Source: Pseudomonas chlororaphis subsp. chlororaphis
GTDB lineage: Bacteria; Pseudomonadota; Gammaproteobacteria; Pseudomonadales; Pseudomonadaceae
Direction of reading: 5' to 3'
Assembly: GCF_003945765.1 (NCBI RefSeq)
Contig: NZ_CP027712.1
Location: forward strand, 5,518,001 to 5,582,000
DNA: 64,000 bases
The notes beneath the pieces were generated by a model. That model ran no database searches. It saw only the letters and a program-made list of their open reading frames with translations, and was not told where the DNA came from. The position numbers were made by a program, and so were the translations under genes. Below, piece after piece: positions 1-64,000 of the stretch; positions within the stretch are counted from its first letter, which is position 1, and each line of letters begins with the position of its first letter.

Positions 1-113
1 GGATGCAGTTCGCAGTACACGCCGATTTCACGCACGCGACGGGCGATCAATTGGGTGTACTGAGAACCGAAATCGAGGATCAGGATGCGGTGGGCGTGAA
101 TGTCGAGGGCCAT
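1..113 (-). CDS. guaA: GMP synthase (glutamine-hydrolysing), N-terminal fragment
   Basis: Only the first 37 codons are inside the window; the gene runs off the left edge. The peptide begins [20 protein letters not shown], which is the start of the class I glutamine amidotransferase domain of GuaA. GuaA converts XMP to GMP with glutamine and ATP, the step after GuaB. It lies 99 bases downstream of guaB on the same strand, the usual guaBA order, so the two are probably co-transcribed. The start is the ATG at 111-113. Confidence 0.93.
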
Positions 114-212
114 GATTCAGTCTCGTCTAGGTAATTCGAAAACAGTCGTGATTCAGAAACGACTCGGGGCTGAATAAAACAGCCCCGGTCATTTAACGTT
201 TTGCTTGAAGCA

Positions 213-1733
<1,521 letters not shown>

Positions 1734-1877
1734 CTACCCGGGCTCAATGTAAAAGTCTGTCTATTATCAACGGGGTGATGGATGGGGAATTTGCCAGAAC
1801 ACAGCATCTGTTTCGCGAGCAGACATGGCACCTGCTGATGATGAATTCACCACCCGGACCCGGCTGCCGAAATCCCC

Positions 1878-2426
1878 TTACAACTCCACCTTCACCCAGC
1901 TCACCGGCTGATCCAGCCATTCGGCGAACTCGTCGAGAAAGCTCTGCTTGAACCCGGCTTCGGCCCAGTTATTGAAGATGAAACCGAGGTTGGAAAACCC
2001 ACACTCCTGCAAGAACAGAAAACCGTTGATGTCATCTTCATGACCGCACTCGGGGCAGGTGAAGTTATCAGTGCGCCCGGGCATCCAGTCTTCCAGGCTC
2101 TCGAACAGCGCCTCCCCCACTTCCTGACGGCATTCGGCGCAACCCGCTTCCTCGAGAAACCCCTTGGCCGGGGTATAGATGCAGCGCTTGGTAATGATTT
2201 CCAGGCCGTTGACCGGTTCACCAAAGGGCAAGGCCTCCGGGTGCAGCACCACATCCCGCGCGCCTGGGGCGATCGCATGCGCCATGCGATTGCCGGTACG
2301 GCCACAGGTGCTCAAGGCTTCCTCAACGATGTTCTTGCGCACCAACCAACGCACGATCGCCCGGGCGCGGGGTTCGTGAACCGGCAAGGTGGAGATTTTC
2401 GGGATGATGATGCTTTGCGAGTTCAT
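1878..2426 (-). CDS. Conserved hypothetical protein with Cys-pair (zinc-ribbon-like) motifs
   Basis: I do not recognise a characterised function. From the ATG at 2426 the product has 182 residues, starting MNSQSIIIPKISTLPVHEPR. The second half carries a CAECRQ pair and a CPECGHED pair, with two further isolated cysteines (TCGRT and QECGF), which suggests a zinc-binding knuckle. There is no signal peptide or membrane segment. An upstream in-frame ATG at 2504 would add 26 residues of poor quality. It reads toward guaB with a 195-base gap and lies downstream of the TauE-like gene, so it could be a separate unit. The role is unknown. Confidence 0.75.
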   Translation of the reverse strand: MNSQSIIIPKISTLPVHEPRARAIVRWLVRKNIVEEALSTCGRTGNRMAHAIAPGARDVVLHPEALPFGEPVNGLEIITKRCIYTPAKGFLEEAGCAECRQEVGEALFESLEDWMPGRTDNFTCPECGHEDDINGFLFLQECGFSNLGFIFNNWAEAGFKQSFLDEFAEWLDQPVSWVKVEL

Positions 2427-2570
2427 GGATGGGGCCTGAAGCGTCTGAAGGGAAGTCTGCGTCGCCTGCTCGAACAGTACCGCCAGCAAACCGATACCTG
2501 CCAATAAGTGTAGAAGTCGGCGTACCTGGCAAATCCGAGGGCCCGCAGCTTAATCCCTGAACCCCACAGG

Positions 2571-3338
2571 TCAAGTGCTCAGGTAACGACCGACCAGGGC
2601 CATGCCGCTGGCCAGCACCAGCCAGGTCACCAGCCGGACGAACGCCTCGCGGGACAATCTCATGGTCAGCCGCCGGCCAATCCACAGGCCCAGGGCCATG
2701 GCCGGCAACAAGCACAGCGCCAGCACCAATAAAGGCAGTTGCGCATAAACGCCGGCAATGGCGAACAGGCTCAGGCGCACCACCGTGCTGCAACTGATCA
2801 ACGCACTCTGGGTGGCCCGCGCCGCATCCTTGGGCAGGCGGCTATTCAGATAGATCGCATATAAAAAGCCGCCGCTGCCGAACAGCGCGCCGAACGTTCC
2901 ACCCACGGTCCCCATGGGAATCGCCCAGCCCGCCGCCAGCGCCTTGGGCCTTGTCTTGCCCCAAAGGCTGTACGCCGCATAAGCGCTGATAAACAGCCCC
3001 ATCAACAGCAGCAACACATCGGACTTGAGGTTGAGCAGGAAGATCACCCCCAGGGTGCAGCCCAGCGCCATGCACGGCAGCAGGCGCAACAGTTCGGAGC
3101 GATCAACATCCCGCCGCGACGGCAGGAGATTGCCGAAGGCCGCGACAAAATCCAGCAGCACCAGCAGTGGGACTATCTTCGACAGCGGCATGAACAGGAT
3201 CAGCACCGGCCCCGCCACCAGCGCCGTGCCGAATCCGGCGATGCCAAACACGATATAGGCCAGGGCGATCCCCAGGCCGATCGCCAACCAGCCACTCGTC
3301 CCCCACGACCACTGCCCCAACAACTCGACCATGCTCAT
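2571..3338 (-). CDS. TauE/SafE family membrane permease
   Basis: This 255-residue, very hydrophobic protein has about seven to eight membrane spans and the family feature of repeated small-residue motifs (GIAGFGTALVAGP near the N-terminus, GTFGALFGSGG in the middle). TauE/SafE proteins export or import sulfite and other small sulfonates or organic anions; the substrate here cannot be read from sequence. I chose the ATG at 3338 because AAGGAAGGCGA precedes it; an ATG at 3362 has no such site. It is transcribed divergently from a LysR regulator 101 bases away, which probably controls it. Confidence 0.85.
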   Translation of the reverse strand: MSMVELLGQWSWGTSGWLAIGLGIALAYIVFGIAGFGTALVAGPVLILFMPLSKIVPLLVLLDFVAAFGNLLPSRRDVDRSELLRLLPCMALGCTLGVIFLLNLKSDVLLLLMGLFISAYAAYSLWGKTRPKALAAGWAIPMGTVGGTFGALFGSGGFLYAIYLNSRLPKDAARATQSALISCSTVVRLSLFAIAGVYAQLPLLVLALCLLPAMALGLWIGRRLTMRLSREAFVRLVTWLVLASGMALVGRYLST

Positions 3339-3439
3339 CGATTCGCCTTCCTTCTTTATCAAGGAATGACTTTAGCCAGCCACAAGCCTTGCGACTAATA
3401 TCATCAAAGCCACCTACCCATCTCAAAAAGGCATGACGA

Positions 3440-4342
3440 GTGATTTCAACCCGCCAACTGCGCTACTTCGTGGAAATCGCCGACAGCGGCAGTTTCAGCG
3501 CCGCCGCCGAACGCCTGTTCGTTGCCCAGTCAGCCCTCAGCCGGCAGATCAAGGAACTGGAAACCCACCTCAAGACCGCGCTGTTCGAGCGCACCGCGCG
3601 CCTGCCCAGGCTGACGGCGGCGGGCGAAGCGTTCTACCCGCGCGCCCGCAACCTGCTCGATGAGCTGAACAAGGCCAGCGAACTGGCGACCCAGGTCGGC
3701 CAGGGGCAGCTGGGAACATTGCGCCTGAGCCACTCCAGCACCGTGTCCATGAGCGGCCGCCTGCTGCGGGCCATCAGCGGTTACCTGGAGCAGTGCCCGG
3801 GGGCCTCGATGGACATCGCCACCCTGTCTTCCGAAGCGCAGTTGGAAGAAGTCGCCGAAGGCCGGCTGGATATCGGCCTGCTGCGACTGCCGGTACTGCG
3901 CCAGCGCGAGGGCGTGCGGATCACGCCACTGTTCAGCGAACGCCTGCTGCTGGCCGTGCCGCCGGGCCACCCTCTGGCAGCAGATCCTCCCAAGCAGGGC
4001 GTGGATCTGGCGCAACTGCGCGACGAAGCCTTTATCTCCATTCCCCATCCGCAGCGTGGCGGCCTGAGTTACCTGTCGGCCGAGTTGTGCATGCGCCAGG
4101 GCTTTTTCCCCAAGGCAGCGCGGGTGCTGTCGCGCAAGACCACGCAGTTGCAGTTGATCCAGGCCGGATTCGGCATCGCCCTGCTGCCCGAGTCGATGCG
4201 TGACATCGCGCCCGCCAGCCTGCACTTCCTGCCCTTGGCGGACCCGGCCTGCCAGAGCACGGTCGCCCTCGCCTGTCGGCAAGATCCGACACCTTTGGTC
4301 AAACAGTTCATCGAACACTTCCACAACGCTCTCACGCCCTAA
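3440..4342 (+). CDS. LysR-family transcriptional regulator
   Basis: This 300-residue protein has the LysR layout: an N-terminal winged helix-turn-helix (residues about 5-62, AERLFVAQSALSRQIKELE) and a C-terminal effector-binding domain (about 90-295). The start is GTG, in a stretch reading GTG ATT TCA ACC; a nearby ATG at 3434 is out of frame. LysR proteins usually bind the divergent promoter and respond to a pathway metabolite. Here the divergent partner is the TauE/SafE permease, so the effector may be that permease's substrate. That link is inferred from arrangement only. Confidence 0.9.
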   Translation: MISTRQLRYFVEIADSGSFSAAAERLFVAQSALSRQIKELETHLKTALFERTARLPRLTAAGEAFYPRARNLLDELNKASELATQVGQGQLGTLRLSHSSTVSMSGRLLRAISGYLEQCPGASMDIATLSSEAQLEEVAEGRLDIGLLRLPVLRQREGVRITPLFSERLLLAVPPGHPLAADPPKQGVDLAQLRDEAFISIPHPQRGGLSYLSAELCMRQGFFPKAARVLSRKTTQLQLIQAGFGIALLPESMRDIAPASLHFLPLADPACQSTVALACRQDPTPLVKQFIEHFHNALTP

Positions 4343-4435
4343 CCGCCGAAGGCGTATTGGAGGCCGGCAAAGGCATCGTCTCCTTTTGTTTCGATCCATG
4401 GAGATTGTTTGCCGAATGCCTTTAAACTGCGCCCC

Positions 4436-5815
4436 ATGATTAAAGATCCCTTTGCAAGACTCGGCCTGGACCGCGAAGTCCTGACAGTCAGCCAGCTCAA
4501 CGGCCGTGCGCGGGTGTTGCTGGAAGACGTGTTCAGCAACATCTGGGTCGAAGGCGAAATTTCCAACCTCGCCCGCCCGGCGTCCGGCCATGTGTATTTC
4601 ACCCTCAAGGACAGCAATGCCCAGGTGCGCTGCGCGCTGTTTCGGCAAAATGCCGCGCGGGTGCGCCAGGCTCTGAAGGACGGCCTGGCGGTCAAGGTAC
4701 GCGGCAAGGTCTCGCTGTTCGAAGGCCGCGGCGACTACCAACTGATCCTCGATACGGTCGAACCGGCCGGCGACGGCGCCCTGCGCCTGGCCTTCGATGC
4801 GCTGAAGGAAAAGCTCAGCGCCGAAGGCCTGTTCAGCAGCGAACGCAAAGTGCCACTGCCCGCCCATCCGCAGCGCATCGGCATTATCAGTTCGCCGACC
4901 GGGGCGGTGATTCGCGACATCATCAGCGTGTTCCGACGCCGCGCGCCACAGGTGGCCCTGACCCTGATCCCTACTGCCGTACAAGGCCGCGAGGCGACCG
5001 CGCAGATCGTCCGCGCCCTGAAAATGGCCGATGCCCGTGGCTTCGATGCGCTGATCCTGGCCCGTGGCGGCGGCTCCCTGGAAGACCTTTGGTGCTTCAA
5101 CGAAGAAGCCGTGGCCCGGGCGGTGGATGCCTGTGTCACGCCGATCGTCAGCGCCGTGGGTCATGAAACCGACGTATCGATCAGCGACTTCGTCGCCGAC
5201 GTGCGCGCACCAACGCCCTCGGCGGCGGCCGAACTGCTCGCGCCGGACGCCAGCGACCTGCAACACCGGGTCGAAAGCCTGCATCGGCGCCTGGTGATGC
5301 GCATGCGCGACCGGTTGCTGCGTGATCGCCTGCGCCTGGAAGGCATGGCCCGGCGCCTGCGTCACCCAGGTGAGCGCCTGCGCCAGCAAGCACAGCGCCT
5401 GGACGACCTGGACATGCGCATGCGCCGGGCGTTCGAGCGCAGCCTCAATACCCGCCGCGAGCGTCTGATCCGCCTGGAAACCCGGCTCGCCGGCCAACAC
5501 CCCGGGCGTCAGCTGGCGCTGCTGCGGCAACGCCTAGATAGCCTGGCCGAACGCCTGCCACGGGCCATGCGCGAAGGTCTGAAATCCCGTCGCCTGCAAC
5601 TGCAAAGCCAGATGCAGACCCTGCATGTGGTCAGCCCGCTGGCCACCCTGGGCCGTGGCTACAGCATCCTGCTGGACGAACGCGGCCAGGCCATTCGCAG
5701 CGCCGCACAGACCCAGCCGGGCCAGCGCCTCAAAGCCCGGCTTGGCGAAGGCGAACTGCAGGTCCGGGTCGAGGACAATCACCTGACGCCTGTCACCCTT
5801 TCTTTACTGGATTGA
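4436..5815 (+). CDS. xseA: Exodeoxyribonuclease VII large subunit
   Basis: The 459-residue product matches XseA: an N-terminal OB-fold (VSQLNGRARVLLEDVFSNIW, residues about 18-110), then the catalytic domain with SAVGHETDVSISDFVADVRA and a C-terminal Arg-rich coiled coil. With XseB it degrades single-stranded DNA to oligonucleotides. Homologues begin MIKDPFARL, so the ATG at 4436 is chosen over one nine codons earlier. The M23 peptidase gene starts three bases after its stop, so the two are likely co-transcribed. A 666-codon frame on the other strand is a shadow of this gene and lysR. Confidence 0.97.
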   Translation: MIKDPFARLGLDREVLTVSQLNGRARVLLEDVFSNIWVEGEISNLARPASGHVYFTLKDSNAQVRCALFRQNAARVRQALKDGLAVKVRGKVSLFEGRGDYQLILDTVEPAGDGALRLAFDALKEKLSAEGLFSSERKVPLPAHPQRIGIISSPTGAVIRDIISVFRRRAPQVALTLIPTAVQGREATAQIVRALKMADARGFDALILARGGGSLEDLWCFNEEAVARAVDACVTPIVSAVGHETDVSISDFVADVRAPTPSAAAELLAPDASDLQHRVESLHRRLVMRMRDRLLRDRLRLEGMARRLRHPGERLRQQAQRLDDLDMRMRRAFERSLNTRRERLIRLETRLAGQHPGRQLALLRQRLDSLAERLPRAMREGLKSRRLQLQSQMQTLHVVSPLATLGRGYSILLDERGQAIRSAAQTQPGQRLKARLGEGELQVRVEDNHLTPVTLSLLD

Positions 5816-5818
5816 TCC

Positions 5819-6640
5819 ATGCCGCGTTTTCTGAGCTCCCTGCTGTTGCTGTGCCTGACCTTCAACGCCCACGCCGATAGCTACATCACACGCCTGCTGA
5901 ACAAACCGGTGCCCGGCGGCGTGGCGGTGATCGATCTGGGCAGCGCCGCCCAGGCGCCCAAGGCCAGCTACCAGGGAAAACCGCTACTGGTGATCAAGGA
6001 ACAGAACAACTGGCTGGCGATTGTCGGCATCCCGCTGACCGTCAAGCCCGGCACCCAGCAGATCAGCGCTGGCGGTCGCAACCTGAACTTCAGTGTGGGC
6101 AGCAAGAAATACCCGGAACAACACATCACGCTGAAGAACAAACGCCAGGTCAACCCCGATCCGGCCGACCTCAAGCGCATCGACGCCGAGTTGGCCGAGC
6201 AGGTCCGCGCCTACCGCAGTTTCAGCCCCAACACCCCGAGCAACCTGTTGCTGGACAAGCCGGTGAGCGGCCCGCTGTCGAGCAAGTTCGGCGTCCGCCG
6301 CTTCTTCAACGGTGAGGAGCGCAATCCGCACGCTGGGCTGGACTTCGCAGTGCCCGCCGGCACGCCGATCAAGACACCCGCAGCTGGCAAGGTGATCCTG
6401 ATCGGCAATTACTTTTTCAACGGCAATACCGTATTCGTCGACCACGGCCAGGGTTTTATCAGTATGTTCTGCCACATGTCGAAGATCGACGTGAAGGTCG
6501 GCCAGCAACTGGCCCGCGGCGGGGTGGTCGGGAAAGTCGGCTCCACCGGGCGCGCCACCGGGCCGCACATGCACTGGAACGTCAGCCTGAACGACGCCCG
6601 GGTCGATCCGGCGATCTTTATCGGGGCCTTCCAGCCCTGA
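5819..6640 (+). CDS. M23 family (LytM-type) peptidoglycan endopeptidase, exported
   Basis: This 273-residue protein has a signal peptide (cut after about residue 19, AHA/D). Its C-terminal peptidase_M23 domain has the zinc ligands H171xxxD175 (HAGLDFA) and H250-x-H252 (PHMHW), plus His219. All LytM metal and catalytic residues are present, so it is probably an active cell-wall hydrolase and not an EnvC-like activator. The N-terminal 150 residues resemble the stalk found in similar Pseudomonas proteins. It follows xseA by three bases. Confidence 0.93.
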   Translation: MPRFLSSLLLLCLTFNAHADSYITRLLNKPVPGGVAVIDLGSAAQAPKASYQGKPLLVIKEQNNWLAIVGIPLTVKPGTQQISAGGRNLNFSVGSKKYPEQHITLKNKRQVNPDPADLKRIDAELAEQVRAYRSFSPNTPSNLLLDKPVSGPLSSKFGVRRFFNGEERNPHAGLDFAVPAGTPIKTPAAGKVILIGNYFFNGNTVFVDHGQGFISMFCHMSKIDVKVGQQLARGGVVGKVGSTGRATGPHMHWNVSLNDARVDPAIFIGAFQP

Positions 6641-6976
6641 GCCGTGGCTCCCGCAGGGATTGCGCAGGTTCAAAACTCTGCGCAATAAGATCGAGCCAGC
6701 TATAAGCTCGACAGAATAAAATCTCGCGAAAAACCATTTTTAAGAGATTTATCTCAATTTTTTTCGACTGCTTGCCATCTTTCACCCCAGTGGTTAGGGT
6801 TGAGGGCATGAAAACCTCTCACACCCTCATTCAGCGCCGTCAACACCGAAGCCTCTGCCTCGTCAGCGCACGACTGCCAGGTTGAGTCGCGGTACCTCGT
6901 CCCCTGCTTCAAACAACACACCCATTGATTCACCGGCAGGCCGCCTCTTTTCGGCCCGGACAATAAGGATTTCCCC
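6641..6976 (+). other. xseA-M23 / leuA intergenic region with inverted repeats
   Basis: This 336-base gap is not empty. There is a 9-bp perfect inverted repeat at 6659-6667 / 6678-6686 and TCGAGC / GCTCGA at 6691-6711. AAATCTC at 6718-6724 pairs with GAGATTT at 6744-6750, followed by a seven-T run at 6758-6764; this may end the upstream transcript. A 25-codon ORF lies at 6808-6885. Just before leuA, GGCCG and CGGCC (6939-6956) can form a small hairpin extended by CCG/CGG across a bulge. Together this suggests a regulated leader, but no promoter is convincing. Confidence 0.5.
6808..6885 (+). CDS. Short ORF upstream of leuA, possible leader peptide
   Basis: A 25-codon ORF runs from ATG 6808 to TGA 6885, with AGGGTTGAGGG just upstream as a possible ribosome site. 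The peptide begins MKTSHTLIQRRQ and continues RSLCLVSARLPG. It is rich in Leu (four), Arg (four) and Ser, and has one Cys. Its position 91 bases before leuA fits an attenuation leader, but it lacks a run of consecutive Leu codons as in the enteric leuL, so the mechanism is uncertain. The coding status is an inference from position and start context. Confidence 0.45.
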   Translation: MKTSHTLIQRRQHRSLCLVSARLPG

Positions 6977-8656
6977 ATGAGCATGCTCAAAGACCCTTCC
7001 TCGAAGTACCGCGCGTTCCCGACCATCAACTTGCCGGACCGCACCTGGCCGTCGAAGACCATCACCCGCGCGCCGATCTGGTGCAGCTCCGACCTGCGTG
7101 ATGGCAACCAGTCGTTGATCGAGCCAATGGATGCGGTGAAGAAGCTGCGCTTCTGGAAAACCCTGGTCGCCGTCGGCGTGAAAGAAATCGAGGCCTCCTT
7201 CCCGGCCGCTTCGCAGACCGACTTCGACTTCGTGCGCACCCTGATCGAAGGCGGCCACATCCCGGACGACACCACCATCCAGGTGCTGACCCAGGCCCGT
7301 GAAGACCTGATCGCCCGTACTTTCGAATCGTTGCGCGGGGCGAAGAAAGCCATCGTCCACCTGTACAACGCCACCAGCCCGTCGTTCCGCCGCATTGTCT
7401 TCAACCAGGACAAGGAAGGCGTGAAAGAGATCGCGGTGAATGCCGCCAAGCTGTTCGTCAAATATGCCGCCCAGCAGCCGGAAACCCAATGGCAGTTCGA
7501 ATACTCGCCAGAGACCTTCAGCGCCACTGAGCTGGAGTTCGCCAAGGAAGTCTGCGACGCAGTGATCGAGGTCTGGAACCCGACGCCAGCCAACAAGGTG
7601 ATCCTCAACCTGCCGGCCACCGTCGAAGTCGCCACGCCGAACATCTATGCCGACCAGATCGAATGGTTCGGTCGCCACATCAACCGTCGTGACAGCGTGA
7701 TCATCAGCCTGCACACCCACAACGACCGTGGTACCGGCGTAGCCGCCACCGAGCTGGGCCTGATGGCCGGCGCCGACCGCGTCGAAGGCTGCCTGTTCGG
7801 CAACGGCGAACGAACCGGCAACGTCGACCTGGTCACCGTGGCCCTGAACCTCTACACCCAGGGCATCGATCCGGAACTGGATTTCTCCGATATCGACGGC
7901 GTGCGCAAAGTGGTCGAAGAGTGCAACCAGATCCCGGTTCACCCGCGTCATCCGTATGTCGGCGACCTGGTTCACACCGCCTTCTCCGGCTCGCACCAGG
8001 ACGCTATCCGCAAGGGCTTCGCCCAGCAGAAATCCGATGCGCTGTGGGAAGTGCCGTACTTGCCGATCGACCCGGCCGACATCGGTCGCAGCTACGAGGC
8101 GGTGATTCGCGTCAACAGCCAGTCGGGCAAAGGCGGTATCGCCTACCTGTTGGAACAGGAATACGGCATCAGCTTGCCACGCCGCATGCAGATCGAGTTC
8201 AGCCAGGTGGTACAGCGTGAAACCGATCGCCTGGGTCTGGAGATGACCGCCCAGCAGATCCACGCGCTGCTCCACAGCGAATACTTGCAGGCCAACACCC
8301 CATACGCGTTGGTCAGCCATCGCCTGCAGGAAGAAAACGGCCACAGCGCCGTGGAAGTGGAAGTGTCCGGCAAGGGCCAGGGCGAGACCAACCTGCACTG
8401 GCGCGGCAAGGGCAATGGCGCCCTGGAAGCCCTGGTGGCCGGCTTGCCGGTTCCGGTGGAAATCATGGACTACAACGAGCACGCCATCGGCGCGGGCACC
8501 AACGCCAAGGCAGCGGCCTATATCGAACTGCGTGTGAACGGCGAACGCGCGGTGCACGGTGTGGGTATCGATGAAAACATCACCACCGCCAGCTTCAAGG
8601 CCCTGTTCAGCGCGCTGAACCGCTCCCTGAGCCAGCTGGACGCCAAAGCCGCCTGA
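6977..8656 (+). CDS. leuA: 2-isopropylmalate synthase
   Basis: This 559-residue enzyme condenses acetyl-CoA with 2-oxoisovalerate, the first committed step of leucine synthesis. The DRE-TIM metallolyase barrel shows [11 protein letters not shown] at the N-terminus and [16 protein letters not shown] for metal binding, and the C-terminal LeuA dimer domain mediates leucine feedback. Its length and the N-terminal extension ([20 protein letters not shown]) fit the longer LeuA class common in pseudomonads. The ATG at 6977 is preceded by AAGGATTTCCCC. It is monocistronic, ending in a strong terminator. Confidence 0.97.
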
Positions 8657-8669
8657 CGGTTTACGGCGA

Positions 8670-8704
8670 CAAAAAAGCCCCGGATGATCCGGGGCTTTTT
8701 TTGG
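8670..8704 (+). terminator. Rho-independent terminator after leuA
   Basis: AAAAAAGCCCCGGATGATCCGGGGC is followed by eight T residues: a perfect 7-bp GC stem with a T tract. The A tract on the other side lets it act for the convergent gene ending at 8725. Confidence 0.93.
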
Positions 8705-8724
8705 CTGTGCATTTATTGCCCCAC

Positions 8725-9138
8725 TCAGGCGGTGGTATTGATCCGCGCCGTCAGCGCCTGGAGCAAGGCCGCCTGCAATACTTGCAGGTTATTGGCAGTG
8801 ATCGCGATCTGCGCCTGCACCTCCAAGGCCTGTTGCGCCTTCTGCTCCTCGCTCGCCTGGCCCTTCTGCACCCCGGACAATTGCGACTGCTGCTCGGACA
8901 GGGTCTTTTCGGTCTGGTCGATCTGCTTCTGCAACTGCGCGACGATATCAGCAGTGGATGAGCTGAGGTCGGCCTTGGCGCCGTATTCCCGCATGTCGAC
9001 ACTCACCGAGTCGCTGTCATCGACAGCGCCCTTGTCCTGCACCTCGAGCGGGCTGGCCTGCTGCTCGGCGATGTTGAGCTTTTGCGGCGCGGCCCCCAGC
9101 GGGAATGGATTGATGCTCGCGGCACCGATAGTGGTCAT
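8725..9138 (-). CDS. Hypothetical coiled-coil protein
   Basis: This 137-residue protein begins MTTIGAASINPFPLGAAPQKLN. The N-terminal half is acidic and probably disordered, with a Ser/Asp stretch (VDDSDSVSVD). The second half is a long Gln/Glu/Ala-rich helix (IVAQLQKQIDQTEKTLSEQQ onward) with heptad-like spacing, consistent with a coiled coil. There is no signal peptide or membrane segment. It lies between leuA (convergent) and the amidase gene (same strand, 54 bases away, across its own upstream region). I do not recognise a function. Confidence 0.7.
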   Translation of the reverse strand: MTTIGAASINPFPLGAAPQKLNIAEQQASPLEVQDKGAVDDSDSVSVDMREYGAKADLSSSTADIVAQLQKQIDQTEKTLSEQQSQLSGVQKGQASEEQKAQQALEVQAQIAITANNLQVLQAALLQALTARINTTA

Positions 9139-9192
9139 GACAAATCTCCCTGAAAATCCTCTTACCCCTTAACGGCCCACCCCGACAGATCT

Positions 9193-9990
9193 TTAAGCTT
9201 GAGTGAACTCGAAGGTGTCGGCATCGAGGTAGGCTGGAAAGCGCGCGCGATAGGCCGCCAGATCCGCGGCATTCAGGCAGACCTGAAATACCCCGTCGGC
9301 CTCCCCCGCGCTGAGCAGGGTCTCGCCCTGGAAATCCAACACCTGGCTATCCCCGGTGTAGGCAAACCCCTTGCCGTCGGTACCGACCCGATTGACCGCG
9401 GCCACATAACACAGGTTTTCGATGGCCCTGGCCGGCAACAAACGGTTCCAGTGCTGACGCCGTGCCCCTGGCCAGTTGGCGGTGTACAGCAGCAAGTCGG
9501 TATCCCGGGCATCGCGGCTCCACACCGGAAAGCGCAGGTCGTAGCAGATCAGCGGCCTGACCCGCCAACCCTTGAGTTCGAACTGCACCTGGCGCTCGCC
9601 CGGCGTGTAGTGATCGTGCTCGCCCGCCATGCGGAACAAATGGCGTTTATCGTAATGCCAGACCTCGCCGTCAGGGCGAGCCCACAGCAGGCGGTTGCGG
9701 TGGCTGCCGTCGGCGGCCTGGATAATCACGCTGCCAGTGATGACCGCATCAAGCCTGGCGGCCTGGCTGCGCAGCCACTTGCTGGTCGGACCGCTTTCCG
9801 CCTCGGCGAGGGCTTCGGACTCCATGGAAAATCCGGTGGTGAACATTTCCGGCAGGATAATCAGGTCGGCGCCCCGGGCCTGTTCGAGCAACAGCTCGAA
9901 GTGCTCAAGATTGGCCTGGCGGTCGTGCCAGACTAGAGAGGTCTGTATCAGCACCACATTCAGATTGGGTAAAGCACTCAGATCACGCAT
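9193..9990 (-). CDS. Nitrilase-family amidase (omega-amidase type)
   Basis: This 265-residue carbon-nitrogen hydrolase has the full catalytic set: Glu48 (ILPEMF), Lys115 (YDKRHLF) and Cys149 (LICYDLRFP). Family members of this subtype (YafV-like) hydrolyse alpha-ketoglutaramate and alpha-ketosuccinamate, the products that transaminases make from glutamine and asparagine. Its start overlaps the end of the aminotransferase gene by 13 bases, so the two are translationally coupled and probably act in sequence. That pairing supports a ketomethylthiobutyrate/glutamine salvage role. Confidence 0.9.
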   Translation of the reverse strand: MRDLSALPNLNVVLIQTSLVWHDRQANLEHFELLLEQARGADLIILPEMFTTGFSMESEALAEAESGPTSKWLRSQAARLDAVITGSVIIQAADGSHRNRLLWARPDGEVWHYDKRHLFRMAGEHDHYTPGERQVQFELKGWRVRPLICYDLRFPVWSRDARDTDLLLYTANWPGARRQHWNRLLPARAIENLCYVAAVNRVGTDGKGFAYTGDSQVLDFQGETLLSAGEADGVFQVCLNAADLAAYRARFPAYLDADTFEFTQA

Positions 9991-11126
9991 AGCTTCTCCG
10001 CTGCCTGACGCAGCGTCTCCTCACGCTTGGCAAAGCATAGCCTTACCAGACGCTGTCCTTGTGGTGGCTCGCGGTAGAACACCGACACCGGAATGGTCGC
10101 AACGCCGTGCTCGCGGGTCATCCAGATCGCCATCTCGACGTCATTCAGGTCCGGGCGGATCTGCGAGTAGTCCACCAGTTGGAAGTAAGTACCGGCCACC
10201 CGGGTAAAGCTGAAGCGCGAAGGTGCCAGCAGGTCGCAAAACAGATCACGCTTGGCCTGATAGAAACCGGGAAGCTCTTCGACATGTTCTGGGTGTTCGG
10301 CCATGTAGTCCGCCAGAGCGTACTGCAAAGGAGTCACGCCGCAGAAGCTGACATATTGATGCACCTTGCGCAGCTCCGCGCTCAGGGCCGGTGGTGCGAC
10401 CACATAGCCGGTTTTCCAACCGGTCACGTGATAGGTCTTGCCAAAGGAACTGACCACAAATGCCCGTTGGTACAGCTCCTCATGGGCCAGCACGCTGACG
10501 TGGGGGATGCCGTCGAATACCAGATGCTCGTACACCTCGTCGCTGACCAGGTAGATATCCCGATCGCGAATCAGCGCAGCCAGCTGGTCCAGTTCCGCAT
10601 GGCTGATCAGCGCACCGCTGGGGTTGTGCGGGGCATTGAGAATGATCATCCGCGTACGCGGGCTCAGGGCCTCGCCGAGTTTCTGCCAATCGATGGCGAA
10701 ATCGGTCAGGCCAAGCTGTACATGCACGCAGCGCCCGCCAGCGAGCTCCACCGAAGGCTCATAGCTGTCGTAGCAAGGATCGAAGACGATCACTTCATCA
10801 CCGGGCTGGATCACTGCCTGGATGGCGCAGAAGATCGCCTGGGTGGCGCCCGGAGTAATGGTTACCTCGGTCTCGGCATTCACCTGCACGCCATAACTGC
10901 GGGCGATCTTGGCCGCCACTTGCTGGCGCAAGGCCGGCAGACCGGTCATCGGTGCGTATTGGTTGTGGCCGCTGGCGATATGCCGGGCGACGGCATCGCG
11001 CAGGGCCTGTGGGCCATCGAAATCGGGAAAACCCTGGGACAGGTTCAGCGCGCCGGTTTCTACGGCGAGCTGTGACATTTGCGTGAAGATGGTGGTGCCG
11101 ACATTCGGCAGCTTACTGGTGATCAT
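9978..11126 (-). CDS. PLP-dependent aminotransferase, methionine/glutamine type
   Basis: This 382-residue fold-type I aminotransferase resembles YbdL (methionine aminotransferase). The PLP lysine is in SFGKTYHVTGWKTGY and the N-terminus has NLSQGFPDFDGP. Such enzymes transfer the amino group from methionine, glutamine, Phe or Tyr to 2-oxo acids. The ATG at 11126 has AGGGA upstream; one seven codons earlier does not fit the family. The omega-amidase overlaps its 3' end, so the pair would re-aminate 4-methylthio-2-oxobutyrate using glutamine and pull the reaction by hydrolysing the ketoglutaramate. Confidence 0.88.
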   Translation of the reverse strand: MITSKLPNVGTTIFTQMSQLAVETGALNLSQGFPDFDGPQALRDAVARHIASGHNQYAPMTGLPALRQQVAAKIARSYGVQVNAETEVTITPGATQAIFCAIQAVIQPGDEVIVFDPCYDSYEPSVELAGGRCVHVQLGLTDFAIDWQKLGEALSPRTRMIILNAPHNPSGALISHAELDQLAALIRDRDIYLVSDEVYEHLVFDGIPHVSVLAHEELYQRAFVVSSFGKTYHVTGWKTGYVVAPPALSAELRKVHQYVSFCGVTPLQYALADYMAEHPEHVEELPGFYQAKRDLFCDLLAPSRFSFTRVAGTYFQLVDYSQIRPDLNDVEMAIWMTREHGVATIPVSVFYREPPQGQRLVRLCFAKREETLRQAAEKLCVI

Positions 11127-11201
11127 GGGTGATTCCCTGCTGAACACCCGGCTCTACGGCGGCTCGGGGAGGTCCCGAGAATAGCCCAAACCACAGGCAT
11201 G

Positions 11202-11228
11202 AAAAAGGGCGCCAAAGGCGCCCTTTTT
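11202..11228. terminator. Bidirectional terminator-like hairpin
   Basis: AAAAAGGGCGCC AAA GGCGCCCTTTTT is a perfect stem with A and T tracts on both sides. It lies downstream of der (minus strand) and upstream of the aminotransferase gene, so it most likely ends der transcripts. Confidence 0.85.
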
Positions 11229-11242
11229 CCAAGGCAAATCCT

Positions 11243-11310
11243 GCAGGAGCCGGCTTGCCGGCGAAGCATTGAAGCGGGTCCGGGGCTTCGCCGGCAAGCC
11301 GGCTCCTACC
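11243..11310. repeat. REP-like inverted repeat pair
   Basis: GCAGGAGCCGGCTTGCCGGC and its inverted copy ending GGCAAGCCGGCTCCTACC flank a short spacer. This is the common Pseudomonas REP pattern in an intergenic gap, next to the terminator after der. Confidence 0.85.
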
Positions 11311-11317
11311 AGGTGAC

Positions 11318-12790
11318 TCAGCGCTTGTCTTTGCGCTTCTTCTCGGCCTTTTTGTGGTGTGTCATTAAACGACGCTTCTTGTTGACCTGACGGTCGGTGA
11401 GCGTGTTCTTGTTGCCTTCGTACGGGTTTTCGCCGCCCTTGAATTCGATGCGGATCGGCGTACCGACCAGCTTCAGAACACGCCGGTAGGTGTTTTCCAG
11501 GTAGCGCACATAGGACTTCGGCACCTTCTCCACCTGATTGCCGTGGATCACGATCAGCGGCGGGTTGGCGCCACCCAGGTGGGCATAACGCAGCTTGATG
11601 CGACGGTTGTTGACCATCGGTGGCGCGTGCTCGCTCACGGCGTCTTCGAGGATCTGCGTCAGGCGGCTGGTCGGCCAGCGGGTTACCGCGGACTTGAAGG
11701 AGTTCTGCACCGACTGGTAGAGGTTGCCCACGCCAGTGCCGTGCAACGCCGAAATGAAGTGGATGTCGGCGAAGTCGACGAAGAACAGCCGGCGCTCCAG
11801 CTCGGTCTTCACATAGTCACGCTCGCGCGGGTCCATGCCATCCCATTTGTTCAGGGCGATGACCAGGGCCCGGCCCGCTTCCAGGGCGAAGCCCAGCAGG
11901 TTCAGGTCGTGGTCGACCACGCCTTCGCGGGCGTCCATGACGAAGATCACCACGTTGGCGTCCTTGATCGCCTGCAGGGTCTTGACCACCGAGAATTTTT
12001 CAACTTCCTCGTGGATCTTGCCGCGCTTGCGCACACCGGCGGTGTCGATCAGCGTGTACTTCTCTTCGTTACGCTCGAAGGGAATGTAGATACTGTCGCG
12101 GGTGGTGCCCGGCTGGTCGTAGACGATGACCCGGTCTTCGCCGAGCATGCGGTTGACCAGGGTGGACTTGCCCACGTTCGGCCGACCGATGATGGCGATC
12201 TTGATCCCGTCTTTTTCGCTCGGACCCGGAATGCGCTTGGCTTCCTCGCCTTCGGCTACGACTTCTTCCTCGCCCTCTTCCGGCTCGTCTGCGTCGTCTT
12301 TCGGGAACTCGCGCAGGGCGATTTCCAGCATCTGCGTGATACCACGACCGTGAGCACCGGCGATCGGGATCGCGTCGCCCATGCCCAGCGGGGCGAACTC
12401 GGCACGTGCCATGTCTGGGTCGATATTGTCGACCTTGTTGGCGATCACGTAAGAGGTCTTGTTACGTTTGCGCAGGTGCTCGCCGATCATCTGGTCGGCC
12501 GCGGTGAAACCGGCCTTGGCATCTACCAGGAACAGGACGACATCGGCTTCTTCGATGGCCAGCAGCGACTGCTCGGCCATCTTTTCGTCCATGCCATGCT
12601 CGTCACCGGAGATACCGCCGGTGTCGATCAGAATGTAGGTACGCCCTTGCCACTTGGCCTCACCGTATTGGCGATCACGGGTCAGACCGGACAGGTCGCC
12701 GACAATGGCGTCGCGAGTCCGAGTCAGGCGGTTGAACAAGGTGGACTTGCCGACGTTCGGTCGGCCCACCAGGGCGATTACGGGAACCAT
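11318..12790 (-). CDS. der: Ribosome assembly GTPase Der (EngA)
   Basis: The 490-residue protein has two tandem GTPase domains, each opening with [10 protein letters not shown] (residues about 8 and 203), with switch motifs DTGG and DTAG and NKVD/NKWD base-binding motifs. A C-terminal KH-like domain ends in a basic tail ([11 protein letters not shown]). Der promotes 50S subunit maturation. The linker between G domains is unusually acidic ([12 protein letters not shown]). I chose the ATG at 12790; the upstream ATG adds MESR only. It follows bamB after a 139-base gap full of hairpins. Confidence 0.98.
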
Positions 12791-12826
12791 GCGGCTCTCC
12801 ACTGCGTTAATTCAGAAAATACAAAA

Positions 12827-12917
12827 GCCGCTGCGAGGCAGCGGCTGGTGCTCGGGGCAGCACGTGACGTGCTGCGAACCTTGCCGGGGCAAGGCCGCTT
12901 GGGGATCAACCCCAAGC
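12827..12917. other. Four tandem hairpins between bamB and der
   Basis: Four perfect or near-perfect inverted repeats lie head to tail: GCCGCTGC/GCAGCGGC (12827-12845), GCAGCACGT/ACGTGCTGC (12857-12875), CCTTGCC/GGCAAGG (12879-12894) and GCTTGGGG/CCCCAAGC (12897-12917). Read leftward, the last hairpin before der is followed by TTTTGTATTTT, so it resembles an intrinsic terminator or attenuator within the bamB-der unit. Confidence 0.7.
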
Positions 12918-12929
12918 ATAGTCAAACCA

Positions 12930-14081
12930 TTACTTGATGGTCAGGGCTTCCAGTTTGCCGCTGTTGCCATACACATAAATCATATTGCCCACTACCAGCG
13001 GACGCGCACGCAGACCATCGCTGTCGATACGCTCACGGCCAACGAAGCGACCGTCAACCTGGCTCAGCAGGTGCAGGTAACCTTCCAGGTCACCGACCGC
13101 CACGTAGCTGGAGAAGACTTCCGGGGCCGACAGTTGACGGCGGGCCAGCGAGTCGTTGCTCCACAGCGCAGTGGTGGAACGCTCGTCGATGCTTTCGACG
13201 GTGCCGGAGGACAGGCTCACATAGACGCTGCCGAAACCTTGAGCGACACCCGCATAGCTGGAAGCATCGCGCTGCCAGAGCGGACGACCGCTTTCCAGGT
13301 CCAGCGCCGCTACGCGACCCTGGTAGCTGGCGACATACAGGGTGCCACCGGACAACAGCAGGCCACCGTCGATATCGACCACGCGATCCAGTTCGGAACG
13401 ACCTTGCGGAATGGCCACGCGCTGTTCCCACACCGGCACGCCGTTGCGGATATCCAGGGCCACCACTTTACCGGTCGACAGACCGGCAACCGCCAGGCGG
13501 TTGGTGGTGATTGGCGCACTGGTGCCGCGCAGGGTCAGTACCGCCGGGGTGCTGTCGTAGACCCACATCTGGTTGCCGGTGGCGGCATCGAGGCCGATCA
13601 CACGGTCATCCTGGGTCTGGACCACCACCACATCGCCATTGGTGGACGGCGGAGCCAGTACTTCACTGGTCACCCGCGCGCGCCACTTCTCTTCGCCGCT
13701 CGAAGCGTCCAAAGCGACCACTTCGCCCTTGAGGGTACCGATCATGACCAGACCGTAACCCACGCCAACGGCACCGGACACAGGCAACTCCAGGTCCTGT
13801 TTCCATTTGACGTCGCCGTTCATGCGATCCAGTGCCTCTACCACGCCAGTGACGTCGGCGGCGTAGATGGTGCTGCCGTCGATCGCCGGAACCAGCATGT
13901 TGTAGGTTTCGCCCTGGCCGTCACCGACCGAACGGCTCCACTGTTTCTGCAGGACCACTTCTTCTTTGAAGTCGACCAGTTCGGCAGGTGGCAATTCTTT
14001 CTTGCTGTTGCTGCTGCAACCCGCGGCCAGAACGGCCAGAGCCAGCAATGCTGCATGTTTCCAACGGATCACGTCACGCAT
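12930..14081 (-). CDS. bamB: Outer membrane assembly lipoprotein BamB
   Basis: This 383-residue protein starts MRDVIRWKHAALLALAVLAAGC, a signal peptide with lipobox LAAGC (Cys22). The rest is a PQQ-like eight-bladed beta propeller with repeated blade motifs such as VVALDASSGEEKWRARV and VAALDLESGRPLWQRD. BamB is the scaffold lipoprotein of the BAM complex that inserts beta barrels. The ATG at 14081 overlaps the end of yfgM by eight bases; longer in-frame extensions run inside yfgM and are not credible. Der follows downstream. Confidence 0.96.
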   Translation of the reverse strand: MRDVIRWKHAALLALAVLAAGCSSNSKKELPPAELVDFKEEVVLQKQWSRSVGDGQGETYNMLVPAIDGSTIYAADVTGVVEALDRMNGDVKWKQDLELPVSGAVGVGYGLVMIGTLKGEVVALDASSGEEKWRARVTSEVLAPPSTNGDVVVVQTQDDRVIGLDAATGNQMWVYDSTPAVLTLRGTSAPITTNRLAVAGLSTGKVVALDIRNGVPVWEQRVAIPQGRSELDRVVDIDGGLLLSGGTLYVASYQGRVAALDLESGRPLWQRDASSYAGVAQGFGSVYVSLSSGTVESIDERSTTALWSNDSLARRQLSAPEVFSSYVAVGDLEGYLHLLSQVDGRFVGRERIDSDGLRARPLVVGNMIYVYGNSGKLEALTIK

Positions 14082-14715
14082 CCCCTTTGGCCAGGTCGTC
14101 CAGCTTGATTTGTAGGCCACCGACCGCCGCTTCATCGGACAGCGCGGCCTTGGCTTTTTCATACGCAGCATGGGCTTCGTCGGTACGGCCCAATTGGACC
14201 AGCAGGTCGCCCTTGAGCTCTTCGCGAGTGGCCAGGAATGCCTTGTCGGCATCGCCTTCGAGCAGCTTCAGCGCTTCATCGGCCTTGTTCTGCGCGGCCA
14301 GGACCTGGGCCAGGCGCTGACGGGCGATTTCGCCCAGCGTCGGGTTGGCCGGCTTGTCGGCGATGGCTTTGAGCTCGGTCGCTGCGTCGTCCAGCTTGCC
14401 GGTGTCGACCGCCACCTTGGCGACGAACAGGCTGCCGTATTGCGCATAGGCAGTACCGCCGAACTCACTGTTGAGCTTGCCGGCCAGGTCTGCGACACGG
14501 GCTGCATCCGGCTTGCCGTCAGGCGTCAGCGTGGTCTCCAGCAATTGCTGATAGAGCATCGAGGCGCCTTGCGATTGATTGTTCTGATACTTGTGCCAGG
14601 CCTGCCAGCCGAACACGATGACCAGCGCCAACAGGCCGCCGGTGACCAGGGGCTTGCCGTTGCGCTGCCACCAGTCCTTCAAATCCGCCAGCTGTTCATC
14701 TTCGGTACTCGACAC
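14074..14715 (-). CDS. yfgM: YfgM/BamB-associated TPR membrane protein
   Basis: The 213-residue product has a short cytoplasmic N-terminus, one membrane span at about residues 24-42 (LVTGGLLALVIVFGWQAW), and a periplasmic domain with TPR-like helices. YfgM partners the SecYEG-associated chaperone PpiD in E. coli and lies between hisS and bamB in many gammaproteobacteria, as here. It overlaps bamB by eight bases, so translation is coupled. Confidence 0.93.
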   Translation of the reverse strand: MSSTEDEQLADLKDWWQRNGKPLVTGGLLALVIVFGWQAWHKYQNNQSQGASMLYQQLLETTLTPDGKPDAARVADLAGKLNSEFGGTAYAQYGSLFVAKVAVDTGKLDDAATELKAIADKPANPTLGEIARQRLAQVLAAQNKADEALKLLEGDADKAFLATREELKGDLLVQLGRTDEAHAAYEKAKAALSDEAAVGGLQIKLDDLAKGDA

Positions 14716-14755
14716 CCCAATACTCCTTATTCGCTAAATCGGCTGTTTGACAGCT

Positions 14756-16045
14756 TCAACCCTGCACGACGCAGGTGGCCAGGTGTGCAGCGAGCGCATC
14801 CCAGGCAATGCTTTGTTGTTCGCCCTGGCCACGCAGGGGTTTGAAACCTACCACTTGCTGGGCCAGTTCGTCGTCACCGAGGATCAATGCGTACAACGCA
14901 CCGCTCTTGTCGGCCTTCTTGAACTGGCTCTTGAAGCTGCCGGCACCGGCGTTGATCTGCAGGCGCAGGTTGGGCAACTGATCACGAACCCGTTCACTCA
15001 GCGCCAGAGCAGCCAGTTCGGCGGCTTCCCCGAAAGCGCAGAGATAAACGTCGACCTGGCGCGAGATCTCTTCAGGGATCTGCTCCAGAGTTTCCAGCAG
15101 CAGTACCAGACGCTCGATACCCATGGCGAAACCGACACCCGGGGTAGCCTTGCCGCCCATCTGCTCGACCAGGCCGTCGTAGCGGCCGCCGGCACAGACG
15201 GTGCCCTGGGCACCGAGCTTGTCGGTGACCCATTCGAAAACGGTCTTGCTGTAGTAATCCAGCCCGCGCACCAGCTTCGGGTTGATCACATAAGGGATAC
15301 CGGCGGCATCCAGACGGGCCTTGAGCCCCTCGAAGTGCACGCGGGACTCTTCGTCCAGGTAATCGGCCAGCTTCGGCGCGTCCACCAGTACGGCTTGAGT
15401 GTCCGGGTTCTTGGTGTCGAGCACGCGCAGCGGGTTGGTTTTCAGGCGGCGCTGGCTGTCTTCGTCGAGCTTGTCCATGCGTGCCGAGAGGAACGTCACC
15501 AGCGCATCGCGATAACGCGCACGGGCTTCGGCGGTTCCCAGGCTGTTCAGCTCGAGCTTGACCGCGTCACGGATACCCAGTTCGCCCCACAGGCGCCAGG
15601 TCAGCACGATCAGTTCGGCGTCGATGTCCGGACCGTCGAGGTTGAAGACTTCGCAACCGATCTGGTGGAACTGACGATAACGGCCTTTCTGCGGACGCTC
15701 GTGACGGAACATCGGGCCGATGTACCAGAGTTTCTGCACCTGGCCACCGCCAGTGATGCCATGCTCGAGCACAGCGCGCACGCACGCCGCGGTGCCTTCC
15801 GGACGCAGGGTCAGGGAGTCGCCGTTACGGTCGTCGAAGGTGTACATTTCTTTTTCGACGATGTCGGTCACTTCACCGATGGAGCGCTTGAACAGCTCGG
15901 TGAACTCGACGATCGGCATACGGATCTGCTTGTAACCGTAGTTATCCAGCAACCGCGCAACGGTGCCCTCGAAATAGCGCCACAGGGGCGTCTGCTCGGG
16001 CAGGATGTCGTTCATGCCACGAATGGCTTGCAGAGACTTGCTCAC
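14756..16045 (-). CDS. hisS: Histidyl-tRNA synthetase
   Basis: This 429-residue class II synthetase shows motif 2 with [17 protein letters not shown], the histidine-specific signatures [15 protein letters not shown] and [15 protein letters not shown], and a C-terminal anticodon-binding domain. It charges tRNA-His in the cytoplasm. It starts [18 protein letters not shown] and sits 22 bases after ispG. Confidence 0.98.
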
Positions 16046-16067
16046 AAAAAATCCTTAATTCGTTCGA

Positions 16068-17177
16068 TTAGCCGCGCGCGATCAGCGCTGCGTCGGCTTC
16101 GACCTTTTCGGCCGCTTTCTCGCGGATCAGCTTTTCCAGTTGATCCACAAGATTGTCATTCGTCAGTTTCTGCGACGGCTTGCCGTCGATGTAAATCAGG
16201 TTCGGCGTCCCGCCGGTCAGGCCGATATGCGCCTCTTTGGCTTCGCCCGGACCGTTGACCACACAACCGATGACCGCCACGTCCAGCGGTACCAGCAGAT
16301 CCTCGAGACGCCCTTCCAGTTCGTTCATGGTCTTGACCACATCGAAATTCTGCCGCGAGCAGCTCGGGCAGGCGATGAAGTTGATGCCACGGGAACGCAG
16401 ATGCAGGGACTTGAGAATGTCGTAGCCGACTTTCACTTCTTCGACCGGGTCGGCCGCCAACGAGATGCGAATAGTATCGCCAATCCCTTCGGCCAGCAGC
16501 ATACCGAGGCCCACGGCGGATTTCACCGTGCCTGAACGCAAACCGCCAGCTTCGGTGATACCCAGGTGCAGCGGCTGGATGATTTCCTTGGCCAGCAGGC
16601 GATAGGCTTCGACGGCCATGAACACGTCGGAGGCTTTCACACTGACCTTGAAGTCCTTGAAGTTCAGGCGCTCAAGGTGCTCGACGTGACGCAGGGCAGA
16701 CTCCACCAGCGCCGCCGGGGTGGGCTCGCCATATTTCTTCTGCAGGTCCTTTTCCAGGGAACCGGCGTTGACGCCGATACGGATCGGGATCCCGCGATCA
16801 CGGGCCGCATCCACCACCGCACGCACGCGGTCTTCACGACCGATGTTGCCGGGGTTGATCCGCAGGCAATCGACGCCCAGTTCGGCCACGCGCAAGGCGA
16901 TCTTGTAGTCGAAGTGGATGTCGGCAACCAGCGGCACCTTGACCTGCTGCTTGATACGACCGAAAGCTTCGGCCGCGTCCATATCCGGTACGGAAACCCG
17001 CACGATATCGACACCGGCGGCTTCCAGACGGTTGATCTGGGCCACAGTGGCCGCCACATCGTTGGTGTCGCTGTTGGTCATGCTCTGCACGGCAATGGGG
17101 GCATCGCCACCCACGGGTACCGAGCCGACCCAGATCTTGCGGGACTCGCGACGTTTGATTGGAGATTCGCCGTGCAT
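16068..17177 (-). CDS. ispG: 4-hydroxy-3-methylbut-2-enyl diphosphate synthase
   Basis: This 369-residue enzyme of the MEP isoprenoid pathway reduces methylerythritol cyclodiphosphate to HMBPP. The N-terminal TIM barrel contains [11 protein letters not shown] and RINPGNIG, and the C-terminal cluster domain has CPSC (two ligands) and [13 protein letters not shown] (third ligand) for the [4Fe-4S] centre. It lies 3 bases after rodZ in a tight leftward operon with hisS downstream. It depends on Isc cluster supply, encoded about 3.5 kb upstream. Confidence 0.97.
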
Positions 17178-17180
17178 GAC

Positions 17181-18218
17181 TTATTGACCTAACTTCAGGC
17201 GAGCAGTCTCGCCACTGGTGAACGGAGCCACATCGACCGCTTGTCCGTTGTAGCTGACCTGCGCACCACGGGCATAACCCAGGCGCACGGCAAATGGCGG
17301 CTTGCCGGAAACATCGGCGGTCTCGCCCTTGCGCTTCAGGCCACTCAACAGCACTTTGCCGCTGCCGTCGGTGATCTGGGTCCAGCAATCGGCTGTGAAC
17401 TGGATCTGTACCTGACCCGCGCCGGCTACAGGCGCGGCGGCGGGCGCAGTTGGCGCTACCGGGGTAGCCGGAATAGTCGCTGCTGCAACCACAGGCGCTA
17501 CAGGGGCAGGCGCGGCCGGAGCGCTCGGCGCTGGTGCCGCCGGTGCTACGACCACTGGGGCAGGAGCAACCGGGGCTGCAGGTGCGGCAGCCGGGGCGCT
17601 TGGCGCAGGGGCTGTAGCATCAGCCTGGGCCTGGCCTGGAGCCGGGGCTTCAGGCAGGGCCAGGGCGGTTTCGCCCTCGGTCTGACCTTCCACGACCGCC
17701 TGGTCTTCCGGCTCATCGATCGGATGAATCTGCGTGGTGCCGTCGGCCCCTTCGACTTCGACGTGTTCCTGATTGAGACCAACCAGCTCCTTGGTGCGCA
17801 CGGACGTTTGATCCTGCCACCAGATAAAGCCACCACCGATCACCGCGATCAGCAGCAACAGGCTGACGATGCGCAAAATGGTGTGGGAAACCCGTACTGG
17901 CTCTTCGATACGGCCGAGGCTGTGCACATTGCTGCCCTGGGAATCGGTGCCCGTGTATTGGTCGAAGGCCTGGACCAGAACGGCCTGGTCCATCCCCAGC
18001 AACTTGGCATAGGCACGGATATAACCGCGGGCGAAGGTATGCCCCGGCAGCTTGTCGAAAGCGCCGGCTTCCAGGTTGCTCAACGAGTTTGCGGTCAGAT
18101 TGAGCTTGAGGGCCACTTCAGCCAGCGACCAACCATTGCTTTCGCGGGCCTGACGCAGGGTCTCACCGGGGTTGACGCGAGTCGCTGCTAGAACTTCGGG
18201 ATGCGCCGCTTTCATCAT
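17181..18218 (-). CDS. rodZ: Cytoskeletal protein RodZ
   Basis: The 345-residue protein has the RodZ layout: a cytoplasmic helix-turn-helix of Cro type (residues about 18-85), one membrane span (about 113-133, ILRIVSLLLLIAVIGGGFIWW), a Pro/Ala-rich periplasmic linker (about 185-265, many APAAPAP units), and a C-terminal DUF4115 beta domain. RodZ anchors MreB for rod shape. Its start overlaps the stop of the upstream pilW-type gene by four bases. Confidence 0.95.
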   Translation of the reverse strand: MMKAAHPEVLAATRVNPGETLRQARESNGWSLAEVALKLNLTANSLSNLEAGAFDKLPGHTFARGYIRAYAKLLGMDQAVLVQAFDQYTGTDSQGSNVHSLGRIEEPVRVSHTILRIVSLLLLIAVIGGGFIWWQDQTSVRTKELVGLNQEHVEVEGADGTTQIHPIDEPEDQAVVEGQTEGETALALPEAPAPGQAQADATAPAPSAPAAAPAAPVAPAPVVVAPAAPAPSAPAAPAPVAPVVAAATIPATPVAPTAPAAAPVAGAGQVQIQFTADCWTQITDGSGKVLLSGLKRKGETADVSGKPPFAVRLGYARGAQVSYNGQAVDVAPFTSGETARLKLGQ

Positions 18219-18973
18219 TGCTCCGACAGGTATTGCTGATATTCCGGCGTACCGGGATAGAGTCGTTTTAATTGCAGGCCGTAACTGGCGGCCTTGTCGC
18301 GATCTTCAAACACCGTTGCCAGCCGAACGCCGAGCAATAGACTACGTGCATTTTGCTCGCTCAGCAGGCTAAAACGATCGTAATAGTCGCGGGCGGGCAC
18401 ATAATGCCTGTCTTCGAAGGACAACTCAGCCATTTCCAGCAATGCGCGAGGCTGCTGGCGGTTCAGGCGCAGGGCTTTTTCCAGGTGTTGCCGGGCCAGG
18501 TCACGCTCACCCAGCATCGCGGCGGTCATGCCAAGGTTCTCGAACACTCGGGACCGTTCGGGGTACAGGGTATCAGCAGCCGCCTGTTCAAAGCGCTGAT
18601 AAGCATCTTTGTAACGTTTTTCTTCAAAGAGAAAGCTGCCGTAGTTGTTCAGGATACGGGCATCGGAGGGACGCGCAGCCAGGGCCTTGCGGTAATGCTG
18701 GTCAGCCAGCTCGGGTTCCATTTCAGCCTGGAACACCAGCGCCAGGGCGGCATTGGCGTCAGCGTCGGACTCGTCCAGCTCCAAGGCCTTTTTCAGCGGC
18801 ACTTTCGCCCGCTCGGTCATGCCTTGTTGCAGATACCCCAAGCCCAGCTGAACATAGGCCTCACGCGCCTCGTCCCGCCCCTTGCTTGTCTTCATCGGGT
18901 TGAAATCCCCCGAAAGAACACAGCCAGCCGACAGGCTGACAAAAAGCAGAAGCAGCGCGACGCGCAAGGTCAT
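18215..18973 (-). CDS. pilF: Type IV pilus biogenesis lipoprotein PilW/PilF
   Basis: This 252-residue lipoprotein has a signal peptide with lipobox LSAGC (Cys18) and about six TPR repeats across the mature part (YVQLGLGYLQQGMTERA and ADANAALALVFQAEMEPELA are two of them). PilF is the pilotin that places the PilQ secretin in the outer membrane. The gene name differs between species (pilW or pilF). It heads the ispG-hisS unit and starts 12 bases after rlmN. Confidence 0.93.
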   Translation of the reverse strand: MTLRVALLLLFVSLSAGCVLSGDFNPMKTSKGRDEAREAYVQLGLGYLQQGMTERAKVPLKKALELDESDADANAALALVFQAEMEPELADQHYRKALAARPSDARILNNYGSFLFEEKRYKDAYQRFEQAAADTLYPERSRVFENLGMTAAMLGERDLARQHLEKALRLNRQQPRALLEMAELSFEDRHYVPARDYYDRFSLLSEQNARSLLLGVRLATVFEDRDKAASYGLQLKRLYPGTPEYQQYLSEQ

Positions 18974-18985
18974 GGAGATCCTCTC

Positions 18986-20134
18986 TCAGGTACGATTCGC
19001 AGCGCTTTGCGGCATATCGGCGTCGGCGCTCAATTCGCGCACCGCGATATAACGTTCGCTACGACGGGTGCGATCCAGCACCTGCCCGACCAGTTGTCCA
19101 CAGGCCGCATCGATGTCTTCGCCGCGCGTGGTGCGCACGGTGACGTTGAAGCCTGCGTGATGCAGTTGATCCTGGAACCGGCGAATGGCGTTGTTGCTCG
19201 GCCGCTCGTAACCGGAATGCGGGAACGGGTTGAACGGGATCAGGTTGATCTTGCAAGGAATGTCCTTGAGCAACGCGATCATCTCGACAGCGTGTTCAAC
19301 CTTATCATTGACGTCCTTGAGCAGCGTGTACTCAATCGTCAGCACACGTTTCTCGCCCAGCGACGACATGTAGCGCTGGCAGGACTCGAGCAGCATCTTC
19401 AGCGGGTACTTCTTGTTGATCGGTACCAGCTGGTTGCGCAGCGCATCGTTTGGTGCGTGCAGGGACAACGCCAGGGAAACGTCGATGTGCTTGGCCAGCT
19501 CATCGATCATCGGTACCACGCCGGAGGTCGACAGGGTCACGCGGCGCTTGGAAATGCCGTAGCCCAGGTCGTCCATCATCAGGTGCATGGCCGAGATGAC
19601 GTTGTCGAAGTTCAGCAGCGGCTCACCCATGCCCATCATCACCACGTTGGTGATGGCACGGTCGACGGTCGCCGGGACACTGCCAAAGGATTTGTTGGCA
19701 ATCCACACCTGGCCGATGACTTCGGCGGCGGTGAGGTTGCTATTGAAGCCTTGCTTGCCGGTGGAGCAGAAACTGCAGTCCAGGGCACAGCCTGCCTGGG
19801 ACGAAACGCACAAGGTGCCGCGTTTGCCCTGGGGAATGTAAACGGTCTCGACGCAGCTGCCGGACGCCACGCGCACCACCCACTTGCGGGTGCCGTCGCT
19901 GGAGATGTCCTCGCTGACCACTTCCGGACCACGAATTTCGGCAACGGCCTTGAGCTTTTCGCGCAAGGCCTTGCCGACGTTCGTCATGGCGTCGAAATCA
20001 TCGACGCCAAAGTGGTGAATCCATTTCATTACCTGACCGGCACGGAAACGCTTCTCCCCGATTGAGTCGAAGAATTTTTCCATTTCCGGTTGAGTCAGAC
20101 CCAACAGGTTAGTTTTGCCAGTCGATGTAGTCAT
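18986..20134 (-). CDS. rlmN: 23S rRNA (A2503-C2) / tRNA (A37-C2) methyltransferase RlmN
   Basis: This 382-residue radical SAM protein has the cluster motif C116xxxC120xxC123 ([15 protein letters not shown]), the SAM-binding [12 protein letters not shown], and the C-terminal cysteine region [14 protein letters not shown]. RlmN methylates C2 of A2503 in 23S rRNA and A37 in some tRNAs. I use the ATG at 20134 ([13 protein letters not shown]), with AAGGTG upstream; a start six codons earlier is also open. ndk ends 29 bases upstream of this start. Confidence 0.96.
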
Positions 20135-20163
20135 GGTTTCACCTTCACTCACGGGCCTTTGGC

Positions 20164-20589
20164 TTAGCGAGTGGTCACTTCGGTGGAAGCGAAGAAGTAA
20201 GCGATTTCGCGTGCAGCAGCGGCTTCGGAGTCCGAACCGTGAACGGCGTTGGCGTCGATGGATTCAGCGAAGTCAGCGCGGATGGTGCCGGCAGCAGCTT
20301 CTTTAGGGTTGGTAGCGCCCATCAGCTCACGGTTCAGAGCGATAGCGTTTTCGCCTTCCAGAACCTGAACGACAACCGGACCGGAAGTCATGAAAGCAAC
20401 CAGCTCGCCGAAGAAGCCACGAGCGCTGTGCTCAGCGTAGAAGCCTTCAGCTTCGGCTTTCGACAGTTGCTTCATTTTCGAAGCTACAACGCGCAGGCCA
20501 GCTTTTTCGAAACGGGTAACGATCTCGCCGATGACGTTTTTTGCAACAGCGTCAGGCTTGATGATGGAGAAAGTACGTTGAACAGCCAT
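20164..20589 (-). CDS. ndk: Nucleoside diphosphate kinase
   Basis: The 141-residue enzyme equilibrates nucleoside di- and triphosphates through a phosphohistidine. The signature [20 protein letters not shown] contains the catalytic His, and the N-terminus [10 protein letters not shown] is characteristic. It is co-directional with the isc operon upstream but separated by a terminator-like hairpin. Confidence 0.98.
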
Positions 20590-20625
20590 GGTGTAACTCC
20601 AGAAACGGTGATTAAAGCGAAAAAT

Positions 20626-20652
20626 TAAACCCGCGAATTATACGCGGGTTTA
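20626..20652 (-). terminator. Hairpin between iscX and ndk
   Basis: AACCCGCG and CGCGGGTT form a perfect 8-bp stem around AATTATA, with A/T-rich sequence next to it. It lies just after the end of the isc operon and before ndk, and probably ends the isc transcript. Confidence 0.75.
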
Positions 20653-20683
20653 TAGGGATTGCCTAACTGCGTACGGGACAGAC

Positions 20684-20884
20684 TCAGTCTGCTTCTTCGA
20701 TCCAGGCGGCCTGAATGGCTTCAAGAACCTTCTCGCCACCGCGAGCCGGATCGTCGCTGAATTCCGGCAGCGCCAGAACCCATTGGTGCAGATCGACAAA
20801 GTTTACGTACCGCGGATCCACATCCGGCTTGGATTCAGCCAGCTGAATCGCGATTTCCAGCACATCAACCCATTTCAGACTCAT
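20684..20884 (-). CDS. iscX: Fe-S cluster assembly protein IscX
   Basis: This 66-residue acidic protein (MSLKWVDVLEIAIQLAE, with DPRYVNFVDLHQWV) matches IscX/YfhJ. It binds iron and IscS and tunes the rate of cluster assembly. It is the last gene of the isc operon, 14 bases after fdx. Confidence 0.95.
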   Translation of the reverse strand: MSLKWVDVLEIAIQLAESKPDVDPRYVNFVDLHQWVLALPEFSDDPARGGEKVLEAIQAAWIEEAD

Positions 20885-20898
20885 GATGATTCCTTGAA

Positions 20899-21240
20899 TC
20901 AGTGCGGCGCTTCGGCTGCATGGTTGAGCGAGTATTTCGGAATTTCGACGGTCAGGTCTTCCTCGCCGACGATCGCCTGGCAGGATAGACGCGATTGCGC
21001 CTCCAGGCCCCAGGCTTTGTCCAGCAAGTCTTCTTCCAGCTCGTCGGCTTCGTTCAGCGAGTCGAAACCCTCGCGAACGATGCAGTGACAGGTGGTACAG
21101 GCGCAGACGCCGCCGCAGGCGCTCTCGATCTCGATGTGGTTGTCATGCGCCACTTCGAGAATCGAGGTACCCGGGGCAGCCTCTACAACCAGGCCATCCG
21201 GGCAAAACACGGCGTGTGGCAGAAAAATGATCTGCGGCAT
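20899..21240 (-). CDS. fdx: ISC-system [2Fe-2S] ferredoxin
   Basis: The 113-residue adrenodoxin-type ferredoxin has cluster ligands C42, C48, C51 and C87 in ACGGVCACTTC and RLSCQAI. It donates electrons for cluster assembly on IscU. It lies 3 bases after hscA. Extra cysteines at 46 and 53 near the ligands are normal for the type. Confidence 0.97.
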   Translation of the reverse strand: MPQIIFLPHAVFCPDGLVVEAAPGTSILEVAHDNHIEIESACGGVCACTTCHCIVREGFDSLNEADELEEDLLDKAWGLEAQSRLSCQAIVGEEDLTVEIPKYSLNHAAEAPH

Positions 21241-21243
21241 CAG

Positions 21244-23106
21244 TTATTCCTCGATTTCATTCAGATTGCGCCCCGCCAGAGCGGCTTTCACCGTCGAGTC
21301 CAGGCGGCGGGCAGCAAAAGCATCGGTCACTTGCGACAGACGCTTGGTCTGCTGCTCGATGGCGTAACCATCGGTACCACGCATCAATTCACTCAATTCC
21401 TGCATTTGCAGCTCGATGACCATGCGCTCTTCGGCATCCAGCAAACGCTCGCCGTCCGCGTCCAGAGCACCCTGCACCGCCTCGATCAGGCGCTGGGCAT
21501 CGACCTGCTGCTCACGCAGCACGCGGGCGACCTTGTCGTCGCTGGCGTACTGGAAGGAATCCTTGAGCATCCTGGCGATTTCGCCATCGGTCAGACCGTA
21601 GGAGGGCTTGACCTGGATGCTGGCTTCGACGCCCGAGCCCAGTTCACGAGCGGACACGCTCAGCAGACCGTCGGCATCGACCTGGAAGGTCACGCGGATC
21701 TTCGCTGCCCCGGCGACCATGGCCGGAATGCCGCGCAGTTCGAAACGCGCCAGGGAACGGCAGTCGCTGATCAGCTCGCGCTCGCCTTGCAGCACATGAA
21801 TCATCATGGCCGACTGGCCATCTTTGTAAGTGGTGAAGTCCTGGGCCCGGGCAACGGGGATGGTGGTGTTGCGCGGAATCACCTTCTCCATCAACCCACC
21901 CATGGTTTCCAGCCCCAGGGACAGCGGAATCACATCAAGCAGCAGCAGTTCGCCACCATCGCGCTTGTTGCCGGCCAGGGTATCGGCCTGGATCGCGGCA
22001 CCAATGGCCACCACCTGGTCCGGGTCGATCTCGGTCAGCGGCTGGCGACCGAACATTTCGGCGACCGCCTCGCGAACCCGTGGAACACGGGTCGAACCAC
22101 CGACCATGACCACTGCCTGGACATCTTCCAGCTCGACATTGGAATCACGCACGGCGCGACGGCAGGCCTTGAGGCTGCGCGCCACCATTGGTTCGATCAG
22201 GGCATCGAAGGCTTCGCGGGTCAGCGGTGCCGACCAGGCGCCATAGGTCACGTCGACCGACGGGGTGTTGGTAAGCGCTTCCTTGGCGGCACAGGCGATT
22301 TGCAGCAGATTGCGCTGCTTGCCCGGATCGAGATCGGCGGACAGGCCGGCGCTCTCGATGATCCAGCCGGCGATCGCATGATCGAAATCGTCACCGCCCA
22401 GGGCGCTGTCGCCACCGGTGGCCAGCACTTCGAAGACACCACCGGTCAGGCGCAGAATGGAAATATCGAAAGTCCCGCCACCCAAGTCATAAATGGCCAC
22501 CACGCCTTCGGCGTGTTGATCCAGACCATAGGCCACGGCCGCCGCGGTCGGCTCGTTGAGCAGACGCAACACATTGAGACCGGCCAGCTTGGCCGCATCC
22601 TTGGTCGCTTGACGCTGCGCATCGTCGAAATAGGCCGGAACGGTGATCACCGCCCCCACCAGCTCACCGCCCAGGGTCGACTCGGCGCGCTGGCGCAGGA
22701 CCTTGAGGATATCGGCGGAGACTTCCACCGGACTTTTCGGGCCCTGGATGGTGTCGATGAACGGCATGTGCGACTCGCCGTCGACGAAGCGGTATGGCAG
22801 CTGCTCGCCCAACTGCTTGACGTCGGACAAACCACGCCCCATCAAGCGCTTGACCGACAACACAGTGTTCAGGGGATCGGCAGACGCCGCCAGCCTGGCG
22901 GACTCGCCCACCTCGACACGGTCGGCGTGATAGCGCACGGCAGATGGCAGGATGACCTGCCCGCTGGCGTCGGCCAGCGGCTCGGAAAGACCACTGCGCA
23001 AGGCAGCGACCAGCGAATTGGTAGTACCCAAGTCGATCCCCACAGCCAGGCGACGCTGGTGCGGTTGAGGACTTTGGCCGGGTTCAGCGATCTGCAGTAG
23101 GGCCAT
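21244..23106 (-). CDS. hscA: Hsp70-type chaperone HscA
   Basis: This 620-residue protein has an Hsp70 ATPase domain ([45 protein letters not shown]) and a substrate-binding domain that recognises the LPPVK motif of IscU. HscA releases clusters from IscU together with HscB. It lies directly before fdx, with hscB 51 bases upstream. Confidence 0.97.
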
Positions 23107-23157
23107 GTTTATCTGGACTTATCTGTATATCAGGCGTGCGACCGGAGCGGCACTGGG

Positions 23158-23679
23158 TTAATCGTCGAGGCGCTCTTCTAACTGGCGCACTTCGTAGGTG
23201 AGCTTGTCGAGGAACTGCATGCGCCGCATCAGGCGCTCGGCCTGTTCGCGTTGCGCAGCATCATCCCAACAGGCTGCGAAGCTTTCGTTCAATTCATCCT
23301 GGGCCACTTTCAGGCGGCGCTTGAAAGCTGCAATACCGGCCAGATCGGCCTCGTCCTGCAGATCCTCGAGCTCTTCGCGCCACTGCATCTGCTGCAGGAG
23401 GAACTCCGGATCGTGCACCGTGACCTCCAGCGGCAGCTCATGGCCGCCCATCGCGAGCAGGTATCGCGCGCGCTTGGGAGGACTCTTGAGAGTCTGGTAG
23501 GCCTCGTTGAGGCTGGCGGATTGTTCCAGCGCCAAGCGCTGCTCACGCTCGGAAGCGTCAGCGAAGCGGTCCGGATGAACGGCACGCGCCAACTCACGAT
23601 AGCGCGCGGCCAGCTGCTCGAGATCCAGGCGGAAGCTCGGTTGCAGCTCAAATAAAGCGAAATGACAAGGAGTACCCAC
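23158..23679 (-). CDS. hscB: J-domain co-chaperone HscB
   Basis: I chose the GTG start at 23677-23679, giving 173 residues that begin (M)[17 protein letters not shown] as in the family, with GAGG upstream. A longer ATG start would add 13 residues and overlap the end of iscA. The N-terminal J domain has His-Pro-Asp at 35-37 (AVHPDRF), which stimulates the HscA ATPase; the C-terminal three-helix part binds IscU. Confidence 0.95.
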
Positions 23680-23687
23680 GAGCTGCC

Positions 23688-24011
23688 TCAGATGTTGAAG
23701 CTTTCGCCGCAGCCACATTCACCGCGCACGTTGGGGTTGTTGAACTTGAAGCCCTCGTTCAACCCTTCCTTGACGAAGTCCAGTTCGGTGCCATCCAGGT
23801 AGGTCAGGCTTTTCGGATCAATGATCACTTTCTCGCCATGACTCTCGAACACCTGATCGTCTTCACCGATCTCGTCGACGAACTCCAGGACATAGGCAAG
23901 GCCGGAACAGCCCGTGGTGCGAACACCCAGACGAATCCCATCACCTTTGCCGCGCCCGTTGAGGGAGCGCCGCACGTGTTGAGCAGCCGCTTCTGTCATG
24001 CTGATAGCCAT
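23688..24011 (-). CDS. iscA: A-type Fe-S carrier IscA
   Basis: The 107-residue protein has the three conserved cysteines C35 (TTGCSGLAY), C99 and C101 (GECGCGESF) that bind iron or a cluster for transfer to apo-proteins. It is placed between iscU and hscB as in the standard isc operon. Confidence 0.97.
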
Positions 24012-24059
24012 CGTGACTCCTTACTTGTCGCTCAATCTGTGAAAGCTGATCCGCGAAAA

Positions 24060-24446
24060 TCAGATCAGGCCTTTCTTCTGCTTGTAGTCGCGAACGGCGG
24101 CCTTGATGGCGTCTTCGGCGAGTACCGAGCAGTGGATTTTCACTGGCGGCAGGGCCAGCTCTTCAGCCAGCTGAGTGTTCTTGATGGTCTCTGCTTCATC
24201 CAGAGTCTTGCCTTTCATCCACTCGGTAGCCAGGGAGCTAGAGGCGATAGCCGAACCGCAACCGTAGGTCTTGAACTTGGCGTCTTCGATGATGCCCTGT
24301 TCGTTGACCTTGATCTGCAGGCGCATCACGTCGCCGCACGCCGGAGCGCCGACCATGCCGGTGCCGACATCAGGATCTTCCGCGTTCATCTTGCCGACGT
24401 TGCGCGGGTTCTCGTAGTGGTCGATGACCTTTTCGCTGTAAGCCAT
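24060..24446 (-). CDS. iscU: Fe-S scaffold protein IscU
   Basis: This 128-residue scaffold has cluster ligands C37 (PACGDVM), C63 (YGCGSAIASSS) and C106 (KIHCSVLAED), with the HscA recognition motif LPPVK at about 99-103. It accepts sulfur from IscS. Confidence 0.98.
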   Translation of the reverse strand: MAYSEKVIDHYENPRNVGKMNAEDPDVGTGMVGAPACGDVMRLQIKVNEQGIIEDAKFKTYGCGSAIASSSLATEWMKGKTLDEAETIKNTQLAEELALPPVKIHCSVLAEDAIKAAVRDYKQKKGLI

Positions 24447-24484
24447 GATTCTTAATCCTCACTCATCAGGGCCGCTCTTGAGCC

Positions 24485-24524
24485 CCTGTAGTTACGCCTG
24501 CGTCAGTCGCCGCGTCGCTACAGG
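24485..24524. repeat. Inverted repeat in the iscS-iscU gap
   Basis: CCTGTAG and CTACAGG face each other around a 26-base spacer in the 102-base gap between iscS and iscU. It may be a degenerate REP-like element or an mRNA structure; nothing more can be supported. Confidence 0.4.
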
Positions 24525-24548
24525 AGCTGTACCTGGCGGCTTCTATAT

Positions 24549-25763
24549 TTAGTGTGCCGCCCACTCGATCTTCGAGATATCGACGCCGTCTTTGTACATG
24601 TCCCACAGCGGCGACAGAGCGCGCAGCTTGGTCACGGCCTCGCAGACTTTCTGCGCGGCATAATCGATTTCTTCTTCGGTGGTGAAGCGGCCGAAGGTGA
24701 AGCGGATCGAGCTGTGTGCCAGTTCGTCGTTGCGGCCCAGGGCGCGCAGCACGTACGAAGGCTCCAGCGAAGCCGAGGTGCAGGCCGAACCGGAGGAAAC
24801 CGCCAAGTCCTTGAGCGCCATGATCAGCGACTCGCCTTCGACGTAGTTGAAGCTCAGGTTCAGGTTGTGCGGTACGCGGGAGGTCATGCTGCCGTTGATG
24901 TACAGCTCCTCCAGGTGCTCGACCTGCTTGTAGAAACGGTCGCTCAACGCCTTGATGCGCAGGTTTTCGGCAGCCATGTCTTCCTTGGCTACACGGAAGG
25001 CTTCGCCCATGCCAACGATCTGGTGGGTGGCCAGGGTGCCGGAACGCATGCCGCGCTCGTGACCGCCGCCGTGCATGGTCGCTTCGAGGCGAACCCGCGG
25101 CTTGCGGCTGACGTACAGCGCACCGATACCCTTAGGACCGTAGGTCTTGTGGGCGGAGAAGGACATCAGGTCGACTTTCAGCGCCTGCAGGTCGATGTCG
25201 ACCTTGCCGGTGGACTGAGCCGCGTCGACGTGGAACAGAATGCCTTTGGAACGAGTCAGCTCGCCAATGGCGGCGATGTCGTTGATGGTGCCGATTTCGT
25301 TGTTCACGTGCATGATCGAAACCAGGATGGTGTCATCGCGCAGGGCGGCTTCAACCATGGCCGGAGTGATCAGGCCGTCTTCGCCCGGCTCGATGTAGGT
25401 GACTTCGAAGCCTTCACGCTCGAGTTGGCGCATGGTGTCCAGGACAGCCTTGTGCTCGATCTTCGAGGTGATCAGGTGTTTGCCCTTGGTGTGGTAGAAA
25501 TGCGCGACACCCTTGATTGCCAGGTTGTCGGACTCGGTGGCACCGGAGGTCCAGACAATTTCACGCGGGTCGGCATTGACCAGGTCAGCCACTTGGCGAC
25601 GGGCATTTTCCACCGACTCTTCGGCTTTCCAGCCGAACACATGGGAACGGGACGCCGGGTTACCGAAGTTTCCGTCGACCAGCAGGCATTCACTCATCTT
25701 TTGCGCGACACGCGGATCAACCGGGGTGGTCGCTGAGTAATCAAGGTAAATCGGCAATTTCAT
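24549..25763 (-). CDS. iscS: Cysteine desulfurase IscS
   Basis: This 404-residue PLP enzyme takes sulfur from cysteine as a persulfide for Fe-S clusters and tRNA thiolation. The PLP lysine is K206 ([11 protein letters not shown]) and the mobile active-site cysteine is C328 ([16 protein letters not shown]), both in the expected context. It lies 50 bases after iscR. Confidence 0.98.
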
Positions 25764-25813
25764 GGACTCTCTCCTAAATCAGGCTGGCTGGCGTGCCGCT
25801 AGCTCTTTGGCTG

Positions 25814-26305
25814 TCATTCGACGGCGGACGCTTCAATCTTGTCCAGGTGCTGCGCCTTGCCATTACAGCGGCGCTGATCCTGACGCTGGGCTACTTCTTG
25901 CACCTCACGGCGAGTCACAAGGTCAGCCAAGCTGATACCGCTCAGAAATTCGTGAATCTGCAGGCTCAGATCGCACCACAGGTGGTGGGTCAGACAGGTG
26001 TCGCCGGAATGGCAATCGCCCTGGCCCTGGCATTTGGTTGCATCGACCGACTCGTTCACCGCATCGATCACCTGGGCCACCTGAATGCCTTGCATGTCAC
26101 GCGACAGCTGGTAGCCACCGCCTGGACCACGCACGCTGGACACCAGATTGCTGCGGCGCAGCTTGGCGAAGAGCTGTTCGAGATAGGACAGGGAGATGCC
26201 TTGGCGCTCAGAGATATCGGCCAGGGACACCGGCCCATGTTGCGCGTGCAACGCCAAGTCAAGCATGGCTGTTACCGCGTATCGGCCTTTTGTAGTCAGT
26301 CGCAT
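25814..26305 (-). CDS. iscR: Rrf2-family [2Fe-2S] regulator IscR
   Basis: This 163-residue regulator has a winged helix at the N-terminus ([20 protein letters not shown]) and the cluster-binding set C92, C98, C104 and H107. With its cluster bound it represses the isc operon. A TTG two codons upstream is also open, but the family starts MRLT. It heads the isc operon; its promoter and a matching operator lie just upstream. Confidence 0.97.
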
Positions 26306-26340
26306 GGACAAGTACCACGGAGTGTTTCGGGATGGGAGCG

Positions 26341-26369
26341 AGTATGCAATTCCCGAGTAATTAAGTCAA
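26341..26369 (-). promoter_or_regulatory. Predicted isc operon promoter
   Basis: On the minus strand TTGACT (26364-26369) and CATACT (26341-26346) are separated by exactly 17 bases, a sigma-70 arrangement about 36 bases before the iscR start codon. Confidence 0.75.
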
Positions 26370-26371
26370 CT

Positions 26372-26398
26372 ATAAGACCTACTACTTTAGTCAGGTTT
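26372..26398 (-). promoter_or_regulatory. Predicted IscR (type 1) operator
   Basis: On the minus strand AAACCTGACTAAAGTAGTAG followed by GTCTTAT matches most of the E. coli type 1 site (ATA-SYY-GACT-RWWWY-AGTC-RRS-TAT): the GACT half is intact and the AGTC half is AGTA. It sits directly upstream of the -35, where IscR-cluster represses isc in other bacteria. Several mismatches in the right half lower confidence. Confidence 0.65.
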
Positions 26399-26564
26399 AC
26401 CCGCAAAAGAGCGCGCGAATCATAGCAAAGTCTGCAGGGTAATGGCACGCCCTGGATTTGCTCGGTGACTAATGGGTCGCCAACGCCCTTTTGGGCGCTG
26501 CACGAGCCGGCTCACTTCGACAAAGCGAGCCTGCTCGCGATCAACGCCAAAGCGCCAGAAAGGC

Positions 26565-27341
26565 TCAACCGACCTGGCTGTCGCCCTTGTCCTTGACGCC
26601 CGCGAAATCCTCATCGCGCAGCGCCGGAAGATCCTTGGCACAGTAGTTACTACCCAGATCCTTCAAGGCCCCGCACATACCCTCCAGACGCCCATCGACG
26701 GCCTGCAGATGGTCGAGCAACTGGCCAATGGCCCGCGCCACCGGGTCCGGCATGTCTTCACTGACCCCATAGGCGTCGAAACCGAGCTTCTCGGCCATGG
26801 CCTTGCGCTTGGCTTCCTGCTCGTCATCGGACTTGACGATGATGCGCCCGGGAATACCCACCACCGTGGCGCCAGCCGGCACCGCCTTGGTCACCACCGC
26901 ATTGGAGCCGACCTTGGCGCCCGCCCCTACAGTGAACGGCCCCAGCACCTTGGCGCCCGCCCCCACCACCACGCCATCCTCCAGGGTCGGATGACGCTTG
27001 CCCTTGTTCCAACTGGTGCCGCCCAAGGTCACACCCTGATAGAGGGTGACGTCGTCACCGATCTCAGCAGTCTCGCCAATGACGATGCCCATGCCGTGGT
27101 CGATAAAGAAACGGCGACCGACCTTGGCCCCCGGGTGAATCTCGATCCCGGTCAACCAGCGCCCGAAGTTCGACACCAGGCGCGCCAGCCACTTCCAACC
27201 CATGCCCCACAACGCGCCGGACAGGCGATGAATCCAGATGGCATGCATGCCCGGGTAGCAGGTCAGGACCTCGAATGCATTACGCGCCGCCGGGTCACGA
27301 TGGAAAACACTCTGGATATCTTCACGCAAACGCTCAAACAT
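26565..27341 (-). CDS. cysE: Serine O-acetyltransferase
   Basis: This 258-residue enzyme makes O-acetylserine, the precursor of cysteine. The C-terminal left-handed beta helix has hexapeptide repeats and the catalytic region [17 protein letters not shown] with [18 protein letters not shown]. The ATG at 27341 ([10 protein letters not shown]) overlaps trmJ by eight bases. It supplies cysteine to IscS, and its place beside isc is common in pseudomonads. Confidence 0.96.
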
Positions 27342-28113
27342 CATCATTCTTCCGCTTAAGGAGCTCGCCACGGGCCGCTTTCTGGGTTTCCGTGAGGATG
27401 CCACGCAAAATATTCATTTCCGCCCGACTCACCGAGCTGCGTCCGTACAACCGGCGCAGGCGCGCCATCAAGTGCCGTGGTTTTTCCGGATCGAGGAAGT
27501 CGATGGCCACCAGCGTCTGCTCCAGATGCTCGTAGAACCGCTCCAGTTCGTCCATGGTCGCCAGCTCATCGCTGCGCGGCGACGCCACTTCATCCTTCTC
27601 GACCTTGCTCGGCTGACCTTCGGCCGCCAGCCAGGACATACGCACTTCATAAGCCAGTACCTGCACCGCCGTCGCCAGGTTCAGCGAGCTGAACTCCGGG
27701 TCCGAAGGGATATGCACGTGAAAATGACATCGCTGCAGCTCGTCATTGGTCAGGCCGGAATCCTCACGACCGAAGACCAAGGCAATTTCGGCGCCCTGCC
27801 CTGCCTCCTGCACCACCTTGACCCCGGACTCCCGGGGGTCGAGCAACGGCCAGGGAATACGCCGGTCACGGGCGCTGGTGCCAAACACCAGGGTGCAGCC
27901 GGCCAGGGCATCTTCCAGGGTGGCGACCACCTGAGCGTTTTCCAGAATGTCGGTAGCGCCGGAGGCCCGCGCATCGGCCTCATGGGACGGGAAAATTCGC
28001 GGCTCGACCAGCACCATCCGCGACAGCCCCATGTTCTTCATGGCACGTGCAGCACCACCGATGTTCCCGGGATGACTGGTATTGACCAGGACGACACGAA
28101 TGTTCTGCAGCAA
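27334..28113 (-). CDS. trmJ: tRNA (Cm32/Um32) methyltransferase TrmJ
   Basis: This 259-residue SPOUT enzyme has [19 protein letters not shown] at the N-terminus and the knot motif [15 protein letters not shown]. It methylates the ribose at position 32 of several tRNAs. The best start is TTG at 28111-28113 ([10 protein letters not shown]), with GAGAGCG just upstream; an ATG further out adds 22 unlikely residues. Its 3' end overlaps cysE. Confidence 0.92.
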
Positions 28114-28304
28114 GGGAGGCGCTCTCGGACACGGGAAAGGGGAGCAAATCTTACAGAACAGCCAGCGCTCCCGCCTCAAAAATAACTGCTTCTGGATCGC
28201 ACCTTATAGAAGCCGACCAGTTGCAGACGAACCACCACTCGTCAAAATGTCCGCGTATTTATGGGCTTGAGCGGCAGACCAAGCAAGCGGAGCGAATGTC
28301 GACC

Positions 28305-28332
28305 TTCATCTGCAAAAGTTTTCTGCTAGAAT
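28305..28332 (+). promoter_or_regulatory. Possible suhB promoter
   Basis: TAGAAT at 28327-28332 is a good -10 hexamer 36 bases before the suhB ATG. The -35 (TTCATC at 28305-28310, spacer 16) is weak. Confidence 0.35.
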
Positions 28333-28368
28333 GCTCGGCTTTCTTTAACAACCTTAGGTGACCTATCC

Positions 28369-29184
28369 ATGCAGCCAATGCTGAATATCGCGCTGCGCGC
28401 CGCCCGCAGCGCCAGTGAACTGATTTTCCGCTCCATCGAGCGCCTGGATACCATCAAGGTCGACGAAAAAGACGCCAAAGACTACGTATCCGAAGTTGAT
28501 CGCGCTGCCGAGCAGAAGATCATCGACGCATTGCGCAAGGCCTACCCGACTCACGGCATTCTCGGTGAAGAAACCGGTCTGCACGCTGGCAGCGGTGAAG
28601 GCGAAGACTACCTGTGGATCATCGACCCACTGGACGGCACCACCAACTTCCTGCGCGGCATTCCTCATTTCGCTGTCAGCATCGCCTGCAAATACCGTGG
28701 TCGCCTGGAACACGCCGTGGTTCTGGACCCGGTGCGCCAGGAAGAATTCACCGCCAGCCGTGGTCGCGGCGCCCAACTGAACGGTCGTCGCCTGCGCGTC
28801 AGCGGCCGCACCAGCCTGGACGGCGCCCTGCTGGGTACCGGCTTCCCGTTCCGTGACGACCAAATGGACAACCTCGACAACTACCTGGGCATGTTCCGCG
28901 CCCTGGTCGGCCAGACCGCCGGCATCCGCCGCGCCGGCGCTGCCAGCCTGGACCTGGCCTACGTGGCTGCCGGTCGTTTCGACGCCTTCTGGGAGTCAGG
29001 CCTGTCCGAGTGGGACATGGCTGCGGGCGCCCTACTGATCCAAGAAGCCGGTGGCCTGGTGAGCGACTTCACCGGCGGTCACGACTTCCTGGAAAAAGGC
29101 CACGTGGTTGCCGGCAACACCAAATGCTTCAAGGCGGTCCTCACCGCTATCCAGCCGCACCTGCCGGCTTCGCTGAAGCGCTAA
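28369..29184 (+). CDS. suhB: Inositol monophosphatase family protein SuhB
   Basis: This 271-residue enzyme has the metal-binding motifs GEETGLH, WIIDPLDGTTNFLRGIPHF and WDMAAGALLIQEAGG, all intact. SuhB hydrolyses inositol phosphates and also joins rRNA antitermination complexes in E. coli. It is transcribed divergently from trmJ and ends in a strong terminator. The ATG at 28369 follows AGGTGACCTATCC. Confidence 0.96.
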   Translation: MQPMLNIALRAARSASELIFRSIERLDTIKVDEKDAKDYVSEVDRAAEQKIIDALRKAYPTHGILGEETGLHAGSGEGEDYLWIIDPLDGTTNFLRGIPHFAVSIACKYRGRLEHAVVLDPVRQEEFTASRGRGAQLNGRRLRVSGRTSLDGALLGTGFPFRDDQMDNLDNYLGMFRALVGQTAGIRRAGAASLDLAYVAAGRFDAFWESGLSEWDMAAGALLIQEAGGLVSDFTGGHDFLEKGHVVAGNTKCFKAVLTAIQPHLPASLKR

Positions 29185-29194
29185 GCGCCAGCGA

Positions 29195-29225
29195 CAAAAA
29201 AGCACCCCTCGGGGTGCTTTTTTTA
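29195..29225 (+). terminator. Terminator after suhB
   Basis: AAAAAAGCACCCC TC GGGGTGCTTTTTTT is a perfect stem with A and T tracts, 11 bases after the suhB stop. Confidence 0.95.
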
Positions 29226-29256
29226 TGCCTGGGATTTGTCGGAAACCACTCTTTCC

Positions 29257-29345
29257 GTAGGAGCGAGGCTTACCCGCTATCTGGGAGCTGCGCTGTATCA
29301 GCCTCACTCGGGGCTGAAGCTATCGCGGGCAAGCCTCGCTCCTAC
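29257..29345. repeat. REP-like inverted repeat pair
   Basis: GTAGGAGCGAGGCTTACCCG and the inverted arm GGGCAAGCCTCGCTCCTAC flank a 48-base spacer between two terminators. It is a REP pair of the second common Pseudomonas type seen here (compare 11243-11310). Confidence 0.88.
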
Positions 29346-29371
29346 AGAAGCAAACCCAAGCCACAGGCAAT

Positions 29372-29400
29372 AAAAAAGCACCCCGCAGGGTGCTTTTTTT
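29372..29400. terminator. Terminator for the glycine-zipper gene
   Basis: AAAAAAGCACCC CGCA GGGTGCTTTTTTT is a near-perfect repeat of the suhB terminator stem. It lies 18 bases beyond the stop of the minus-strand gene ending at 29418. Confidence 0.9.
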
Positions 29401-29417
29401 GATTGACGCCGAAAGGC

Positions 29418-29966
29418 TTATTGCACCGGCTGGTTCTGGCCCAGGATCAACTGACCTTCCTTGTTGACCGGAATCTGGCTACCTGGATCACGATCCATAC
29501 GCACCTGACCCTGCTTGCCGTTCAACTCGTACTTCACGTCATAACCCACGACCTTTTCGCTGATGTCATTGACCGTGTTGCAGCGAGTCTGAGTAGTGGT
29601 GTAGGTATCACGCTCCTGCATGCCTTCCTGCACCTTGTTACCGGCGTAACCACCGCCGACCGCACCGGCGACCGTGGCGATCTTCTTGCCTGTGCCGCCG
29701 CCGATCTGGTTGCCCAGAAGGCCACCGGCCAGCGCACCGACCACCGTACCGGCGATCTGATGTTGATCCTTCACCGGAGCCTGACGGGTCACGGTGACGT
29801 CCTTGCACACTTCACGCGGTGTTTTGATCTGTTGTTTGACCGGCTGAACTGCCAGCACCTGCGCATACTCAGGGCCACTATTGACCAGCTTGTAGGTGGC
29901 AACAGCCCCCCCAGCAGTCACAGCGACGGCACCTAATACCGCACCAACTAGCATCGACTTGTTCAC
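29418..29966 (-). CDS. Glycine-zipper 2TM domain protein (cell envelope)
   Basis: This 182-residue protein has an N-terminal hydrophobic segment (MLVGAVLGAVAVTAGGAVA) and a central glycine zipper (GTVVGALAGGLLGNQIGGGT plus VAGAVGGGYAGNKVQ) that usually packs in a membrane. The C-terminal part (YDVKYELNGKQGQVRMDRDP) is the beta region seen in SlyB-like and UmoD-like envelope proteins. A role in envelope integrity is likely but unproven. Confidence 0.82.
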   Translation of the reverse strand: MNKSMLVGAVLGAVAVTAGGAVATYKLVNSGPEYAQVLAVQPVKQQIKTPREVCKDVTVTRQAPVKDQHQIAGTVVGALAGGLLGNQIGGGTGKKIATVAGAVGGGYAGNKVQEGMQERDTYTTTQTRCNTVNDISEKVVGYDVKYELNGKQGQVRMDRDPGSQIPVNKEGQLILGQNQPVQ

Positions 29967-30025
29967 GTGAACCTCCTGACCATCACAAGCGGGACAAGCC
30001 CGCGCTTCTCCCAGCCTTGGAGCAT

Positions 30026-30059
30026 AAAAAAAGGCGCGAGTTCAATACTCGCGCCTTTT
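30026..30059. terminator. Terminator after secF
   Basis: AAAAAAAGGCGCGAG TTCAATA CTCGCGCCTTTT forms a 9-bp stem with A and T tracts. It ends the leftward queA-tgt-yajC-secDF unit. Confidence 0.9.
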
Positions 30060-30086
30060 CGACTGCCTGCCGGGAATGGAAAACCG

Positions 30087-31001
30087 TTATGGACGGTCGT
30101 CGACTTCCTTCTCGGTATTGGCCGGAGGAATCAAGTCCTCGCTGCTCAGGTTCAACCAGATCAGCACCACGTTGGCGATGTAGATCGACGAGTAGGTACC
30201 CGCCAGGACACCAACGAACAAGGCGATGGAGAAGCCCCACAGGTTGTCGCCACCGAAGAACAGCAGTGCCGCGATCGCCAGCAGGGTGGAGATCGAGGTC
30301 GCCATGGTGCGCAACAGGGTCTGAGTGGTCGAGATGTTGATGTTCTCGATCAGGCTGGCCTTGCGCAGCACACGGAAGTTCTCACGCACCCGGTCGAACA
30401 CCACGATGGTGTCGTTGAGCGAGTAGCCGATGATCGCCAGTACCGCTGCCAGCACCGTCAGGTCGAAGGTGATCTGGAAGAACGACAGGATACCCACGGT
30501 CACCACCACGTCGTGGATCAGGGAGACGATGGCACCGACCGCGAACTTCCACTGAAAGCGGAAGGCCAGGTAGATCAGGATGCCGCCCAGCGCCATCAGC
30601 ATGCCAAGGCCGCCCTGGTCGCGCAGCTCTTCACCCACTTGCGGGCCGACGAACTCGACGCGCTTGACCTGCGCCGGGTTGTCGCCGCCGATCTTCTGCA
30701 GCGCCTCCGCCACCTGGTGGCCCAGTTGCGGGTCTTCACCCGGCATCCGCACCAGCAGATCGGTGGTCGCACCGAAGCTTTGCACGATCGCTTCGTGATA
30801 GCCGGACTCGCTCAGTTGAGCACGAACCTTCATCACATCCGCCGGACGCTCGTAGGTCAGCTCGATGAGCGTACCACCGGTAAAGTCCAGGCCGTAGTTC
30901 AACCCCTTGTGGAACCAGCTGAACAACGCCAGAACGGTCAGGAGCAAAGTGACGCCGAACGCAACGTTCCGCACGCCCATGAAGTTGATAGTACGTAACA
31001 T
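30087..31001 (-). CDS. secF: Preprotein translocase subunit SecF
   Basis: The 304-residue inner-membrane protein has six spans and the SecF signatures GLDFTGGTLIEL and GYSLNDTIVVFDRVRENFR. With SecD and YajC it uses the proton-motive force to help release proteins from SecYEG on the periplasmic side. It follows secD by nine bases. Confidence 0.97.
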   Translation of the reverse strand: MLRTINFMGVRNVAFGVTLLLTVLALFSWFHKGLNYGLDFTGGTLIELTYERPADVMKVRAQLSESGYHEAIVQSFGATTDLLVRMPGEDPQLGHQVAEALQKIGGDNPAQVKRVEFVGPQVGEELRDQGGLGMLMALGGILIYLAFRFQWKFAVGAIVSLIHDVVVTVGILSFFQITFDLTVLAAVLAIIGYSLNDTIVVFDRVRENFRVLRKASLIENINISTTQTLLRTMATSISTLLAIAALLFFGGDNLWGFSIALFVGVLAGTYSSIYIANVVLIWLNLSSEDLIPPANTEKEVDDRP

Positions 31002-31010
31002 GGCAGCCCC

Positions 31011-32879
31011 TTAAATCCACAACTTCTTGAAGTCACGACCGCCGAAGATCAGGTTGACCATCGCGCGGGTCAGCCAGATGGCCGTGAACATCGAGGTAAA
31101 GATCCCGAGGGACATGGTCACCGCAAAGCCCTTGACCGGGCCAGTGCCCATGGCAAAGAGAATCCCGCCGACCAGCAACGTGGTCAGGTTGGAGTCGAGA
31201 ATCGCGGTGAATGCCCGGCCGAAGCCTTCGTTGATTGCCCGCTGCACGGTCATGCCGGCGGCGATCTCTTCACGTATCCGCGAGAAGATCAGTACGTTGG
31301 CGTCCACCGCCATACCCATGGTCAACACGATACCGGCGATACCCGGCAGGGTCAGCGTAGCCCCCAGCAAGGACATCAGGGCCAGCAGCAACACCATGTT
31401 CAGCGCCAGCGCCACGGTGGCGATGATGCCGAAGAAACGGTAGATGGCGATGATGAACAGCGACACGAACAGCATGCCCCACAGCGACGCATCGATACCC
31501 TTGGTGATGTTGTCGGCACCCAGGCTCGGGCCGATGGTGCGCTCTTCGGCGAAGTACATCGGCGCGGCCAGGCCACCGGCACGCAGCAGCAGCGCCAGCT
31601 CGGAGGACTCGCCCTGGCCGTTCAGGCCGGTGATGCGGAACTGGCTACCCAGCGGCGACTGAATGGTCGCCAGGCTGATGATCTTCTTCTCTTCCTTGAA
31701 GCTCTGCACCGCGACGTCTTTCTCGACACCGTCGACCACTTGCTTGGTGTAAGTGGTGGTCGGCTTCTGCTCGATGAAGATCACCGCCATGCTGCGACCG
31801 ACGTTGCTGCGGGTCGAACGGCTCATCAGCTCGCCGCCGTGGCCATCGAGCTTGATGTTCACCTGTGGACGACCATGCTCGTCGAAGCCCGCTTGGGCGT
31901 CGGTCACCTGGTCACCGGTGATGATCAGGCCACGCTCGATCAGCGCAGGAGGACGATTGCCTTCACGGAACTCGAAAGACTCGGAAGTGGCTTTCGAAGC
32001 GCCCGGCTCAGCGGCCAGACGGAACTCAAGGTTGGCCGTCTTGCCCAGGATACGCTTGGCTTCAGCGGTGTCCTGCACGCCCGGCAGCTCAACCACGATA
32101 CGGTTGGCGCCCTGGCGCTGAACCAGAGGCTCGGCAACACCCAGCTCGTTGACGCGGTTACGCACCGTGGTCAAGTTCTGCTTGATGGAGTATTCACGGA
32201 TTTCCGCCAGCTTGGCCGGGGTCATCGCCAGACGCAGCACCGCCTGACCATTGAGGTCGGCCGGAACAATGTCGAAATCGTTGAAGTTCTTGCGGATCAG
32301 CGCACGGGCCTGTTCACGGGTCGCTTCGTCGCTGAAGCCCAGTTGAATGGCACCGCCCAGCTGCGGCAGGCTGCGATAGCGCAGACGCTCTTTACGCAGC
32401 AGGCTCTTCACATCGCCTTCGTAGACTTTCAGGCGTGCGTCGAGGGCTTTTTCCATGTCCACTTCCAGCAGGAAGTGCACACCACCGGACAAGTCCAGGC
32501 CCAGCTTCATCGGATGCGCGCCGAGGTTGCGCAGCCATTGCGGGGTGGTTTGTGCCAGGTTCAATGCAACGACGTAGTCGTCACCCAGGGCCTTGCGCAC
32601 GACGTCCTTGGCTGGAAGCTGGTCTTCCTGCTTGGACAGACGCAACAGCCCGCCCTTGCCCTTGGCCGCGATGGTCGCTGCCTTGACGTTGATCCCGGCG
32701 TCGGTGAGCGCTTTGCTCGCACGATCCAGATCCGCCTGAGTGACCTGCAACGCGGTGCTCGCGCCGCTGACCTGAATGGCCGGATCATCAGGGTATAGAT
32801 TGGGAGCGGAATAAATAAAACCGATCGCCAGCACCGCCAGGATCAGTACGTATTTCCACAGAGGGTATTTGTTCAGCAT
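31011..32879 (-). CDS. secD: Preprotein translocase subunit SecD
   Basis: The 622-residue protein has an N-terminal span, a large periplasmic P1 domain and five C-terminal spans, with motifs GLDLSGGVHFLLEVD and MAVDANVLIFSRIREE. An ATG directly before the chosen one is equally possible (MMLNKYPLWKY). It lies between yajC and secF. Confidence 0.97.
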   Translation of the reverse strand: MLNKYPLWKYVLILAVLAIGFIYSAPNLYPDDPAIQVSGASTALQVTQADLDRASKALTDAGINVKAATIAAKGKGGLLRLSKQEDQLPAKDVVRKALGDDYVVALNLAQTTPQWLRNLGAHPMKLGLDLSGGVHFLLEVDMEKALDARLKVYEGDVKSLLRKERLRYRSLPQLGGAIQLGFSDEATREQARALIRKNFNDFDIVPADLNGQAVLRLAMTPAKLAEIREYSIKQNLTTVRNRVNELGVAEPLVQRQGANRIVVELPGVQDTAEAKRILGKTANLEFRLAAEPGASKATSESFEFREGNRPPALIERGLIITGDQVTDAQAGFDEHGRPQVNIKLDGHGGELMSRSTRSNVGRSMAVIFIEQKPTTTYTKQVVDGVEKDVAVQSFKEEKKIISLATIQSPLGSQFRITGLNGQGESSELALLLRAGGLAAPMYFAEERTIGPSLGADNITKGIDASLWGMLFVSLFIIAIYRFFGIIATVALALNMVLLLALMSLLGATLTLPGIAGIVLTMGMAVDANVLIFSRIREEIAAGMTVQRAINEGFGRAFTAILDSNLTTLLVGGILFAMGTGPVKGFAVTMSLGIFTSMFTAIWLTRAMVNLIFGGRDFKKLWI

Positions 32880-32900
32880 CACGCCGCCCGTTTATGAAGC

Positions 32901-32919
32901 GGGGCGCCTTGCGCGCCCC
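32901..32919. other. Hairpin in the yajC-secD gap
   Basis: GGGGCGC and GCGCCCC pair around a five-base loop just before secD. There is no T tract, so it is more likely an mRNA structure or processing site than a terminator. Confidence 0.45.
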
Positions 32920-32941
32920 GTCGATTGGTAAAAGTTGAAAC

Positions 32942-33277
32942 TTAGATCGCCTTCAGCGTGCCTTTTGGCAGCGTGGCAGCGATCGCGCCTTTCTGAAACT
33001 TCATCTCGATAGTGTCGGAAACTTCCAGCACTACGAAGTCATCGGTCACTTTGGTGATCTTGCCGGCGATACCGCCAGTAGTCACAACTTCGTCACCTTT
33101 TTGCAGGCTGCCCAGCAGGTTCTTTTGCTCTTTGGCGCGCTTGGCCTGTGGACGCCAGATCATCAGGTAGAAGATGACCAGGAAACCGACCAGGAAAATC
33201 CACTCAAAGCCAGTGCCGGCGGGGCCAGCAGCAGGTGCAGCAGCATCAGCCATTGCAGTCGAGATAAAAAAGCTCAT
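32942..33277 (-). CDS. yajC: Preprotein translocase accessory subunit YajC
   Basis: The 111-residue protein has a single membrane span (about residues 26-43, WIFLVGFLVIFYLMIWRP) and a cytoplasmic domain with GDEVVTTGGIAGKI. It binds SecDF. It sits between tgt and secD. Confidence 0.96.
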   Translation of the reverse strand: MSFFISTAMADAAAPAAGPAGTGFEWIFLVGFLVIFYLMIWRPQAKRAKEQKNLLGSLQKGDEVVTTGGIAGKITKVTDDFVVLEVSDTIEMKFQKGAIAATLPKGTLKAI

Positions 33278-33324
33278 GTAACACTCCGGATAATTGCAAA
33301 AGTGGGTCTAAACGTCTTTAGAAC

Positions 33325-35504
<2,180 letters not shown>

Positions 35505-35570
35505 GATGGGGTTCGTCTAGCAGGGCCGGAAAGTTTAGCGGAAATAGCCAAAATTGACCATGAAACCTGA

Positions 35571-35599
35571 TTGACCAACGGTAGGCACGTCTCTATACT
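35571..35599 (+). promoter_or_regulatory. Promoter of tRNA-Leu
   Basis: TTGACC (35571-35576), a 17-base spacer and TATACT (35594-35599) give a near-consensus sigma-70 promoter 13 bases before the tRNA. Confidence 0.85.
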
Positions 35600-35612
35600 T
35601 CGCCGCCATTGA

Positions 35613-35697
35613 GCCCTGATGGCGGAATTGGTAGACGCGGCGGATTCAAAATCCGTTTTCGAGAGAAGTGGGAGTTCGAGTCTCCCTCGGGGCACCA
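35613..35697 (+). tRNA. tRNA-Leu (anticodon CAA)
   Basis: This 85-base tRNA has an acceptor stem GCCCTGA paired with TCGGGGC, an anticodon arm GCGGA-TTCAAAA-TCCGT with anticodon CAA, a long variable arm as in class II tRNAs, a T arm GGGAGTTCGAGTCTCCC and an encoded CCA. It decodes UUG. Its 3' end is the probable attachment site of the island that follows. Confidence 0.96.
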
Positions 35698-35738
35698 TCT
35701 ACAGGTTTCACGTTGATCCAACATGAACCAGAAACACA

Positions 35739-35768
35739 AAAAAGCCGGCCACTGCGCCGGCTTTTTTG
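35739..35768. terminator. Terminator after tRNA-Leu
   Basis: AAAAAGCCGGC CACTGC GCCGGCTTTTTT is a perfect 7-bp stem with A and T tracts, 40 bases after the tRNA. Confidence 0.92.
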
Positions 35769-35826
35769 TGCCTTCTTAAAACAACTTAATTCATCTTGTT
35801 CCTTGTTGACGTGTATGGCGTGATGT

Positions 35827-37122
35827 ATGTTCGCCAAAATCACGAACTGGCCCATACACGAATTGAAGCGTTCCGACATCAAGCGGCGCCCCCTGGCGGA
35901 CACCGTTCTTTCATCGCTAGAACCTGAGCCCAAGGAGTACCGAGAGTTCTATGGGATCGATCGCATCTACTTCGTAGTCGCCGCAAATGGGCGCAAGCGC
36001 TGGGAATTCCGCTACAAGAAGCCATCAACCGGCAAGTGGTCATGGCTTGGTCTTGGCGGCTACCCAGAGACGTCTGCCCGACGCGCTAGAGATAAAGCCG
36101 ATGAGGTCCAGGCTCTTCTCAATCATGGAACAGATCCGGCGAACCAGAAGCAGGCCGCAAAGAAAGCGATCGAAGAAGCGGAGTCAACCACGTTTCGCGC
36201 GGTGGCCACGGTCTGGTTGGAGAAGAAAGAAAAGGACGGCCGCTCAGATTCGACCCTGGACAAAATCCGCACTTACCTGGACAAGGACCTCCTCCCAGCG
36301 CTGGGCGACATGCAGGTGCATGATATCGGGCGCCGGAGTTGCGCCGACTTGCTGGCGAGCATTGAAGCCCGCAAAGCCTTCAACGTTGCAAAGAAGGTTC
36401 GCGGATGGTTGAAAGAGATCTTCAGCCAGGCCATTGCCAAGGGGCTCATCGAGTACAACCCAGCATCTGAGCTACTGTCCATTGCTGCCGAAGCACCGCC
36501 TACACAGCAATACCCACACCTGCTCGAGGAAGAGCTGCCCGACTTTATGCGGGCAATGAAGAAGACCACCAGCAGGTTGGCCGCACGAACAGCAGCATGG
36601 CTGACGATCTGGACAGCGTCGCGCCCGGGCATGGTCCGCTGGGCGGAGTGGTCAGAGTTCAACCTCGAGGAAAGCCTTTGGGAAGTCTCAGCGAAGAAGA
36701 TGAAGATGGACCGGGACATTCTGATACCACTGCCCAGACAGGCCGTGGACGCGCTTTACGAACTGAAGGAGTTTACCGGCCGTAGCCGGTACCTGTTCCC
36801 CGGGGTTGGCCAGAAAACTGCAGTGATCAGCGAGAACACAATAAACAAGGTCTTCGCCACGGTAGGCTATAAAGGAAGACTGGTAGGTCATGGCACTCGC
36901 CATACGGCAAGCACGCTGCTGCGAGAGCATGATTGGATAAAGGACCACATCGAAATGCAGCTAGCCCATAAGGAGGGCGGAATGAGCGGCGTGTACAACA
37001 AGGCAAAGTATCTGCGGCAGCGCAGAGTGATGATGCAGTGGTACGCCGATTATCTCGACGCCCTGGGAGAAGGGATGACAAACGAAAGGCAAACGGATTT
37101 CGACAAATTGGTGAACTCATGA
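35827..37122 (+). CDS. int: Tyrosine recombinase / P4-type integrase
   Basis: This 431-residue protein begins with the DUF4102-type arm-binding domain (residues about 15-100, with KRWEFRYKKPSTGKWSWLGL), then a core-binding domain and the catalytic domain. I can see R266 (TASRPGMVRW), H355xxR358 (HGTRHT), H381 and the nucleophile Y390 (MSGVYNKAKY), so it looks active. Such integrases insert islands at tRNA 3' ends; this one lies 129 bases from tRNA-Leu. The usual Glu after the first catalytic Arg is Met here. Confidence 0.93.
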   Translation: MFAKITNWPIHELKRSDIKRRPLADTVLSSLEPEPKEYREFYGIDRIYFVVAANGRKRWEFRYKKPSTGKWSWLGLGGYPETSARRARDKADEVQALLNHGTDPANQKQAAKKAIEEAESTTFRAVATVWLEKKEKDGRSDSTLDKIRTYLDKDLLPALGDMQVHDIGRRSCADLLASIEARKAFNVAKKVRGWLKEIFSQAIAKGLIEYNPASELLSIAAEAPPTQQYPHLLEEELPDFMRAMKKTTSRLAARTAAWLTIWTASRPGMVRWAEWSEFNLEESLWEVSAKKMKMDRDILIPLPRQAVDALYELKEFTGRSRYLFPGVGQKTAVISENTINKVFATVGYKGRLVGHGTRHTASTLLREHDWIKDHIEMQLAHKEGGMSGVYNKAKYLRQRRVMMQWYADYLDALGEGMTNERQTDFDKLVNS

Positions 37123-37223
37123 TGGGTTGAAGCATGAAAAACTGTTGAGACGTTTGACAACCAGAAGGCCGCATGTGATCCCCATGCTGTCTCTATTTGA
37201 ATTTTTACCATCAAGATGACTTG

Positions 37224-38204
37224 ATGGCCAAATTTGACAATGGATTATTTATGTCTTACCGCGGACTTAAGATTGCTCTAATTACACCGTGCTACAACGA
37301 AGAAGTTGCCATTGCCAAGGTGATACGAGACTTTCGAAAGGCGATGCCTTGCATTGAAATTTATGTTTTCGACAACAACTCGACAGACAACACTGTTGCA
37401 GTTGCTTTAGAAGAAAAAGCACAGGTTGTTTCCGCTCCATTGCGCGGAAAAGGGAACGTGGTTCGAAGAATGTTTGCTGATGTGGATGCAGACATTTTTG
37501 TCATGGTTGATGGGGATGCAACTTACGATGCAGCCTCAGTTACTCGCCTTGTAGATAAGTTGATCGATGAACACCTAGACATGGTGGTTGGCTGCAGGGA
37601 AACACCTGAAGTCCTTTCAGGAGAGGCTTATCGCCGCGGTCACCAATGGGGAAACCGAATGCTAACGCAAAGCGTTGTGCAAATTTTCGGTGGCGGCTTT
37701 ACAGATATGCTATCTGGCTATCGTGCTTTCACACGCAGATATGCAAAGTCATTCCCAGCGCTTTCTCGAGGGTTCGAAATCGAGACCGAGTTAACGGTCC
37801 ACGCACTAGAGCTGAGAATGCCTTTTGGTGAAGTGATGACGCCATATGGTGCACGCCCAGAAGGATCAGTAAGCAAACTGTCTACATATAAAGACGGGTG
37901 GCGCATCCTAAAAACAATTGCTCGCCTGTACATTGTCGAAAGACCTTTCATGTTCTTCGCTATTTGTGCAGCGATTTTCGCCTCATTATCAGTAGCTGTT
38001 TCTATTCCTTTAATTGTTGAGTACATAGAGACAGGAATGGTACCAAGGGTCCCAACAGCAGTGCTTTCAGCATCAATAATGGTTTGTTCCCTACTATCAT
38101 TTTCTTGCGGAATAATATTGGACAACGTAACACTAGGAAGACAAGAGATTAAACGACTCGCCTATTTGGCGATACCACGACCATCAACAAACGAGCGACC
38201 ATAA
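37224..38204 (+). CDS. GtrB-like polyprenyl-phosphate glycosyltransferase
   Basis: This 326-residue GT2 enzyme starts with KIALITPCYNEEVAIAKVI and has the DPM1-type motifs MVDGDATYDAASV and GGGFTDMLSGYRAF, then two C-terminal membrane spans. GtrB proteins load a sugar (often glucose) from a nucleotide onto undecaprenyl phosphate on the cytoplasmic face. The start is uncertain: TTG 37197, ATG 37224 and ATG 37251 are all possible. Its TAATG overlaps gtrA. The A+T-rich codon use sets it apart from its neighbours. Confidence 0.85.
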   Translation: MAKFDNGLFMSYRGLKIALITPCYNEEVAIAKVIRDFRKAMPCIEIYVFDNNSTDNTVAVALEEKAQVVSAPLRGKGNVVRRMFADVDADIFVMVDGDATYDAASVTRLVDKLIDEHLDMVVGCRETPEVLSGEAYRRGHQWGNRMLTQSVVQIFGGGFTDMLSGYRAFTRRYAKSFPALSRGFEIETELTVHALELRMPFGEVMTPYGARPEGSVSKLSTYKDGWRILKTIARLYIVERPFMFFAICAAIFASLSVAVSIPLIVEYIETGMVPRVPTAVLSASIMVCSLLSFSCGIILDNVTLGRQEIKRLAYLAIPRPSTNERP

Positions 38205-38635
38205 TGAAGCTAGCCTTTCACCTTTTTTGGTTCGCTGTAGCTGGGGCACTTGGCTTTCTAGTTGATGCTGGCGTTCTATATATTTTGAAAGGCTCGCTGG
38301 GACTATATGCAGCAAGAGTCATATCATTTTTTTGTGCGACATTTGCAACATGGGCTTTTAACAGGACAATAACCTTTGGAGCTGAGAAGTCAGGGCATTC
38401 AAAGAAAAGGGAATTCTCGATTTATCTTTTCCTTATGCTGATAGGAGGATCGGTTAACTACCTGACTTATGCACTATTGGTATCAACCCAAGAGTTCATA
38501 GCATCAAATCCTGTCATTGGCGTTGCCGCAGGAAGTATAGCGGGAATGTTCATAAATCTAGCAACATCAAAAATATTCTTATTCAAGAATGCAGAAAGCA
38601 AAATACATGGAGATGATTTTGATCAAGCCGAATAA
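38204..38635 (+). CDS. GtrA-family membrane flippase
   Basis: The 143-residue protein has four membrane spans and the GtrA signature WAFNRTITFG in the second loop, with NYLTYALLV and NLATSKIFLF later. GtrA proteins are proposed to flip the polyprenyl-linked sugar to the periplasm. Its start codon overlaps the stop of the glycosyltransferase gene (TAATG), and the next gene begins within its 3' end. Confidence 0.9.
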   Translation: MKLAFHLFWFAVAGALGFLVDAGVLYILKGSLGLYAARVISFFCATFATWAFNRTITFGAEKSGHSKKREFSIYLFLMLIGGSVNYLTYALLVSTQEFIASNPVIGVAAGSIAGMFINLATSKIFLFKNAESKIHGDDFDQAE

Positions 38636-39983
38636 CTTGTTAAACAAATCCAACTTAATTGGATTTTGCAAAAAAACAAGAGATACAAGAATATTTTACT
38701 TGATTGGAATAACGCCATTTGTAATTGCTTATTACACATCCGTGTTTTACCCAGGGTATTTAACATCTGACAGCCTATACATGCTGGCCCAAGGTGCCGG
38801 GCTTCAACCGCTATCTAACTGGCACCCACCTTTTATAACAATCTTGTGGGGATGGCTATTTTCTATTTTTGAAAGTGCCGGGGGAATATGGATAATACAG
38901 ATATCTCTTTACATTGGGGCTGTACTATTCTTCTCAACAAGAATAAAAAGCACAGTGATCGCGGTCATTACATTTGCAACTCTCTTACTATATCCGCCAA
39001 TCTTTACTAACATGGCGGCACTATGGAAGGACTGCTGGGTTATTTCTACGACGCTGGTATGTGCTGCGTTTTCAATTCAAGCGATCGACAGCAAAAAAAC
39101 AGCACCACTATTATTTTGCATTGCATTCTTTGTAATCAGCAGCCTAATAAGAATAGACTATGCAGTAGTTGCTTTGCCGCTTTTGCTTGGGGCAATACTA
39201 TTCTCAGACAACAAGCGATCAACGCTAACAAGCAAATTAAAAAACAAAAGAACTGCACACCTAATAATCTCGTCACTTGTCGCTCTATTCATATGCGGAA
39301 AAATTGCAGGAATTAAAGTTGTTGAAAAATTCAACCCATGGCTTTCTGTGGCGATCTGGGATATTGCTGGAGTGGAAAGTAACTCGGAGCAAGGGGTAAC
39401 GGTTCCAGGATATAGATGCGCGACATCAGACCCTTTGGTCTTTGGTGAAAATAAAAGATTTTTAGTTAATCTTCCTGCATATTCGGAAGGAACAAGCACA
39501 AACAAAGAGTCAGAAAAGTATCTAAAACTATGGATAGAAACAATTACAAGCAACCCGATTGCATATGTAAAACATCGAATCTGTGTGGCTAAAAGTTTTT
39601 TCGGTATTGGAACAGAGCAAGTGCACTATCCAAAACCAAACTCAGAGATGTCAAAAAGCAGTCTTACACAAAGCGCCGAGCGTAGTTCGTTAAACCTAAA
39701 GCTATATTGGTTTTACGATAAAAACGCTCACGGCCCTATGTTTAGATACTGGTACTACATTGCTGGATCTATTGCGCTTTTTGTTTTTTGCGTAGCAGCC
39801 AAGAAGTCAACAATTCCCCAATCTATTATTTTTATGTCAATTATTATGGCTGCTTCAAGGTTTCTGATTCTGCCGGCGGCAGACTTCAGATATGGGCTAT
39901 GGATAGTGATAGGGTCAATTGCGCTTATAGCAATCTCTTTAGACTCCTTATTAACAAGAAGACCAGAGCAAATAACAACTTAA
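38607..39983 (+). CDS. Polytopic membrane protein, probable GT-C type O-antigen glycosyltransferase
   Basis: This protein of about 458 residues has roughly ten hydrophobic spans and a long periplasmic loop in the second half. Near the N-terminus, PGYLTSDSLYMLAQGAG includes an acidic residue in the first loop, as in GT-C enzymes. In gtr clusters the third gene encodes the serotype-specific transferase that moves the lipid-linked sugar onto O-antigen; this fits by position but the sequence is not one I can name. Start candidates are 38589, 38607 and 38613. It overlaps gtrA by 29 bases. Confidence 0.72.
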   Translation: MEMILIKPNNLLNKSNLIGFCKKTRDTRIFYLIGITPFVIAYYTSVFYPGYLTSDSLYMLAQGAGLQPLSNWHPPFITILWGWLFSIFESAGGIWIIQISLYIGAVLFFSTRIKSTVIAVITFATLLLYPPIFTNMAALWKDCWVISTTLVCAAFSIQAIDSKKTAPLLFCIAFFVISSLIRIDYAVVALPLLLGAILFSDNKRSTLTSKLKNKRTAHLIISSLVALFICGKIAGIKVVEKFNPWLSVAIWDIAGVESNSEQGVTVPGYRCATSDPLVFGENKRFLVNLPAYSEGTSTNKESEKYLKLWIETITSNPIAYVKHRICVAKSFFGIGTEQVHYPKPNSEMSKSSLTQSAERSSLNLKLYWFYDKNAHGPMFRYWYYIAGSIALFVFCVAAKKSTIPQSIIFMSIIMAASRFLILPAADFRYGLWIVIGSIALIAISLDSLLTRRPEQITT

Positions 39984-40021
39984 AACCAAGACAAAAAAAT
40001 ACAAACAAATGTTGAGCAGCT

Positions 40022-40414
40022 GTGAACAAAAAACAAAAGGACGACGAGCAGCTGCGCCGCTTCATTTCGCGCCGCGACGACCCGCTCAAGCACTGGAAAC
40101 TCTCGCCCATCGACATCAAGTCGCTGGACAAGTGGGACGAATACACCGCCGCCAAACAGGCGATGTTCTTCCACACCGACACCGCCGATGCGCCCTGGAC
40201 AGTGATCAAGTCGGACGACAAGAAGCGCGCGCGGATCAACTGCATCCGCCACTTTCTGCACTCCCTCGACTATCCGGGCAAGAACCTGCGCGTGGCCCAT
40301 CAACCTGACCCGGTGCTGGTCGGCCGGGCGTCGCGGGTGATGGAGGAAGACGAGCGGGTGTACAACGAAGCGGCCGCGGAGCCGGTGCGCAATCCGCAGG
40401 CGACGCTCGCCTAA
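40022..40414 (+). pseudogene. Polyphosphate kinase 2 (ppk2), 3' fragment
   Basis: The reading frame encodes only the last quarter of a PPK2 protein: SRRDDPLKHWKLSPIDIK, MFFHTDTADAPWTVIKSDDK and KKRARINCIRHFLHSLDYP are typical of the C-terminal part. PPK2 normally has about 270-300 residues with Walker A and B motifs near the N-terminus; these are absent. The 130-codon remnant has an open GTG at its start but cannot be a working kinase. Upstream the A+T-rich island begins at once. GAGCAGCTG occurs at 40014-40022 and again at 40046-40054, at the junction. Confidence 0.85.
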
Positions 40415-40432
40415 GCAGCCAGCCTTGAAGCG

Positions 40433-40473
40433 GGCCCCGCTCCAGGATCGCTGAAAGATCCTGAAGCGGGGCC
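40433..40473. terminator. Bidirectional hairpin between ppk2 remnant and kinase gene
   Basis: GGCCCCGCT-CCAGGATC and GATCCTG-AAGCGGGGCC form a long, nearly perfect stem around GCTGAAA. It lies between convergent genes. It lacks a clear T tract, so termination efficiency is uncertain. Confidence 0.7.
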
Positions 40474-40479
40474 AGCCAG

Positions 40480-41823
40480 CTAGATACCCTGCACCGGCAA
40501 CAATACACAGGCCTGCAGCCCGCCACCGTCACGGTTGCGCAAGCGCAGTTCGCCGCCATGCTCCAGCACGATTGCCCGCGCCGCGGAAAGCCCCAGGCCG
40601 ACGCCGCCGGTGTTGCGGTTGCGCGAGCTTTCCATGCGGAAGAACGGCTCGAACACCTGTTCCTGCCACTCGACGGGAATCCCCGGCCCGCGATCCAGCA
40701 CACAGACCTTCACCTGCTCGGCATCCGCCACCACTTCAATCGCCGGTTCGCTGCCATATTTGATGGCGTTTTCCAGCAGGTTGCTCATGACCCGCTTGAG
40801 CCCCAGCGGGCGGCCGAAATACACCAGGCGCGGCGGGCCGCTGAACGCGATGTCGATGGACTGGTCGCGGTAATCGTCGACCAGGGTTTGCAGCAGTTCC
40901 GCCAGATCGAAGGACGTCGCCTCCTCCAGCCGCGCGTCGTCACGGAAGAAATCCAGGGCCGAGTTGATCATCGCCTGCATCTCGTCGACGTCATGGAACA
41001 GCCGGCGCTGCTGCTCGGGGTCCTCGATGAACTCGCCGCGCAGGCGCATGCGCGTCAGGGGGGTACGCAGGTCATGGGAGATCGCCGCGAGCATCTGCGT
41101 GCGGTCCTTGATGAAGTGCTGCAACTGGGCCTGCATGGCGTTGAACGCGAGGATCGCCTGGCGAATCTCGTGGGGCCCGACCGGCTCGATGGGCGGCGCG
41201 CGAAAGTCCACGCCAAAGCGCCGCGCGCCCAGGGCGAACTGCTGCAAGGGCTTGGCCAGGCGGCGGGTGGCGATCAGGGCGACCAGGACGGTGGACAACA
41301 ACACCAGCCCGATCACGATCAGGTTACGCGGCCCCTCGTCCAGCCCCCAACTGCGCGACGCCGAAGAAAACATCAGCCAGGAATCGTCGGCCAATTGGAT
41401 CAGCAACGCGTACTGGCCGTTCGGCCCGGGCCAATCGCTGGGCTGATAAGCCTCGATATGCCCGTTCGGCGATTTGAGCAACTGCCGAAGCCCCTCCGAA
41501 TCCGTGCGGTATTCCGGGTCGTCGGTCACCGGCACCGAGATGTCTTGTCGCCTGTTGTGCCAGGTCACGCTCAAGACCGAATTGCTGGCCACTTCGGCCA
41601 GGCGCGAGCGCTGCGTCGGTTCGGCGGCCTCGATCATGTTGGTAATAGACGCGATCCGCTCCACCAGGCCGGATTCGCTCAACGGCGGCTTGGCCCAGAC
41701 CCCGGCCAACTGCACGAACAGCGCATTGAAGGCCAGCGCGGTGAGCATCGCCATCAGGGTGGTCAGGGCGATCCAGCGGGCGATGGTGTCGCGCGGGCCA
41801 CCCGGTCTGTGTCTTGCCCTCAT
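40480..41823 (-). CDS. Sensor histidine kinase (OmpR-family partner)
   Basis: The 447-residue membrane kinase has two spans (about residues 17-38 and 167-187) bracketing a periplasmic sensor of about 130 residues, a HAMP segment, a HisKA domain with AAISHDLRTPLTRMRL (phospho-His), and a HATPase domain with NLLENAIKYG, DRGPGIP and GVGLGLSAARAI. The signal is unknown. Its ATG overlaps the response-regulator stop in ATGA, so it follows that gene in one unit. Confidence 0.93.
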   Translation of the reverse strand: MRARHRPGGPRDTIARWIALTTLMAMLTALAFNALFVQLAGVWAKPPLSESGLVERIASITNMIEAAEPTQRSRLAEVASNSVLSVTWHNRRQDISVPVTDDPEYRTDSEGLRQLLKSPNGHIEAYQPSDWPGPNGQYALLIQLADDSWLMFSSASRSWGLDEGPRNLIVIGLVLLSTVLVALIATRRLAKPLQQFALGARRFGVDFRAPPIEPVGPHEIRQAILAFNAMQAQLQHFIKDRTQMLAAISHDLRTPLTRMRLRGEFIEDPEQQRRLFHDVDEMQAMINSALDFFRDDARLEEATSFDLAELLQTLVDDYRDQSIDIAFSGPPRLVYFGRPLGLKRVMSNLLENAIKYGSEPAIEVVADAEQVKVCVLDRGPGIPVEWQEQVFEPFFRMESSRNRNTGGVGLGLSAARAIVLEHGGELRLRNRDGGGLQACVLLPVQGI

Positions 41824-42530
41824 TGGCGGGTCACGCTGGGGGTGAACAGATAGCCGCCATTGCGCACCGTGCGAATCATCGCCGGGCGCTTGGTGTCGAA
41901 CTCCAGCTTGCGCCGCAGGCGACTGACCTGCACATCGATGCTGCGGTCGAAGGCGTCATGGGCCTGCCCGCGCGCCAGGTCGAGCAACTGCTCGCGGGTG
42001 AGGATGCGTTGCGGATGCTCGACGAACACCAGCAGCAGGTCGAACTCCCCCGCCGACAGCGGGATCATCACCTGGTCCGGCGAGCGCAGTTCGCGGCGGG
42101 TCAGGTCCAGTTGCCAGTCGGCGAACCGGATCAACGGGCGCGGCACCTCCCCGGTCACCGGCCGACTCTCCCCGGCCCGGCGCAGCACCGCGCGCACCCG
42201 GGCCAGCAACTCGCGGGCATCGAAGGGTTTGCTCAGGTAATCGTCGGCGCCCATTTCCAAGCCCACCACGCGGTCGCTCAATTCGCCCATGGCGGTCAGC
42301 ATGATCACCGGCACGGCGTGCAGCTGGCGCAGGCGCTGGCAAAGGGTCAGGCCGTTTTCCCCCGGCAGCATCAGATCGAGAATGATCAGGTCCGGCACCT
42401 GCCGCTCCAGCGCCGCCCACAGCGAAGCGCCCTCGGTGGCGACTTCCACCGAGTAGCCGTGTTGCACAAAAAATTTCTTCAGCAGCGCGAGGACCTCAAG
42501 GTCGTCGTCCACGATCAACAGACTGCTCAC
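41820..42530 (-). CDS. OmpR-family response regulator
   Basis: The 236-residue protein has a receiver domain with phospho-acceptor D52 (LIILDLMLPGENG), the conserved acid cluster at D8-D10 and K102-type lysine in LSKPFDARELL, then a winged-helix DNA-binding domain with VDVQ-like SIDVQVSRLRRKLE. It precedes the kinase gene. Upstream, 168 bases separate it from mlaA on the other strand; regulation of mlaA is possible but only by arrangement. Confidence 0.94.
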   Translation of the reverse strand: MSSLLIVDDDLEVLALLKKFFVQHGYSVEVATEGASLWAALERQVPDLIILDLMLPGENGLTLCQRLRQLHAVPVIMLTAMGELSDRVVGLEMGADDYLSKPFDARELLARVRAVLRRAGESRPVTGEVPRPLIRFADWQLDLTRRELRSPDQVMIPLSAGEFDLLLVFVEHPQRILTREQLLDLARGQAHDAFDRSIDVQVSRLRRKLEFDTKRPAMIRTVRNGGYLFTPSVTRQ

Positions 42531-42698
42531 CAGTGTGTATCACTCAAGCTCGGAATGAGCTGTCATTCAAAACCATTGGACGCGGCCCGTCATATATTTC
42601 AACGCGGTAACAAACCGACAACCCCGCAATAAAGCAGACATCTTTAAGCAAAACGCCCATGCCAGCATCGGCCTCCCTGTTCCCAAGGTCCGCCGCCC

Positions 42699-43487
42699 AT
42701 GCGCTCATTCCTGTGTTCCGCCCGCCTGCCTCGTCATACCGCCCTGCTGATGTTCCTGTCCTACCTGGCGGGCTGTACCAGCCCGGGCCCCACCACCCAA
42801 ACCGACTGCGCGAAGGTCGACTATCCGATCTATGACCCCGCCGAGCCGGTCAACCGTGGCGTGTTCGCCTTCAACAAAGCCATCGACGACTACGCACTGG
42901 CACCGGTCGCCCGCGGTTACCGCCACCTGCCCGACTTCATGCAACAAGGTGTGCACAACTTCGCGAGCAACTTCGGCGAGCCCAAGGTCTTCATCAACGA
43001 CCTGCTGCAGGGCAACCCGCAGCGCTCGGTCAACAGCCTGGGGCGCTTTGCGGTCAACACCACGGTTGGCGTGCTCGGTCTATTCAACGTCTCGGACCCG
43101 CTCGGCATCCCACGCCACACCGCCGACTTCGGCCAGACCTTTGGCGTGTGGGGCATCGGCAACGGTCCCATCGTCGAACTGCCGCTGTTGGGCACCGACA
43201 ACAGCCGCGACTCCGTGGGCAAGATCCTCAACTTCGTGGTCTCCCCCTTCGGCGACAACAGCGACACCGTACAGACCCTGGGCACCGTCGCCATGGTCGG
43301 CGGCGTAGTGGACGGTCGCGCCGCCCTGCTGCCGCTGACCGACAGCCTGAAAACCATGCCCGACTACTACAGCGCCCTGCGCGACGTGAACGCCGAACAC
43401 CGCGCCGCCTTCGTGCAGGAAGGCAAGCAAGGCGCTACCAGCCCCGCGAAAAACCGCTGTGAAGGAGCGACTCACGATGACTTCTGA
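42699..43487 (+). CDS. mlaA: Outer-membrane lipid-asymmetry lipoprotein MlaA (VacJ)
   Basis: This 262-residue lipoprotein has the lipobox LAGC (Cys26) and the MlaA domain: YDPAEPVNRGVFAFNKAID, VHNFASNFGEPKVFINDLLQ and DFGQTFGVWGIGNGPIVELP. MlaA pulls misplaced phospholipids from the outer leaflet and passes them to MlaC. The other mla genes are not in the window. A 90-codon gene overlaps its 3' end by 11 bases. Confidence 0.95.
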   Translation: MRSFLCSARLPRHTALLMFLSYLAGCTSPGPTTQTDCAKVDYPIYDPAEPVNRGVFAFNKAIDDYALAPVARGYRHLPDFMQQGVHNFASNFGEPKVFINDLLQGNPQRSVNSLGRFAVNTTVGVLGLFNVSDPLGIPRHTADFGQTFGVWGIGNGPIVELPLLGTDNSRDSVGKILNFVVSPFGDNSDTVQTLGTVAMVGGVVDGRAALLPLTDSLKTMPDYYSALRDVNAEHRAAFVQEGKQGATSPAKNRCEGATHDDF

Positions 43488-43749
43488 AACCGACGCCCTG
43501 GTCCTGCTGCAACGCGTAGCCAAACACGGCGACGCCTCCCTGCAATGCCGCGAAGTCAGCCTGCGCCTGTCAGACGACCAGCAACACCTGACCCTCAGCC
43601 GCTACAGTGAACACTACAGCCCCGAAGGCCTGGAATGGGTCGAACGCCAACACCGCATCAGCGTGACCGAGCTGATCCGCTGGGTGATCAAGCAGGGGGA
43701 GCCGCAGGTGTTGGTGCAGAGTAGAGAGTCGCAAAGAGCTTCGGCTTAA
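43477..43749 (+). CDS. Small conserved hypothetical protein overlapping mlaA
   Basis: From the ATG at 43477 (AAGGAGCGACTCACG just before it) the product has 90 residues, MTSETDALVLLQRVAKHGDA onward. There is no signal peptide or membrane span. The sequence has a WVERQHRISVTELIRWVIKQ segment likely to be helical. Coupling to mlaA suggests a linked role, but I do not recognise the family. Confidence 0.75.
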   Translation: MTSETDALVLLQRVAKHGDASLQCREVSLRLSDDQQHLTLSRYSEHYSPEGLEWVERQHRISVTELIRWVIKQGEPQVLVQSRESQRASA

Positions 43750-43949
43750 AACCGAGGCAAGCACCCACCTTGGAAACGACGGATGAAAAGTCTGATTGGA
43801 GAGCCGCGTCTGAACATTGAGTGAAGCATCATCGGCCGTTACAAACAGATAATTCCTATAAAAAGAACGATAACTCTGACTTGGTTTGTTTTTAAAAGTC
43901 CCGGTGTCATGGTTCGAAGGTCACTAATCCCGGTGACATTCAAAGAGAA

Positions 43950-44132
43950 ATGAACATGACACTAGAAGCAGGCGCAACCGCCAACATCGGCGACAAATGT
44001 CCACAAGGCGGCACCTGGTACCCCGCAGGTAGCCCAAGCAAAACCCGGTCAATCGGTATCGGCAACAAGATGCCTCCGACTCCCGAGGGTGAACCCCACT
44101 GGGTCCTTGAGACCCCAACCGGCGATGATTAA
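43950..44132 (+). CDS. YjzC-like small protein
   Basis: This 60-residue product (or 58 from the second ATG at 43956) has IGDKCPQGGTWYPAG and GNKMPPTPEGEPHWVL. The CPxxGxW and MPP-spacing pattern resembles the YjzC family of short proteins seen in many bacteria, some of which bind metals or act in stress; that likeness is my judgement. It lies upstream of the PAAR gene, with a terminator between them. Confidence 0.6.
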   Translation: MNMTLEAGATANIGDKCPQGGTWYPAGSPSKTRSIGIGNKMPPTPEGEPHWVLETPTGDD

Positions 44133-44163
44133 AAACAGGTAGTTTCACCATGTCTTGCGTGCA

Positions 44164-44195
44164 GCCCTCCCTCGGTTTCCGGCGGAGGGCTTTTT
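44164..44195 (+). terminator. Terminator after the YjzC-like gene
   Basis: GCCCTCC and GGAGGGC pair around a 13-base loop, followed by TTTTT. It ends the small gene before the PAAR cassette. Confidence 0.88.
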
Positions 44196-44335
44196 GCACC
44201 TCGGTAGAAAAGTGCGTATGCCTGTGCATCAACAGAAACCGAGTCATCTGTGGAAGTTCAGGTTTGAAGAACCTGCTCGGCTACTGCATCATGCGCGCCC
44301 CAAAGGGATGACTCGCAACACTTCAAGGACCGATC

Positions 44336-44833
44336 ATGAGTGGCAAACCCGCTGCCCGCGTCAGCGACCCAACCGCCTGCCCGCTTCCCGGCCACGGCGC
44401 CAACCCTATCGTCACGGGTTCGCCCAATGTCGTTTTCGACGGCCTGGCCGCCGCTCGAAAGAGTGACCAATCAGCTTGTGGCAGCCCGATAACCGGGGCG
44501 GTTTCCAGCACTGTTTTCATCAATGGCTTGAATGCCGCCACGCTGGACAGCACCGGCGGGCACGGCAACATCATCGTCGGGGGCTCCGGCACCGTCATCA
44601 TTGGCGACACGGTGGTCAACGCCCCCTTCTCCGGGCTCCTGCCCATGCCGGTGAACTTCACTGACCGTTTGAAGCTGGTGAACGATGTAACGGGCGAACC
44701 GATGCCCAATCATGCTTACGTGATCCAACGGGCCGATGGGCGCCTTGAGCATGGGGTTTCGGACGCCGCTGGCTTCACCCATGAAATCAGCTCGCATATT
44801 GCAGAAAGCATCAAGTTGTTTTTGGAAGAGTGA
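44336..44833 (+). CDS. PAAR-domain protein (type VI secretion spike tip)
   Basis: The 165-residue protein is a PAAR domain for about the first 95 residues: MSGKPAARVSDPTACP, PNVVFDGLAAARKSDQSACG, NGLNAATLDSTGGHGNIIVG and TVIIGD, with the Cys/His spacing of the metal-binding tip. Its tail (FTDRLKLVNDVTGEPMPNH) resembles the linker found in PAAR proteins that carry effectors. PAAR proteins sharpen VgrG and dock cargo. AAGGACCGATC precedes the ATG. The putative effector starts three bases after its stop. Confidence 0.9.
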   Translation: MSGKPAARVSDPTACPLPGHGANPIVTGSPNVVFDGLAAARKSDQSACGSPITGAVSSTVFINGLNAATLDSTGGHGNIIVGGSGTVIIGDTVVNAPFSGLLPMPVNFTDRLKLVNDVTGEPMPNHAYVIQRADGRLEHGVSDAAGFTHEISSHIAESIKLFLEE

Positions 44834-44836
44834 CGC

Positions 44837-45571
44837 ATGGAAGCCAACACCATTACCTCGGCGAACGGTAAACCCGTCAAGTTGAAAGCCGAGCACACGC
44901 TTACGGATAAAAAAGACAAGAGTGACAAAGTCATTCCTATCGAGAGCACCAAGGCCATTGTGTTTTTTGTCGGGGGTGCAGGGGACAAGGAAAGTTATTA
45001 TTTTTCTGGCCCTTATGAAAATATAAAATACGCACAAGAGCCCTTAGATAAGCGAGCCAATACCTTACAAAAACAAGGAAAATACAGATCCGCATGGCTT
45101 GGGTACAACCAGATTAGAGGAAAGAAAGATATTCAGAAAAATGTCTTGAATATTATCCCTTATAAATCGTGCCCTATTTACATTATTGGCCATAGCTTGG
45201 GAGGCTGGAACAGCGGGCATTTGACTAAAACCATGGCTGACTGGGGGTACACCATAACAACACTGGTGACTCTCGACCCCGTCGGAGAAGGTACGCTGGT
45301 GTGGCTTGGCTCTGACATTGCCGGATCTGCGCCTACACCGGTTGCGGAGAAGTGGATCAACATCAGAGCCACACCATCCAAACCTGACGATTCAGACAAA
45401 GTCGCGGACTTTGGTGAAAGATGGATAATGAATAGCGGGCCTGATTTGAATCTAAACATGGATATTAATCATGCAAATGCATTTGGTATGTTCATGCGGC
45501 CAATTGTGGGCTCACAATCCGCCTGCGATATCATCTTTGAATCCATTACCAACAAGCTGGCAAAAACATGA
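44837..45571 (+). CDS. Putative type VI lipase-type effector (alpha/beta hydrolase)
   Basis: This 244-residue protein has the lipase nucleophile elbow GHSLGGWNSG with Ser120. Likely partners are Asp147 (VTLDPVG) and His212 (INHANAFGM), giving a Ser-Asp-His triad. There is no signal peptide, which fits delivery by the spike. The gene sits directly between the PAAR gene and a lipoprotein gene that overlaps it by four bases, the standard effector-immunity layout. Phospholipase or other esterase activity on target-cell membranes is inferred. Confidence 0.82.
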   Translation: MEANTITSANGKPVKLKAEHTLTDKKDKSDKVIPIESTKAIVFFVGGAGDKESYYFSGPYENIKYAQEPLDKRANTLQKQGKYRSAWLGYNQIRGKKDIQKNVLNIIPYKSCPIYIIGHSLGGWNSGHLTKTMADWGYTITTLVTLDPVGEGTLVWLGSDIAGSAPTPVAEKWINIRATPSKPDDSDKVADFGERWIMNSGPDLNLNMDINHANAFGMFMRPIVGSQSACDIIFESITNKLAKT

Positions 45572-46098
45572 AAAGACTATGGCTGCTTCTACTGGCTATC
45601 GCCTGTTCCTCCTGCGCAAAAGATCATGAGAAACCGCCAGCAGACTTGAGTTTCATTTCTGTCGAACGCAAAGCGGATCTTTCGCTGTACATCATCCGCT
45701 ACGAATCAAACATCAACCTTCTGGATCTCTACGGAAGAGGTATGGGAGAAGGTATTGCCTCAGCTCAATTTATTTGTGCATTAGACGGTGACTATGACTT
45801 TTCTGTTGAGCATGAAATTGCGCGTTCTGCCTATGGCAGGATTCAGGCTGATGCGGCTCAAGCGAATCAACCAACTTCAATCTTTTTCACTGAAGCTTTT
45901 TTGAGTGAAACCCTCGACAAAGGACAATCCCGTCGCGACCTCTCTGTCGAAGAATTGAACGCTCTGTTAGCCAACAAACAGACGATTCCGTGCAAAACAC
46001 TCATCACCGCCTACGGCTACAAGGCCTACTACTCCAACACCCTGCAATTACCTGTTGCCGATCTGCTTCGAGAAATCAATAAACCCGAGACCCCGTAG
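45568..46098 (+). CDS. Putative immunity lipoprotein for the lipase effector
   Basis: This 176-residue protein has a signal sequence ending in IACSSCAK, with Cys13 or Cys16 as lipidation site. The rest is a soluble domain I cannot place in a family. Its ATG overlaps the lipase stop (ATGA). A periplasm-facing lipoprotein is where an immunity protein against a periplasmic lipase would be expected. The assignment is by context. Confidence 0.72.
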   Translation: MKRLWLLLLAIACSSCAKDHEKPPADLSFISVERKADLSLYIIRYESNINLLDLYGRGMGEGIASAQFICALDGDYDFSVEHEIARSAYGRIQADAAQANQPTSIFFTEAFLSETLDKGQSRRDLSVEELNALLANKQTIPCKTLITAYGYKAYYSNTLQLPVADLLREINKPETP

Positions 46099-46235
46099 CC
46101 CTCTACGAGCACCGCGCAGTTCTTACCCCCTCCCTGCGTGACTCTCCCAAGCAACCTGAGCACTGGCTGACAAATCTTCGACATCAGCTGCGGTACTATC
46201 GGCGCTTCCGTCTGCCGTATGAGCTTTGAATTCGC

Positions 46236-48184
46236 GTGTCTCGAACGTCCCCCTCGACCGCTGCTAGCAACAACTTGCCCTGCGTCCTCGCCGGCCCCTG
46301 CTGCGCCGCCTGGAACCCACGCGGCTGGTGCTGTGGCTGGTGGGCTCGCGGGCGCTGGAGCTGACATTGCGTTTGCAGGCCGGCAGCGAGGCGCAAATCC
46401 GCGACTACCCGCTCAGCGCCGAGCAGTGCCAGGTGATCCCGGTAGGCCAACACGCTTTTATCCACCTGATCGATCTGCCGCTGGACAATCCCCTGCCTTG
46501 CGATGTGCCCATCGACTACGACCTGCTGATCGCCAACGCCGACGGCTCCAGTTCGGGTATCGCCGAGTGGGCGCCGCATTTGCTGTATGGGCAAAAACAG
46601 CAGCCGGATTTCGTCCTGCACAGCCGCATCCAGCAGTTGGTCCACGGCTCCTGCCGCAAGCCCCATCATGCGGCGGACGAAGGTTTGCTTTGCGTCGATC
46701 GCCTGCTGGCGGAAACAGCCGATCCGCAACAACGCCCTGCCCTGCTGCTGATGACCGGCGACCAGGTGTACGCCGACGACGTGGCCGGGCCGATGCTGCG
46801 GGCGATTCATGCGCTGATCGAGCGCCTGGGCTTGTTCGGCGAGCATCTGGAAGGCGCGGTGGTGAGCGACAGCGCCGCGCTTTACCGGCATCGCGCCAGT
46901 TATTACAAACGCGCCGAATTGCTGCCGGCGCTGAAAAGCAACGAGACCCTGCGCGAGCGTTTCTTCGGCGGGGTGAAGAAGCCGATCTTCACCAGCAGCA
47001 GCGCCGACAATCACCTGGTGACCTTCGCCGAGGCCATGGCCATGTACCTGCTGGTCTGGTCACCGCTGCCCTGGGGCCTGATCGATCCACGACCGCCACA
47101 GCTGGATGCCAAGGAACAGCAGCGCTACCAGCGCGAACAACTGCGGATCGAGGCTTTCGCCAAGGGCCTGGGCGGCGTGGCGCGGGTGTTCGCCCACCTG
47201 CCGAGCCTGATGATCTTCGATGACCACGACATCACCGATGACTGGAACCTCAGCGCCCAGTGGGAAGAAACCGCCTACGGCCACCCGTTTTCCAAACGCA
47301 TCATCGGCAATGCGCTGATCGCCTACATGCTGTGCCAGGGCTGGGGCAACAATCCGGATGCCTTTGCCACGCCGCTGCAACACACCCGCGCCCTGAGCGC
47401 CGAGGCCCAGGGCGATGCGCTCTACCTGGACAGCGCCACCCAGGACACCCTGATCGACGAATTACTGCGCTTCCAGCAATGGCAATACACCCTGCCCACC
47501 ACCCCGGCGCTGGTGGTGCTGGACACCCGCACCCGGCGCTGGCGCAGCGAGTTCAACCTGGCGCAGCCCTCGGGCCTGCTCGACTGGGAAGCCCTGAGCG
47601 AGCTGCAACATGAACTGCTGGATCACCCGTCGGCGATCATCGTTTCACCGGCGCCGGTGTTCGGCGTCAAGCTGATCGAGACGGTGCAGAAGGTCTTCAG
47701 CTGGTGCGGTCACCCGCTGCTGGTGGACGCGGAAAACTGGATGGCCCACCGCGGCGCGGCCCAGGTGATCCTGAATATTTTCCGCCACTCGCGCACCCCG
47801 GGTAACTACGTGATCCTCTCCGGCGACGTGCACTATTCCTTTGTCTACGAAGTGCTGATCCGCCACCGCAAGGGCGGCCCGAAGATCTGGCAGATCACCA
47901 GCAGCGGCATCAAGAACGAGTTTCCACCGACCCTGCTGGAATGGTTCGACCGCCTCAACCGCTGGCTGTATTCGCCACGCTCGCCGTTGAACTGGTTCAC
48001 CCGCCGCCGACTGATGCGAGTGGTGCCCTACAGCCCCGAACATCGCGAAGCTGGCGAACGGCTGTGGAACTCGGCGGGCATTGGCCAGGTGTTCTTCAAC
48101 GACAACGGCCAGCCCCGGGAGATCTACCAGCACAACGCCAATGGCGCGCCGAAAACCCGGATGCTGGCGCCGGAGGAAGACTGA
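46236..48184 (+). CDS. PhoD-like metallophosphatase (alkaline phosphatase D family), apparent frameshift at 5' end
   Basis: From GTG at 46328 the open frame gives 618 residues with the PhoD metallophosphatase pattern: VHGSCRKPH, LLLMTGDQVYADD, IFDDHDITDDW and LSGDVHYSF. The likely true N-terminus (NNLPCVLAGPLLRRLEPTRL) is split: it begins in another frame at GTG 46236 and joins the main frame only if one base is added in the C run at 46295-46298 (GGCCCCTG). So the gene may be slightly broken, may use the 46328 GTG, or the assembly may have lost one C. There is no signal peptide. Confidence 0.75.
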
Positions 48185-48191
48185 AGAGTGA

Positions 48192-48219
48192 GAGCGACTT
48201 GGCAAAAACCGAGTCGCTC
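48192..48219. terminator. Inverted repeat after the PhoD-like gene
   Basis: GAGCGACT and AGTCGCTC pair around a 12-base loop right after the stop of the phosphatase gene and over the end of the minus-strand vapB-like gene. It probably acts as a shared terminator. Confidence 0.65.
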
Positions 48220-48442
48220 AGACGTCTTTCGGTTCAGCAGGTTGATCCCTGTCCGTCATACAGTCCGTACTCACAGAAGCCTCATCAAACCAACTGTCCC
48301 AAGCTTCTCCAGCCGGAGCGATGACCCGAGTACGCCCCATAGCGATGATCTCCACTTGCGTAACATCACCAGGAAACGCCATAGCCTCAGTCAGGTAAAT
48401 AGTCTGACCGCTGCTGTTTCTAAAGACTGATCCTTGCGCCAT
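48218..48442 (-). CDS. VapB-type antitoxin, orphan
   Basis: The 74-residue product (ATG at 48442, AGGAGAT upstream) matches the N-terminal AbrB/MazE fold of VapB-type antitoxins: MAQGSVFRNSSGQTIYLTEA, then VEIIAMGRTRVIAPAGEAWDSWFD. The C-terminal part normally wraps the VapC toxin. Downstream on this strand the phosphatase gene begins at once, so no VapC gene is present. It is either an orphan antitoxin or a remnant whose toxin was lost. Confidence 0.78.
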   Translation of the reverse strand: MAQGSVFRNSSGQTIYLTEAMAFPGDVTQVEIIAMGRTRVIAPAGEAWDSWFDEASVSTDCMTDRDQPAEPKDV

Positions 48443-48603
48443 CGAGCTATCTCCTGGCGTTTTCAAATAGAGCCACCAACCTAGCGCGCGTCACCAACAG
48501 GTCAACGATCAGGCAAACTTTTCCCCTATGCTTGGGCAGGCCAAGAGATATCTCGGCGCGTCTAAAGCTTACGGACTACTTCTGCAAAGGCCCTTTCATT
48601 CCC

Positions 48604-49194
48604 ATGTTCGAACACCTCGACCTGCATGCCCTGCTCGCGACCTACGGTTACTGGGTGATCGTCCTCGGCTGCCTGCTGGAAGGCGAAACCGTGCTGATCC
48701 TGGGCGGCATGGCGGCGCATCAGCAAGTGCTGGACCTGTGGGTGGTGATTGCCGTGGCGACGGTCAGCGGGATGTTCGGCGACCAGTTGCTGTTCTGGAG
48801 CGGGCGGCATTTCGGCGGGCGTTTGTTGCCGCGCCTGAAGGGCCAGCAGGCCGCCATCGAGCGGGTGACCGGGCTGATCCGGCGTTACCCCTCGACCTCG
48901 GTGCTGGCGGTGCGTTTCATGTATGGCATGCGCTGGGTCGGCCCGGTGGTGATCGGCGCCAGCGGTCTGTCGCCGCTGCGTTTCACCCTGCTGAACATGC
49001 TCGGCGCGCTGCTCTGGGCCACGCTGTTCGTCTGCGGCGGCTACTGGGCCGGCGATGCGCTGGAGCATCTGTTCGGTGATTTGAAGCCTTATCGCCTGCC
49101 GATTGTCCTCGGCGTCGTGGTGCTGGTGCTGCTGGTCGCCCTGCTGCGTCAGCGCCGGGCCAGGGCCAGGAACGCCGCGCCGCTTAACGGCTGA
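48604..49194 (+). CDS. DedA/SNARE-associated family membrane protein
   Basis: The 196-residue protein has about five spans and the DedA pattern EGETVLILGGMAAHQ, SGMFGDQLLFWSGRHFGGR and RFMYGMRWVGPVVIGASGLS. DedA proteins act in undecaprenyl-phosphate or phosphatidylethanolamine flipping and membrane homeostasis. The ATG at 48604 is chosen; an upstream one would add 24 poor residues. Confidence 0.9.
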   Translation: MFEHLDLHALLATYGYWVIVLGCLLEGETVLILGGMAAHQQVLDLWVVIAVATVSGMFGDQLLFWSGRHFGGRLLPRLKGQQAAIERVTGLIRRYPSTSVLAVRFMYGMRWVGPVVIGASGLSPLRFTLLNMLGALLWATLFVCGGYWAGDALEHLFGDLKPYRLPIVLGVVVLVLLVALLRQRRARARNAAPLNG

Positions 49195-49316
49195 TCCCGC
49201 CCCAATCCAACATTCGGAATTTTCATACTGACCCCCGCACTTTATTTCGTTTGCGGCCCCGCCCTGCTCTTGGCTTAGATAGCCCGCATGTTCCAGGCAG
49301 ACAGAGCCCTTAGCCC

Positions 49317-50567
49317 ATGAGCAGCGAAAGCATCAGCCAGTCGATTTCCATCGTTCACCCCATCCGCCTGAGCCACGGCAAGAATGCCGAGGTGTGGGAC
49401 GAGAATGGCAAGCGCTACATCGATTTCGTCGGCGGGATCGGCGTGCTCAACCTGGGGCATTGTCATCCGCGGGTGGTGGCGGCGATCCAGCAGCAGGCCA
49501 CCCGGCTGACCCACTACGCGTTCAACGCGGCGCCCCACGGGCCCTATGTGGAGTTCATGGCGCGGCTGGCGCGCTTCGTGCCCTTGAGTTACCCGGTCAG
49601 CGGCATGCTCACCAACAGTGGCGCGGAAGCGGCGGAGAACGCCTTGAAGATCGTGCGGGGCGCCACCGGGCGTACGGCGGTGGTCGCCTTCGACGGCGGC
49701 TTCCATGGCCGTACCCTGGCCACCCTCAACCTCAATGGCAAGGTCGCGCCCTACAAGCAGAAGATTGGCGTGCTGCCCGGCCCGGTGTATCACCTGCCCT
49801 ACCCGAGCGCGGACAACGGCGTGACCTGCGAGGAAGCGCTGAAGGCCATGGACCGGCTGTTCAGCGTGGAGATCGACGTTGCCGAAGTGGCCTGCTTCAT
49901 TGTCGAGCCGGTGCAGGGCGAGGCCGGCTTCCTGGCCCTGGACGTCGAGTTCGCCCGCACCTTGCGACGCTTCTGCGATGAACAAGGCATCCTGCTGATC
50001 GCCGATGAAATCCAGTCCGGCTTCGGCCGCACCGGCCAGCGCTTCGCCTTCACCCGGCTGGGGATCGAACCGGACCTGGTCCTGCTGGGCAAAAGCATCG
50101 GCGGCGGTGTGCCGCTGGGCGCGGTGCTCGGGCGCAAGGCGCTGCTGGACAACCTGCCCAAGGGCGGCCTGGGCGGCACCTATTCCGGCAACCCCATCGC
50201 CTGCGCGGCAGCCCTGGCGACCCTGGACGAGATGAGCGACCACAATCTGCAAACCTGGGGCGAACGCCAGGAGCAGGCCATCGTCAGGCGCTACCAGCGC
50301 TGGCGGGCCGAGCGCCTGACACCTTATCTAGGGCGCCTGACCGGGGTCGGCGCCATGCGCGGCATCGAGCTGGTCAAGGCCGACGGCTCGCCGGCCCCGG
50401 AACAACTGAGCGCGCTGCTCAGCGCGGCGCGGGATGCCGGCCTGCTGTTGATGCCCAGCGGCAAGTCGCGGCACATCATCCGCCTGCTGGCGCCGCTGAC
50501 CATTGAACCGCAGGTGCTGGAAGAAGGGCTGGATATTCTCGAGGGCTGCCTGGCGCGGTTGGCATGA
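49317..50567 (+). CDS. Class III aminotransferase, 4-aminobutyrate / L-2-aminoadipate type
   Basis: The 416-residue PLP enzyme has AAENALKIVRGATGR, IVEPVQGEAGF, IADEIQSGFGRTG and the PLP lysine in LLGKSIGGG. It closely resembles the P. putida enzyme that acts as L-2-aminoadipate aminotransferase in lysine breakdown (also listed as GABA aminotransferase). The substrate cannot be fixed here. It appears monocistronic. Confidence 0.88.
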   Translation: MSSESISQSISIVHPIRLSHGKNAEVWDENGKRYIDFVGGIGVLNLGHCHPRVVAAIQQQATRLTHYAFNAAPHGPYVEFMARLARFVPLSYPVSGMLTNSGAEAAENALKIVRGATGRTAVVAFDGGFHGRTLATLNLNGKVAPYKQKIGVLPGPVYHLPYPSADNGVTCEEALKAMDRLFSVEIDVAEVACFIVEPVQGEAGFLALDVEFARTLRRFCDEQGILLIADEIQSGFGRTGQRFAFTRLGIEPDLVLLGKSIGGGVPLGAVLGRKALLDNLPKGGLGGTYSGNPIACAAALATLDEMSDHNLQTWGERQEQAIVRRYQRWRAERLTPYLGRLTGVGAMRGIELVKADGSPAPEQLSALLSAARDAGLLLMPSGKSRHIIRLLAPLTIEPQVLEEGLDILEGCLARLA

Positions 50568-50714
50568 CACCGCGCGTTTGCACAAAAGCCGCTCGCCATG
50601 GACACTGGCGCGCCTCATGCCATCGACAAGGAAGCGCAACATGACATGCCCCAGATACAGAGAGCGGCCCACGGCCGCCAGCCCAGGAATCTTCGGCCGC
50701 GGCGAGCAAGACTC

Positions 50715-50954
50715 ATGAAGCAGTACATCCCCTTTCTACTGCTATACCTGCTGCTGATGCCGCTGTACTACTGGATGAAGCCTTACCCGCTGAGGAAATG
50801 GACAGGCTTGGCCATGGGTCTGGCCGGGCTGCTGTGGATACTGTTCTTGCCCCCCATATTGGGCGATATCGATACCGGGCTGGCCGCCGTGGCGCTGGTG
50901 ACCATGGGCAGCTCGCTGTTTTTCAGCCGGCGCCGCTACCAGGACCACGCCTGA
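50715..50954 (+). CDS. Small two-span membrane protein
   Basis: The 79-residue product begins MKQYIPFLLLYLLLMPLYYW and has two or three hydrophobic segments, ending in SRRRYQDHA. I do not recognise the family. The ATG at 50715 is chosen because upstream in-frame codons are unlike coding sequence. Confidence 0.6.
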   Translation: MKQYIPFLLLYLLLMPLYYWMKPYPLRKWTGLAMGLAGLLWILFLPPILGDIDTGLAAVALVTMGSSLFFSRRRYQDHA

Positions 50955-50963
50955 GGCGCTGCG

Positions 50964-51785
50964 TTACAAACCGAATACCCGCCGCGCATTGCCCTGCAGG
51001 AACTTGTCCCGTACCGGCTCCGGCAACTCCAGGGCCTGGACCTGCTGCATGCATTTGGCGAACGGCAACTGCGGGAAATTGCTGCCGAACAGCACCTTGT
51101 CCTGCCCGTAGCTGCGCATGAAATGCAGCAGCTGCGGCGGGTAATAGGCCGGCAGGTAGGCCGAGGTGTCGATGTAGATATTGTCGTGCTTCCAGGCCAG
51201 GCCGATCATCTCGTCGGTCCAGGGATGGCCGATGTGCCCGGCGATGATTCGCAGTTCCGGGAAATCCAGCGCCACCTCATCCAGATAAGGCACCGGCCGC
51301 CCGGTTTCCGAAGGCATCAGCGGGCCGGTGTGGCCGACCTGGGTGCAGAAGGGAATGCCCAGCTCCACGCACTTGGCGTACAGCGGGTAGTACAGGCGGT
51401 GGTTGGGCGGCAGTTTCCACAGCCAGGGCACGATGCGCAGGGCCTTGCAGCCCAGCTCGTCCACCGCCCGCTGCAGCTCGGCCAGCGCCGTCATCGGCCG
51501 GCTCAGGTCCACCGTGGCCACACCAACAAAACGCTCGGGATAAGCCCGGGTATAGGCGGCGATTTCATCGTTGCTGAACACCCAGCGCTCCGGCCGGCAC
51601 CAGGCCGCCAGCATCAGCTTCTCGACCCCGGCCTGGTCCATCAGCTCGACGGTCTGCTCGATGCTCAGCGGCTGGTCCAGCCAATGCGCGGAACCTGACT
51701 TCTCGAACAGCCGCGCCACCTCCGGCAGCAACAGCCGCGCCCGGCCGTTGGCCGGTTGTGCCCATGCGTCGATTGCACCCTTCAT
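50964..51785 (-). CDS. Amidohydrolase-2 family protein
   Basis: The 273-residue TIM-barrel protein has GHIGHPWTDEMIGLAW and LFGSNFPQLPF, the later metal and catalytic region of the amidohydrolase-2 family, plus FCTQVGHTGPLMPSETG. The family includes decarboxylases and lactonases for aromatic or carboxymuconate-type compounds. The usual N-terminal HxH pair is not obvious (MKGAIDAWAQPAN has none), so the metal site may be altered. It stands alone, convergent with the small membrane protein gene. Confidence 0.8.
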   Translation of the reverse strand: MKGAIDAWAQPANGRARLLLPEVARLFEKSGSAHWLDQPLSIEQTVELMDQAGVEKLMLAAWCRPERWVFSNDEIAAYTRAYPERFVGVATVDLSRPMTALAELQRAVDELGCKALRIVPWLWKLPPNHRLYYPLYAKCVELGIPFCTQVGHTGPLMPSETGRPVPYLDEVALDFPELRIIAGHIGHPWTDEMIGLAWKHDNIYIDTSAYLPAYYPPQLLHFMRSYGQDKVLFGSNFPQLPFAKCMQQVQALELPEPVRDKFLQGNARRVFGL

Positions 51786-52097
51786 GAGAGCTATCCCCCC
51801 TCTGCTGACCGTGATTCAGGCGACGAGGGCTCAGGCTACGTCCGCGCCATGACAGCGACAATGTTCGCAGCGCTCGGCGGCGTTGACCGATCCGCCCAGG
51901 TTCGGCGCCCACCCTTTACCTGGTTCCGTCTCCCTCCTTTCCCCTTCCCTGCCCCTCGGACCGACCAGCGGTTCCAAGCGCGCATTTTGCTGGCATCGTC
52001 GCTGATCAGGCCGAAAAACAAACTTCTGGAAACACAACAAGCTGAAACGTATCAGCTCCAGCAAAAACGGCAATTATGCATAAATGCAAATTTACCC

Positions 52098-52126
52098 TTG
52101 ACCCGAAAAATCGCCTCGCTTAAGGT
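52098..52126 (+). promoter_or_regulatory. Predicted levansucrase promoter
   Basis: TTGACC (52098-52103), a 17-base spacer and TAAGGT (52121-52126) form a sigma-70 promoter that would start transcription near 52133, about 68 bases before the lsc ATG. Confidence 0.65.
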
Positions 52127-52133
52127 GAAATTG

Positions 52134-52149
52134 CTGTATGCACATACAG
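52134..52149 (+). promoter_or_regulatory. LexA-like (SOS) box at the lsc promoter
   Basis: CTGTATGCACATACAG fits the consensus CTGT-N8-ACAG used by LexA in Pseudomonas, with the N8 nearly palindromic. It sits just after the predicted start site, where a repressor would block transcription. A prophage-type repressor is also possible. Confidence 0.65.
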
Positions 52150-52200
52150 TATTTTTTGATGAGCATTTATGTGAATCCATTCACGGACGAGGTATTACCT

Positions 52201-53475
52201 ATGAAAAGCAACACTGAAAAATTCGGCAAAACACCCCATCAACCCAGCCTCTGGACTCGCGCCGATGCGCTGAAAGTCCATGCGGACGATCCCACCACGA
52301 CCCAGCCACTGGTCAGCGCGGATTTCCCGGTATTGAGCAACGAGGTGTTTATCTGGGACACCATGCCGCTGCGCGACCTGGACGGAAACATAACCTCCGT
52401 CGACGGCTGGTCGGTGATCTTCACCCTGACCGCGGATCGTCATCCGAACGACCCGCAGTACATCGACGAAAATGGCAACTACGACATCACCCGCGACTGG
52501 AACGACCGCCATGGTCGGGCAAAGATGTACTACTGGTTTTCCCGTACCGGCAAGGACTGGGAACTGGGTGGCCGGGTGATGGCCGAAGGGATTTCGCCCA
52601 CGGTTCGCGAATGGGCCGGCACGCCGATCCTGTTGAACGAACAGGGTGAAGTGGACCTGTACTACACCGCCGTCACGCCGGGCGCGACCATCGTCAAGGT
52701 GCGCGGCCGGGTGGTGACCACCGAGCATGGCGTCAGCATGGTCGGTTTCGAGAAGGTCAAGCCGCTGTTCGAGGCCGACGGCAAGATGTACCAGACCGAA
52801 GCGCAGAACCCCTTCTGGGGCTTCCGCGATCCATGGCCGTTCCGCGACCCCAACGACGGCAAGCTGTACATGCTGTTCGAAGGCAACGTGGCCGGCGAGC
52901 GCGGCTCGCACACAGTGGGCGAAGCAGAAATCGGCGACGTGCCGCCAGGTTATGAAGACGTCGGCAACTCCCGTTTCCAGACCGCCTGCGTGGGTATTGC
53001 CGTGGCCCGTGACGAAGACGGCGACGACTGGGAAATGCTGCCGCCGCTGCTGACCGCGGTCGGTGTCAACGACCAGACCGAACGCCCGCACTTCGTGTTC
53101 CAGGACGGCAAGTACTACCTGTTCACCATCAGCCACACCTTCACCTATGCCGACGGCGTGACCGGGCCGGACGGGGTGTACGGTTTTGTCGCCGATTCGC
53201 TGTTCGGTCCCTACGTGCCGTTGAACGGTTCCGGCCTGGTGCTGGGCAACCCGTCCTCCCAGCCGTTCCAGACCTACTCGCACTGTGTGATGCCCAACGG
53301 CCTGGTGACCTCCTTTATCGACAGCGTACCGACCGACGAAAGCGGCACGCAGATTCGTATCGGCGGTACCGAAGCACCGACGGTCGGGATCAGGATCAAA
53401 GGGCAACAGACCTTCGTGGTGGCCGAGTACGACTACGGTTACATCCCGCCGATGCTCGATGTAACGCTCAAGTAA
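52201..53475 (+). CDS. lsc: Levansucrase (GH68)
   Basis: This 424-residue enzyme makes levan from sucrose outside the cell. GH68 residues are all visible: nucleophile Asp53 (IWDTMPLRD), transition-state Asp210 (GFRDPWPF) and acid/base Glu294 (DQTERPHF). It has no signal peptide, as is usual for Pseudomonas Lsc. I chose the ATG at 52201 with GAGG nearby; an ATG at 52138 falls inside the LexA-like box. The gene stands alone under its own promoter. Confidence 0.95.
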
Positions 53476-53612
53476 TAGCGACACAGGGCGTTCAGGCAGC
53501 GGGTTCGAGTTCGATGAAGAACCCGTTGTGGATATGAATCGAGGTATCCCGCCTGGCTCACTGCGACTTTGCTCAGGAGCTTCATTGAACAATGCGTAGT
53601 ACCGACCCTTCG

Positions 53613-53640
53613 GAACTGGCTACACGGATGTAGCCAGTTC
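53613..53640. terminator. Hairpin between lsc and the binding-protein gene
   Basis: GAACTGGCTAC and GTAGCCAGTTC form an 11-bp perfect stem with loop ACGGAT between two convergent genes. T tracts are weak, so it is a likely but not certain terminator. Confidence 0.75.
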
Positions 53641-53702
53641 TGCTCCTTCCTTGCGTGACGCCCCTTTCCCCTTGGCCAGCATGGCTGTCCACTCCCCCAG
53701 GC

Positions 53703-54797
53703 TCAGCTCCCGGTCTTGACCTTGCTCCAGACCCGGGTACGCACCCGTTCCATTTTCAGCGGCAGCGGTTCCAGCGGGAACAGCGTGGCCATCACTTCCC
53801 TGGACGGATAGACACCCGGGTTGTCGCGGACTTTCTGCTCCACCAGCGCCGTGGCATCGCGGTTGGCGTTGGGGTAGCCCAGGTAGTCGGAAGACTGGGC
53901 AATCACTGACGGACGCAACAGGTAGTCGATGAACTTCAGGCCATCCTGTGGGTGCGGCGCGTCCTTGAGCAACACCAGGTTCTCCACCCAGACCGGCCCG
54001 CCTTCGCGCGGAATGCTGTAGACCAGATGACGGCCGTTGTCAGCTTTCTGCGAGGCGACCTGGGCATCGAACACCCCGCCGCTCCAGCCCACCACCACAC
54101 AGACGTTGCCGTTGGCCAGGTCGGAGATGAACTTCGACGAATCGAAGTAGCGGATATGCGGCCGGACCTTGAGCAGTAAGGCCTCGGCCTTCTTGTAATC
54201 CTCGGGGTTCTGGCTGTTGTAGGGCAGGCCCAGGTAATGCAGGGCGATGGGGATGATTTCGTTCGGTGCATCGAGCATGGCCACCCCGCACTGGCTGAGC
54301 CTGGCCAGGTTCTCTTCCTTGAAGATCAGGTCCCAGGAGTCCACCGGCGCCTGGTCGCCGAGTAGCGCCTTGACCTTGTCGACGTCATAACCGATGCCCG
54401 TGGTGCCCCACAGGTAGGGTACGGCGAAGCGGTTGCCAGGGTCGTTGCTCTGCACCTTGGCCAGCATCTCGGGGTCCAGGTGCGACCAGTTGCCGAGCTG
54501 GCTGCGGTCCAGTTCCTGGAGCACCCCGGCCTTGATCAGGTTCGGCAGCAGGTCGCTGCTGGCCACCACCACGTCATAGCCACTGCGCCCGGCCATCAGC
54601 TTGCTTTGCATCACGTCGCTGTTGTCGAAGGTGTCCTGCAGCACGCTGATGCCGGTTTCCTTGTGGAACTGTCCGGGCGTGTCCGGGGCGATGTAGTCGT
54701 ACCAGTTGTAGAAATGCACGCTCGGTTCGGCGGCCTGGGCCGTAGCGAAACCGAACAGTGCGGCCAGGGCCAGGGGCAAACAGCGGATAGCTTTCAT
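53703..54797 (-). CDS. PotF-like polyamine-type periplasmic binding protein
   Basis: The 364-residue protein has a signal peptide (cut near AQA/A, residue about 22) and the spermidine/putrescine-binding fold: VHFYNWYDYIAPDTP, YDVVVASSDLLPNLI, YLWGTTGIGYDVDKV and VWVENLVLLKDAPH. No permease or ATPase gene is next to it, so it may serve a transporter elsewhere. It lies 105 bases after the nitrilase-family gene on the same strand. The ligand (putrescine or other amine) is inferred. Confidence 0.87.
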   Translation of the reverse strand: MKAIRCLPLALAALFGFATAQAAEPSVHFYNWYDYIAPDTPGQFHKETGISVLQDTFDNSDVMQSKLMAGRSGYDVVVASSDLLPNLIKAGVLQELDRSQLGNWSHLDPEMLAKVQSNDPGNRFAVPYLWGTTGIGYDVDKVKALLGDQAPVDSWDLIFKEENLARLSQCGVAMLDAPNEIIPIALHYLGLPYNSQNPEDYKKAEALLLKVRPHIRYFDSSKFISDLANGNVCVVVGWSGGVFDAQVASQKADNGRHLVYSIPREGGPVWVENLVLLKDAPHPQDGLKFIDYLLRPSVIAQSSDYLGYPNANRDATALVEQKVRDNPGVYPSREVMATLFPLEPLPLKMERVRTRVWSKVKTGS

Positions 54798-54902
54798 CTG
54801 AGGACTCCGAGCGTTGGCACCCGCCCAAGGGACGTGCGCCTCGCCTGCTGATTATGGATTGTTATGGCAGGGCCGAAAGCGGCGGAAAAACAGCGATGGG
54901 GT

Positions 54903-55718
54903 TTAAGGGATCAACAGCTCGCGACGGCCATCGGCGTGCTCGACGTATTCGCCGGACAGTTGCAGGCGCCGGTCGTGCAGGTAGTCGTAATCGCGGCGAG
55001 CGGCCTTGAGTTGCCCGAGGTCGAGCTGCACCACCTGCCGGCACTCGTCGCGGCCGGCCTCGAACAGCAGCCGGCCGAAGGGATCGGCCAGCGCGCTGCC
55101 GCCGGCGAACACCAGGCCGCCGGTACCGCTGCCGACCCGGTTCACCATCACCGCGAAGGCCTGGTTCTCCTGGGCACGGGCCATGATCGCGGTGCGGTGC
55201 ACCGGGCCGTAGGGGTCCATGTTGCCGTTGCTCACCAGAATCAGCTCGGCGCCCAGTTGGCCGAGGGCGCGGGCGCTTTCCGGCAGTTCGATGTCGTAGC
55301 AGATCAGCAGGCCGATCCGCACGCCCCGCCAGAGCACGCTGGTGTAACGGTCACCGGGCTGGAACAGGCCGCGCTCGTCGGGCCACAGGTGAGTCTTGCG
55401 ATAACTCGTCGCCACCCCTTCGGGGGTCACCAGCAGCGAGGTGTTGTAGTAATGGCCGGCGGCTTTTTCGGCGATGCCGACCACCACCGCGACACCCTTG
55501 GCGCGCACCGCCCGCAATACGGCCTGGATACTCGGCCCGTCCAATGGCTCGGCGACCTCGGCCAGTTGCTGCTGGTTGGCGAAACCGCTGATCTGGGTTT
55601 CCGGGAATACCAGCAGGTCGATGTCGTCATCACAGTCGGCAATGCCCTGCAGGACCCGCTCGAGGTTGTAGGCCGTGTCGCCGTCACGACCGGCCAGTTG
55701 CATCAGTTCAATCTTCAT
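54903..55718 (-). CDS. Nitrilase-family carbon-nitrogen hydrolase
   Basis: The 271-residue enzyme has catalytic Glu40 (LLVFPETQIS), Lys108 (SYRKTHLWP) and Cys140 (GLLICYDIELPE), so it should be active on an amide or nitrile. The subtype resembles aliphatic or carbamoyl amidases, but the substrate cannot be told. The ATG at 55718 follows AAAGGATCCACG. It lies 162 bases downstream of the small membrane protein gene, and may be a separate unit or the last gene of the fatty-acyl cluster. Confidence 0.88.
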   Translation of the reverse strand: MKIELMQLAGRDGDTAYNLERVLQGIADCDDDIDLLVFPETQISGFANQQQLAEVAEPLDGPSIQAVLRAVRAKGVAVVVGIAEKAAGHYYNTSLLVTPEGVATSYRKTHLWPDERGLFQPGDRYTSVLWRGVRIGLLICYDIELPESARALGQLGAELILVSNGNMDPYGPVHRTAIMARAQENQAFAVMVNRVGSGTGGLVFAGGSALADPFGRLLFEAGRDECRQVVQLDLGQLKAARRDYDYLHDRRLQLSGEYVEHADGRRELLIP

Positions 55719-55880
55719 CGTGGATCCTTTGAAGTGTCGGCAGGTCTCCGGACGCCACATGGGTGTCACCCGCCAGGGCTGGTGGCGAGTATGGAGGGGA
55801 TGCAGCCGCGCGGTAATCACTGCAAAGGAGTACCCCGCCAGGGTTAGCTGGCGGGACAAGGCAACAGAAGACTGGCGGGG

Positions 55881-56264
55881 TCAGGCGTTACCCAGCGACT
55901 GGCGGGAAGCCCGCGCAGCCTTCAGTGCGCGCCAGGTCCAGAGCGCGCCGCACAGGTCCGGCAAGGCCAGCAGCAACAGCACCGGCGACACCAGCCCGGC
56001 GGCGGCGAAGGCGGCAAAAAACACCGGCACCGACAGACGGATCGCCACCGTCAGGGCCATCAACTCGCGCCGCTCGGTGTAGCCGGCCCAGACGTAATAG
56101 ACGCCCAGGTACAAGGCCAACTGGCCCATCACCCGGATCCACACCTCATCGGTCAGGGCGAAGCCGAACAACGGCAACAACAGGTTCGGCGCCAGCACCA
56201 ACGCGGCGCCCAGCAACAACATGTACAGGCCGAACACAAACACGCTCTTGCCCGGATGGCTCAT
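55881..56264 (-). CDS. Small integral membrane protein (DUF4345-like)
   Basis: The 127-residue protein has four hydrophobic spans starting at VFVFGLYMLLLGAALVLAPN and resembles the DUF4345 type. Its ATG overlaps the stop of the monooxygenase gene (ATGA), so it is translated with it. Function is not known. Confidence 0.75.
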   Translation of the reverse strand: MSHPGKSVFVFGLYMLLLGAALVLAPNLLLPLFGFALTDEVWIRVMGQLALYLGVYYVWAGYTERRELMALTVAIRLSVPVFFAAFAAAGLVSPVLLLLALPDLCGALWTWRALKAARASRQSLGNA

Positions 56265-57775
56265 GGTTTCACTCCTTGGGGGTGCGAGGTGAGGCGATAG
56301 GCCTCGGCATCGAAATAACGGGTCTGCTGGCGGAACTGCCAGCTGAACCCTGGCCACAGGGCGACGTTGCGCCCGCTGTTGGGGTCCATGTACCAGCTCT
56401 GGCAACGGCCGACGCTCCATACCGCGCCGCGCAGCCGATGGCGCAGGCCCTGGTTGAAGCGCGCCTGGGCCTGCGGATCGACATCGACGCTGGTCACGCC
56501 CAGGCGTTGCAGGGTGTCCAGGGCGCCGAGGATGTAGGCGATCTGCGACTCGATCATGTAGACGATGGAGTTGTGCCCCAGGCCGGTGTTGGGCCCCATC
56601 AACAGGAACAGATTGGGAAAGCCGCTGACCGTGGTGCCCTTGTAGGCTTCGCTGCCCTGCTGCCAGGTGTTGACTATGTCCACCCCGCCACGCCCGAGGA
56701 TCATCCCCGCCGGGAACGGCGTGCGCGCCTTGAAGCCGGTGCCGAAGATCAGTGCATCCAGGGCATGGCGCTGGCCGTCGACGGTGATCAGCGCGTCCTC
56801 GGTGACTTCACGGATGCCGCTGGTGACCAGCCGGGTATTGGCCTGGGCCAGCGCCGGAAAATAATCGTTGGACAGCAGGATGCGCTTGCAGCCGATGGCG
56901 TAGTCCGGGGTCAGGCGCCGGCGCAGTTCCGGGTCCTTGACCTGGCGCCGCAGCAGGTTGAGCGCCAGCCATTTGTGCAGGGCCATCAGTCGCGGGTTGA
57001 ACACGAAACCCAATACCCGGGTTTCATGGGCGGTGTAGATCAACCCGCGCAACAGCCGCTGCACCGCGGGAAAACGTCGCAGCAGGTGCTGGGCGGTCGT
57101 GGAAAAGGCCCGATCCGGCTTGGGGATGATCCACGGCGGCGTGCGCTGGAACACCGCCAGGCTGGCCACCCGCGGCTGGATCTGCGGCACGAACTGGATC
57201 GCCGAGGCGCCGGTGCCGATCACCCCCACCCGCTTGCCGGCCAGGACGTAGTCATGGTCCCACTGCTGGGAATGAAAGACCCGGCCCTTGAAGCGCTCAA
57301 GCCCCGGCAGTTGGGGATAGTCCGGAGTCGACAAGGCCCCGGTGCCGGCCACCACCACCTGGGCGAAACGCACGCCGCCACGGGCATCCGTCACCTGCCA
57401 CAGGGCGCGCTCTTCCAGCCAGCGCAGGCCGGTGACCGCGGTGTTGAAGCAACAGTGTTGCAGCACCTGATACTTGTCGGCGCAGTGCCGCAGGTAGTCG
57501 CGGATCTCCGGCTGCGGCGAAAAGCGTCGCGACCAGTCGGGGTTGGGCTCGAAGGAAAACGAATAGAGGTGGGAAGGAATATCGCAGGCACAGCCGGGGT
57601 ATTGATTGACCCACCAGGTGCCGCCGACGCCGGCTTCCTGTTCGAGGATCAGGAAGTCCTGTTCTCCGCGCTGGCGCAGGTTGATCGCCATGCCGATGCC
57701 GGAGAAGCCGGCGCCGATGATCACGACCCGATAGACCCGCGCGGGGTCGGCCTGCTCCTGAAGTAGCGCACTCAT
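56261..57775 (-). CDS. Flavin monooxygenase, Baeyer-Villiger type
   Basis: The 504-residue flavoprotein has the FAD motif GAGFSGIG (21-28), the NADPH motif GVIGTGASA (184-192), and between them the Baeyer-Villiger fingerprint FKGRVFHSQQW (162-172, FxGxxxHxxxW). Such enzymes turn ketones or aldehydes into esters or acids. The ATG at 57775 is chosen; a GGCGGC-rich extension upstream is not credible. It overlaps the small membrane protein gene by four bases and follows the HIT gene by 112 bases. Confidence 0.92.
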   Translation of the reverse strand: MSALLQEQADPARVYRVVIIGAGFSGIGMAINLRQRGEQDFLILEQEAGVGGTWWVNQYPGCACDIPSHLYSFSFEPNPDWSRRFSPQPEIRDYLRHCADKYQVLQHCCFNTAVTGLRWLEERALWQVTDARGGVRFAQVVVAGTGALSTPDYPQLPGLERFKGRVFHSQQWDHDYVLAGKRVGVIGTGASAIQFVPQIQPRVASLAVFQRTPPWIIPKPDRAFSTTAQHLLRRFPAVQRLLRGLIYTAHETRVLGFVFNPRLMALHKWLALNLLRRQVKDPELRRRLTPDYAIGCKRILLSNDYFPALAQANTRLVTSGIREVTEDALITVDGQRHALDALIFGTGFKARTPFPAGMILGRGGVDIVNTWQQGSEAYKGTTVSGFPNLFLLMGPNTGLGHNSIVYMIESQIAYILGALDTLQRLGVTSVDVDPQAQARFNQGLRHRLRGAVWSVGRCQSWYMDPNSGRNVALWPGFSWQFRQQTRYFDAEAYRLTSHPQGVKP

Positions 57776-57887
57776 GTTCCTGACTCCTGGCGGCACAAAC
57801 GCCGGGCGAGACCGTCCGCAGCGCATGCACGGCTGTTCATTCCGAAGTTCCGTGGATCGAGGGTGGGCCGCTCACCGGCCCTGGCGG

Positions 57888-58385
57888 TTAGGTTGACGCT
57901 GCGTGCAGCCTGCTGGTCCGGTGCGCCAGGTTCTCCAGCGCCTGCGGGTCGAGTTCGGCGGCGATCACCAGGGCCTGGCGGCGCAGGGTCTGCAGGGGCG
58001 TGCGGCGGCCGAATATGCCGGTGAAGTGCATGAACATGCGCAGGCCGAAACCCAGCCCATCGCCCCTTTGCCGCGGCACCAGGTGCAGGTGGGCGTGGGG
58101 AATGTGCTGGTTGGTGGCTTTGCCATCGTTGACGATCAGGTGCGTGCCTTCCACCCCGAAGCCGGCGCGCCGCTGGGCGGCGAGCAAGGTATCGAACACC
58201 TGGTACAGATGCTGGCGGATGACCGTGGGCAGTTGCTCGAGTTTTTCCACATGGGCCAGCGGGATCAGCAGCAAGTGCCCCTGCCCCAGCGGATGCACAT
58301 CCATGAAGGCCATGCAGTGGGTGTCGCGATAGACCAGGGCACTGGGCAATTCGCCGGCCGCGATCTGGCAGAAAATACAGGTCAT
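57888..58385 (-). CDS. HIT-family (histidine triad) protein
   Basis: The 165-residue protein has a CxxC pair near the start (C3, C6) and the HIT motif HIPHAHLHLVPR with H97, H99 and H101. HIT enzymes hydrolyse nucleoside phosphoramidates, acyl-adenylates or dinucleotides. It lies 48 bases after a desaturase gene, in a cluster that handles acyl chains, so an acyl-AMP substrate would make sense, but that is a guess. Confidence 0.88.
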   Translation of the reverse strand: MTCIFCQIAAGELPSALVYRDTHCMAFMDVHPLGQGHLLLIPLAHVEKLEQLPTVIRQHLYQVFDTLLAAQRRAGFGVEGTHLIVNDGKATNQHIPHAHLHLVPRQRGDGLGFGLRMFMHFTGIFGRRTPLQTLRRQALVIAAELDPQALENLAHRTSRLHAAST

Positions 58386-58433
58386 CCGTGAATCCTCGGT
58401 GAGTGGCGCTCCTTCGGGCGCTGTAAATGTAGC

Positions 58434-59390
58434 TCACGCCGCTCGCCGAGGTTCGGCGCAAGTTGTTACCGGACGTCGCGCGAACATCCGCGCCAGCAGC
58501 CAGCGGTCGCGCAGGTAGGGCTTGTTGTCCAACAGCGCCGCCAGCCGCGGCAGGTTGACGAAGGGCACGCCGGGGTAGATGTGATGCTCGACGTGGTAGT
58601 TGATATTGGCCCACAACAGGCCGATCAGCCGGTCGCTGACGGTCACGGTGTTCTTCGCCAGGTCCAGGCGCTCCGGGTCGCCAACCGCCAGGGTGGCCAT
58701 GGGGAAGTGCTCGTAGCCCCGGGAAATCGGGTTGATCACCAGCGCCAGCAACAGCAGCGGCACGATGAAAATCAGCACGAATTGCAGCATCAGCCCCTGG
58801 CTGTAGCACCAGGCGCCGATCGCCGCCATCGACAGCAGATTGAACGCCAGCTCGCGCAGCACCCGGTTGCGCACCGCCTTGCCGTAGCGCACCAGGGAAA
58901 AGTAGATGAAGCGCGGCACGAACACGGCGATGCGCAGGAACATCCACTTCACCCCGCCGGTGTAGTTCCAGTCGTCGGGGTCCTTGTCCGGGTCGCCCAG
59001 GTAGCGGTGATGGTATTTGTGGCACTCGGTGAAGGAGGAAAACGGGAACACGATGAACCAGGCCATGAAGCGCCCGACCCACAGGTTCAGCGCCGCCGAA
59101 CGAAAGCCGCTGGCATGCCCGCAATCGTGCTGCAGCACGGTGAAGGCATGCAGCTGGTTGCCCAGCACCAGCACCGCCAGCGCCAGGCCCCAGGGGTTGT
59201 CGCCGAGCAGGATGTACAGCGCCGCCGCGCACCAGACCAGCACATGCAGTACCGACCAGAGCACGAACTTCAGCGGCTGCGGCTGCATCAGTGCCTGCAG
59301 CTGGGCCTGGCGCTCGCGGTCGACCCGCAGTTCGGCGCGCTTGGCCAGCCGCAGTTCGTCCTCGGCGGCGTGGTGGGTTGAATGATTCAT
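58434..59390 (-). CDS. Membrane fatty-acid desaturase / hydroxylase (II)
   Basis: The 318-residue protein has about six spans and three His boxes of the membrane di-iron family: H88xxxH92 (HDCGH), H124xxH127H128 (HKYHH) and H266xxH269H270 (HVEHH). All ligands for a di-iron centre are present. The ATG at 59390 follows AAGGTC. The gene lies directly after the ferredoxin-reductase gene, its likely electron source. Regioselectivity cannot be read from sequence. Confidence 0.92.
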   Translation of the reverse strand: MNHSTHHAAEDELRLAKRAELRVDRERQAQLQALMQPQPLKFVLWSVLHVLVWCAAALYILLGDNPWGLALAVLVLGNQLHAFTVLQHDCGHASGFRSAALNLWVGRFMAWFIVFPFSSFTECHKYHHRYLGDPDKDPDDWNYTGGVKWMFLRIAVFVPRFIYFSLVRYGKAVRNRVLRELAFNLLSMAAIGAWCYSQGLMLQFVLIFIVPLLLLALVINPISRGYEHFPMATLAVGDPERLDLAKNTVTVSDRLIGLLWANINYHVEHHIYPGVPFVNLPRLAALLDNKPYLRDRWLLARMFARRPVTTCAEPRRAA

Positions 59391-59416
59391 GAATTGACCT
59401 TCCTCTGTCTGTATCG

Positions 59417-60448
59417 CTAATCGACTTGCAGGCGCACGTCGTCCGTCAATGGATAGCCCACGCACAACAGTGCCTGGCCCCGGTTCAGTTCGTCCGCCGA
59501 CAGCCCATGGTCCTCGCGCATGCGTACCTGCCCCGCCAGCCGGGTGCAGACGCAGGCCGTGCAGAAACCGCTGCGGCAGGAAAACGGTGGCTGCACGCCG
59601 CTGGCCAGGGCCGCGTCGAGCAGGGTCTGGCCCGGGGCGACCGTGAAACTGAACGCCTGGCCCTGCATCAGCAGCTCCACGCGTTTTTCCGTGTCGCCGC
59701 TGGCCACTGGCGCCTTGGCCGGGGTGAAACGCTCCTGGTGCACGCTTTCCGGGGCGATGCCCAGGGCCTCCAGGGCGGCGGTCACCTCGTCCATCATGCC
59801 GCTGGGGCCGCAGCTGTAGTATTCGCGGGCTTGCGGGCCGGGCAGCGCGCCGAGAATGTCGATCACCCGCTGCCGGGTCAGGCGTCCTTCGTGGGCCCCC
59901 GGGGTGTCCGGCCGCGACAGCACATGCACCAGTTGCAAGCGCTCGCCGAAGGTCTGGCGCAGCTGGTCGAGCTTGTCGCGAAAGATCACCGACTGCTGAT
60001 TGCGGTTGCCGTAGATCAGCGACACCTGGGCGTCCGGCTCGAAGTGCAGCGCCGACTTGAGGATCGAGAAGATCGGCGTGATCCCGCTGCCCGCCGCCAG
60101 CAGCACCAGGTGCCGCCCCCGGCCCGGCTGCGGGGCGAAGGTGAAGCGGCCGTGGGTGCCGAGGGTCTGCACCGCGTCGCCGGCGCTCAGCTCCTGCACC
60201 AGGCGGTTGGAAACCTTGCCGCCGGCCACGCGCTTGACGGTGATTGACAGGGTCTTGTCCAGCCCCGGCGTGCTGCTGATGGAATAGGCGCGGCAGCCCT
60301 TGGCGCCGTCGACGTCGACCTCCAGGGTCAGGTACTGCCCGGCGCTGTAGCGGACTTTGCGCAGCAGCGGCTGCTTGAGGTGAATGGTCACCGCATCGTC
60401 GGTTTCCCGTTCGATGGCGGCGACTTTCAAAGTCAGGGGACGGTTCAT
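59417..60448 (-). CDS. Ferredoxin-NADP reductase-type electron donor with fused [2Fe-2S] domain
   Basis: The 343-residue protein has a FAD domain (CRAYSISST, residues about 53-60), an NAD(P)H domain (LLAAGSGITPIFSILK) and a C-terminal plant-type [2Fe-2S] domain with C291-x4-C296-x2-C299 and C329. This single-chain donor fits membrane desaturases and hydroxylases. It overlaps the upstream desaturase gene by four bases, and a second desaturase follows 26 bases later, so it can serve both. Confidence 0.95.
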   Translation of the reverse strand: MNRPLTLKVAAIERETDDAVTIHLKQPLLRKVRYSAGQYLTLEVDVDGAKGCRAYSISSTPGLDKTLSITVKRVAGGKVSNRLVQELSAGDAVQTLGTHGRFTFAPQPGRGRHLVLLAAGSGITPIFSILKSALHFEPDAQVSLIYGNRNQQSVIFRDKLDQLRQTFGERLQLVHVLSRPDTPGAHEGRLTRQRVIDILGALPGPQAREYYSCGPSGMMDEVTAALEALGIAPESVHQERFTPAKAPVASGDTEKRVELLMQGQAFSFTVAPGQTLLDAALASGVQPPFSCRSGFCTACVCTRLAGQVRMREDHGLSADELNRGQALLCVGYPLTDDVRLQVD

Positions 60449-61749
60449 GGCTGGCCCAGGGCGCTGTGCGCGGGGGTGGGTTCGTCGGCGTTGCGCGGTG
60501 TGGCGAGGCGCCGTTGATGGGCATGTTCATGGGCCGCGATGGGCGCCGGCAGCACCCGGAATTGCAGCAGGCGGACTTTCTCTGCGTGGTCCAGCGGCTG
60601 CCACCAGTCGAGCTTGTCCGCCAACGCATCGAAGCGGCGCAGCATCAGCAGCACGAACAGGCCGAATACGCTGAGGTCGCGAAACACCATGGAACCCGCG
60701 GCCGCCAGTTCCGGCTTGAGCCGCTCGAACAGCGCCGGGCTCTCCGACCAGTGGCCGACGGACCAGTGATGGTGGCAGGCGTGGTAACCCTCGTTGAGGA
60801 TGTTCACCGGTGTTTCCAGCAGGGTCACGGTGTTGTACATCCAGTCCTTGGGGTCTTGCTGGCCGCCGTAGAAGGCGTGCTGGCTCCAGTGGATGACGCC
60901 CATCAGGAAATTGCTCGCGCACCAGGGCACCAGCATGTAGAGCACCGCGATCGGCAGGCTGTAGCACGCCAGCGCGACGAACAGCCCGACATGCACCAGG
61001 TTGCCCATGACCATGGCCCGGGCCTGGCTGCGCTTGTGTTTGCTCTTGAAGTACAGCCAGGGCGAAACCATGAACTGCTGGTACATCACCTCGCGCACCA
61101 TATACACGGCGAAATCCCAGGCGCTGGCATGGTCGTAGCGCGCGGTGGCGTAGACATCCAGCGGCCCGGCGTTTTCCCGGTGATGCTGTTGCAGGTGCGC
61201 CGCCGCATGGGGGATCAGGCCCATGGGAATGGCGAAGAACATGTACAGGAAGGAATTGCCGACCCAGCGATCGAGCAGGCTCGAACGCTTGAAGATGCCG
61301 CCGGGCACATGGCCTTCCTGATGCATGGCGCTGAAGGAGCGGACAAAGCCGCGAATGTTCGGCCCATAGACGAAGGCGTAGAACAGCAGCACCAGCAACC
61401 AGGAGATTTCCTTGAGCCACAGCTGGGCAATGAACACCGGCCCGGCGGTCAGGCCCAGGCTGATGGCGGCGGCCAGGATCGGCTCGTCCCGCGGGTCCTT
61501 GAGCAAGCGGTCGGCCAGGGGTTGCAACAAGCGGTGATAGCTCGTCACCAGCCAGTTGCCCAGGGCCTTCATGCCCGGCAGCCACGACAACGACCGGCGC
61601 CCGGCCTGCAAGGTGCATGACAGGGCCAGAATCACAGCGATGGCCGCGGTGTTGAACACCAGCAGCAGGCTGAACAGCGGAATAGCCAGGCAGTGAAACC
61701 CGCGACCGACATTGGCCGGGCGCGGCGGATAGAGAAAATCGCTACTCAT
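60445..61749 (-). CDS. Membrane fatty-acid desaturase / hydroxylase (I)
   Basis: The 434-residue protein has about eight spans and His boxes H143xxxH147 (HQEGH), H185xxxH189H190 (HLQQHH) and H323xxH326H327H328 (HACHHH), all fit for a di-iron centre. It is longer than, and quite unlike, the second desaturase (318 residues), so the two act at different positions or steps. A 1-alkene-forming enzyme (UndB-like) is an alternative within the same superfamily. It overlaps the reductase gene by four bases. Confidence 0.9.
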   Translation of the reverse strand: MSSDFLYPPRPANVGRGFHCLAIPLFSLLLVFNTAAIAVILALSCTLQAGRRSLSWLPGMKALGNWLVTSYHRLLQPLADRLLKDPRDEPILAAAISLGLTAGPVFIAQLWLKEISWLLVLLFYAFVYGPNIRGFVRSFSAMHQEGHVPGGIFKRSSLLDRWVGNSFLYMFFAIPMGLIPHAAAHLQQHHRENAGPLDVYATARYDHASAWDFAVYMVREVMYQQFMVSPWLYFKSKHKRSQARAMVMGNLVHVGLFVALACYSLPIAVLYMLVPWCASNFLMGVIHWSQHAFYGGQQDPKDWMYNTVTLLETPVNILNEGYHACHHHWSVGHWSESPALFERLKPELAAAGSMVFRDLSVFGLFVLLMLRRFDALADKLDWWQPLDHAEKVRLLQFRVLPAPIAAHEHAHQRRLATPRNADEPTPAHSALGQP

Positions 61750-61827
61750 GCTTCTACTCCATTAGGCATGTTGCCGAGCCGGAGCGACGCCAGGGGCGCC
61801 GAAGCTCCGGCTGCGGTAGCAGGCGAA

Positions 61828-62964
61828 TCAGGCGCTGTAGGACTCGCGCAGGAACTGCGCCAGCAACGGCGTGGCGGCGCTGCGGGAGATCGGGTGGAAG
61901 CCGATCGCCCGGGAGGCCGCCAGCAGATAGGCCACTTCGTCGGAGGCGATGAACGCCATGCCACCCAACAGCTCGACGCTGAGGTTGGTCGCCCGCTCGA
62001 TCGCCGCCTGCACCAGGAAGCGCGTGCACAGCGCCTTGTGGTAGGTGTTCATCGGCGCATCCTGTTGCGCCTGCAATTCGCCGGCGGTGCCGAGCAGCGC
62101 CTGATGGGCGCCCTCCAGCTCGATGCACAGCAGGGCCAGTTGCGCGGGGTCGGCGAAGGGCTTTCTCAGCAACCGGTCGACCAGCGCCGAAGCCACGCCC
62201 AGGTAGCTGCCGCCGACCATCAGCTGGAACCAGCTCAGGCCGTTGAGCGAGGTTTCCATGGCGGTGGCGGCCACTTCTTCGCTGTCGGCGCCGTCGGCCA
62301 GCAGCATGCGCTCGCTGGGCACGAACACGCCGTTGAACACCAGTTCGTTGCTGTCGGTGGCACGTAGCACCGTGGCGTTCCAGAAGGGTTCGCGGGTGAT
62401 CGTGCTGCCATCGGCAAAGACCACGGCAAAGCCCTGGCTGACGCTGCCGTCGTCCTGTTCACAGGCGACGCCGACCACGATCACGTCCATGTGGTGGCTC
62501 ATGGTGCAGGGCTTCTTGCTGCCGTCGAGGACGAAACCGCCCTCCACCGGCCGCGCCTTGACGCTGCGGTTGAAGATCTCCGAGCCCGGCTTGCCCTCGG
62601 CGAAGGCCGAGGCGATCAGCAACTGGTCCTGGGTGATGCCCCACAGCAGCTCTTCCGCCGCCGGGATCAGCCCGCCCAGTTGCACGATGGTGGCGATGGT
62701 GTGGTGATGCATGGTCATCATCACCGCCAGGGACGGGCACAGCGAACCGATGGCGCGCAGGATCTCCACGGTTTCCTCCGGCGAGGCGCCGAGGCCGCCG
62801 TAGGTCTCGGGGATGATCAGGCCGGCGGCGCGGTAGTCGCGAAACAACCCGCAGAGCACGGCCGGATCGGCTTGCTCCAGGGCCATCAGGCCGCGCTCCC
62901 GGAGGGCGGCGAGCAGGCCCGGCAGGTACTTCTCGGTGGCGTTGCGGGCGTTGTGCATCGACAT
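61828..62964 (-). CDS. Acyl-CoA dehydrogenase-like flavoprotein
   Basis: The 378-residue protein has the fold of the acyl-CoA dehydrogenases: SLAVMMTMHHHTIATIVQ, an FAD-site region KKPCTMSHHMDVIVVG, and a C-terminal helix bundle with LLGGMAFIASDEVAYLL. The C-terminus reads ASRAIGFHPISRSAATPLLA, where family members have the YEGT-type motif with the catalytic Glu. That Glu is missing at the usual place, so it may be a modified dehydrogenase, a flavin monooxygenase of this fold, or have its base elsewhere. It lies 28 bases after the reductase-like gene. Confidence 0.85.
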   Translation of the reverse strand: MSMHNARNATEKYLPGLLAALRERGLMALEQADPAVLCGLFRDYRAAGLIIPETYGGLGASPEETVEILRAIGSLCPSLAVMMTMHHHTIATIVQLGGLIPAAEELLWGITQDQLLIASAFAEGKPGSEIFNRSVKARPVEGGFVLDGSKKPCTMSHHMDVIVVGVACEQDDGSVSQGFAVVFADGSTITREPFWNATVLRATDSNELVFNGVFVPSERMLLADGADSEEVAATAMETSLNGLSWFQLMVGGSYLGVASALVDRLLRKPFADPAQLALLCIELEGAHQALLGTAGELQAQQDAPMNTYHKALCTRFLVQAAIERATNLSVELLGGMAFIASDEVAYLLAASRAIGFHPISRSAATPLLAQFLRESYSA

Positions 62965-62992
62965 GGTGTGGACTCCTTTCTCGTTGTCAGGG

Positions 62993-64000
62993 TTAACCGG
63001 CTTTTTCGATCAACTGCTCCACCGCGGGGGTGAAACCGAAGGCTCGGGCCAGGTCGAAGATCGCTTCGGCATCCTCCAGTGGAGGACGCTTGCCGATGCT
63101 GTAGTCGCGCTGCAGGCCGGCCATGGTCAGGACCATGGTTTCGGCCAGGCAGCTGAAGGTCACGCCCGTGGGCAGACCGGTGAGGTTCTGCTGGCCGAAA
63201 CGCTGGCTGCGGTCGGGCAGATGGATCAGGCCGCCTTCGATCACCGTGACGTCCGGGCGCAGTGCCAGGGTGACGTGGCCGATGTCCGGCGGCTGCGCGC
63301 AGTCGCAGATGATCGCGTTCTGATGCAGCACCAGCGGATCGATAAAGGCCGAGCCATTGGAGGTCGCCGAGAGCACGGTTTCCAGGCGCGGCAGCCAGTG
63401 GCCCAGGTCCGCGGTGATCACCAGCGGCGGCTGCACCTGCGGCTTGCCCTGGGCCAGGGCGTCGACGCTGTCGAACAGCATGCGCAATTGCTCCTCGTCG
63501 CCAAGGTCGCGATCCAGCAGTTGCTCGACGCTGGCCAGGCTCGGCAGGAGCAGCACCAGGGTCTTGGCGATACCGCTGCTGTGGCCGCCCTGGATCTGCA
63601 GCAAGGCATCGCGATACAACTCGCCGGCCACCAGCCGCAGCTCGTCCATGGCGCCCCGATTGGCCCCATTGCCGAGCAATACCAGGTGCTCGCAGAAGCG
63701 CCCCAGGCGCAGGCTGGCCAGGCGACCCACCGAACCGTAGGCACCGATCACCCCGGTCAGGCGCTTGGCCAGCGGCGCGCCGCGGTTGGCGCAAGTGCTC
63801 AGCAGCGCATCGACACCGACCATGGCCGTCAGGCTGTTGCCGGTGGTGGTGTGGAACCGCTCATTGATGACATCCACGCCGGCACTGGAAATCACCGAGG
63901 TGTAGGCCCCCAGCCCGACGAAATCCACCTCCAGCTCGGCGACGCTGTCCAGGTAATTGGCCAGCAGCTTGCGCCGCTTGCCCAGGCTCAGGCGCATCAG
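62993..64000 (-). CDS. Acyl-ACP reductase-like (AAR-type) dehydrogenase, N-terminus outside window
   Basis: The frame is open to the right edge, so the N-terminus is missing. The part seen (about 335 residues) matches the layout of cyanobacterial long-chain acyl-ACP reductase: GLGAYTSVISSAG, TTTGNSLTAMVGVDAL, a Rossmann motif GVIGAYGSVGRLA, the late motif VIEGGLIHLP, and GVTFSCLAETMVLTMAGLQ whose Cys aligns with the acyl-thioester Cys of AAR. In cyanobacteria AAR makes fatty aldehydes. It is the first gene seen of a leftward unit with the flavoprotein and desaturases. Confidence 0.8.
   Translation of the reverse strand: MMRLSLGKRRKLLANYLDSVAELEVDFVGLGAYTSVISSAGVDVINERFHTTTGNSLTAMVGVDALLSTCANRGAPLAKRLTGVIGAYGSVGRLASLRLGRFCEHLVLLGNGANRGAMDELRLVAGELYRDALLQIQGGHSSGIAKTLVLLLPSLASVEQLLDRDLGDEEQLRMLFDSVDALAQGKPQVQPPLVITADLGHWLPRLETVLSATSNGSAFIDPLVLHQNAIICDCAQPPDIGHVTLALRPDVTVIEGGLIHLPDRSQRFGQQNLTGLPTGVTFSCLAETMVLTMAGLQRDYSIGKRPPLEDAEAIFDLARAFGFTPAVEQLIEKAG

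Follow-up and report, generated by a model that had tools for sequence, protein, structure and literature searches.

What an acyl-ACP reductase (AAR)-like domain contributes to Pseudomonas chlororaphis subsp. chlororaphis is the question raised by the last frame of the window analysed here, a stretch of 64,000 nucleotides (5518001-5582000 of a single-contig 6,808,187-base genome). The first-pass annotation had called the minus-strand frame at 62993-64000 an AAR-type fatty acyl reductase, and the motifs, coordinates and neighbouring genes that it described were all found to be correct. This frame is open up to the window edge, indicating that the window cuts the gene, and reading was continued past the edge in the same genome. 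The complete gene in the sequence beyond the window has 870 codons, with an ATG at position 65605 in window numbering (L003:3206), and encodes a fusion in which an N-terminal class-III aminotransferase (residues 22-411; PF00202, E 1.2e-75) precedes the AAR-like thioester reductase domain. The C-terminal 335 residues, belonging to the latter, are encoded within the window, and the remainder (64001-65605) outside it. Thus, the first-pass annotation holds for the domain, which has the AAR fold, and fails for the protein, and a stand-alone reductase of the cyanobacterial type is rejected because the gene encodes a fusion.

The AAR-like part matches no Pfam family at E 0.001, and has the fold of the cyanobacterial acyl-ACP reductase (6jzy/6jzq), with an equivalent of its Cys294. 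The Cys, the GxxGxxG motif and the TGN segment of the reductase domain are kept in the fusion and across its relatives, the catalytic Cys being present in all 193 AAR pieces (of 228 in total) that have a letter at that column. The best sequence match in the PDB, for the reductase part as well as for the full-length protein, is PigE (4ppm). Lys248, which sits in an invariant column of an alignment of seven sequences (A2), is the predicted PLP lysine, and Cys819 is the predicted catalytic cysteine.

The genes behind the fusion, all on the minus strand, encode a flavoprotein of the acyl-CoA dehydrogenase fold in a subfamily of its own (378 aa, 61828-62964), a membrane protein of the fatty acid desaturase type (DesB, 434 aa, 60445-61749, PF00487), a PaaE-like FAD/2Fe-2S reductase (343 aa, 59417-60448), a membrane protein of the fatty acid desaturase/hydroxylase type (DesC, 318 aa, 58434-59390, PF00487), a HIT-family hydrolase (165 aa, 57888-58385) with the motif HAHLH, a type I Baeyer-Villiger-type flavin monooxygenase (BVMO, 521 aa, 56261-57826) and a small hydrophobic protein (127 aa, 55881-56264) whose gene overlaps the BVMO stop. 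The BVMO-type enzyme carries the motif FKGRVFHSQQWD, which we take to be the type I BVMO fingerprint. The putative desaturase roles of DesB and DesC are assigned from PF00487 and their His boxes; PDB sequence searches with the two found no credible relative, and the best NCBIfam match of DesC is GntB (86.8 bits versus a cut-off of 380). The PaaE-like reductase is the probable electron donor for the desaturases. The region from 55881 to 64000 has a G+C content of 66.1%, versus 60.7% for the whole window.

Beyond the window, the fusion gene overlaps by 8 bases a gene encoding an acyl carrier protein (ACP, 65598-65972), and the genes from that of the small protein through that of the ACP lie on one strand with gaps of -10 to 78 bases (starts approximate). 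Further out are genes for a LuxR-type regulator (66763-67632), a stand-alone fatty acyl-AMP ligase (FAAL, 67629-69470), a divergent amidase (ending at 71286, with an approximate start only) and a third protein of the desaturase type (desA, 71301-72443). Between luxR and the ACP gene are 790 bases (65973-66762; L003:3574-4363) with an open reading frame (L003:3658-4218) that resembles a Pseudomonas repeat; this interval is about 2.4 kb in locus L013.

Conservation of the cluster was assessed over stretches of 18-21 kb at the 11 loci (L004-L013 and L019) that are closest to the own locus, which is itself not among them. Ten parts (FAAL, LuxR, ACP, aminotransferase, AAR, flavoprotein, DesB, PaaE, DesC and HIT) occur jointly in all 11, including that of Alkalilimnicola. 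The BVMO, the small protein, the amidase and DesA occur in nine, all four being jointly missing from Alkalilimnicola and P. mangrovi. Thus, the cluster appears to consist of a fixed core with a four-gene add-on. In place of the missing set, the Alkalilimnicola locus has two other desaturase-type genes upstream; in P. mangrovi, the FAAL and LuxR genes are at the opposite end of the cluster. Flanking genes for a nitrilase, a binding protein, a levansucrase-type protein and SHMT were each found in one of the 11 loci, some stretches of which end too soon to include them. The FAAL is 56-97% identical across the 11 loci and 64-78% identical in three other genomes of the clade (199 genomes searched); the next matches listed are 41-47% identical, mostly within open reading frames of about 4,300-4,400 aa that we assume to be PvdL-type pyoverdine synthetases. 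A C12-C14 substrate for the FAAL would be no more than a guess based on this assumption. A description of a cluster with FAAL, desaturases and an aminotransferase-AAR fusion was not recognised in the open-licence PMC papers searched, and this desaturase-rich Pseudomonas cluster is apparently uncharacterised.

The grouping of these proteins is reinforced by natural fusions. Protein P0182 (1548 aa) consists of a FAAL (residues 2-557, 40% identical to that of P. chlororaphis), an ACP (598-660), an aminotransferase (693-1095) and an AAR domain (1188-1513); P0183 joins ACP, aminotransferase and AAR; and P0027, which begins inside the aminotransferase, continues through AAR (140-499, 65% identity) and an Ala/Pro-rich linker into the flavoprotein (557-928, 66% identity). 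These arrangements speak for FAAL, ACP, fusion and flavoprotein acting in a single line. Two other aminotransferase-AAR fusions, P0076 and P0082 (1245 and 1260 aa), have a GNAT/FemAB-like domain at the N-terminus, which may add an acylation of the amine to this series of steps.

The first-pass annotation had also described AAR as known mainly from cyanobacteria, which would make it rare here. This was not borne out: among 398 genomes drawn evenly from a larger group of the genus, 55 have an AAR-like domain (E <= 1e-10). The clade of this fusion comprises nine of these 55 (own genome included), which score at least 489 bits, and the full cluster was present in all three of the clade genomes examined (own, G108 and G382). 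Genome G079 (428 bits) was left out of the clade, since P0068 was among the alignment seeds and the identities at the G079 locus (L086) are only 31-39%; P0068 groups with P. batumici in the AAR tree. Another 21 genomes score 123-157 bits; of the two examined, G019 has kec-like neighbours and G051 different ones. In a tree of 52 selected AAR domains, the own domain forms a group with eight other Pseudomonas sequences and Alkalilimnicola (support 100/100, stem 1.04), and several other sequences are on long branches and unsurely placed. The enzyme is of a known kind, in a distant clade.

A scan of named species kept the best 80 of 123 relatives, which correspond to 79 distinct loci; as it relied on two short motif patterns, distant relatives are under-sampled, and protein searches scored only the roughly 8,000 candidates with most words in common. 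An aminotransferase was also matched in 62 of the 79 loci. It was unmatched within the examined stretch of the other 17 (among L061-L081; 14 of Chloroflexota, 3 of Bacillota), which are instances of AAR-like domains outside Cyanobacteria. Among 94 proteins compared (own included), the aminotransferase precedes AAR in 79, three of which have a partial aminotransferase, the order is that of PigE in 11, and no aminotransferase was seen in four.

The known enzymes with the aminotransferase-first order are PtTamH, of the tambjamine YP1 cluster, and KecF/PP_2782. PtTamH (941 aa) resembles the fusion in having an N-terminal class-III aminotransferase with its PLP lysine and a C-terminal AAR-like thioester reductase with Cys and GxxGxxG, and in that its acyl-ACP is supplied by an adenylating enzyme together with an ACP. 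In vitro, PtTamH is reported to convert C12 acid to C12 amine when TamA, NADH and L-Glu are present; aldehyde was seen when L-Glu was omitted, and no amine was obtained from C12-CoA (PMC9594044). The printed positions Lys340, Cys887 and G707xxG710xxG713 (PMC9594044) are all carried by a 941-aa fusion at locus L111, of the genus Pseudoalteromonas, and pair in alignment A2, in invariant columns, with Lys248, Cys819 and G621/G624/G627. Neighbouring genes at L111 match the PigJ model (300 bits, cut-off 900) and the PigA model (342 bits, cut-off 500), and others encode an ACP-plus-serine-palmitoyltransferase-like protein and an adenylation enzyme, presumably PigH- and PigI-like. We treat the L111 protein as PtTamH itself or one of its close relatives.

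The cluster of P. chlororaphis differs from that of PtTamH in that FAAL and ACP are separate genes and that desaturases, the PaaE-like reductase, the HIT protein and the BVMO are found instead; genes for the bipyrrole MBC were not recognised among 16 frames scanned at the cluster. The PigJ model has five matches in the genome, none above the cut-off (best E 1.9e-25, a level also reached in 10 of 14 controls). KecF, for which reduction followed by transamination of an ACP-bound chain is proposed in the formation of koreenceine, a Pseudomonas alkaloid (PMC6498172), and its counterpart PP_2782 in a koreenceine-type Pseudomonas cluster (PMC10829540) share with the fusion the genus, both domains and their order. 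In the kec clusters, type II PKS genes are described as building the chain, whereas here the FAAL would load a ready fatty acid; no ketosynthase, and so no KS/CLF pair beside the fusion, was present in the 16 scanned frames (15 genes). The KecF-like protein of locus L115 sits with KS and SDR genes. A tambjamine or koreenceine cluster was rejected on these grounds.

PigE, of prodigiosin biosynthesis, has the reverse order, with AAR first; no reductase activity is reported for the purified protein, and lysate containing it reportedly did convert the thioester (PMC8341465). The cyanobacterial acyl-ACP reductase is alike in fold, Cys and Rossmann motif; it is free-standing, of about 340 residues, with aldehyde deformylating oxygenase (ADO) as its partner, in contrast to the 870-aa fusion described here. 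Cassettes for JamABC-type alkynes and bacterial polyynes reportedly likewise combine a FAAL, an ACP and several membrane desaturases (PMC8406139), whereas release in P. chlororaphis would be by reductive amination. Neither a thioesterase nor a rubredoxin, both marks of polyyne clusters, was among the 16 frames scanned. Further context is offered by papers on phurealipids (PMC4486325), nocuolin (PMC5333925) and TamA (PMC5939613).

With these comparisons, we consider it quite probable that the FAAL loads a fatty acid onto the ACP, that the chain is modified there and that the bifunctional fusion releases it as an amine by reductive amination. The stand-alone FAAL would adenylate the fatty acid and load the discrete ACP; the bound chain would be modified by the membrane desaturases, with electrons from the PaaE-like reductase, and perhaps also by the flavoprotein. 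The AAR domain would then take the acyl group onto Cys819 and, with NAD(P)H as reductant, form the aldehyde, which the fused aminotransferase, with PLP on Lys248, would convert to a terminal amine. In most of the close loci, the BVMO-type enzyme would subsequently oxidise this amine, or a different intermediate, and the amidase would process it. The sequences establish the architecture, the fold, the catalytic residues, the gene linkage and the natural fusions; from the relatives named above we infer every reaction, and the order of steps, the chain length and the product are likewise inferences. Several points speak against this pathway. The fusion is only 26% identical to the TamH-like protein of L111 and 27% identical to the KecF-like protein of L115; PtTamH reportedly formed no amine from C12-CoA, and purified PigE lacked reductase activity, although lysate containing PigE converted the thioester; the FAAL and luxR genes are 790 bases from the ACP gene, and are at the opposite end of the cluster in P. 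mangrovi; and the assignments of the desaturases (PF00487 and His boxes) and of the flavoprotein are tentative.

Other outcomes are accommodated less readily by the same genes. If the aldehyde were the true output, passing to the BVMO (to give a formate ester, then an alcohol) or another enzyme while the aminotransferase acts elsewhere, the type I BVMO-type motif, the best PDB matches of the protein to cyclohexanone-type BVMOs and its linkage in nine of the 11 loci would be explained; this is nonetheless unlikely, as aminotransferase and AAR are one polypeptide, no BVMO was found in the examined stretch of two of the 11 loci, although these retain both fusion halves, and PtTamH reportedly carries out first the reduction and then the transamination (PMC9594044). 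It is very unlikely that the reductase domain is inactive and serves only for ACP docking, given that Cys, GxxGxxG and TGN are retained here and across relatives; the lack of product from purified PigE (PMC8341465) and CoA-fed PtTamH (PMC9594044) in the reported in vitro work is compatible with this idea, and is not specific to it.

The shared architecture of the fusion, TamH and KecF might suggest a known pigment or alkaloid of the tambjamine, prodiginine or koreenceine type, and the PigE and PigA models do match the fusion and the flavoprotein, only at 414 bits (cut-off 850) and 55 bits (cut-off 500), respectively. Such a product is highly improbable in view of the low identity to TamH-like and KecF-like proteins, the absence of a ketosynthase from the scanned frames and the PigJ matches, all below the cut-off genome-wide. 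A cyanobacterial-style alkane or alkene pathway, with a membrane desaturase-type protein in place of ADO, would account for the AAR fold, the catalytic Cys and the linked desaturase-type membrane proteins, and yet is scarcely credible: a pathway of this type has no use for a fused aminotransferase, and to our knowledge it does not include loading by FAAL and ACP. In addition, ADO, which the first-pass annotation had not seen in the window, is also unmatched by PF11266 in the whole genome (the same model gives matches in two of 14 controls).

Reductive amination of the ACP-bound chain thus remains the preferred reading, in which the flavoprotein has only a tentative place. It is equally close to flavin monooxygenases, nitrososynthases included, and to acyl-CoA dehydrogenases, and fold comparison does not separate the two. 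Its identification as TamT was rejected: no TamT was identified, the flavoprotein has matches in only two of the loci L110-L114 (L110 and L114), both weak (22-24% identity, covering half of the protein), and a PigA-like gene occupies the corresponding position at the sister locus L111. If the flavoprotein acts on acyl-ACP, this would also have a bearing on how TamT functions in tambjamine biosynthesis.

Several side loci have relatives of these genes in other settings. At L046 of Photorhabdus thracensis (8432-12020), the only Photorhabdus locus scanned, the protein encoded after a TamH-like fusion has an LPG_synthase_C domain, of the aminoacyl transfer type, pointing to a fatty amine that carries an amino-acid cap. 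At L018 (Undibacterium, 8387-16511) and L015 (Bermanella, 8477-19130), relatives stand beside an amino-acid permease, a ribonucleotide-reductase-like diiron protein (with a weak PF11266 match, E 7.4e-4, at L018) and desaturases, perhaps another chain-modifying variant. L028 of Pseudoalteromonas ostreae (6686-15834) has a TamH-like fusion and a flavoprotein relative with an SMR efflux protein, as well as aminodeoxychorismate/anthranilate synthase-like and benzoate-CoA-ligase-like proteins; it is probably not a tambjamine cluster, since MBC models were unmatched at E 1e-20 in the other seven of eight proteins scanned.

The cluster may, more tentatively, make a new family of polyunsaturated or acetylenic fatty-amine natural products, in which the ACP-bound chain would be desaturated repeatedly, released by the fusion as a terminal amine and then N- or C-oxidised. 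The oxidation would fall to the BVMO-type enzyme or to the flavoprotein, which shares its fold with amine-oxidising nitrososynthases, among others. The core would have been passed between Pseudomonas and Ectothiorhodospiraceae, and the flavoprotein would be a new type of enzyme, restricted to pathways of this sort, with either acyl-ACP or the amine as its substrate. At the least, the likely misfiling of an alkane-type reductase in Pseudomonas is corrected. The free FAAL, the free ACP, the aminotransferase-AAR fusion and the desaturases would constitute a compact enzyme set for the conversion of fatty acids to amines. P. chlororaphis is known for biocontrol, and the conserved cluster in species such as this, which is worth a look by metabolomics, should yield unsaturated fatty amines.
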